From an uncultured Pelagibacteraceae bacterium (GTDB lineage Bacteria; Pseudomonadota; Alphaproteobacteria; Pelagibacterales; AG-422-B15), in assembly GCA_902622985.1 (NCBI GenBank), contig CACNSH010000010.1, forward strand, positions 1 to 32,110: DNA of 32,110 nucleotides, read 5' to 3'. A program made the translations under genes and the position numbers. Under the pieces are notes generated by a model. It had not been told where the DNA came from. It did no database searches and was given only the letters and a program-made list of their open reading frames with translations. This document shows positions 1-32,110 of the stretch, piece after piece (the first letter of the stretch is position 1; each line of letters begins with the position of its first letter).

Positions 1-1
1 T

Positions 2-208
2 TGTATGTTTCATGATCAAGCTTTGATACCTGTGAAGATGATAAGTTTTGATGAGACAGTCAACTATACGGCTGGACTATCATTTGTAAGAACAAGCCCA
101 GACCACGGAACCGGTCTTGATATTGCAAAGAAATTCATTGCATCACCCAATAGCTTAATAGCAGCCTTGAAGTCGGCGTCAAAAATTGCTCAAGCTAGAA
201 GAAAATGA
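2..208 (+). CDS. pdxA: 4-hydroxythreonine-4-phosphate dehydrogenase, C-terminal end (partial)
   Basis: This is the last 68 codons of a gene that begins before the window. The read-through frame gives a YHDQGLIP-like segment (here FHDQALIP), then [11 protein letters not shown] and [10 protein letters not shown], which are the conserved C-terminal blocks of PdxA. PdxA is a cytosolic NAD-dependent enzyme of the DXP-dependent pyridoxal phosphate route. The final His block supplies part of the metal/substrate site in this family. The stop codon overlaps the ATG of the next gene by four bases (ATGA), so the two are probably translationally coupled. Identification is from the conserved blocks only; most of the protein is not visible. 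Confidence 0.9.
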
Positions 209-828
209 CCTTATCACTTTATTCTGCATTATTTATTTTTGCGACCATTATGGTTATAACGCCTGGCCCCGCAAATTTATTACTAATGAGCGCTGGAGCC
301 CAACATGGATTTTACAAGTCAGTACCTTTTGTAATAGGCGTTACCTGTGGGAAATTGTTTTTAACAATTGGTTTAGGAATTGGATTTTTAACTCTTTTGA
401 ACTCAAACCCGATATTGGTGAGTATTATTAAAGTAATTGGCACAGCCTATATATGCTGGCTTTCATGGAAAATACTTTTTTTGAATTTTCAATCAACTGG
501 AGGTGAACAAAATGAAAAGGCACCTAATTTTTTAAATGGTTTACTTGTTCACCCTTTAAATCCTAAAGGTTGGGCGATGGTAATCGCTGCTTATACACAA
601 TTCACTTCCTTTGGGAATACATACACTTCTTCAAGTTGGGTATTAGAAGTCATTATTGTTGCAGGGACATTTTTTCTCATTCAGTCAATTTCTCATTCTA
701 TATGGTGTTGGTCCGGAAGCTTAATATTTAACTTTTTAAGTAATAAAAATGTAATAAGACAAGCTGTAGTGATTATTCTTGCTTTACTTACGATTGGGAC
801 AGTAGTTTACAGTAATTTTTTTATTTAA
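205..828 (+). CDS. LysE/RhtB-family amino-acid exporter
   Basis: The 207-aa protein has the N-terminal LysE/RhtB hallmark TPGPANLL at about residues 19-26 and about six hydrophobic segments, the usual size and topology of this inner-membrane family, which exports amino acids or their analogues. It starts with an ATG that overlaps the pdxA stop by four bases. Its end overlaps the convergent PuuD-like gene by eight bases. The family assignment is firm, but the exported compound cannot be told from sequence. Nearby lysine/polyamine-type catabolic genes are suggestive only. Confidence 0.85.
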
Positions 829-1585
829 TTTTACTGAGACTATTTTTTTCGACAGACTCACTAAAACTTGCAAATAATTTTTTTGAAAAGTCATCTGTAG
901 TTGCTGAATACTCTGGATGCCATTGAACTCCATAAAAGTAACCGCTGTAATTTGACAAACTGATAGCCTCAACTGTTTCGTCTTTAGCGACACCTTCAAT
1001 AACCAGATTATTTGCAATTTTATCGATTCCTTGAGTATGAAGTGAATTTACCTCTATAGTTGGTGTACCGGCCAACTTTTCAAATTTTCCATTCTCAGTT
1101 AAATAAACTTCATGCTGTTTTGAAAATTGTACTTCTGGATCATCAGATTCTGGGCACCTGTGATCCATTCTTCCTGGTACATCATGAATATCTGCGTGAA
1201 GAGAGCCCCCCATTGCAACGTTAACTTCTTGAAAGCCCCTACAAATAGCTAACATAGGAATTTCATTTTTAAATATGAAATCAATCATAGGTAGAACAGT
1301 CTTATCTCGATCGATGTCTAATGGTTCAACTATTTTGTCTTTATTATAAAACTCAGGATAAACGTTTGAGAGACTGCCTGTTAGCATCACCCCATCAAAT
1401 TTTCTCAGAGTGTTTCTGTAGTCAATTGTTGAGCCAAGGGCTGGTAAAATGACAGGTATACAGCTAGTAGCTTCAGCCACAGCTTTTATATAGTTCGTTC
1501 CTGACGCATGATATGTCCGATGCAATTCAGCTTTTTCAATTACGTCGGCAAATACAGCAATTAGTGGCTTATTTTGAGTATCCAT
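821..1585 (-). CDS. Class I glutamine amidotransferase-like hydrolase (gamma-glutamyl-GABA hydrolase / PuuD type)
   Basis: The 254-aa cytosolic protein belongs to the peptidase C26 group. The nucleophile elbow reads LAICRGFQ with Cys115, and His223 and Glu225 lie in GVQWHPE, completing a Cys-His-Glu triad. GGSLHADI after the nucleophile and HTQGI (family HGQGI) are further family blocks. PuuD cleaves gamma-glutamyl-GABA in the gamma-glutamylated putrescine pathway. Other relatives hydrolyse other gamma-glutamyl amides, so the exact substrate is open. It is divergent from gcdH with a 48-bp gap. A PuuA-like synthetase (21720) and a PuuB-like oxidase (13638) elsewhere in the window make a gamma-glutamyl-amine role plausible. 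Confidence 0.82.
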   Translation of the reverse strand: MDTQNKPLIAVFADVIEKAELHRTYHASGTNYIKAVAEATSCIPVILPALGSTIDYRNTLRKFDGVMLTGSLSNVYPEFYNKDKIVEPLDIDRDKTVLPMIDFIFKNEIPMLAICRGFQEVNVAMGGSLHADIHDVPGRMDHRCPESDDPEVQFSKQHEVYLTENGKFEKLAGTPTIEVNSLHTQGIDKIANNLVIEGVAKDETVEAISLSNYSGYFYGVQWHPEYSATTDDFSKKLFASFSESVEKNSLSKIK

Positions 1586-1596
1586 AAAAAAATTAG

Positions 1597-1626
1597 TTTA
1601 CTAATATCAGGATAATATCATATAAC
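1597..1626 (+). promoter_or_regulatory. Putative promoter of gcdH
   Basis: TTTACT (1597-1602) and TATAAC (1621-1626) are separated by 18 bp. The expected +1 falls at about 1633-1634, on the ATG itself, which suggests a leaderless message. The -35 overlaps a small inverted repeat TTAGT-TT-ACTAA (1593-1604). It is read by eye and untested. Confidence 0.4.
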
Positions 1627-1633
1627 AACTTTA

Positions 1634-2839
1634 ATGGTTATAAATATTCAAGATAAACAATCACAACATAAAGCAATGTCTGCATGGGATGACGTCTTGG
1701 TCATCGATGATCAACTTTCGAGTGAAGAGAAAATTTTAAAGTCGTCAGTGAGATCTTATTGCCAGGAAAAACTCTTACCTAGAATCATAGAGGACAACAG
1801 AAATGAAAATTTCAGTAGAGAGATTTTCAATGAAATGGGTGAGCTTGGAATTCTAGGTTCTTATTTACATGGATATGGATGTGCGGGCACAAATTACGTT
1901 TCTTATGGGCTTATTGCTCGAGAAATTGAAAATATTGATAGTGCATACCGATCTATCATGTCGGTTCAAACAAGTCTTGTTATGTTTCCTATATATCAAT
2001 TTGGTACTGATGCGCAAAAAGAAGAATATTTACCAAGACTTGCAAAAGGGGAAATCATTGGAAGCTTCGGTCTGACTGAGCCTGATGCAGGTAGTGATCC
2101 TGGTGCAATGAAAACCAAAGCGATAAAAGTCAAAGGGGGTTATGAATTAACTGGTACCAAGACATGGATCAGTAATGCACCCTTCGCAGATGTAATTATT
2201 GTTTGGGCCAAGGATGAAGATAATGTAATCAGAGGATTTATTGTGGACAGAGAGTCCAAAGGCCTATCAACACCTAAAATTGAAGGTAAATTATCTTTGC
2301 GCGCTTCAGCAACGGGGCAAGTTGTTATGGAAAATGTTTTTTGTTCGGAAGATAAAGTTTTACCAAAAGCATCAGGCTTGGGCGGACCTTTTCAATGCTT
2401 AAATAGTGCAAGATACGGAATTTCATGGGGTGCTCTAGGAGCAGCAGAGTTTTGTTTTGCAACAGCTAGACAATACGCGTTGGATAGAATGATGTTTGGA
2501 AAACCTATTGCTGGCACTCAGCTTGTTCAGTCTAAGTTAGTTGATATGCAGACAGAAATTGCTTTAGGTCTGCAGGCTGCACTTAGAGTTGGGCGTCTGA
2601 TGGATGAAGATCAGTCAGATAGCAATATGGTAAGTCTCATAAAAAGAAATAATGTTGGAAAAAGTTTAGATATTTGTAGGAGTGCGAGAGATATTCTTGG
2701 TGGCAACGGTATTTCAGATGAGTATCATGTAATGAGACACATGGTAAATTTGGAAACCGTAAAGACATATGAAGGTACACACGATGTGCATACTTTAATT
2801 ATGGGAAGAAACTTAACAGGCATACAGGCTTTTAAATAA
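1634..2839 (+). CDS. gcdH: Glutaryl-CoA dehydrogenase
   Basis: The 401-aa acyl-CoA dehydrogenase matches the mitochondrial/bacterial GCDH subgroup along its whole length: [61 protein letters not shown] and [11 protein letters not shown]. The catalytic base is Glu380 in [19 protein letters not shown] uses FAD to oxidise and decarboxylate glutaryl-CoA to crotonyl-CoA, the late step of lysine, cadaverine/5-aminovalerate and tryptophan breakdown. There is no Shine-Dalgarno. The ATG at 1634 fits a leaderless promoter, and an internal ATG at 1676 (MSAWDD) is the alternative start. It is followed after 2 bp by an aminotransferase, so the pair looks co-transcribed. No glutarate CoA-transferase is in the window. 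Confidence 0.95.
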
Positions 2840-2841
2840 TT

Positions 2842-4206
2842 ATGGCTTATCTAAATCGTACAACAAAGCAATGGCAGGAAATTGATACAGCTCATCATCT
2901 GCATCCTTTTACTGATTATAAGTCGCTTGCAAAAGAAGGTAGTATCATCATTACAAAAGCAGATGGTGTTCACCTTACTACATCAGATGATAAACAGTTA
3001 CTTGATGCCATGTCTGGCTTATGGTGTGTAAATGTAGGTTATGGAAGAAAGAATCTTGCAGATGTTGCCTATAAGCAAATGCAAGAACTACCTTATTATA
3101 ATTCTTTTTTTAAAACAGCGACACCGCCATCAATTGAACTTGCTAAAGAGTTAGCTGAAATTAGTCCACACGATTTAAATCATGCATTCTTTTCTTCAAG
3201 TGGCTCTGAAGCCAACGATACTGTCGTAAGAATGGTAAGGAGATATTGGGATTTAAAAGGTAAGCCAAATAAAAAAACATTTATTAGTAGAGAATATGCT
3301 TATCACGGAAGTACGATGACTGGGATGAGTTTGGGCGGTATGACAGCGATGCATTCTCAAGGGGATATGATGCCTGGTTTTGAACATGTGTTGCCTCCTT
3401 ATTGGTACAAGTATGGAAGCGATATGTCTCATGATGATTTTGGTATTCATGCAGCTAATAAAATTGAAGAAAAAATAAATGAAATTGGTCCAGATAATAT
3501 TGCGGCGTTTATAGGAGAACCAATTCAAGGAGCTGGAGGAGTTATCATTCCACCTGATACCTATTGGCCAAGAGTTCAAGAAATTTGTAAAAAATATGAC
3601 ATTCTTCTTGTTGTTGATGAAGTCATTTGTGGTTTCGGTAGAACTGGAAACTGGTTTGGATCAGATACTTATAATATTAAACCTGACATTATTACTATGG
3701 CCAAAGGGATTACCTCAGGATATATCCCACTGTCTGGAATCATGATTTGCGACAGAGTTTGTGAAACTTTAATCAATGAGGGTGGTGAATTCTACCATGG
3801 TTATACTTATTCTGGCCACCCAGTAGCTTGTGCAGTGAGCCTTGAAAATCTTAAAATTATCAAAGAAGAAAATCTGATTGAACAATCACGAAATGTCTCA
3901 GTTTATCTGGAGCAGCAAATGCGCGAAATTGAAAAGCACCCTTTAGTTGGTGAAGTTAGAATGAAGACCTTTATTGGAGCTGTAGAATTAGTGAAAGATA
4001 AAGAAACTAGAGAAATGTTTGAAGACACTGGCACAGTTGGAACGATTTGCAGAGACTATTGTATTGAAAACGGTTTAGTAATGCGAGCTGTAAGAGATGG
4101 CATGATTTTCTGTCCACCTCTTATATTCAATAATAACCATGTGGATGAACTCTGTGAAAAGCTAAAAACCTCGCTGGACCAAACACTAGATCATATTTCA
4201 AAATAA
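2842..4206 (+). CDS. Class III PLP aminotransferase (putrescine/omega-amino acid:pyruvate type)
   Basis: The 454-aa fold-type I enzyme has the substrate-loop signature GLWCVNVGYGR near residues 59-69, SSSGSEANDT (118-127), YHGSTMTG, VVDEVICGFGRTG with PLP-binding Asp259, and Schiff-base Lys288 in ITMAKGITSGY. Length and the N-terminal HHLHPFTDYKSL block resemble SpuC and omega-amino-acid:pyruvate aminotransferases, which convert putrescine, cadaverine or omega-amino acids to aldehydes. Lying 2 bp after gcdH, it could supply a five-carbon aldehyde on the way to glutarate (inference). DavT-like 5-aminovalerate activity is an alternative. It ends 3 bp before the convergent GNAT gene, with no hairpin visible between them. 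Confidence 0.85.
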   Translation: MAYLNRTTKQWQEIDTAHHLHPFTDYKSLAKEGSIIITKADGVHLTTSDDKQLLDAMSGLWCVNVGYGRKNLADVAYKQMQELPYYNSFFKTATPPSIELAKELAEISPHDLNHAFFSSSGSEANDTVVRMVRRYWDLKGKPNKKTFISREYAYHGSTMTGMSLGGMTAMHSQGDMMPGFEHVLPPYWYKYGSDMSHDDFGIHAANKIEEKINEIGPDNIAAFIGEPIQGAGGVIIPPDTYWPRVQEICKKYDILLVVDEVICGFGRTGNWFGSDTYNIKPDIITMAKGITSGYIPLSGIMICDRVCETLINEGGEFYHGYTYSGHPVACAVSLENLKIIKEENLIEQSRNVSVYLEQQMREIEKHPLVGEVRMKTFIGAVELVKDKETREMFEDTGTVGTICRDYCIENGLVMRAVRDGMIFCPPLIFNNNHVDELCEKLKTSLDQTLDHISK

Positions 4207-4209
4207 AAC

Positions 4210-4665
4210 TTACTTAATCTGTAGATAGTAATCGTAGTATTCGGTATCTCGTTGATAGTTTAATGACTCATAGAGACTTTGAGCATTTTTATTTGTTATA
4301 GCAGTCGATAACTCAACACTCGTTGCACCTTTTTCTTCAGCAAAACTTTTTGCAGCATTCATCAGCATACGTCCAATACCTTTATTTCTATATTCAGATC
4401 TCACATACAAGTCGTAGAGTATTATTTTTTTACTCAACTCCAGTGAGTCAAAAGTTGTGTACAACTGGGTCATGCCCATACATTCTTTTTCATTTTCAAT
4501 ATAAAATATTTGTGCCTCTTTATTACTAAGACGTTCCTTAATATAGTTTTTACAGGCTTCTACATTTGACTCCTTTTTATAAAACTGCCGATATAAATCA
4601 AAGACCTCACCAATTTTTTCGAAATCATCTGGTTGAGCAATTTTTATTTGTAAATCATCTGACAT
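4210..4665 (-). CDS. GNAT-family N-acetyltransferase
   Basis: The protein is 151 aa. The central block LYVRSEYRNKGIGRMLMNAA is the acetyl-CoA pyrophosphate loop (R/Q-x-x-G-x-G/A) of GNAT enzymes, and NKNAQSLYESLNYQ is the usual motif B end. The ATG at 4665 is chosen because GGAG lies 9 bp upstream (4675-4678); an upstream in-frame TTG (4680) would overlap the MFS gene stop. It lies 5 bp after the MFS gene on the same strand, so it is probably the last gene of a tetR-MFS-GNAT unit. The acceptor substrate is unknown. Confidence 0.82.
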   Translation of the reverse strand: MSDDLQIKIAQPDDFEKIGEVFDLYRQFYKKESNVEACKNYIKERLSNKEAQIFYIENEKECMGMTQLYTTFDSLELSKKIILYDLYVRSEYRNKGIGRMLMNAAKSFAEEKGATSVELSTAITNKNAQSLYESLNYQRDTEYYDYYLQIK

Positions 4666-4670
4666 ATACT

Positions 4671-5828
4671 TTATCTCCAAATCGTTCGATATATTGATAT
4701 CACCAAGAAAATAAAAGTAAAAGATGTAACTGTATAGATAAAGCCCATTGGTCCAACTGCATCCATGACTCTTCCTCCAATTAAAGGACCAATAAGCGAG
4801 CCAACCTCAAAGACCATCACAAGAATTGCTGTAGCACCTGCAACTTGAGATGCGCTATATCTCTCACCAAGCATTGTGAGTGAAATTGCAAAAAGTCCAC
4901 TAGCAGCGCCGCCCCATATAAAACAGCTCGCTGCCATTACATAAAAATTATCTAGATAGAAAGCGAATAGAATTGGACAAAAGAACGTAATTAAAACTGC
5001 TATGTTCAATAGCAGTCTTTTATTAAATTTGTCCAGCAATACGCCAATCAAGGGTTGGCACATCACACCTCCTACAAGAGTAATAGTTACATATTGTAAT
5101 GCAATCTCTTGAGTAAATTGGTTCTTAATCATGAAAATGGGAAAGAAAGATACAAACATTACATCATCTAAACCGCATAGAATAGCTGCGCCAAAAATAG
5201 TTGGAGCTGCAATGATAGCCGCAAATACTGGAAGGGACTTTTTATCAGGTAATTTCGGGTCTTCAATCTCAAGCATAATAAGCGGTAAAATGGCGATAAA
5301 AGAAAGAGAAGAAATAACAATAAAAGGTAACCAGCCTTCAATTCCAGTTAAGGACAATACCATCGGGCCACTTGCAAAACCGATTACAAATACTGTGTTA
5401 TAAATCGTTACTATTTTACCACGATTTGTATCATCAGCCATTGACAGCATCCATGTGTCAAATGCGTTCCAAGCAAGCGCTCCAGCAAAACCAATTATGA
5501 ATCTGATAACAAACCAAGCTGTCAAACTATCAAAAATTGGAAAAGTAAAATAAAGAATTATTGTAAATATTTGAGCAATGATAATTGATTTCGCTAAACC
5601 TATCTTGTGAATAATTATTGGTGTTATTCTTACAAATAGTATTACAGCAAGAGGTTGTGCTACTACATTGAGGCCAATTTCAGTATTGCTATATCCTCGT
5701 GCTTCTAAAATAAGTGCAAGTAGAGGAATTAAAGTACCAAGCTTAATACCAATAATTAATGCGCAAAGAAATAGGACAATATATGTCTTGTAATTTGTTC
5801 CTAAAAGATTCTGAACTGTAGTGTTCAT
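4671..5828 (-). CDS. Major facilitator superfamily transporter
   Basis: The 385-aa membrane protein shows about twelve hydrophobic helices. LLDKFNKRLLL between the two halves and GRVMDAVGPMGF near the end are typical MFS cytoplasmic-loop features. It resembles the drug/metabolite efflux-type MFS proteins, but no substrate can be assigned. Its ATG overlaps the stop of the upstream TetR-type regulator by four bases (ATGA at 5825-5828), so it is very probably co-transcribed with and controlled by that regulator. The regulator looks BetI-like, so export or import of a quaternary/methylated amine is a reasonable guess but not shown. Confidence 0.85.
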   Translation of the reverse strand: MNTTVQNLLGTNYKTYIVLFLCALIIGIKLGTLIPLLALILEARGYSNTEIGLNVVAQPLAVILFVRITPIIIHKIGLAKSIIIAQIFTIILYFTFPIFDSLTAWFVIRFIIGFAGALAWNAFDTWMLSMADDTNRGKIVTIYNTVFVIGFASGPMVLSLTGIEGWLPFIVISSLSFIAILPLIMLEIEDPKLPDKKSLPVFAAIIAAPTIFGAAILCGLDDVMFVSFFPIFMIKNQFTQEIALQYVTITLVGGVMCQPLIGVLLDKFNKRLLLNIAVLITFFCPILFAFYLDNFYVMAASCFIWGGAASGLFAISLTMLGERYSASQVAGATAILVMVFEVGSLIGPLIGGRVMDAVGPMGFIYTVTSFTFIFLVISIYRTIWR

Positions 5829-6472
5829 GCAAACCTATCTTCATTAACATAGATGCTTTTAAAATATTTAAGCACTAAATTTTTACAAAATTCATTTGTG
5901 TATATTTTTGGATCAAACAATATTCGCTGCCACAAACCATCAACCATGGAATGATAGGTTTCACTTACTTCTTTTGGAGTAAATTCCTTTTGATTGGTAA
6001 TATTATTAATTTCACTTACTAACTTTTCCATTTGTTGAGAATAAATTTCATCTTGTCTTTGACAAATCGCTAAATAAGAAGGTCTAAATTTCACCTCACT
6101 ATAAAACGCAATCCATACTGAAATTTTATTCCTGTTGGCAATTTTTGAACTGAAATCATTTTGAATTATACGAATTATTCTATCAATTGGATCTATGTTC
6201 TTTTCCTCAAAAATCTTTTGCCATGACTTTTTGTATTCATCAGATAAATACTGCAGCGAACTTATTAATAAATTATCTTTCGACTTAAATCTAAAGTTTG
6301 CGTAACCTTGAGAAACTTTAGCTCTTTTTGCTACATGAGCAATCGTAGTATCCGCTAGGCCTCTTTTTGCAATTGTTTCTATCGTAGCGTCAATCAACTT
6401 TTGATGATTAACAGAAATCTCAGTTTCACTGGCCTGTTCTGAAGATTTTTTATTAACTAAAGCCTTCATCAT
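5825..6472 (-). CDS. TetR-family regulator, BetI-like
   Basis: The protein is 215 aa from the ATG at 6472; a GTG at 6490 and an ATG at 6469 are alternatives, and none has a Shine-Dalgarno. The N-terminal helix-turn-helix reads LIDATIETIAKRGLADTT then VAKRAKVSQGYANFRFKSKDNL. The ligand domain carries IANRNKISVWIAFYSEVKFRPSY and a DGLWQRILFD block, the pattern of BetI, the choline-responsive repressor of betaine genes. It is divergent from the FAD-oxidoreductase operon, and the region between them holds an 18-bp palindrome whose half-sites recur upstream of the second operon at 10980. I infer it represses both units and itself. The true ligand is unknown. Confidence 0.85.
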   Translation of the reverse strand: MMKALVNKKSSEQASETEISVNHQKLIDATIETIAKRGLADTTIAHVAKRAKVSQGYANFRFKSKDNLLISSLQYLSDEYKKSWQKIFEEKNIDPIDRIIRIIQNDFSSKIANRNKISVWIAFYSEVKFRPSYLAICQRQDEIYSQQMEKLVSEINNITNQKEFTPKEVSETYHSMVDGLWQRILFDPKIYTNEFCKNLVLKYFKSIYVNEDRFA

Positions 6473-6517
6473 ATTGAATAAACAATACACAAAGATAACT
6501 ATTAAAGATAGTTTTGT

Positions 6518-6535
6518 ATTGAATAATCATTCAAT
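6518..6535. promoter_or_regulatory. Putative TetR/BetI-like operator, site 1
   Basis: The sequence is ATTGAATAATCATTCAAT: perfect 7-bp arms around AATC. It has the core TTGAA-N6-TTCAA, identical in half-site and spacing to the palindrome at 10944-10963. It lies between the BetI-like gene and the divergent oxidoreductase operon and covers the -35 box of the latter. Binding is inferred. Confidence 0.65.
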
Positions 6536-6547
6536 TTTTATTATCAT
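6519..6547 (+). promoter_or_regulatory. Putative sigma70 promoter of the 6571 operon
   Basis: TTGAAT (6519-6524) and TATCAT (6542-6547) are separated by 17 bp. The expected +1 is near 6554, giving a leader of about 17 nt without a Shine-Dalgarno. The -35 is half of the operator, so repressor binding would block RNA polymerase. Confidence 0.55.
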
Positions 6548-6570
6548 GATTCCTAAATATTCTTTATTTT

Positions 6571-8199
6571 ATGGCAAAAAATACACACGATGTAATCGTA
6601 ATTGGTGCGGGTCATAATGGTTTGACCGCTGCTAGTTATATGGCGAAGGCAGGACTAGATGTTGTTGTTCTAGAAAAAAATGAATGGATTGGAGGGGCTG
6701 CTGTTAGTCGCGAGCTCTATCCTGGATGGAAATATTCTAACTGTTCATATGTTTGCAGCTTACTAAGACCTGAGATCATGCGTGATCTTGAACTCTACAA
6801 ATATGGTTTACAAATTATTCCTTACGAAGGTAGCGCAACAATGATGAGAAATGGGGACTACTATGCCCACTATCATGATCATGATATGACGATCAATTCT
6901 ATCAGAAGACATTCTCACAAAGATGCGGAGGCCTATGAAAGGTACAGTCGTGATGTCTTGAGGCAATGCAAAATTATCAAACCGCTATTAAAAATGACAC
7001 CACCTGATTTAACTTCTTTTAAACCAAAAGATTTATTTGGCGCCCTGGAGTTTGCAAAACATTTTGCAGCTAAAGACGAGTTAGGTGGACTTGGTGAAAA
7101 AGAAATTTATGACACTATTCGATTTTATACAATGAGCATCAGAGACTATTTAGATGAATATTTTGAAAGCGATATTACAAAAGCACACTTAGCTGGAAGT
7201 GCAATTATTGGAACTGCTCTTGGTCCTTGCTCACCTGGCTCTGCTTACGTATTACTGCACCATTATATGGGAGAAGTAGATGGTTCAGTTGGAGCGTGGG
7301 GGTATTCAAGAGGAGGTATGGGCTCTATTACAAAAGCAATGACAGGCTGCCTAAACGCTCACGGCGGTGAAGTAAAACCAGATAATGAAGTCGTTAATGT
7401 CATTACTAAAAATGGTCGTGCGATTGGAGTTGCTACTAAAAAAGGTGATGAATATTACGCAAAAAAAATTGTATCTAACTTAGATGTTAAAAGAACATTC
7501 TTAAAAATTACTGAAGAAAGCTCTTTACCTGGTGAATTTGTTGAAAGAGTTAAAAACTTTAAAATTAGAGGCTCATCGGGAAAACTTAATATTGCCCTAG
7601 ACGGCCTTCCTGAATTCCCATGTATTCCAGAAGGTGATCCAGGTGGTGGAGGTGATATGCACTTCACAGAAACTATTGAAGAAATGGAAGGAGCCTATGA
7701 CGATTGGAAACGAGGTGAATGGTCAAGAAATCCTTATGTAGATATGTGTATTCCTTCTAAAAGTGATCCAACAATGGCAGCTCCTGGAAAGCATTATATG
7801 TCTGTCTTTATTCAATATGTTCCATTCAATCTTGCAAACGGCGGATGGAATGAAGAAAGAAAGCAAGAATTTGGAAGACACATTGTTGATTGTATTGCTG
7901 AGTTTTCTCCTAATTTTAAAGATTTAATTAACCACTACGAAGTTCGTACTCCATTAGAATTAGACAATGAAGTAGGATTGACAGAAGGAAACATCTTTCA
8001 AGGCGAATTAACAATGGATCAACTTATGTTTAATCGACCTGTGCCTGGATATGCACAGTACAGAACACCACTTAAAAATATGTATATGTGCAGTTCATCA
8101 ACTCATCCAGGTGGTGGAGTTATGGGTGCACCAGGAGCGAATGCTGCAAGGGAGGTTCTAATTGATATGAATATCCCTCAAAAAGGTAATTATTATTAA
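6571..8199 (+). CDS. FAD-dependent oxidoreductase, phytoene-desaturase/PYROXD2-like (paralogue A)
   Basis: The 542-aa protein has an N-terminal Rossmann FAD motif VIVIGAGHNGL (Gly12, Gly14, Gly17), followed by VLEKNEWIGGAAVS, the second dinucleotide-contact block. The C-terminal STHPGGGVMGAPGANAAREVL is the flavin-binding end of this family (COG1233, with human PYROXD2). Carotenoid genes are absent, so a small-molecule amine or alcohol dehydrogenase role is more likely than phytoene desaturation. It is first in a three-gene unit under a palindromic operator and shares one base with the next gene (TAATG). The second gene is a diverged paralogue, so the two may act together or on successive intermediates. 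Substrate unknown. Confidence 0.8.
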   Translation: MAKNTHDVIVIGAGHNGLTAASYMAKAGLDVVVLEKNEWIGGAAVSRELYPGWKYSNCSYVCSLLRPEIMRDLELYKYGLQIIPYEGSATMMRNGDYYAHYHDHDMTINSIRRHSHKDAEAYERYSRDVLRQCKIIKPLLKMTPPDLTSFKPKDLFGALEFAKHFAAKDELGGLGEKEIYDTIRFYTMSIRDYLDEYFESDITKAHLAGSAIIGTALGPCSPGSAYVLLHHYMGEVDGSVGAWGYSRGGMGSITKAMTGCLNAHGGEVKPDNEVVNVITKNGRAIGVATKKGDEYYAKKIVSNLDVKRTFLKITEESSLPGEFVERVKNFKIRGSSGKLNIALDGLPEFPCIPEGDPGGGGDMHFTETIEEMEGAYDDWKRGEWSRNPYVDMCIPSKSDPTMAAPGKHYMSVFIQYVPFNLANGGWNEERKQEFGRHIVDCIAEFSPNFKDLINHYEVRTPLELDNEVGLTEGNIFQGELTMDQLMFNRPVPGYAQYRTPLKNMYMCSSSTHPGGGVMGAPGANAAREVLIDMNIPQKGNYY

Positions 8200-9710
8200 T
8201 GTCAGACAATTACGACGTAATAGTGATTGGCGCAGGCCATAATGGTCTTGTTTGCGCTAATATTCTCGCAAAAAAAAACCGTAAAGTTCTGATTTGTGAG
8301 GCACGTGAGAATTGCGGGGGACTTGTTGAAGAGAGTATAACTAACTTTGTTCCTCAGATACCGCTGAGCGTATCAAGCTCTCTTGGTGGACTGCCAGTAA
8401 AGTATAAAGCAAAGTCTACGATTGCACTGTCAGAGTCTGGTCAACATATTCGCCTAGTTGGAAACCAACATATTGACCATAAAGTTATTTCTGGTTTCTC
8501 TTCGAAGGATGCAGACAGATATGTAGAATTTCATGATAAAATGTCCTCCTTTTCAAAGGCTTTAGGTTCTTTCATGATGGCTTCACCACCAAGGATCATG
8601 AACAATACTTTCTCTGATTATTTTAAATTATTCAAATTAGGCATGAATGTTCGAATGCTTGGAAAGAAAAAATTTAATGAGTTTGCAAGAATGATAGGGC
8701 TTAATATCGCGGACGAATTGGAAGACAATTTTGAAAATACTCTTTTGCAAGGTCTAATCGCCCATGATGCGGTGCTTGGTTCTAACTTGGGCCCAAGATC
8801 ACCCGGTTCATTGATTAATTTACTTTATCGCATGGCCACACATGACAACTCAATCTTTGGGGGAATATATGAAATTGATGGTGGCAGTAAAGCTTTTGTA
8901 GATACTTTGCTTGATATCAGTAATAAAAATAAAGTTGAAATTAAAACTTCTTCATCGGTTAAAAGATGCATTACTGAAAATGATAAAGCAATAGGAGTTG
9001 AACTTCACAGCGGTGAAAAAATTTATGCAAAAAAAATTATTTCTAATGCAGATCCAAGATCGACTTATTTTTGTCTTTTAGGAACTGAGAATTTAGACAC
9101 TGATGTGAAAAGAAGAATCAAACATCATCGATCAAAAGGAAAAGTTGCAAAATTATCATTAAGTCTCAATAAACAACCTGAATTTATTAACTGCGATAAA
9201 AATGATTTAGAAAGTAGAATGGTAATTGCTCCTTCAATTGATTATATAGAAGAGGCATTTAATCCAAGTAAGTTTGATAAACTTTCTATGGAACCTATTT
9301 TAGAAATGAAACTAAAAAATTCTGACCAGAGTAATCCTGTATTAGATATTCAAGTTCAATATGCTTCCTACGGTGCGCAGGAGGGTTGGGATAAAATTAA
9401 AGATAACTATGTAGATGCCGTTATAAAATTAATAGGGAAATATGCACCTGATATTCAAAGCTGTATAGAGACTAAAACAATTGTTACTCCCGACGACATA
9501 GAGAAAAATTTTTATGTTTCAGGCGGACATTGGCATCATGGAGAAATTCAAATCGATCAGCTTTTTATGCTCAGACCAATTCCTGGGGCATCACAATATA
9601 GAACCCATCTTGACGGACTATATATGTGTGGTGCAGGTACTCATCCGGGTGGAGGCTTAACTGGAATTCCAGGAAAAAATGCGGCTCAAGCTATCTTGGA
9701 GGACGCATAA
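8199..9710 (+). CDS. FAD-dependent oxidoreductase, phytoene-desaturase/PYROXD2-like (paralogue B)
   Basis: The protein is 503 aa. The FAD motif VIVIGAGHNGLVCA uses Gly11, Gly13 and Gly16, and the C-terminal flavin block is GAGTHPGGGLTGIPGKNAAQ. Segments such as DQLFMLRPIPGASQYRT align well with DQLMFNRPVPGYAQYRT in paralogue A, showing an old tandem duplication. Between the ends the two are quite different, so the substrates or roles (for example catalytic and structural) may differ. Its ATG uses the last base of the previous stop. The next gene begins 2 bp after its stop, and that gene's GGAGG lies within this coding sequence. Confidence 0.8.
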   Translation: MSDNYDVIVIGAGHNGLVCANILAKKNRKVLICEARENCGGLVEESITNFVPQIPLSVSSSLGGLPVKYKAKSTIALSESGQHIRLVGNQHIDHKVISGFSSKDADRYVEFHDKMSSFSKALGSFMMASPPRIMNNTFSDYFKLFKLGMNVRMLGKKKFNEFARMIGLNIADELEDNFENTLLQGLIAHDAVLGSNLGPRSPGSLINLLYRMATHDNSIFGGIYEIDGGSKAFVDTLLDISNKNKVEIKTSSSVKRCITENDKAIGVELHSGEKIYAKKIISNADPRSTYFCLLGTENLDTDVKRRIKHHRSKGKVAKLSLSLNKQPEFINCDKNDLESRMVIAPSIDYIEEAFNPSKFDKLSMEPILEMKLKNSDQSNPVLDIQVQYASYGAQEGWDKIKDNYVDAVIKLIGKYAPDIQSCIETKTIVTPDDIEKNFYVSGGHWHHGEIQIDQLFMLRPIPGASQYRTHLDGLYMCGAGTHPGGGLTGIPGKNAAQAILEDA

Positions 9711-9712
9711 AT

Positions 9713-10912
9713 ATGAATAGAGATTTAAGATTTACAGCACTAAAAAAAACCCCTTTTCACTCTAGAACAAGCTTAGCTTCAAGAACAAATAAATATTATA
9801 ACTGGAACGGTTTTACTGTACCCACAGAATACTCAACAACTGAGTTAGAATATACTGCTGCTAGAAATGGCACCTCAGTTATGGATCTCACACCTATGTG
9901 CAAATATATGATCAATGGCAGCGATGCTAATAAATTTGTTGATTATCTTGTAACAAGAGATTTATCACAGATGGAAGACAATACAGTAGCATACATAATT
10001 TGGTGTAATGAAGATGGTAAAGTAATGGACGATGGTACCATATTTAAATTTTCGAATACAAAATTTATGCTTTGCTGTGCAGTAAAGATCTATAATTGGC
10101 TACATGACTCTGCTGAAGGTTTTGATGTTTCTTTTGAGGATGCAACAGACACAACGGCTGCATTAGCAATCCAAGGACCTACTTCTTGTTCAACACTAAA
10201 AAACTACGGAGCAGATGACCTTGAATTATTAAAACCATTTGGAATGAAACAATATAATATTAACGGATATGATGTTTTGATCTCACGAACAGGCTTCACA
10301 GGTGATTTAGGATATGAATTATGGACTGATCCAGCTAATGCAGAAAACATGTGGGATAGTATCATGGAAGCTGGAAAAGAATTAAAGATAAGACCTTTTG
10401 GCATGCATGCTCTTGAGATGACAAGGATTGAAGCTGGCTTTATTCAAACCAATACTGATTTTATGGCAGCTGAAGATTCCTTAAGACCAGTGAGAATGCG
10501 TTCACCGTATGAAATTGGAATGGGTTGGCTTGTTCATCTCAATAAAGAAAGTTACTTTGTAGGCAAACGCGCTTTAAAGAAAGAAAAAGAGACAGGTAAT
10601 TCTGAAAGATGTTTAGTTGGATTGGACATAGATGGCGATAAGCCCGCAGTAGGCTCTGTGATTTATAATGAAAAAAAAGAAGATATAGGAATTGTTACCG
10701 CAGCAATGTGGTCACCTACCATGAAAAGAAACGTTGCGCTTGCGTCTCTAAAGCGTCCATATGGAATTAAGATTAAAGAAAATATTTTTGCAGAAATTTA
10801 TCACCCAGAGGAATTGGAATATAAAAAAATATGGGCAAAGTGTAAGGTTGTAAAAAGACAATTTTTTAGCCCTGAAAGACGTAACAAAGTACCTGCAGAC
10901 CTTTATGAATAG
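9713..10912 (+). CDS. GcvT-like aminomethyltransferase-family protein (folate-dependent demethylation)
   Basis: The 399-aa protein is related to the glycine-cleavage T protein and to the T-like domains of dimethylglycine/sarcosine dehydrogenases. Visible blocks are EDGKVMDDGTIFKF (family G-x-x-x-DD), ALAIQGPTS, SRTGFTGDLGYELW, MHALEMTRIEAGF and the C-terminal IGMGWLVHLNKE...FVGKRAL. Such proteins pass a methyl or methylene group from an amine to tetrahydrofolate. The ATG at 9713 has a strong GGAGG (9698-9702) 10 bp upstream, one of few in the window. It ends inside an intrinsic terminator. It is unlike DmdA at its N terminus. No glycine-cleavage H or P protein is nearby, so a catabolic one-carbon role is inferred. 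Confidence 0.82.
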   Translation: MNRDLRFTALKKTPFHSRTSLASRTNKYYNWNGFTVPTEYSTTELEYTAARNGTSVMDLTPMCKYMINGSDANKFVDYLVTRDLSQMEDNTVAYIIWCNEDGKVMDDGTIFKFSNTKFMLCCAVKIYNWLHDSAEGFDVSFEDATDTTAALAIQGPTSCSTLKNYGADDLELLKPFGMKQYNINGYDVLISRTGFTGDLGYELWTDPANAENMWDSIMEAGKELKIRPFGMHALEMTRIEAGFIQTNTDFMAAEDSLRPVRMRSPYEIGMGWLVHLNKESYFVGKRALKKEKETGNSERCLVGLDIDGDKPAVGSVIYNEKKEDIGIVTAAMWSPTMKRNVALASLKRPYGIKIKENIFAEIYHPEELEYKKIWAKCKVVKRQFFSPERRNKVPADLYE

Positions 10913-10933
10913 CCAAAAATAGGCTGTTTTTTT
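10908..10933 (+). terminator. Intrinsic terminator after the GcvT-like gene
   Basis: The hairpin AATAGCC (10908-10914) / GGCTGTT (10922-10928), with one G-U pair and a 7-nt loop, runs into T8 (10926 excepted, Ts to 10933). The stem contains the TAG stop codon. It separates the 6571 unit from the 10980 unit. Confidence 0.65.
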
Positions 10934-10943
10934 AAAATTCAAT

Positions 10944-10963
10944 TATTGAACAGCTGTTCAATA
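10944..10963. promoter_or_regulatory. Putative TetR/BetI-like operator, site 2 (perfect palindrome)
   Basis: TATTGAACAGCTGTTCAATA is a perfect 20-bp palindrome with the same TTGAA-N6-TTCAA core as site 1 at 6518-6535. It overlaps the -35 and spacer of the promoter for the 10980 operon, the usual place for repression. The likely protein is the BetI-like regulator at 5825-6472 (inference). Confidence 0.75.
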
Positions 10964-10974
10964 TAGGCTATACT
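10946..10974 (+). promoter_or_regulatory. Putative sigma70 promoter of the 10980 operon (leaderless)
   Basis: TTGAAC (10946-10951) and TATACT (10969-10974) are exactly 17 bp apart. The expected +1 is at about 10980, the A of the ATG, so the mRNA is probably leaderless. The -35 lies inside the 20-bp palindrome. Confidence 0.65.
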
Positions 10975-10979
10975 TCAAT

Positions 10980-12377
10980 ATGCCCAAATCAACTTCGATT
11001 CCCGAAAAAAAAGATCTCCTTAATACTCTCGACGATAGAATTCTATACCCATGGCAGTATCTTGAGTATCGTGGTGAAGACAGCAGGACATTCATTGATA
11101 AGTCAAAAGGAATTTATCTTTACGATCAAACAGGAAGACAGCTTATTGATGGTCCTGGAGGAATGTGGAATGTTAACGTAGGACATGGCGTAAAAGAAAT
11201 TGCTGATGCTGTTTATAATCAGATTACAAGAATGCCCTACGCCAGCCCATTCACGGAGTCCACTGAGATTGCATATAACTATGCTTCACGACTTGTTAAA
11301 TATGCGCCCGGTGATCTTAAAAGAGTATTTTTCACGTCCGGAGGATCTTCAGCAGTAGACTCTGCATTAAGATTTGTAATGTTTTATAATAACGTTCGTG
11401 GGTTAAGAGATAAGAAACAAATTATCTCACGTCATGATGCATATCACGGTAGTACATTTTTAGGGGCTTCATGTTCAGGTAAAGAAAGAGATAAAAACAA
11501 CTTTGATTTTGCAGATAACTTAGTTCATCATTTGTCTGCGCCAAATCCTTTTAAAAAACCAGACGATTTAAGTGATGAAGAATTCTGTGATTTAAAAGTT
11601 AAAGAGTTAGAAAATAAAATTTTAGAACTTGGTCAAGATAAGGTCGCGGCATTTATTGCAGAGCCAATCCTAGCATCAGGCGGAGTAATTGTTCCTCCTA
11701 AAGGATATCACAAAAAGACAAGAGAAATTTGTACTAAGTACGATGTTATTTATATTTCTGATGAGATAGTAACCGGATTTGGAAGGTTAGGTCATATATT
11801 CGCTTCAGAAAATTATTTCGATTTAGAACCTGATATCATCCTTTTAGCAAAAGGGATTACTTCAGGATACGTACCTTGTGGTGCGGTTGTTATTTCTGAA
11901 AAGCTTATGTCTCAACTTGATAATAAAGAAAAAGTTATATTTTCAAATGGATTTACTGACTCGGGTCACCCAGTGAGCATGGCAGCAGCTACAGCAACAC
12001 TTGATTATATTGAAAAAAATAACCTCCTTGAACATGTACAGGAAGTCGGCCCTTATTTTCAATCTAAATTAAGTGAATTAATTGATCTACCGATTGTTGG
12101 CGATGTACGTGGTGAGGGATTAATGGCTGCTGTTGAATGTGTAATCAGTAAAGAAAAAAAAGATCCTCTGAATTTACAATACGAGATCGCTTCTCGCATC
12201 AATTCTCATTGTCAAAATCTTGGTTTAATTGTTAGACCGCTATTTAATACGTGTGTCATGTCTCCTTCTTTGATCATCACTAAGGAACAGATAGATGATC
12301 TCGTAAGTATACTTAGAAAAGGAATTGAGTTAGCTACAGATGACATCAAGAAAGAAGGCCTTTGGTCTGCATCTTAA
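10980..12377 (+). CDS. Class III PLP aminotransferase
   Basis: The 465-aa fold-type I enzyme shows GGMWNVNVGHG near 60-70, AYHGSTFLG, SDEIVTGFGRLG with PLP-contacting Asp261, and Schiff-base Lys291 in LLAKGITSGYVPCG. The loop usually written SGSEAN is TSGGSSAVDSA here, so the phosphate-binding region is atypical and marks a distinct subgroup. It lacks the HPFTDY start of the 2842 enzyme and is only a distant relative of it. It is first in the operon with a Rieske oxygenase, a PuuB-like oxidase and a PotABC-type transporter, so it probably removes the amino group from a product of that pathway. Donor and acceptor are not predictable. Confidence 0.82.
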   Translation: MPKSTSIPEKKDLLNTLDDRILYPWQYLEYRGEDSRTFIDKSKGIYLYDQTGRQLIDGPGGMWNVNVGHGVKEIADAVYNQITRMPYASPFTESTEIAYNYASRLVKYAPGDLKRVFFTSGGSSAVDSALRFVMFYNNVRGLRDKKQIISRHDAYHGSTFLGASCSGKERDKNNFDFADNLVHHLSAPNPFKKPDDLSDEEFCDLKVKELENKILELGQDKVAAFIAEPILASGGVIVPPKGYHKKTREICTKYDVIYISDEIVTGFGRLGHIFASENYFDLEPDIILLAKGITSGYVPCGAVVISEKLMSQLDNKEKVIFSNGFTDSGHPVSMAAATATLDYIEKNNLLEHVQEVGPYFQSKLSELIDLPIVGDVRGEGLMAAVECVISKEKKDPLNLQYEIASRINSHCQNLGLIVRPLFNTCVMSPSLIITKEQIDDLVSILRKGIELATDDIKKEGLWSAS

Positions 12378-12381
12378 ATAA

Positions 12382-13620
12382 ATGCTTGAGTTTAACCATC
12401 TGCTAAAAAACTATCAGGAGGGTAAAACATTACCCCAAGACTTTTATACAGATTCGAATATTTTTTCCGAAGAGATGAAGCGAATTTATTTCAAACAGTG
12501 GTTAATGGTAGATCACATCAGTCGTATTCCTAATCCAGGTGATTATTTTGTTTTTGATGCCGAAAAGGAGTCCATCATAGTTATTAGAGGAAGAGACAAT
12601 GAAGTAAGAGCATTTTATAATGTTTGCACTCATCGAGGATCAAGAATTTGTTTAGATGAAGAGGGATCAAAAAAACTTTTAGTGTGTCCCTATCATGCTT
12701 GGAGTTTTTCAGCAGAAGGTGAACTTAAAGCTGCACGTTTTATGCCGGAGGATTTTAAAAAAGAAGAGTGGGGTCTTAGAGAGTGCCATTATAAAATTTA
12801 TGAAGGATTAATATTTATTAACTTATCATTAGAAGAACCAATGAATTTTGATGAATTCATTGAGCCTCTAAAAGAAATGATGGAATTTCATCAGACGAGT
12901 AAGTCAAAAATTGCGATAAGAAAAAAATATCCAACTCATGCAAATTTTAAATTAGTTCTTGAAAATTTTCAGGAGTGTTATCACTGTCCTACAGCACATC
13001 CAGAGCTTTGTGCAGTACAGGATAAAGACTGGGTTGTCGCAATGGGTGCTGGAATAGGTACTGCACCTCAAAAAGAGACTGATGAATATCTAAATAAAAT
13101 TAAACCTTGGGTCGAGGAATGTAAAAAAAATGGAACTCCGTCTGAGGTTTATCTTGAAACAGAAGAAGGATTAAAAAAAGGCTTAAACAGATATGTTGAC
13201 AGAACTCCAATTGGAAACGGAAACTTATCACAAACCAAAGATGGAAAGCCAGCTTCTTCACTAATGGGACAGTTTAAAGATTTTGATGGAGGATTAACCC
13301 AAGTAAGCTTTAATCCATTTGGCTGTTGTTATTTCACAAATGATTTTGGCGTCATGTTTATTTTTAAACCCATCTCACTTCTAGAGTCTGAAGTGGAACT
13401 TATATGGCTCGTAAACGAGGAAGCTGAGGAGAATAAAGACTTTAAGCCCGAGGAAGTAAGCTATATTTGGGATGTTACTACGGCGCATGATACAACAATA
13501 ATTGAAAATAACCAGGAAGGCCTTCTATCACAATCTTTTAAACCTGGAGTTTTATCTGAAAATGAGTCAGCGGTAACTTACTTTTATAATTGGTATTTTA
13601 CCAACATGCAGTTACCATAA
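12382..13620 (+). CDS. Rieske non-heme iron oxygenase, quaternary-ammonium (GbcA/CntA/stachydrine demethylase-like)
   Basis: The protein is 412 aa. The N-terminal Rieske domain binds 2Fe-2S through Cys82-x-His84 and Cys102-x2-His105. The catalytic domain has ENFQECYHCPTAHPE: Glu198, His201 and His206, with Asp370 in the AHDTTIIENNQEG block as the third iron ligand. Glu at position 198, rather than Asp, as the bridge between clusters is known from carnitine monooxygenase CntA and is usual in betaine/choline-type oxygenases. Such enzymes demethylate or cleave quaternary amines with O2. No reductase partner is encoded in the window. It follows the aminotransferase by 4 bp and precedes a PuuB-like oxidase by 17 bp. 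Confidence 0.88.
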   Translation: MLEFNHLLKNYQEGKTLPQDFYTDSNIFSEEMKRIYFKQWLMVDHISRIPNPGDYFVFDAEKESIIVIRGRDNEVRAFYNVCTHRGSRICLDEEGSKKLLVCPYHAWSFSAEGELKAARFMPEDFKKEEWGLRECHYKIYEGLIFINLSLEEPMNFDEFIEPLKEMMEFHQTSKSKIAIRKKYPTHANFKLVLENFQECYHCPTAHPELCAVQDKDWVVAMGAGIGTAPQKETDEYLNKIKPWVEECKKNGTPSEVYLETEEGLKKGLNRYVDRTPIGNGNLSQTKDGKPASSLMGQFKDFDGGLTQVSFNPFGCCYFTNDFGVMFIFKPISLLESEVELIWLVNEEAEENKDFKPEEVSYIWDVTTAHDTTIIENNQEGLLSQSFKPGVLSENESAVTYFYNWYFTNMQLP

Positions 13621-13635
13621 TCTCTAAGCGAGAGA
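13621..13635 (+). promoter_or_regulatory. Small hairpin over the ribosome-binding region of the 13638 gene
   Basis: TCTCT-AAGCG-AGAGA can fold with 5 bp. It fills nearly all of the 17-bp gap and puts the only purine-rich stretch before the ATG into the stem. It may tie translation to the upstream gene. Weak evidence. Confidence 0.25.
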
Positions 13636-13637
13636 GT

Positions 13638-14993
13638 ATGAAGCAACTTTATAACAAAGATATTTACGACGTTAATAAGCCAGTAAAAAGTTATTGGGAA
13701 AAAGTCAGTCAAATAGAACAAGACAAATATCCTAAGCTCACAACTGATGAAAGCTGTGATGTTTGTGTAATAGGTGGCGGCTTTACTGGAATAAGTACAG
13801 CTTATCACATTGCAAAAAATTACAGCGGTGACGTAAGATTACTAGAGGCAGGGCATTTTGGATTTGCAAGCAGTGCAAGGAATGCTGGCTTTTGTTGTTT
13901 GCCTGCAACAAAACTATCGGTCAACCAACTGATTGCAAAGTTTGGCCTGGATGAAACAAAGAAATTTTTTTCTTCTCAAATTGAAGGTGTTGAACTTTTA
14001 TCCTCACTTATTTCGGAAAATAATATTGAATGTGAAAAAACTGGCACAGGCAATCTAGATGTTGCTCATCACCCTGATAGCAGTGAGGAACTAAAGGAGT
14101 GGGGCAACGATCTTAAAAAATATTTTGGTATTAACACCAAGTGGATACCCAAAGAGGAGTTTGATGAAGTTGGACATCAATCAACAGAACAATTTGGAGC
14201 TGTTTTTACTGAAGCAGGATTTGCAATGAACCCAATGGCTTTTATGAATGGCTTTGCATCAGCAACTGTTGATGTGGGAGCGAAACTTCATAGTTTTTCT
14301 AGAGTGAAAAAATGGGAAAGAAACGGTTCGCATAAATTAATTACAGATAGCGGATCGATTACTGCAAATAAGGTTGTTGTTGCAACAAATGGATACACAG
14401 ATGAGTCTCTTCATCCAAGTTTTGCAAATAGAATGATGCCTGTTTTATCAAATATAATTGTTACTAGAGAAATGTCAGAAGACGAGTTCAAACTACAGAA
14501 CTACAAAACTCTTAATCCAATCTGCAACTCTAGAGAGATCTTGTATTATTATAGAAGAATGCCTTCAAACAGGATGTTATTTGGAACAAGAGGCGACACC
14601 TACGGTGATGAAAAAAGCGCAGAGAGAATGCAAGAATTCATGACAAAAAAATTTCGTGGGGTATTTCCAAATTGGGACAAGGTCGATATTGATCATTATT
14701 GGAGAGGCACTGTTGTTATGACTCGTGACTTTGTTCCCGCATTTGGTGCATTAGAAGAAGATAAGTCTGTATATTTTTCATACGGCTATCAAGCTAACGG
14801 TAATAATACAACTGTCTATTGTGGTAAAAAATTAGCTGAAATGATTTACGAGTCAAATAGTGGGGAAACAAACATTTCAAAAGTCTATCAGGGCCTATCA
14901 CCTAAAATCCCATTTGGATTTTTAAGACTTTGGTATTTAAGATTATATTTGTGGTATGCTAATCTCACGGATAGAAGCAAAAAAGAAATATAA
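13638..14993 (+). CDS. DAO-family FAD oxidoreductase (gamma-glutamylputrescine oxidase / PuuB-like)
   Basis: The 451-aa protein has an N-terminal extension ending in SYWEKV, then the FAD motif VCVIGGGFTGISTAYHIA (Gly46-Gly51), a LLEAGHFGFASSARNAGFC flavin loop, and a C-terminal VYFSYGYQANGNNT block where the family has GY-x-GHG. PuuB oxidises gamma-glutamylputrescine; relatives oxidise sarcosine, dimethylglycine or N-methyl amino acids, so secondary-amine oxidation is the safest call. The ATG at 13638 is preferred because an upstream in-frame start would lie inside the Rieske gene and add non-conserved residues. A 36-bp AT-only gap separates it from the permease gene. Confidence 0.83.
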   Translation: MKQLYNKDIYDVNKPVKSYWEKVSQIEQDKYPKLTTDESCDVCVIGGGFTGISTAYHIAKNYSGDVRLLEAGHFGFASSARNAGFCCLPATKLSVNQLIAKFGLDETKKFFSSQIEGVELLSSLISENNIECEKTGTGNLDVAHHPDSSEELKEWGNDLKKYFGINTKWIPKEEFDEVGHQSTEQFGAVFTEAGFAMNPMAFMNGFASATVDVGAKLHSFSRVKKWERNGSHKLITDSGSITANKVVVATNGYTDESLHPSFANRMMPVLSNIIVTREMSEDEFKLQNYKTLNPICNSREILYYYRRMPSNRMLFGTRGDTYGDEKSAERMQEFMTKKFRGVFPNWDKVDIDHYWRGTVVMTRDFVPAFGALEEDKSVYFSYGYQANGNNTTVYCGKKLAEMIYESNSGETNISKVYQGLSPKIPFGFLRLWYLRLYLWYANLTDRSKKEI

Positions 14994-15029
14994 ATTGCAT
15001 CAATTATTTATATAAATTAAAATTTTCTT

Positions 15030-15914
15030 ATGTTTCAAGCTTGGCGAAATTTATACTCTAAGAGTGATAATGCAAAAGCATATTCATTACTGTCTCCTGC
15101 ATTATTTTTAATAATTCTCGTAATGCTTATTCCTATGGCATTAATGCTAAGTTTTAGCTCTTTTACACAAGTAAGCATGATGGAGATTGATTTCACTCCA
15201 ACATTTCAGCGATACATTGACTTTTTTGAAAAAAGTTTGCTTGTCTCGCTTCTCATTAAGTCGGTTAAAATATCATTCATTGTAACACTGATCACTCTTC
15301 TAACAGCGTACCCTGTATGCTATTACATCGCTTTTTATGTGAAAAAAAACAAAATGTTATGGTTAGTTTTATTAACCTTACCTTTTTGGACTTCATACCT
15401 ATTAAGAGTATTTTCTTGGAAAATCATACTGGGCACCAAAGGAGTTTTCAATTCAACATTATTAGGTGCAGGCATTATTAGTGAGCCTCTTACATTTCTT
15501 ATGTACTCGGAGGAAGCTGTTATTATTACTCTAACACATGCTTGGGCAGCATTTGCTTTATTACCACTTTACGTGTCTCTTGAGAAAATAGACTTTTCAT
15601 ATATTGAAGCTGCAAGAGATCTAGGTTTATCAAAATTTGAAGTATTTTGGAAAGTGACATTTCCTCTTTCCTTGCCAGGTGTCATTGGTGCGATTTTAAT
15701 AATATTTATTCCAACTGTAGGTGATTATGTAACGCCTGCCTTAATTGGGGGCACTGAGGGAAGAATGTTATCAAATATGATCCAAGCTTATTTTGGAAAA
15801 ATAAACAATATACCACTTGGAGCGGCATCAGCCACAATCATGCTGACGACCGTTATTCTCATAACAGCAATTGTCTCATACACAACAAAAAGACTTACAC
15901 AGAGGCTTTCTTAA
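15030..15914 (+). CDS. ABC transporter permease, PotB-type
   Basis: The 294-aa inner-membrane protein has about six transmembrane helices and the cytoplasmic coupling (EAA) loop YIEAARDLGLSKFEVFWKVTFPLSLPG. FWTSYLLRVFSWKIILG is the PotB-family block. It pairs with the following PotC-type permease (3 bp apart) and the PotA-type ATPase. The family takes up spermidine, putrescine and other cationic amines from the binding protein. The 36-bp AT-rich gap before it could contain an internal promoter, but none is clear. Given the operon, the substrate is probably the methylated amine degraded by the enzymes upstream (inference). Confidence 0.9.
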   Translation: MFQAWRNLYSKSDNAKAYSLLSPALFLIILVMLIPMALMLSFSSFTQVSMMEIDFTPTFQRYIDFFEKSLLVSLLIKSVKISFIVTLITLLTAYPVCYYIAFYVKKNKMLWLVLLTLPFWTSYLLRVFSWKIILGTKGVFNSTLLGAGIISEPLTFLMYSEEAVIITLTHAWAAFALLPLYVSLEKIDFSYIEAARDLGLSKFEVFWKVTFPLSLPGVIGAILIIFIPTVGDYVTPALIGGTEGRMLSNMIQAYFGKINNIPLGAASATIMLTTVILITAIVSYTTKRLTQRLS

Positions 15915-15917
15915 ATC

Positions 15918-16727
15918 ATGAATGAAAAAAACAATTCACTTCTAGTTTACACATTAATATATTTTGGTTTTCTCTATATACCGGTTCTTTTTTTACCGAT
16001 TTTCAGTTTTAATGATGCAAATTATATGTCATTTCCATTAGCAGGATTTACCACAGATCATTATGAGGAAATGTGGTCAAAGCGAAACTTACATAAAGCT
16101 TTATGGGCGAGCGTTAAAGTCGGCGTTGTTGCAAGCGTTGTAAGTACAGCAATTGCACTTCTCGCTGCAAAGGCATTTGTTAGATACAAATTTAGGGGTC
16201 AGAATGTTTCTTACGGAGCCATAATGATGCCGTTTTTAATACCAGAAATTATTTTAGCAGTATCAATATTAATTATATGGATCAACCTTGGTTTTCCATT
16301 GGGTCTGGTTCCAGTAACAATAGGACACATATTATTTTGCACTCCATTTGCAATGTTGATATTGATTGCGCGAATAGAAGGTTTTGACTTTTCTTTAGAA
16401 GAAGCTTCACGCGATTTAGGGGAAAATGCATGGGGAACTTTTTACAGAGTATCACTACCTCTTTATTTGCCAGGTATAATAGCAGCTTTATTACTAAGTT
16501 TTATTATATCCTTTGATGAATTTATTCTGGCATTCTTTCTATCTGGCAGTGATGCAACTTTACCAATGTATATGTGGAATCAAATGCGATTTGTGAAAAA
16601 ACTCCCACATGTACTTGCTTTGGGAGCGGTGATAATTGTGTTTACTACTTTTATTGTTTTGTTAGCATTCTGGTTGAGAAATGTTGGACAAGGCAAAGAA
16701 AAAAAGGATATAGCTATTAAATTATAA
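15918..16727 (+). CDS. ABC transporter permease, PotC-type
   Basis: The 269-aa protein has about six helices. The EAA loop reads LEEASRDLGENAWGTFYRVSLPLYLPG, and SFIISFDEFILAFFLSG is the strongly conserved PotC block. It lies 3 bp after the PotB-type gene and 6 bp before the ATPase gene, a standard PotB-C-A arrangement, here with the ATPase last instead of first as in E. coli potABCD. No Shine-Dalgarno precedes the ATG, so coupling to the upstream gene is likely. Confidence 0.9.
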   Translation: MNEKNNSLLVYTLIYFGFLYIPVLFLPIFSFNDANYMSFPLAGFTTDHYEEMWSKRNLHKALWASVKVGVVASVVSTAIALLAAKAFVRYKFRGQNVSYGAIMMPFLIPEIILAVSILIIWINLGFPLGLVPVTIGHILFCTPFAMLILIARIEGFDFSLEEASRDLGENAWGTFYRVSLPLYLPGIIAALLLSFIISFDEFILAFFLSGSDATLPMYMWNQMRFVKKLPHVLALGAVIIVFTTFIVLLAFWLRNVGQGKEKKDIAIKL

Positions 16728-16733
16728 AAAAAT

Positions 16734-17816
16734 ATGAACGAAAATTTTATTCAGATAAATGGAATTTCAAAACATTTTGGAAATGTAAAAGCAGTTGATG
16801 ACGTCTCTTTTTCAATTAAAGAAGGAGAGTTCTTTTCTTTGTTGGGTCCATCAGGATGTGGAAAGACAACTTTACTTCGATTGTTAGCAGGATTTGAATA
16901 TCCAACAAATGGTAATTTATTAATCGATGGCAGTGATATCACCGCATTGCCTCCTGATAAAAGACCTACAAATATGGTATTTCAAAACTACGCCATATTT
17001 CCTCACATTAATGTTGAGCAAAATATAAAATTTGGATTAAGAAAACTTGGTTTGACTGATGACGAAATTAAAAAAAGAGTTGACGATGTTTTAGCCCTTG
17101 TAAAGCTTGAGGGTTATGAGGAAAGATTCAGTGGGCAATTATCTGGTGGGCAAAGACAGCGTGTTGCGTTAGCAAGAGCTTTAGTTAGACAACCAAAAGT
17201 TCTTTTATTAGATGAGCCTCTTGGAGCATTGGATAAAAAATTAAGAGACGAAATGCAACTTGAATTGAGAACGCTACAGAAAGAAATTGGAATTACCTTT
17301 GTATTTGTAACTCATGATCAACAAGAAGCCATCAGCATGTCTGATAGAGTTGCTGTTATGAGTGAAGGCAAGATACAACAACTTTCTGCTCCAAATGAAC
17401 TTTATAAGAACCCAGAAAATATTTTTGTAAGTGATTTCATTGGAGAAACAAACTTTTTAAAAGCATCTACAAAGTCAAAAGATGGCGATCAAATTAATGT
17501 TGCGATTGAAGATCTTGGTGATTTTAAAGTCAAGAATAACCTAAATATTCCAGAGAATTCATCTGATGTTGTTTGTAGTGTTCGACCAGAGTCAATGATG
17601 ATTTCTAGAGATAAATCTGATTGGGATATTTGCTTAGAAGCAAAAATAAATCAGACTTCCTACTTAGGGGAAATGACAAGATTTTATGTTGAGGTATCAG
17701 GAATAAATAAAGTAATAACTGTATCATCCCAGCACTTTGATAATCAGTCATTTGAGAATAATTCTTGTTTTATAAGTATTAGCTTAGAAGATATTAGCTT
17801 ACTGCAAAAAAAATAG
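16734..17816 (+). CDS. ABC transporter ATP-binding protein, PotA-type
   Basis: The protein is 360 aa. It has Walker A GPSGCGKTT (38-46), Q-loop Gln84, signature LSGGQRQR (136-143), Walker B LLLDEP (157-162), and the H-loop in VTHDQQEA. The C-terminal TOBE-type regulatory domain (about 235-355) contains SVRPESM, usual for PotA/MalK-like importers. It energises the two permeases just upstream. The stop codon lies within a hairpin terminator shared with the convergent binding-protein gene. No Shine-Dalgarno is present. Confidence 0.93.
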   Translation: MNENFIQINGISKHFGNVKAVDDVSFSIKEGEFFSLLGPSGCGKTTLLRLLAGFEYPTNGNLLIDGSDITALPPDKRPTNMVFQNYAIFPHINVEQNIKFGLRKLGLTDDEIKKRVDDVLALVKLEGYEERFSGQLSGGQRQRVALARALVRQPKVLLLDEPLGALDKKLRDEMQLELRTLQKEIGITFVFVTHDQQEAISMSDRVAVMSEGKIQQLSAPNELYKNPENIFVSDFIGETNFLKASTKSKDGDQINVAIEDLGDFKVKNNLNIPENSSDVVCSVRPESMMISRDKSDWDICLEAKINQTSYLGEMTRFYVEVSGINKVITVSSQHFDNQSFENNSCFISISLEDISLLQKK

Positions 17817-17844
17817 CCTGCTCTCAATAAGAGAACAGGCTATT
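17812..17844. terminator. Bidirectional hairpin terminator between ATPase and binding-protein genes
   Basis: Arms 17812-17825 and 17831-17844 (AATAGCCTG...CAGGCTATT) pair over 14 bp with one mismatch and a 5-nt loop. On the minus strand it is followed by eight Ts (an A-run on plus at 17806-17813), making a strong terminator for the binding-protein gene. The plus-strand side has a weaker T content. The stem contains the TAG stop of the ATPase gene. Confidence 0.85.
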
Positions 17845-17865
17845 AATGATTTCACAAATTTAAGA

Positions 17866-18990
17866 TTAACCGCCAGCAGTCATTTCTGCCCACTGAGCTT
17901 CCATGTAATCCGTTACATCATCTGGTGGCATTACTGAGAATGCACCATTCGCTAAGTGTTCAGCTGGGTTTGGAGCAACTCCTCTTTCAGCTAGCTCATC
18001 TGCAGTAAGTGAGCCAAAGCCTTTTTGGTTAGAGTGTCCATAACCCCATTCGCTTAATAGATAAGCTGAAGTTTCGGCACTAGTTGCAGCGTTAATCATG
18101 TCATAAGCAACATCTAGATTTGCACCTGTTGCAATTGCAAGTCCGCATGCCCATGTCATTGTACCTTCAACAGGACGCATCATTGGGTAACCAGTCTCCC
18201 ATGATGTTTCATTCCAACAAATTGAAGCCCAGACCTCTTCGTTTCCAATTGCTTCAGCAATAGAAGCAGAGTCAGCGAAGAATGTTCTAATGTTTCCATT
18301 ATCTCTGAGTTCACGGAACTTATTGATACCTTGATCAATAGCCGCTTTATTTAATTGGTTAATGTCCTTAATGTCTGTTCCTAGATAATGCATCATCAAG
18401 AATAAACTATCGGCAGCACTATCAAGTACTCCAATTTTACCTTTCATTCTTGGATCTTCTAAGAGATATAGACTTTCATTACCTGGTTGCATCCAAGTGA
18501 CTTTATCAGTGTTGTACACAATGCTTGTGTCTCCCCAGTCAACCGGTGCAAAATAGTTTTGTCCGTTAACTATACCACTTGGTAAGTCTCTAACTTCTGG
18601 GAACATATCTCCCCAGTTTTCTAATCTTGATGTGTCCAGTGGCTGAATAACACCAGCTCTTACCCATCGTGCAATTTCACCTTGGCAAGGCCAAGCAACA
18701 TCAACTTCAAAACCAGCTTTTAATTTTTGAAGACCTTCTTCCGCATCTCCAAAAGTTGAATATTCTGGTGATCCGTGAGCTTCAACATATGGTCCAAAAA
18801 GACCATCGTCATCATAACCGCCCCAAACAAAAGCACGTCCAGTAGATGCAAATGCATTAGTAGCAGGAACAAGACCGGATGTTAAACCTAGAACACCAGC
18901 TGCACCCATACCCTTTACAAAAGACCTACGACTTACCTTGCCTTCTCGCAAGTTATCAATGAACTTTTTAGTTACATCGTATTTTGGCAT
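17866..18990 (-). CDS. Extracellular solute-binding protein, PotD-type, Tat-exported
   Basis: The 374-aa protein has a twin-arginine signal SRRSFVKG (20-27), a hydrophobic stretch, and a likely cleavage after AFA near residue 48, so it folds before export to the periplasm. The mature part is of the PotD/spermidine-putrescine binding family: FVWGGYDDDG, VAWPCQGEIARW, YFAPVDWGDTSIVYNTDKV. An aromatic-rich segment CWNETSWETGYPM could form a cation box for a quaternary amine (inference). The start has AAGGAT 9 bp upstream and a good promoter. It is convergent with potBCA rather than in their operon, giving independent, probably high, expression of the binding protein. Confidence 0.9.
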   Translation of the reverse strand: MPKYDVTKKFIDNLREGKVSRRSFVKGMGAAGVLGLTSGLVPATNAFASTGRAFVWGGYDDDGLFGPYVEAHGSPEYSTFGDAEEGLQKLKAGFEVDVAWPCQGEIARWVRAGVIQPLDTSRLENWGDMFPEVRDLPSGIVNGQNYFAPVDWGDTSIVYNTDKVTWMQPGNESLYLLEDPRMKGKIGVLDSAADSLFLMMHYLGTDIKDINQLNKAAIDQGINKFRELRDNGNIRTFFADSASIAEAIGNEEVWASICWNETSWETGYPMMRPVEGTMTWACGLAIATGANLDVAYDMINAATSAETSAYLLSEWGYGHSNQKGFGSLTADELAERGVAPNPAEHLANGAFSVMPPDDVTDYMEAQWAEMTAGG

Positions 18991-19025
18991 AATTAATTAT
19001 CCTTTTTTTTGTTTAATCTGAAAAA

Positions 19026-19053
19026 ATTGTACACCTCTGGATAAACTGGTCAA
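19026..19053 (-). promoter_or_regulatory. Putative promoter of the binding-protein gene
   Basis: On the minus strand TTGACC (19053-19048) and TACAAT (19031-19026) are 16 bp apart. The leader of about 30 nt contains AAAAGGAT before the ATG. No TTGAA-N6-TTCAA site is present here, so control differs from the two operator-linked operons. Confidence 0.55.
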
Positions 19054-19060
19054 TACTATA

Positions 19061-20554
19061 TCAATCAAAAACTGGCCGATTTTTCACATTATTTAGCCAT
19101 GGATCGACCATTTCGTAGTTGTATCCTCCTTGAAATACTAGTTCATCACTGTAGGAGCGTGAAATAATCTGAATGCCAGTAGGCACTTGATTTGAACTAA
19201 AGCCAGAGGGTACGGAAAGGACTGGTAGTTTGCCCAACATATTGAATGGGTGAGACATACACCATGCAAAGTCAGCACATTCTTGTTCTTTTCCATTAAT
19301 AATGACGCGTTCGTTAACTATATCAATATCAGCTTTGATTGCCGGTAAGGCATTGGTAGGGCAAATAAATAAATCATATTTTTCCAATATTGGACCGATT
19401 TCTTCATACATTTTTCCAGTCACCACTGCACTTTCTTCAACGCCATAACCCAAGTGAGCACCAATTTGTTCGTGATAAATTTTTTTATTATTTTTTAAGG
19501 AGTCAATGTGCATTTCAGTAACACCACTGAACATTTTTGTGTAATCACTCAACTGCTCTTTTTCAGAATTTGAAAGCTCAGAAATTTCTTTATAAAAAGA
19601 ATTTGCGTAATGACTGAAGCAAACCGAATTTACTTCATCTTTTTTCCAATTAAGTTTCACCTCTGTGACCTGACATCCAAGACTTTCAAATTTTTTTAAT
19701 GCCGTCAGCGTATTCTGTTCTACTTCTTTATCAATCTCAAAAAATCCTAAGTCCATTGAATAAGCAATTTTCCAATTTTTAATATTTTCGTAATTTAATG
19801 GTAATGTTTTTTTTGGACGTAAAGATGTTATGTCTTTTTGGTTTGGTCCACACATAATGTTTTGCATCATTGCAGTATCAACCACTGTTCTTGCGAGTGG
19901 TCCTGTTACACAGTAAGGGTCATGATTGAATGGATAACTTTGAGCATTTCTTCCATGAGGTGGCTTGAATCCAACTACGCCGCATGCACCTGCTGGTATT
20001 CTTATTGAACCTCCAATGTCACTTCCTGTTGTCAACATTGCACAACCTGAAGCTAATGCAGCCGCACTGCCTCCACTTGATCCACCAGGTGTCATATCTA
20101 AGTTCCAAGGGTTTCTTGTTACGCCATTTAGTTTTGAGTGACAAAAAGAAGTGAGAGAAAATTCTGGATTGGTTGTGCGACCGTGAAGTATCGCGCCAGA
20201 ATTGACTATTGTTTCAACATCAATATCAGTTTTCTTTGCGATATTATTCTTGAGAAGTAAGCAACCATTGCGATTTGGTTGCCCTTTTATATTCACTTCG
20301 TCTTTTATTGCCAAAGGTAATCCTTCAAGAGGCAGAACATCATTATTATTGGAAAATTTTTTCTCAGATTCTTTTGCAAGTTCTATAGACTTATCAAAAT
20401 CAAGATAATTAAATGCATTTATCTTAGGATTAACTGTTTCTATTCTTTTAATTACAGCCGACAGGACTTCAACTGGAGATAATTTTTTTTCTTTGTACTT
20501 CTTTAATGTATCTGAAGCGGATAAATAACAAATTTCAATATCAGTATCATTCAT
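19061..20554 (-). CDS. Amidase-signature family hydrolase
   Basis: The protein is 497 aa. The Ser-cisSer-Lys triad is visible: Lys84 in PLAIKDEVNIKG, Ser159 in the TPGGSSGGSAAALASG signature, and nucleophile Ser183 in TTGSDIGGSIRIPAG, with the same relative spacing as in GatA. It cleaves an amide of unknown nature. It is not gatA: no gatB or gatC is nearby, and the C-terminal part is of the general amidase type. It is divergent from the Rieske-less oxygenase gene with a 52-bp AT-rich gap. With the PuuA-like synthetase two genes on, it could act on amide intermediates of the pathway (inference). Confidence 0.85.
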   Translation of the reverse strand: MNDTDIEICYLSASDTLKKYKEKKLSPVEVLSAVIKRIETVNPKINAFNYLDFDKSIELAKESEKKFSNNNDVLPLEGLPLAIKDEVNIKGQPNRNGCLLLKNNIAKKTDIDVETIVNSGAILHGRTTNPEFSLTSFCHSKLNGVTRNPWNLDMTPGGSSGGSAAALASGCAMLTTGSDIGGSIRIPAGACGVVGFKPPHGRNAQSYPFNHDPYCVTGPLARTVVDTAMMQNIMCGPNQKDITSLRPKKTLPLNYENIKNWKIAYSMDLGFFEIDKEVEQNTLTALKKFESLGCQVTEVKLNWKKDEVNSVCFSHYANSFYKEISELSNSEKEQLSDYTKMFSGVTEMHIDSLKNNKKIYHEQIGAHLGYGVEESAVVTGKMYEEIGPILEKYDLFICPTNALPAIKADIDIVNERVIINGKEQECADFAWCMSHPFNMLGKLPVLSVPSGFSSNQVPTGIQIISRSYSDELVFQGGYNYEMVDPWLNNVKNRPVFD

Positions 20555-20606
20555 GATGATTTTTTATTTAAATTTAACAATTATTAAAATATATTGAAAA
20601 TAATTT

Positions 20607-21701
20607 ATGATAAGTGAAAAAATCAAAAGTTTAATACAGAGCCAAGATCCACACGCAGGAATGGATCAACTTTTCTTTACAAATTCAGAGATATTTCATG
20701 CAAGTTATGACGCAATTTTCAAAAAACAATGGGTTTTTCTCACCCATCTTTCGTACTTTAATCAAAACGATATCTTTACATACAACTTAAATAAAGGATT
20801 TATAGAGATAAAAAAAACAGATGATAATCAACTTTCAATATCCGCATCTGATCCAAATATTAAGTGTCATTTAAAAGTGTATGAGAGTTTAGTATTTATC
20901 AATTTATCAAACTCTCCCTATTCATTTGATGAATTCATTAAACCACTTGAACCATACATCAAAATACATGGACTGAATGATGGTAAGATTGCTTTTCAAA
21001 AAGATTTTATTTTTAATGCTTCACATTTAGCTACAATTCATAACTTTAAAGAATGCGCTCATTGCTGGGGAGGCGAATTTACGCACAAAGATTATCTAAG
21101 TGTGCATGGTGAAGATTATTGCAATTCTTATGGAGCAGGTGTTGGTTCGGGGATTGAGGCCCCTAAACTTATAAAACGTATTAAAGAGTGGACAGAACAA
21201 ACTTTAAAAAGAGGTTTATTTGTTGGAGAGTTCAGTGAACATGACTCAAAATATTTTAGAATTGCAGAGCGCACTCCTTTACCTGAAGGTATTGCATCAG
21301 AAACAATGGATGGTAGTTATTCTTGTTCAACATTGATGGGTGATTTTAGGAAGATTGGTGCTGACAATGGTTATACTGCAATTGGTTTCAGCCCATTTAA
21401 CAGCTTTGTTGCAAATAACGAATTTGTGATACTTTTTTTATTCTCACCAATTAGTCAAAATAAAACAGTAGTGACCCAATACTGGGTAACTCATAAAGAT
21501 GCGGAAGTTGATGTCGATAAAATGATTTTTTTGTGGGACCAAACTTCTACTGAAGATTCCCAGTTATGTGAAATGAATCAAAAGGGAATTGAAAGCAGGT
21601 CCTATCAGCCTGGCAAATATGGGGATTTAGAGACGAGCTTAGTTCAATATCAGAAATTTTACCTTAATCATTTACAGACACACCTGAACGACTTAGTCTA
21701 A
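20607..21701 (+). CDS. Rieske-type oxygenase paralogue lacking the Rieske domain
   Basis: The 364-aa protein aligns with the 12382 oxygenase outside one segment. Residues 65-78 match the start of the Rieske region, and residues 85-101 (IKCHLKVYESLVFINLS) match 132-149 of the full enzyme, so about 47 residues with all four 2Fe-2S ligands are gone. In the catalytic domain NFKECAHCWGGE keeps Glu149 and His152 but has Glu157 where the second His should be; Asp317 (TEDSQLCEMNQ) matches the third ligand. NdmC of the caffeine demethylase complex is a known oxygenase without its own Rieske domain. It could be a partner subunit, a pseudoenzyme, or use an external Rieske donor. The reading frame is intact. 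Confidence 0.8.
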   Translation: MISEKIKSLIQSQDPHAGMDQLFFTNSEIFHASYDAIFKKQWVFLTHLSYFNQNDIFTYNLNKGFIEIKKTDDNQLSISASDPNIKCHLKVYESLVFINLSNSPYSFDEFIKPLEPYIKIHGLNDGKIAFQKDFIFNASHLATIHNFKECAHCWGGEFTHKDYLSVHGEDYCNSYGAGVGSGIEAPKLIKRIKEWTEQTLKRGLFVGEFSEHDSKYFRIAERTPLPEGIASETMDGSYSCSTLMGDFRKIGADNGYTAIGFSPFNSFVANNEFVILFLFSPISQNKTVVTQYWVTHKDAEVDVDKMIFLWDQTSTEDSQLCEMNQKGIESRSYQPGKYGDLETSLVQYQKFYLNHLQTHLNDLV

Positions 21702-21719
21702 TCTTTATTCGATACCTAT

Positions 21720-23090
21720 ATGGAACTTGCAACACAATCAGAATTTGATGAAGTGCTTAATCGTCATCATAATATCCAATATGTAGACGCAATATTTACA
21801 GACCTCTGTGGATATGTAAGGGGAAAAAGATTTCCAGTACTAGAGGCAGATAAAATTTTTTCAGATGGTGTATTGTTACCTTTTTCAGCATTTTATTTAG
21901 ATGTCCTCGGTGGCGTAACCAACACGATGAATCTTGGTTGGACTGACGGAGATCCAGATGGAGTTTTAATGCCCGTTAAAAATTCCATAAAGCCCGTCCC
22001 TTGGGATAGCAAGGTTCTTCAAGTACTAATTTCTATGAGAAAAGAACAGGAAAAATGGGGTGTAATAGAAAACCCGGCGGAAGTTGACCCAAGAAATATT
22101 TTAGAAAAAGTAATGAATAAATTCAAAGGCACCGGATTTAATCCAGTAGTGGCTTTTGAATTAGAGTTTTATTTGTTGGATAAGAAAAGAAATCAAGAAG
22201 GTAAACCAGTTCCTGCATTAGGTGCGAGTAAAACTCATGTATATGGAATTCCTGATCTTGATATGTTTGGGGATTTATTTAATGAAATTAACGAGAACTG
22301 TAAAATTCAAGATATCCCTGCAACAACAGCTTCAAGTGAATTTGCTGCTGGCCAATATGAAATTAATTTAAAGCATACCGGTGATCTGCTTAAAGCAGCG
22401 GATGATGCAGCAATGTTAAGAAGAATAATAAAAGAAACAACTGCAAAGCATGGGTTTGAGGCAACATTTATGGCAAAGCCATTTCTTGAGGAGACTGGAA
22501 ATGGAATGCACCTGCATATTTCAGTGTACGATGATGATGGAAAAAATATTTTTGCAACTAAGAATCGTTACGGAAATGATAAGTTAAAAAATGCTTTAGC
22601 TGGTTTTCAAGAAACTTTTTATGACTCATTTCCAATATTTATTCCAAATAGAAATGGTTATCGAAGAATACAAACCCGAAATTTTGTTCCTGTAAATAAA
22701 AGTTGGTCTTGGAATCGAAGAGATGTTTCATTGAGAATACCCGCTGGATCAGATAGTGCAAAAAGAATTGAACACCGGGTAGCATCAGCTGATGCAAATC
22801 CATATCTTGTTTTAGCCTGTATCCTTTCTGGACTTCACCACGGACTTACAAGAAAACTCTCACCAACAGACCAAGTAAGTTTTGATAACACTGAGGGTGC
22901 TGACAAAACTGCTGATCCTGAAATGCCAAAAAATATGGAGTCTGCATTAAATCGTTTTCAAGAATCAAAAATTTTATCTAAGTATTTAGGAAAAGAGTAT
23001 CTTGATTTATACGTATCAGCCAAAGAAGGTGAATTTGAACATATGGATAACAGTTTCATACCTTCAGAAGAATACGATTTTTATTTATAG
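21720..23090 (+). CDS. Glutamine synthetase-family ligase (gamma-glutamyl-amine synthetase / PuuA-like)
   Basis: The 456-aa protein carries the GS fold with metal-binding Glu147/Glu149 (FELEFYL), Glu208 and Glu214 (SEFAAGQYEIN), His264/His266 (GNGMHLHIS), and NRRDVSLRIPAG...RIEHRVASADANPYL with Arg339 and Glu351. The last block, with RIEHR and ADANPYL, is characteristic of PuuA-type ligases that join glutamate to an amine using ATP. No adenylylation-site pattern of GlnA is seen at the C terminus. It may activate a primary amine (putrescine, methylamine or ethanolamine are the known substrates of relatives). It is followed 4 bp later by the AlaX gene. Confidence 0.85.
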   Translation: MELATQSEFDEVLNRHHNIQYVDAIFTDLCGYVRGKRFPVLEADKIFSDGVLLPFSAFYLDVLGGVTNTMNLGWTDGDPDGVLMPVKNSIKPVPWDSKVLQVLISMRKEQEKWGVIENPAEVDPRNILEKVMNKFKGTGFNPVVAFELEFYLLDKKRNQEGKPVPALGASKTHVYGIPDLDMFGDLFNEINENCKIQDIPATTASSEFAAGQYEINLKHTGDLLKAADDAAMLRRIIKETTAKHGFEATFMAKPFLEETGNGMHLHISVYDDDGKNIFATKNRYGNDKLKNALAGFQETFYDSFPIFIPNRNGYRRIQTRNFVPVNKSWSWNRRDVSLRIPAGSDSAKRIEHRVASADANPYLVLACILSGLHHGLTRKLSPTDQVSFDNTEGADKTADPEMPKNMESALNRFQESKILSKYLGKEYLDLYVSAKEGEFEHMDNSFIPSEEYDFYL

Positions 23091-23094
23091 ATTT

Positions 23095-23814
23095 ATGACT
23101 GACCTTCTTTTCAATCAAGATAGTTACTTAAAAGAAACAGAAGCCAGTATTATTGGAGTTGAAGAAAATATTATACAATTGGATAGAACAATTTTTTATG
23201 CAGAGTCAGGTGGACAACCTGGAGATCAAGGTGAGATTGTATTAAAGGACCAAGTTCTCAAAGTTGTAGATACTAAAAAAGGATCGAAGCCAAATGAAAT
23301 TTTGCATATTGTTGACGGCCCTATTGATCAAAGTTTAATTAATCAATCTGCTGAACTTAAGATCAATTGGGAACTCAGATATGCTCATATGAAAATGCAT
23401 TCCAGTTGCCACATTTTGTGTAGCTTAGTTGACGCCCTTATAACAGGCGCATCGGTTGGAAGTGCTAAATCAAGAATAGACTTTGATGTTGATCCATCAA
23501 TGCTAAATAAAGAAGAATTAAATGAGAAGATTAGGGATATTATTAGTAAAGACTATCCCATAATCATAAATCAAATTACAGGAGATGAACTTAAATCAAA
23601 TCCTCACTTAGCGAAAGGAGCTGCCGTTTCACCTCCAGTTATAGATAACAAAGTACAAACAGTTCAAATTGGTGAGGGAGAAAACATTATCGATCTTCAA
23701 TGTTGTGGAGGAACACATTGCCAATCTACAAAAGAAATTGGACCACTTGAGATTGGAAAGATTGAAAATAAAGGTAAAAGAAACAGGCGAATTAATATAA
23801 GGTTTAGTTCATGA
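23095..23814 (+). CDS. Alanyl-tRNA editing protein (AlaX, medium form)
   Basis: The 239-aa protein resembles the editing domain of alanyl-tRNA synthetase. It has FYAESGGQPGDQG (34-46), the zinc motif His102-x3-His106 in MHSSCHIL, and Cys204-x3-His208 in QCCGGTHC. AlaX hydrolyses Ser- (and sometimes Gly-) mischarged tRNA-Ala. The ATG at 23095 is 4 bp after the synthetase stop; an upstream in-frame ATG inside that gene adds non-family residues and is rejected. The stop overlaps the crotonase ATG by 4 bp. Its place inside a catabolic operon is odd and may indicate a pathway intermediate that AlaRS mischarges, or recruitment of the fold for another hydrolysis. Confidence 0.88.
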   Translation: MTDLLFNQDSYLKETEASIIGVEENIIQLDRTIFYAESGGQPGDQGEIVLKDQVLKVVDTKKGSKPNEILHIVDGPIDQSLINQSAELKINWELRYAHMKMHSSCHILCSLVDALITGASVGSAKSRIDFDVDPSMLNKEELNEKIRDIISKDYPIIINQITGDELKSNPHLAKGAAVSPPVIDNKVQTVQIGEGENIIDLQCCGGTHCQSTKEIGPLEIGKIENKGKRNRRINIRFSS

Positions 23815-24575
23815 CGGACATTTTAGTTAGTAAAGACGATGGACAAGTTGTAACGCTCACTCTTAATGATGCACCAGCAAATTGCCTAACCATGGAAATG
23901 ATGTCAGCAATTAAAATGGAGATAGATCGTGTAAATCAATCCAAAGATCACAAACTTATTATATTTGAAAGTTCAAATGAAAAAATCTTTTGTAGCGGAC
24001 ATAGTTTTAATGAAGTTCAAGAGATGATTAAAAATAATGATAAGAAATCACAAGAACTTCTATTTGCGGAGTGCTCTGAAATGTTAATGAAAATTAGAAC
24101 AAGTCCAAAGATTTTTGTTGCTAAGGTAAGAGGTATTGCAACTGCTGGCGGACTAGGATTAGTCAGTATAATGGATTGTGTTTTTAGTTCTAAATCAGCA
24201 AGATTTGCACTTGGTGGTATAAACTTTAATTTTGGGTGTCATCAACCGTCAGTATCTGTAGCCCGTGCAATATCTTCAAAAAATGTTATGGAATTATTAG
24301 TGAGCGGTCAGCCTCTTAATGCTCAAAGAGCACAAGAAGCAGGGCTCATCAACGAATATTTAGAAGATGACGAATTAGATAAAAGGGTTGAACTATTTTC
24401 TCAACAAGTTTGTTATCATACACCTGAAGTACTCGCGCTCACGAAAGAAACATTATACAAACAGTCAGCAATGAAAATTTCTGATGCTTACGATTTTGCA
24501 AGTAAAGCAATGGTTGAAAATCTACAAATGCCTGAAACCAAAAAAGGTATAGACACTTTTTTGAATAAAAACTAA
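23811..24575 (+). CDS. Enoyl-CoA hydratase/isomerase (crotonase) family protein, ECHDC3-like
   Basis: The 254-aa protein has the crotonase oxyanion-hole segments FCSGHSFNEV (60-69) and GIATAGGLGLVSIMDCV (108-124). The usual catalytic Glu positions after the RFA block are not present: the segment reads RFALGGINFNFGCHQPS, close to the ECHDC3 subgroup, whose reaction is poorly known. It therefore binds an acyl-CoA or related thioester, but standard hydration is doubtful. It overlaps the AlaX stop by ATGA and is the last gene of the 20607 unit. Its 3' end overlaps the convergent DMT exporter gene by 4 bp. Confidence 0.82.
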   Translation: MTDILVSKDDGQVVTLTLNDAPANCLTMEMMSAIKMEIDRVNQSKDHKLIIFESSNEKIFCSGHSFNEVQEMIKNNDKKSQELLFAECSEMLMKIRTSPKIFVAKVRGIATAGGLGLVSIMDCVFSSKSARFALGGINFNFGCHQPSVSVARAISSKNVMELLVSGQPLNAQRAQEAGLINEYLEDDELDKRVELFSQQVCYHTPEVLALTKETLYKQSAMKISDAYDFASKAMVENLQMPETKKGIDTFLNKN

Positions 24576-25474
24576 CGCTGAATTGAGAATTTTTCTGGTT
24601 GGATCTCTTTTTTTAGAGCAGTCTCACGTCTTAAAATAAATATTGCTGATAAGATAATAAATCCAGCACCGACATAAGTATTCCAGGCAGGTATCTCATT
24701 CCAAATCATATAACCAAATATTATTCCATAAATTAAGCTTAGATATTTCAAAGGTGTAACCAGAGAGACCTCAGCATGTTTAAATGCCGAGGTCAGAGCA
24801 AGGTTTCCAATTCCTCCAAAAATTCCAACTGCTGTTAAAATTCCAAGGTCAAACCAAGATACTGGTATTTTCCATCCTCCAAAAGGAATTGTAAATAATG
24901 ATGCAATGAAACCAAATAAAGTAAAATACCAAGCAATCAAATAGGATGGTTCGGTCTCACTTAATAAACGGATTGAAATCGATACCATCGCAAAGAATAC
25001 GCAAAATAAAATTGGTAATAACATGTAGACACTAAACTCACTGGATGTTGGATTGATTATGATCAAGACTCCAGCAAAACCAATCACAATTGCAATCCAT
25101 CTTCTTACTCTTACAAGTTCACCGAGTATAAATATTGACAGCAGCGTACTAAAAATTGGTGATGCAAACGTGAGACTTACAGTGGTTGCAAGGGGTAAAT
25201 AATGAAGACTTGCATAAACACAAAAAAGTGCAGCTGTTCCAGTGAATGCTCTAATAAACATCAAGCCGGGTTTAGTAGTATGAAAAAAATTACCCCACCT
25301 TTCTTTAGGCACAACAAGAAAAAGAGGGATCAAGCCCCCTATCATACGTGCCGCAATGACCATGCCTATTGAATATTCTGCAGTTGTCCATTTTACTGCA
25401 ATATCCATAATGCTGAAACCTGTAACAGATATCAGCATATAGAGCGCGCCCAACTTAATATTATTTCTGTTCAT
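24572..25474 (-). CDS. DMT-superfamily (EamA) transporter
   Basis: The protein is 300 aa from the ATG at 25474 (MNRNNIKLG). An upstream in-frame TTG at 25510 adds only 12 polar residues and is less likely. It has about ten hydrophobic helices in two EamA repeats: ISVTGFSIMDIAVKW and ARMIGG in the first, VGIFGGIGNLALTSAFKHAEVSLVTPLKYLSLIYG in the second. Members export amino acids, nucleosides or other metabolites, and no substrate can be assigned. It is divergent from the TerB/DnaJ gene by 47 bp. Confidence 0.85.
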   Translation of the reverse strand: MNRNNIKLGALYMLISVTGFSIMDIAVKWTTAEYSIGMVIAARMIGGLIPLFLVVPKERWGNFFHTTKPGLMFIRAFTGTAALFCVYASLHYLPLATTVSLTFASPIFSTLLSIFILGELVRVRRWIAIVIGFAGVLIIINPTSSEFSVYMLLPILFCVFFAMVSISIRLLSETEPSYLIAWYFTLFGFIASLFTIPFGGWKIPVSWFDLGILTAVGIFGGIGNLALTSAFKHAEVSLVTPLKYLSLIYGIIFGYMIWNEIPAWNTYVGAGFIILSAIFILRRETALKKEIQPEKFSIQR

Positions 25475-25521
25475 ATAGATTTTATTAAAATTTAGATTAT
25501 CATTAATCAATTTTTAAACCT

Positions 25522-26256
25522 ATGAACATTTGGAAATATTTAATAGCAGCTTCTTTGGGGAATATGATAGCAGGCCCTTTGGGCGCACTTGCATTTACTG
25601 CAGGTGCATACTTTCTTGGAAAGAAAACAAACTTTAGAAATCCTGGGGCTAACTTTAATAGTAATCAAGGTGTTTATGCTTTAGGGCTTGTTGTGCTCTG
25701 TGCAAAGTTGGCAAAAGCAGATGGAAGAGTCACTGACGATGAAATCAGAAAATTTAAAAAAATATTTAAAATACCTCAAGAAAATATGAAACAGGTTGGA
25801 GCAATATGGAAAGAAGCTGCACAAACCAGTGCAGGATTTGAACCTTACGCTCAGCAGTTAAGAGACACTTTTTACCGAACTCCACAAATGTTAGAGCAAG
25901 TCATATTAGGCCTCTTTGAAATTGGATATGCTGATCATGATTTATCGGCTCCAGAACTAAAATATATAAAAAAAGTTAGCCAGATTTTTGGAATTGATCA
26001 AGCAACGTTCAATAGATTAAGAAATTCTCGACCTGAATTTGTCAAAGAAGACCCGTACAAGGTGCTTGGTGTTTCTAAGTCTCAGACGTCTGCAGAAATA
26101 AAAAAAGTTTATAGAAATTTAGCTCGCAAAAATCATCCGGATATCGTTCGGGCAAAAGGCATTACTGATAAAAGCCTTATTCAAAAAGCAAAAGAAAACT
26201 TTCAGAGAATTAATGACGCATACGAACAAATTTTAAAAATTAGAGGTGAAAAGTAG
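25522..26256 (+). CDS. TerB-DnaJ domain co-chaperone (DjlA-like)
   Basis: The protein is 244 aa. The N-terminal hydrophobic, Gly/Ala-rich segment (about 7-33) probably anchors it in the inner membrane. A TerB-like helical domain follows (about 48-165: LCAKLAKADGRVTDDEI and GLFEIGYADHDLSAPE, both acidic). A C-terminal J domain (about 176-242) has the HPD tripeptide at 205-207, needed to stimulate DnaK ATPase. The order anchor-TerB-J is that of DjlA. It ends inside an intrinsic terminator. Confidence 0.88.
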   Translation: MNIWKYLIAASLGNMIAGPLGALAFTAGAYFLGKKTNFRNPGANFNSNQGVYALGLVVLCAKLAKADGRVTDDEIRKFKKIFKIPQENMKQVGAIWKEAAQTSAGFEPYAQQLRDTFYRTPQMLEQVILGLFEIGYADHDLSAPELKYIKKVSQIFGIDQATFNRLRNSRPEFVKEDPYKVLGVSKSQTSAEIKKVYRNLARKNHPDIVRAKGITDKSLIQKAKENFQRINDAYEQILKIRGEK

Positions 26257-26277
26257 GCAAAATTCCTATTCTTTTTT
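26252..26277 (+). terminator. Intrinsic terminator after the DjlA-like gene
   Basis: AGTAGG (26252-26257) pairs with CCTATT (26265-26270), including one G-U pair, over a 7-nt loop, followed by CTTTTTT (26271-26277). The stem includes the TAG stop codon (26254-26256). It is short but well placed. Confidence 0.5.
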
Positions 26278-26303
26278 ATCATTTTTAAATATGCATTTAG
26301 AGC

Positions 26304-26309
26304 TATAAT
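26304..26309 (+). promoter_or_regulatory. Putative -10 box of the 49-aa gene
   Basis: A perfect TATAAT lies 7 bp upstream of the ATG at 26316, which would make the +1 coincide with the start codon (leaderless). No good -35 is seen. Confidence 0.4.
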
Positions 26310-26315
26310 AACAGC

Positions 26316-26465
26316 ATGGAATTTTTAACGTTCATTGCTGTTTGTGTATTAATTTATCTTGTTTATTTAATTCGACAGGACTTTAAGGATCATTCTGTAA
26401 GGATTGAAAGTCAAATGCAGCGTGTTACTGAAGTTGTTATCAAGAACCAAGAAAAGCAAGAATAA
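26316..26465 (+). CDS. Small single-span membrane protein, 49 aa
   Basis: An ATG-started frame of 49 codons has one clear N-terminal hydrophobic helix (FLTFIAVCVLIYLVYLI, residues 3-19), then a charged amphipathic tail ending in KNQEKQE. The N-out/C-in pattern follows from the Arg/Lys right after the helix. A perfect TATAAT sits just upstream. I do not recognise a family. The composition (helix then heptad-like tail QMQRVTEVVIKNQ) resembles small bitopic proteins that oligomerise. The stop is directly followed, with no spare base, by the stop of the minus-strand 41-aa frame. Confidence 0.55.
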   Translation: MEFLTFIAVCVLIYLVYLIRQDFKDHSVRIESQMQRVTEVVIKNQEKQE

Positions 26466-26591
26466 TCACTTCTTTTTACTCCAATTATTACGTTTTCTAT
26501 TTCTAATCAAAGGTGGATACACACCTGTTGATAGATAAATTTTGACGAATCTAAGTTGTAAAAACCAAATTTTTTTTAACACTTCAATCAT
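26466..26591 (-). CDS. Small basic hypothetical protein, 41 aa
   Basis: An ATG-started frame of 41 codons encodes MIEVLKKIWFLQLRFVKIYL, then STGVYPPLIRNRKRNN and a Lys-rich end. The protein is strongly basic with an aromatic, amphipathic N-terminal helix, then a PP turn. It could be membrane-associated or bind nucleic acid; I do not recognise a family. Composition is protein-like and the frame exactly fills the space between the neighbouring genes, which supports it. Lack of a visible Shine-Dalgarno is normal here. It could still be a chance ORF. Confidence 0.4.
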   Translation of the reverse strand: MIEVLKKIWFLQLRFVKIYLSTGVYPPLIRNRKRNNWSKKK

Positions 26592-26650
26592 TATTTTTGA
26601 TAATGCATCTCATTCGCTCTTATTTCAATTCAATTTTTTTACAATTTGAC

Positions 26651-26656
26651 TATAAG
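26651..26656 (+). promoter_or_regulatory. Putative -10 box of pdxH
   Basis: TATAAG ends 7 bp before the ATG at 26664, again placing +1 at or next to the start codon. The TTGAC just before it is too close to be its -35. Weak. Confidence 0.35.
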
Positions 26657-26663
26657 TAAACTA

Positions 26664-27269
26664 ATGAGCATTGATATTTCTAATTACAACAACTGGTTAG
26701 ATGCGTGGAATGATTTTTACGAAAAAGAAAAGGAATTAGTAGAACTCGATCCTAATGCCGCGCTTGTATCTTCAGTCGATGCGGAAGGTAATCCAAACGC
26801 ACGCGTTATACTCATAAAAGATGTATCAAACAAAGGCTTTGTTTTTTACACAAACTATCAGTCTCAAAAAGGTAAGGAACTTTTCCATAATAATAAAGGA
26901 CACCTCACATGGTATAGTCGAGCGCAAGGGGTTTCTATTCGTATTCAAGGTGAAGTACAAAAGATTGATGCCTCAATTTCAGACAATTATTTTACATCTC
27001 GAGATCGCAACGCTCAAATTTCAGCAAGTATTTCTAAACAGTCAGAAACAGTTGAAAGTAGGGAAGTACTTGATGCTGAATTTAAAAAATTTGCAGATGA
27101 TTATGAAGGTAAAGAAATTCCCAGACCTGATCATTGGGGAGGAGTAATTATACAACCTGAAAAAGTAGAAGTCTGGAAAAGTAGAGACGATTATAAAACA
27201 AGACTTCACGACAGGATTGTCTTTACATTATCAAACGATCAATGGATTAAATCAAGACTTTATCCTTAA
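26664..27269 (+). CDS. pdxH: Pyridoxamine 5'-phosphate oxidase
   Basis: The 201-aa protein has the FMN-binding core NARVILIKDVSNKGFVFYTNY and SQKGKEL, then the C-terminal signature block WGGVIIQPEKVEVWKSRDDYKTRLHDRI ending in RLYP, which identifies PdxH clearly. It oxidises pyridoxamine/pyridoxine 5'-phosphate to PLP in the cytosol, completing the route that includes pdxA at the left end. The ATG at 26664 is chosen over a TTG at 26646. The stop shares one base with the next ATG (TAATG), so the CDF gene is coupled. Confidence 0.96.
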   Translation: MSIDISNYNNWLDAWNDFYEKEKELVELDPNAALVSSVDAEGNPNARVILIKDVSNKGFVFYTNYQSQKGKELFHNNKGHLTWYSRAQGVSIRIQGEVQKIDASISDNYFTSRDRNAQISASISKQSETVESREVLDAEFKKFADDYEGKEIPRPDHWGGVIIQPEKVEVWKSRDDYKTRLHDRIVFTLSNDQWIKSRLYP

Positions 27270-28198
27270 TGACTTACGCAAATATTTCTCAAAATGAGTA
27301 TGGAGAAAAAATAAAAAAATCTTCATTGATCACTCTCGGAGTTGTTCTTTTTTTAATTATTATTAAAGCAATTGCGTATTTTGCTACTGGATCAATTATA
27401 ATTTTGTCATTACTTGCAGATAGTTTTTTTGATCTCATTATCACTCTAACTACATTTACTTTAGTTAGAATCTCATTAAAGAAAAATACTAATGAATACC
27501 GTTTTGGTTACGGTAAAGCTGAAGCATTATCTGCTTTTATAGAGGGAATTATTATTTTACTAATTTCAATATTTATACTGTATATGGCCTACCAAAACTT
27601 TATTGATCCTGAAATTACAATTATTAATTCCGAAATAGCACTTATTGTTATTGCAATCTCAATATTTGCCACTCTTATGTTGGTGAGGTTTCAAACAAGA
27701 ATAATGAAAGACACGGCTTCATTAAGCGTAGAATCAGAAAAGCTTCATTACCTTAGTGATTTATTAACAAATATTGCAGCCTTTGTTGGAATTATGCTTG
27801 TAATGTTTGCTGATTTCTCAAGAGCAGATCCATTAATTGCCGCTTTAATTGCGATCTATATGATCTATACAACAATTGCTATTTTTCAAAAATCAATTGC
27901 TGTATTAATTGATCGTGAGATTGATGATGATCTCAAGTCTGAGATTTTTGACATTGTAAAAAGCCATAACAAAGTTCTTGGATTTCATGATGTTCGTACT
28001 CGTCAAAGTGGATCGAGTAAAGGAAAGTTTTTTATGCAAATGCACATTGAGGTGTCGGAGCATGTAAGCTTAGAAGAATCGCATAATATTGCTGATCAAG
28101 TAGAAGAAAACATACTTAATAAATTTCCAGATGCAGAAATAATTTTACATGTTGATCCAAGTAATGTTATTGAGGAAAAAGAGTTTGTTGATGCATAA
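27269..28198 (+). CDS. Cation diffusion facilitator metal exporter (FieF/YiiP-like)
   Basis: The 309-aa protein has about six transmembrane helices. The zinc-site residues of YiiP are kept: Asp51 and Asp55 in ADSFFD, His160 and Asp164 in HYLSD. The cytoplasmic C-terminal domain (about 210-300) has GFHDVRTRQSG and a final EIILHVDP, as in FieF. It exports Zn2+/Fe2+ or similar ions in exchange for protons; metal choice is not certain. It is translationally coupled to pdxH and overlaps the next gene by 8 bp. Confidence 0.92.
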   Translation: MTYANISQNEYGEKIKKSSLITLGVVLFLIIIKAIAYFATGSIIILSLLADSFFDLIITLTTFTLVRISLKKNTNEYRFGYGKAEALSAFIEGIIILLISIFILYMAYQNFIDPEITIINSEIALIVIAISIFATLMLVRFQTRIMKDTASLSVESEKLHYLSDLLTNIAAFVGIMLVMFADFSRADPLIAALIAIYMIYTTIAIFQKSIAVLIDREIDDDLKSEIFDIVKSHNKVLGFHDVRTRQSGSSKGKFFMQMHIEVSEHVSLEESHNIADQVEENILNKFPDAEIILHVDPSNVIEEKEFVDA

Positions 28199-28676
28199 AA
28201 TACTGATACCAATATTTCTTCTACTTTTTACAACATTATCAACCTCTTCATCTGACCTTCCTGTTCCTCGATGGGTTTCATTAAAAGGTGATGCCAACTT
28301 AAGAAAAGGCCCATTCCCTGAGGCCACAATTATTTATCGTTATCAACTTAAAGGTTATCCAATGGAGATTATTAGGGATATTGAAGGATGGCGACAGGTG
28401 CGTGACCCAAGAGATGGAGTAACTGGTTGGATGTCTCATATTCTTTTTTCAGGTAAAAGATATGCACTTACATCAAAAGAACCTTTCAGTTATGGATATG
28501 ATAAACCAAACAAAAACAAGATACTTGCTAAAATGGATCCTTTTGTTCATGCAAAAATTAATAAGTGTGACTCAAGTTGGTGTAGGATTACAATCAAAGA
28601 TGATGAGAAGGAAATTAAAGTTTGGATTGAAAAAAATAATTTACTAGGAGTATACCCTCACGAAATTATCAATTAA
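28191..28676 (+). CDS. Exported bacterial SH3-domain protein
   Basis: The 161-aa protein has a signal peptide (Lys, then ILIPIFLLLFTTL, ending near residue 20). Two SH3-like repeats follow: one around GDANLRKGPFPEATIIYRYQ with GWRQVRD and GWMSHILF, and a second around KMDPFVHAKINKCDSSWCRI and VWIEKNNLLG. It is probably periplasmic and may bind peptidoglycan or envelope partners; it belongs to the group annotated as COG3807-type SH3 proteins. The ATG at 28191 gives a clean signal peptide, whereas the upstream ATG at 28149 does not. It overlaps the CDF stop by 8 bp. Confidence 0.82.
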   Translation: MHKILIPIFLLLFTTLSTSSSDLPVPRWVSLKGDANLRKGPFPEATIIYRYQLKGYPMEIIRDIEGWRQVRDPRDGVTGWMSHILFSGKRYALTSKEPFSYGYDKPNKNKILAKMDPFVHAKINKCDSSWCRITIKDDEKEIKVWIEKNNLLGVYPHEIIN

Positions 28677-28685
28677 TATTTATTA

Positions 28686-29087
28686 ATGATAAGAATTTTC
28701 TCTGTTCTAATTTTATTTATCTCTAATTCGTTTGCAGATATACAAATAAGAAAACAAAATGACCTGTTTTGTTATGATGGCGATACATGCTATGTAATAT
28801 ATGAAGGAAAGAAAGATAAAGTTAGACTGCTTGATCTAGATACTCCTGAAATTTCAAATCCTAAATGTGAGAAAGAGTATATACTTGGGATTGAAGCTCG
28901 TGAGTACATTAACCAATTAATTTCAGAAGGAAAAAGAATTGAATTTGAAACCGAATACAATAGAGACTTTTTCGGTAGAATCTTGTCTTATATAATTGTA
29001 GATGGTGAAAATGTTTCAAAATTGATGGTCTCACACAGTTTAGGAGTCGTGTATGATAAAAATAATAAGAAAGACTGGTGTGAATGA
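28686..29087 (+). CDS. Secreted thermonuclease-like (SNase) nuclease
   Basis: The 133-aa protein has a signal peptide (residues 1-17, cut after SFA). The SNase fold has Asp31/Asp33 in CYDGDTCYV, and catalytic residues equivalent to staphylococcal Arg35, Glu43 and Arg87 at Arg47 (KVRLLDLDTPE), Glu55 and Arg98 (RDFFGRILSY). It is a calcium-dependent DNA/RNA nuclease of the periplasm or outside. Cys pairs (29/35, 61/132) could form disulphides. Its stop overlaps the next ATG by 4 bp. Confidence 0.9.
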   Translation: MIRIFSVLILFISNSFADIQIRKQNDLFCYDGDTCYVIYEGKKDKVRLLDLDTPEISNPKCEKEYILGIEAREYINQLISEGKRIEFETEYNRDFFGRILSYIIVDGENVSKLMVSHSLGVVYDKNNKKDWCE

Positions 29088-29365
29088 GTGAAGATAATAG
29101 CCTAGAGCGAGATATAGGAAAACTCAGTTATCTGTTAAATCAAATCAAAGAGCCAATTGTTTGCGTTAAGTGTTCTGATGAATTTATGACTGGCCAGACA
29201 GATTCAAAATCACTTCAGGATTACTCAAGAATCGATGTAGGTTTTACTGAGAGAGGCATTCAATTATGGTGCCAAAGACACCAAATAAATATTTGTCATA
29301 TAAATTTTAATGGGCAGAAACCAGAGGTTGATTTTAGATGCTTGGAGAAGAAGGAAATTAAATGA
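29084..29365 (+). CDS. Small Cys/His-rich hypothetical protein (possible zinc ribbon)
   Basis: The protein is 93 aa. Cys27-x2-Cys30 (CVKC) and Cys63-x2-His66, then Cys71-His72 (WCQRHQINICH) could make a zinc-ribbon-like site. The middle RIDVGFTERGIQLW and the final INFNGQKPEVDF look conserved in type, but I cannot name the family. It is joined by ATGA overlaps on both sides to the thermonuclease and exonuclease I genes, so a role with DNA degradation or repair is plausible but not shown. Confidence 0.7.
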   Translation: MSEDNSLERDIGKLSYLLNQIKEPIVCVKCSDEFMTGQTDSKSLQDYSRIDVGFTERGIQLWCQRHQINICHINFNGQKPEVDFRCLEKKEIK

Positions 29366-30786
29366 AATATATTTTCTGGGATCTCGAAACATCAACGTTG
29401 AATGCTGCCTATGGATCAATAATACAAGCAGCCGCAATTTGTACTGACGAAGATTTCAATATTTTGGACCAATTTGATTTAAGAGGTCGGATGAAGAAGG
29501 AATACCCTGTTCCATCAGCAAAAGCATTATTAGTAAATGGGGTTTCCATAGATCAATTAAAAAATCATGAAAATTCTAATTTTAGTTTGATTTCCCAAAT
29601 GCAAAGTAAATTTCTCTCCTGGGGCGAGTCGTTATTTATTGGATACAATTCAATATCATTCGATGACATGCATTTAAGACAATCTCTTTATCAATCAGCA
29701 CTTCCACCTTACATCACTAATACAAATGGAAATAAAAGAGGTGATGCAATGAAACTGCTTCATTCCGCTGCTGCCGTTTATCCAAATGCTTTTGTAAGAC
29801 CACTTGATGATGAAACAGGAAAAATAACTTTTAGACTTGAAAAATTTGCTGCAGCAAACGGCATAGAACACTCTAAAGCTCACGATGCTCTTTCAGATGT
29901 TGAAGCAACACTTGGTGTGTGTAAGCTTGTTAAAGAAAAATGTAATGATGTTTGGGAGAGTGCTCTTCAAACAGCTTCAAAGCAAGATGTGTATACATAT
30001 GTGAATCAAGATAAAGTATTTTGTGCAAGTCGATTTTTCAGAGGAAAAGAATATACGCATGGTCTTGCCTTTTTAACAAAAGATCCATCTTATGAAAACC
30101 ATGTCTATTGTTATGACTTAACTGTCGACCCTGATTATATTTTTGATCTAGATCGATCAGAACTAAAAAAGTTATTCAAAGGAAAAAATAAATGTTTTCA
30201 TATGATCAAAGCAAATGAGCAACCGATACTTTTAAATGAAGAATATTTGTATCGATCGGAAAACTATAAAGACCTTACGCCAGAACTTGTAAATGAGAGA
30301 ATGAAAAAAGTTAGGGGCAATAAGAATTTTATTGAGAAATTTACAAACTTACTACTTGATAAAGGGGAAGATAGAGAATTAACGCAAGATCAAACCGAAA
30401 AGCCAGTTGAAGAGCAGATATATAATGGCTTTCCAAGTTCCAAAGACAATTATTTGATGTCAGATTTTCACGCAGCAGAATGGGATAAAAAGTACGAAAT
30501 TGCAGAAAAAATTACTGATATTAGATCAAAAGAATTCGCAAAAAGGGTAATTTACAATGAAAAACCAGAATATTTGCCAAAGAAAGAAATTCAAAAAAGA
30601 GATAAGGAAGTAGCTGAAAAAATATTATCAATGGATAAATGTACATGGAATACTATTCCAGCGGCAATGACAGAAATTGATGATTTAAGAGAAAGTGATG
30701 ATGAAATTGACATGAATCGTTTAGAAGAAATAGATACCTACATTCAGGAGCTAGATGAATATCACAGAGGTAAACTAGATGGATAG
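29362..30786 (+). CDS. sbcB: Exodeoxyribonuclease I
   Basis: The protein is 474 aa, about the length of E. coli ExoI. The DEDDh exonuclease domain shows WDLETS near residue 7, NSISFDD near 95, and HSKAHDALSDVEAT near 170-183 for the acidic and His ligands. RLEKFAAANGI just before is an ExoI signature, and the C-terminal half has the family's SH3-like and helical parts. It degrades single-stranded DNA 3' to 5' in recombination and repair. It overlaps the upstream gene by ATGA and RmuC by 8 bp. ExoI is, from memory, much commoner in gammaproteobacteria than alphaproteobacteria. Confidence 0.9.
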   Translation: MKYIFWDLETSTLNAAYGSIIQAAAICTDEDFNILDQFDLRGRMKKEYPVPSAKALLVNGVSIDQLKNHENSNFSLISQMQSKFLSWGESLFIGYNSISFDDMHLRQSLYQSALPPYITNTNGNKRGDAMKLLHSAAAVYPNAFVRPLDDETGKITFRLEKFAAANGIEHSKAHDALSDVEATLGVCKLVKEKCNDVWESALQTASKQDVYTYVNQDKVFCASRFFRGKEYTHGLAFLTKDPSYENHVYCYDLTVDPDYIFDLDRSELKKLFKGKNKCFHMIKANEQPILLNEEYLYRSENYKDLTPELVNERMKKVRGNKNFIEKFTNLLLDKGEDRELTQDQTEKPVEEQIYNGFPSSKDNYLMSDFHAAEWDKKYEIAEKITDIRSKEFAKRVIYNEKPEYLPKKEIQKRDKEVAEKILSMDKCTWNTIPAAMTEIDDLRESDDEIDMNRLEEIDTYIQELDEYHRGKLDG

Positions 30787-31774
30787 TATTATTACAATTA
30801 TAATATTTGTAATCGGGGCAGTAATTGGCGGATTAACTGTTCATTTATTCAAAAGAAATTCGAATAATATTGAAGAAAGAGAAAGTTTAAGCGATGTAAA
30901 AGATCTAGTCAAAGATCTGAGTGATAAAATTTCTCTTAAAGAAGGTAAAGATGAAGAACGTTATGAGATGGTCAATAGATTAACTTCTGCATTTACAGGT
31001 GGAACAAAAAAACAAGGTGCGGCTGGTGAAATTTTATTGATTAATATTTTGCAACAATCAGGGTTAAGGGAAGGGAAGGATTTTGAAGTACAAAAAAAGT
31101 TTGATGATGAGGTGAATGGTGAACTAAAAAGAAAATATCCAGATATTATTTTACATTTACCAGACAGCAGGGACATAATAATTGACTCAAAAGTCTCACT
31201 CAGTGCTTGGCAAGAACATTGCAATACTGAAGATGAATTAATAAAAGAAGATGCTCATAAGAGGCATATTCAATCGATACGCAGTCACTTAAAAAAACTC
31301 AGTGAAGCTAATTATCAAAAGATATATGAAATTAAAACATTAGATGCAGTTATAATGTTCATGCCGTACGAGAGCGCCTTTGACTCAATGCTAGATAAAA
31401 CCGAGGAAATCATACTCGAGGCAAATAAATATAAGATAATTTTAGCAAGCCCATCTACTTTAATATCTGTACTAAAAATAATTGATAACATGTGGTCAAT
31501 TAACGAGAGAAATAAGAATGCAGATTTAATAGCAGGCACAGCTCTTGAAATTTATTCTCAGGTTGAAAAGGTATATAGTGCTTTTGAAAATGCAGGGTAT
31601 GAACTGAGTAAATCAATGGGATCAATTGAAACTGCAAAGAGTAGATTAAGAGATGGAAAAGGAAGCTTGGTATCGCGAGTTAAAAAAATGATTAAACTGG
31701 GGGGGTTAAAACCTGATAAAGAAATCCCAGAAACAGAAGAAATTTCGCCCACAAAAATAAAAAAAATCAAATAA
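30779..31774 (+). CDS. rmuC: DNA recombination protein RmuC homologue
   Basis: The 331-aa protein has one N-terminal transmembrane helix (about 3-23), then a short charged stretch, then the RmuC nuclease-like core: GAAGEILLINILQQSGL, YPDIILHLPDSRDIIIDSKVSLSAW, AVIMFMPYESAF and ASPSTLISVLKII. Asp/Lys of DSKV fit a PD-(D/E)xK-type site. It is shorter than E. coli RmuC because the long coiled coil after the membrane helix is reduced. The Lys-rich C terminus is unconserved. RmuC limits sequence inversion at short inverted repeats. It overlaps sbcB by 8 bp. Confidence 0.9.
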   Translation: MDSIITIIIFVIGAVIGGLTVHLFKRNSNNIEERESLSDVKDLVKDLSDKISLKEGKDEERYEMVNRLTSAFTGGTKKQGAAGEILLINILQQSGLREGKDFEVQKKFDDEVNGELKRKYPDIILHLPDSRDIIIDSKVSLSAWQEHCNTEDELIKEDAHKRHIQSIRSHLKKLSEANYQKIYEIKTLDAVIMFMPYESAFDSMLDKTEEIILEANKYKIILASPSTLISVLKIIDNMWSINERNKNADLIAGTALEIYSQVEKVYSAFENAGYELSKSMGSIETAKSRLRDGKGSLVSRVKKMIKLGGLKPDKEIPETEEISPTKIKKIK

Positions 31775-31812
31775 TATCAGTTATTTAGGATCAAATTATC
31801 TTGTATTTAGCC

Positions 31813-31841
31813 TTGACTTTGGCCCCCCTCATACATAAATT
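31813..31841 (+). promoter_or_regulatory. Putative promoter of trxA
   Basis: TTGACT (31813-31818) and TAAATT (31836-31841) are 17 bp apart. The leader of about 20 nt contains AAGGA (31858-31862) 6 bp before the ATG, a clear ribosome-binding site. Confidence 0.5.
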
Positions 31842-31868
31842 ACAGACAACTCTAGGGAAGGAATCACT

Positions 31869-32110
31869 ATGGCTACTATTAATGTAACAGACGCATCTTT
31901 TGAAGAAGAAGTATTGAAATCAGATAAGCCTGTTGTGCTCGATTTTTGGGCACCTTGGTGTGGACCTTGTAAACAAATTGGCCCATCTCTTGAAGAGATA
32001 TCAGATGAAATGGCTGATAAAATCACCGTTGCTAAAATTAATATTGATGAAAACCCTAATACACCCACACAGTTTGGTGTTAGAGGAATCCCAACTATGT
32101 TAGTTTTTAA
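31869..32110 (+). CDS. trxA: Thioredoxin, N-terminal part (cut by window end)
   Basis: The first 80 codons are visible. The redox motif WCGPC sits in [12 protein letters not shown] (about residues 25-36), followed by the KINIDENP strand and the cis-Pro block [11 protein letters not shown]. The order and spacing match thioredoxin 1, the cytosolic disulphide reductase. The start has a good Shine-Dalgarno. Only about 25-30 residues should be missing beyond the window. Confidence 0.96.

Follow-up and report, generated by a model that had tools for sequence, protein, structure and literature searches.

An uncultured Pelagibacteraceae bacterium carries, close to a complete Rieske oxygenase (RO), a paralogue of that enzyme (RL) from which the lobe that would hold the [2Fe-2S] cluster is missing and in which the positions of the mononuclear iron site are kept. 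Both genes lie in the stretch of DNA analysed here, which spans 32,110 nucleotides and is called the window. Sequence comparison makes it well supported that RL is a real, conserved and odd protein, and the mechanism that we propose for it is plausible: RL would be a catalytic subunit without a cluster of its own that is fed by the Rieske centre of RO in a mixed trimer and oxidises an amine, a reading to which we assign a probability of roughly 0.5. Because RL fails the defining Rieske feature by sequence, we call it a cluster-less paralogue rather than a true Rieske oxygenase. If RL is nonetheless an oxygenase of this kind, only a neighbour's cluster could serve, since it has none itself, and its occurrence near a complete paralogue offers a clean natural test of the intersubunit electron route in Rieske oxygenases. 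RL also indicates that the cluster lobe is removable while the base strands of the Rieske domain stay. The protein is widespread in one SAR11-type marine family, in a conserved gene cluster resembling amine uptake and breakdown, and may matter for how methylated nitrogen compounds are turned over in the ocean. In the open PMC literature, we found no paper describing RL.

The missing cluster-binding lobe and the iron-site positions

RL is encoded by an intact open reading frame with exactly the borders given in Table 1 and is 364 aa long. It aligns with RO (412 aa) at 34% identity in a MAFFT pair alignment, and the Pfam model Ring_hydroxyl_A is matched by RL and RO alike, which bears out the sequence-only reading of this DNA in taking RL for a paralogue of the 412-aa enzyme at 12382. 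The glycine betaine monooxygenase GbcA is the top NCBIfam model for both proteins, with 137 bits over residues 87-361 of RL and 297 bits for RO against a cut-off of 670, and the best PDB sequence matches of RO are to 3n0q and to stachydrine demethylase. The Pfam Rieske model (PF00355) is matched by RO at E 7.5e-17 and left unmatched by RL at E <= 1. In the alignment, the 2Fe-2S ligands of RO (C82, H84, C102 and H105) find no partner in RL, and by both Pfam and the alignments RL lacks the Rieske ligand signature CxH...CxxH. Between the anchors N73 and C135, RO has 61 residues, whereas between the corresponding N74 and C87, RL has 12; this net loss of 49 residues agrees closely with the earlier claim that about 47 residues, with both Cys and both His, are absent between aligning flanks. 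On the upstream side, RL residues ~14-74 align with the N-terminus of RO and the first strands of its Rieske domain, and from C87 on (CHLKVYESLVFINLS) RL aligns downstream of the deletion in pair, multiple and profile-profile alignments. The further claim that the entire Rieske domain is missing was too strong, as the base strands align and are modelled at pLDDT 92-95. Since these flanking strands are kept, only the cluster-binding subdomain has been excised from its base.

Table 1. Positions in the window of RL, its landmarks and the neighbouring genes, with the basis for each assignment.
Feature	Coordinates	Strand	Basis or remark
Two tandem CrtO-like FAD oxidoreductases	6571..9710	+	Homologues side by side, same order, in Parasedimentitalea
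GcvT-like folate-dependent aminomethyltransferase	9704..10912	+	GCV_T and GCV_T_C
Class-III aminotransferase	10980..12377	+	PRK07036, 644.7 bits (cut-off 618); PF00202
RO, GbcA/Stc2-like Rieske oxygenase of full length (412 aa), candidate electron donor to RL	12382..13620	+	Rieske and Ring_hydroxyl_A
DAO-type FAD oxidoreductase	13638..14993	+	PF01266
ABC transporter permeases and ATPase	15030..17816	+	ORFs; ATPase 47% identical to annotated Parasedimentitalea ABC ATPase
PotD-like substrate-binding protein	17866..18990	-	SBP_bac_8; PotD model 48 bits, below cut-off 582
Amidase, divergent neighbour of RL	19061..20554	-	PF01425; absent from the G440 cluster
RL, Rieske oxygenase alpha-type without [2Fe-2S] cluster-binding subdomain	20607..21701	+	ORF; Ring_hydroxyl_A yes, Rieske no
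Remnant Rieske base strands, RL ~41-74	20727..20828	+	Strands 43-47, 56-60 and 65-70 at pLDDT 92-94
Junction, RL residues 75-86, in place of 61 residues of RO incl. C82/H84/C102/H105	20829..20864	+	Alignments
Glu149, bridging-Glu equivalent (CntA E205)	21051..21053	+	Invariant 39/39
His152, first His ligand position	21060..21062	+	Invariant; aligned with RO H201
W154-G155-G156-E157, lengthened inter-His loop	21066..21077	+	Invariant 39/39; insertion absent from G440 RL and aligned full-length oxygenases
His160, second His ligand position	21084..21086	+	Aligned with RO H206; invariant
Asp317, carboxylate ligand position	21555..21557	+	Aligned with RO D370; invariant
Glutamine-synthetase-like (GS-like) ligase, next after RL	21720..23090	+	Gln-synt_C; follows RL in 41/41 loci

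At the iron site, RL NFKECAHCWGGEFTHKDYL stands opposite RO NFQECYHCPTAHPELC, and it had been proposed that His206 of RO is here replaced by Glu157. This pairing is a product of a gapless reading that puts the following residues out of register. Scored with BLOSUM62, the local alignment of RL and RO reaches -1 without a gap and +68, after gap penalty, with one 3-residue gap; for RL against three other relatives, the scores are 11, 15 and 1 without the gap and 89, 88 and 72 with it. The alignment with one 3-residue gap is therefore preferred. In it, His206 corresponds to His160, Glu157 falls within a lengthened loop, and a 3-residue insertion turns the H-x4-H of RO into H-x7-H in RL. The same placement of His160 on the second His was obtained in MAFFT alignments of 2, 6 and 31 sequences, in a profile-profile alignment, by BLASTP with the distant RL of another genome (G440) and by phmmer with 3n0q. 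A Glu-for-His ligand swap was rejected on these alignment scores and on the RL of G440, which reads ECYHCGPAH at this place and has no insertion.

All iron-site positions, two His and one Asp (His152, His160 and Asp317), are thus found at homologous places in RL with the His spacing changed. Present as well are E149, the bridging Glu, and the two Cys that flank the iron site, C150 and C153. Across 39 RL sequences, comprising that of the window and 38 orthologues, E149, C150, H152, C153, W154, G155, G156, E157, H160 and D317 are invariant, in keeping with the earlier statement that Glu149, His152 and Asp317 are retained. A family search for orthologues with the same deletion and the Glu substitution had been suggested as a check; the deletion recurred and Glu157 proved invariant (39/39), but not as a substitute for His. 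Further invariant Cys residues of RL are found at positions 172, 240 and 321, the last of them four residues past the Asp ligand position.

We modelled RL with AlphaFold from an alignment of 31 sequences (15 RL, 12 RO and four distant oxygenases from viral contigs) and obtained a mean pLDDT of 74.3 and a pTM of 0.79; a model built from 28 of the 39 RL sequences had a pLDDT of 43.7, was unusable and was set aside. Searched against the PDB with Foldseek, the model has 3n0q and the stachydrine demethylase Stc2 as its top matches (TM 0.77-0.79 by query length, E 2.2e-24 to 4.3e-22), followed by the carnitine monooxygenase CntA (E 2e-14), with an rmsd of 5.0-5.9 Å over the five best PDB folds. As modelled, the overall fold of RL is stachydrine-demethylase-like, a match that depends on homology because oxygenases were present in the input alignment of the model. 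In this structure prediction of RL alone, a mononuclear iron pocket would sit in an Stc2-like fold, but residues 150-185, the iron loop, are modelled at pLDDT < 50. Together with the H-x7-H spacing and the long stem of the window-type RL proteins described below, this poorly modelled loop means that canonical iron binding may have been lost.

Conservation, gene neighbourhood and origin of RL

We scanned the genome contigs of GTDB r220 by exact peptide patterns of the window's RL, a search by which distant forms such as the RL of G440 are missed. Every one of the 41 loci that it yielded has a title naming Pelagibacteraceae or Pelagibacterales; in them RL is whole 38 times (67-99% identity, one without its first four residues) and cut by contig ends three times. 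The lobe deletion is identical in 38 of the 38 orthologues long enough to judge; a full Rieske domain in the orthologues of close relatives, which the sequence-only reading had named as evidence against itself, was looked for and did not appear. Among the matches listed, RL occurs in 43 of the 53 genomes of the window genome's family (whole or nearly so in 40, cut by contig ends in 3) and in 11 of the 12 family genomes that are at least 90% complete, G442 being the exception. Again among the matches listed, 36 of the 53 have both RL and RO, 7 have RL only, 4 have RO only and 6 have neither, and in all 7 genomes with RL only the contig ends short of the expected place of RO.

Within the reach of their contigs, all 41 loci share one gene order, which runs GcvT, aminotransferase, RO, DAO-type oxidoreductase, ABC permeases, ATPase, the reversed binding protein and amidase, RL and the GS-like gene. 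RO is present in all 30 loci that reach its place (cut in two of these), the other 11 having less than 5.2 kb upstream of RL, and the amidase is the direct neighbour of RL in 37 of the 41, the remaining four starting at or within RL. In one locus (L055), the aminotransferase match is in two pieces. For nine pairs hand-picked across subclades, several of which have dS > 1 and are near saturation, dN/dS was 0.062-0.140 for RL in 9 of 9 and 0.029-0.070 for RO in the 6 that were computable; the other three RO pairs were dropped for a missing row, the merging of identical proteins or an RO incomplete in the locus. That the deletion recurs throughout a bacterial family, that synteny is kept and that the low dN/dS shows purifying selection all uphold the earlier judgement that the gene is not simply decaying.

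We then counted invariant positions over 26 rows (the window and 25 loci), using segment borders set by hand. In the remnant Rieske strands (RL residues 41-86), 10 of 46 positions are invariant in RL versus 24 of 35 in RO, and in the active-site segment the counts are 38 of 45 in RL versus 28 of 42 in RO, so that this segment is at least as conserved in RL as in RO and may be more so. For the catalytic domain taken as a whole, RL and RO are alike (164 of 259 and 154 of 258, respectively). Constraint is lost on the Rieske remnant and kept on the pocket, and of all the sequence evidence this speaks most strongly for RL still acting at the pocket.

To trace the origin of RL, we built a tree by maximum likelihood from 404 of 536 columns of an alignment of 46 sequences, which comprised 25 of 43 loci from the class and phylum samples described below, eight window-type RL proteins (that of the window and 7 of the 38), the RL of G440 and 12 RO proteins of the family. 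The RL proteins, including that of G440, form one clade (97/92), which is sister to the family's RO clade with moderate support (85/73) and long branches; the nearest outside row (L104) is a long branch too, and the stem of the window-type RL proteins measures 1.18 changes per column. The RL of G440 is 39% identical to that of the window, carries the same deletion with a canonical ECYHC-GPA-H motif and no insertion, and lies in a cluster (L118) of the same gene order without the amidase. One RL clade sister to RO points, at this moderate support, to a duplication followed by a single loss of the cluster lobe and then by the WGG insertion on the long branch. The lobe would have been lost once, prior to the split of the G440 line from the window-type RL proteins, and the RL of G440, in which the lobe is deleted and the iron motif canonical, allows the two steps to be told apart.

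Outside the family, no Rieske-less relative was found among 43 loci (29 from the class, 14 from the phylum), of which 42 carry the Rieske motif; the remaining locus, L084, is truncated where its contig stops. The samples behind these loci, which are no census and both include the window's own genome, held 385 genomes of the class (46 matched) and 398 of the phylum (57 matched), and matches beyond the 43 loci were judged by open-frame lengths alone. A sample of 397 genomes of the order had 51 matched, the four outside the family being weak (E 8e-5 to 8e-4) with frames of 400-410 aa. Of the scans of viral contigs, some were without any relative and others had four distant oxygenase loci each. 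Locus L113 (genome G816, 617-1965) has a Rieske oxygenase in two overlapping frames, by frameshift or as a broken gene, with the motif in one piece, and locus L085 (genome G437) has a Rieske oxygenase match with one in-frame TGA. In locus L120 (genome G475, 1756-4508), the place of the DAO oxidoreductase next to RO is taken by an ORF that looks, by eye, like an aldehyde dehydrogenase; RL was looked for in this genome, which is 61% complete, and was not found.

The binding protein, ABC transporter (genes that are presumably potB-, potC- and potA-like), GcvT-like protein, aminotransferase, FAD oxidoreductases and GS-like ligase around RL together suggest a pathway that imports and degrades some methylated amine or a compound resembling a polyamine. 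In an amine cluster, the tandem CrtO-like oxidoreductases are doubtful as carotenoid enzymes. Two genes 3' of RL, at 23002-23814, is a protein with alanyl-tRNA-synthetase-like and tRNA_SAD domains, which we take to be of the AlaX type. Homarine was considered as the substrate and dropped, as nothing in the open PMC literature ties it to the cluster. On plasmid pW43C of Parasedimentitalea marina (L151, 7049-25277), four full-length Rieske oxygenases are encoded in a FAD1-FAD2-GcvT-aminotransferase-ABC cluster that is related to the one here. Identities to its proteins are 59% for FAD1, 33% for FAD2, 43% for GcvT, 48% for the aminotransferase, 47% for the ATPase, 38% for the binding protein and 32% for RO_a; DAO and amidase are unmatched among the 11 pW43C proteins compared, and no RL-like cluster-less oxygenase is found within the 25.5 kb read from this plasmid.

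Electron supply and possible roles of RL

Given that the lobe is lost and the iron-pocket residues are unchanged, RL probably borrows electrons from RO. We envisage RL as a duplicated alpha subunit of the Stc2/CntA/GbcA type that has lost its cluster-binding subdomain and that would assemble with RO as mixed trimers. Electrons would pass from the Rieske cluster of the neighbouring RO subunit through Glu149 to an RL iron bound at His152, His160 and Asp317, with Cys150 and Cys153 beside it, and the substrate would be a methylated or alkylated amine imported by the adjacent transporter. Precedent for such a route comes from CntA, for which, as for the other known systems below, we draw on excerpts of the cited papers. 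Electrons in CntA pass from the Rieske site of one subunit to the iron of an adjoining one over a distance of 12.2 Å, versus 44 Å between the two sites within one subunit (PMC7948474), a geometry in which a cluster-less subunit beside a complete one would be possible. The role ascribed to CntA E205, the equivalent of Glu149, is to pass electrons from the neighbour's Rieske centre (PMC10952381, PMC7948474); of the E205 mutants made, none was active according to the excerpt (PMC7948474), and a Cys pair is likewise described beside the iron of CntA (PMC10952381). Phe147 of RL lies opposite the substrate-binding Tyr203 of CntA by counting from the bridging Glu, CntA being unaligned there. With E149, the Cys pair and the aromatic F147 all kept in RL, a mixed RO/RL trimer would let the RO cluster feed the RL iron. 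Several points run counter to this proposal. Besides the altered His spacing, the poorly modelled iron loop and the moderate tree support given above, RL lies 7 kb 3' of RO, behind two opposite-strand genes, and by position is not co-transcribed with it, and a GbcB/CntB-type reductase as donor to RO was found in none of four genomes. RO, with all of its own sites kept, may be self-sufficient.

The four genomes searched for such a reductase through FAD_binding_6 (PF00970) were that of the window (87% complete) and G019, G439 and G440 (98-100% complete), with a control that was positive in 8 of 14 known genomes. At E <= 0.001, each of the four has two frames that match Fer2, a small one of 112-133 aa and a larger one of 693-839 aa, and a three-component chain via ferredoxin is possible. 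PF00355 occurs in three places in the window's genome, namely in RO, in a 380-aa oxygenase and in a 174-aa frame, the last of which is too short for an NdmD-like reductase. An NdmD-like Rieske reductase was sought as an alternative donor through PF00355 in the window's genome and FAD_binding_6 in the four genomes, and was not found.

More tentatively, RO and RL might form an obligate hetero-oligomer throughout the family, in which RO would act as both enzyme and donor and RL would contribute a remodelled H-x7-H site, to which Glu157 might add a further ligand; two different catalytic pockets would then share one Rieske set, and we consider this arrangement possible but clearly short of probable.

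A different role, which we think unlikely, is that of a non-catalytic pseudoenzyme subunit that binds RO to regulate or stabilise it, or that binds substrate, in the manner of a beta subunit. A structural subunit would have no obvious need for an active-site segment that, at 37 of 45 positions invariant, has the highest share among nine segments counted in RL, and it also speaks against this role that none of the 39 sequences departs from the ligand residues, the bridging Glu or the two Cys. What this role would explain is the loss of the cluster, the altered spacing of the His pair and the fast evolution on the window-type RL stem, and beta subunits without catalytic centres are known for Rieske oxygenases (PMC12445004).

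We regard it as similarly improbable that RL is an iron enzyme that works without any Rieske donor, whether by direct supply from a [2Fe-2S] ferredoxin, with peroxide or in a non-redox metal-dependent step. The gene adjoins the GS-like gene and not RO, and it points away from the preceding amidase; all four genomes have the small Fer2 frame, while FAD_binding_6 was found in none of them; Glu157 and the WGG insertion are innovations that do not vary; and CntA is capable of a peroxide shunt (PMC10952381). The retention of Glu149 is harder to accommodate, since its CntA equivalent relays electrons from the neighbour's Rieske centre (PMC10952381), and so is the finding that, among the matches listed, RL stands without RO in 7 of 43 genomes, all of them with a contig that stops before RO could be reached. 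Finally, decay of the gene, or an error of sequencing or assembly, was rejected and deserves next to no credence, since 38 of 38 orthologues from different genomes carry the deletion, it is common to a relative at 39% identity, dN/dS is 0.06-0.14 and nothing was found in favour.

Comparison with known Rieske systems

GbcA belongs to the Group V Rieske oxygenases. With it and with Stc2 (3vca, 4qup), 3n0q and CntA (6zgp, 6y9d), RL shares the fold, the E-C-x-H-C motif, the second His and the Asp position; unlike Stc2, CntA and GbcA, it is without the cluster-binding subdomain with its CxH...CxxH signature and has a 3-residue insertion between the His pair. A division of cluster and iron between proteins, as proposed here for a cluster-less RL fed by RO, has a parallel in the chlorophyllide a oxygenase (CAO) of Micromonas, in which one chain bears the cluster and the other bears the iron. 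The M. pusilla CAO is described as a Rieske oxygenase in two polypeptide chains (PMC9615114), but the cluster-bearing RO retains a complete iron site (E198, H201, H206 and D370) and the pair is therefore not of the CAO type. The alpha subunits of Rieske oxygenases are each described as having a cluster domain and an iron domain, and two different oxygenases are known to share one alpha3alpha'3 assembly in NdmA/NdmB (PMC12445004); in the available description both of these bear Rieske clusters, unlike RL (PMC4408171).

The comparison with NdmC that was drawn in the sequence-only reading is apt as a functional analogy, in that NdmC, the N7-demethylase subunit for caffeine, is by its description also of the non-heme iron oxygenase type and without its own Rieske cluster (PMC4408171), and RL would likewise need that of another protein. 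The likeness goes no further, as the cluster of NdmC has moved to the reductase NdmD, with NdmE as a helper (PMC4408171), whereas the candidate donor to RL is a complete paralogous oxygenase and RL keeps the base strands. Of the NdmC-type traits, the absence of the Rieske domain is thus seen in RL, and the Rieske-bearing partner reductase is not. By analogy, RL matches neither NdmC nor CAO exactly, and its likely donor would be the complete paralogous oxygenase encoded in the same cluster.
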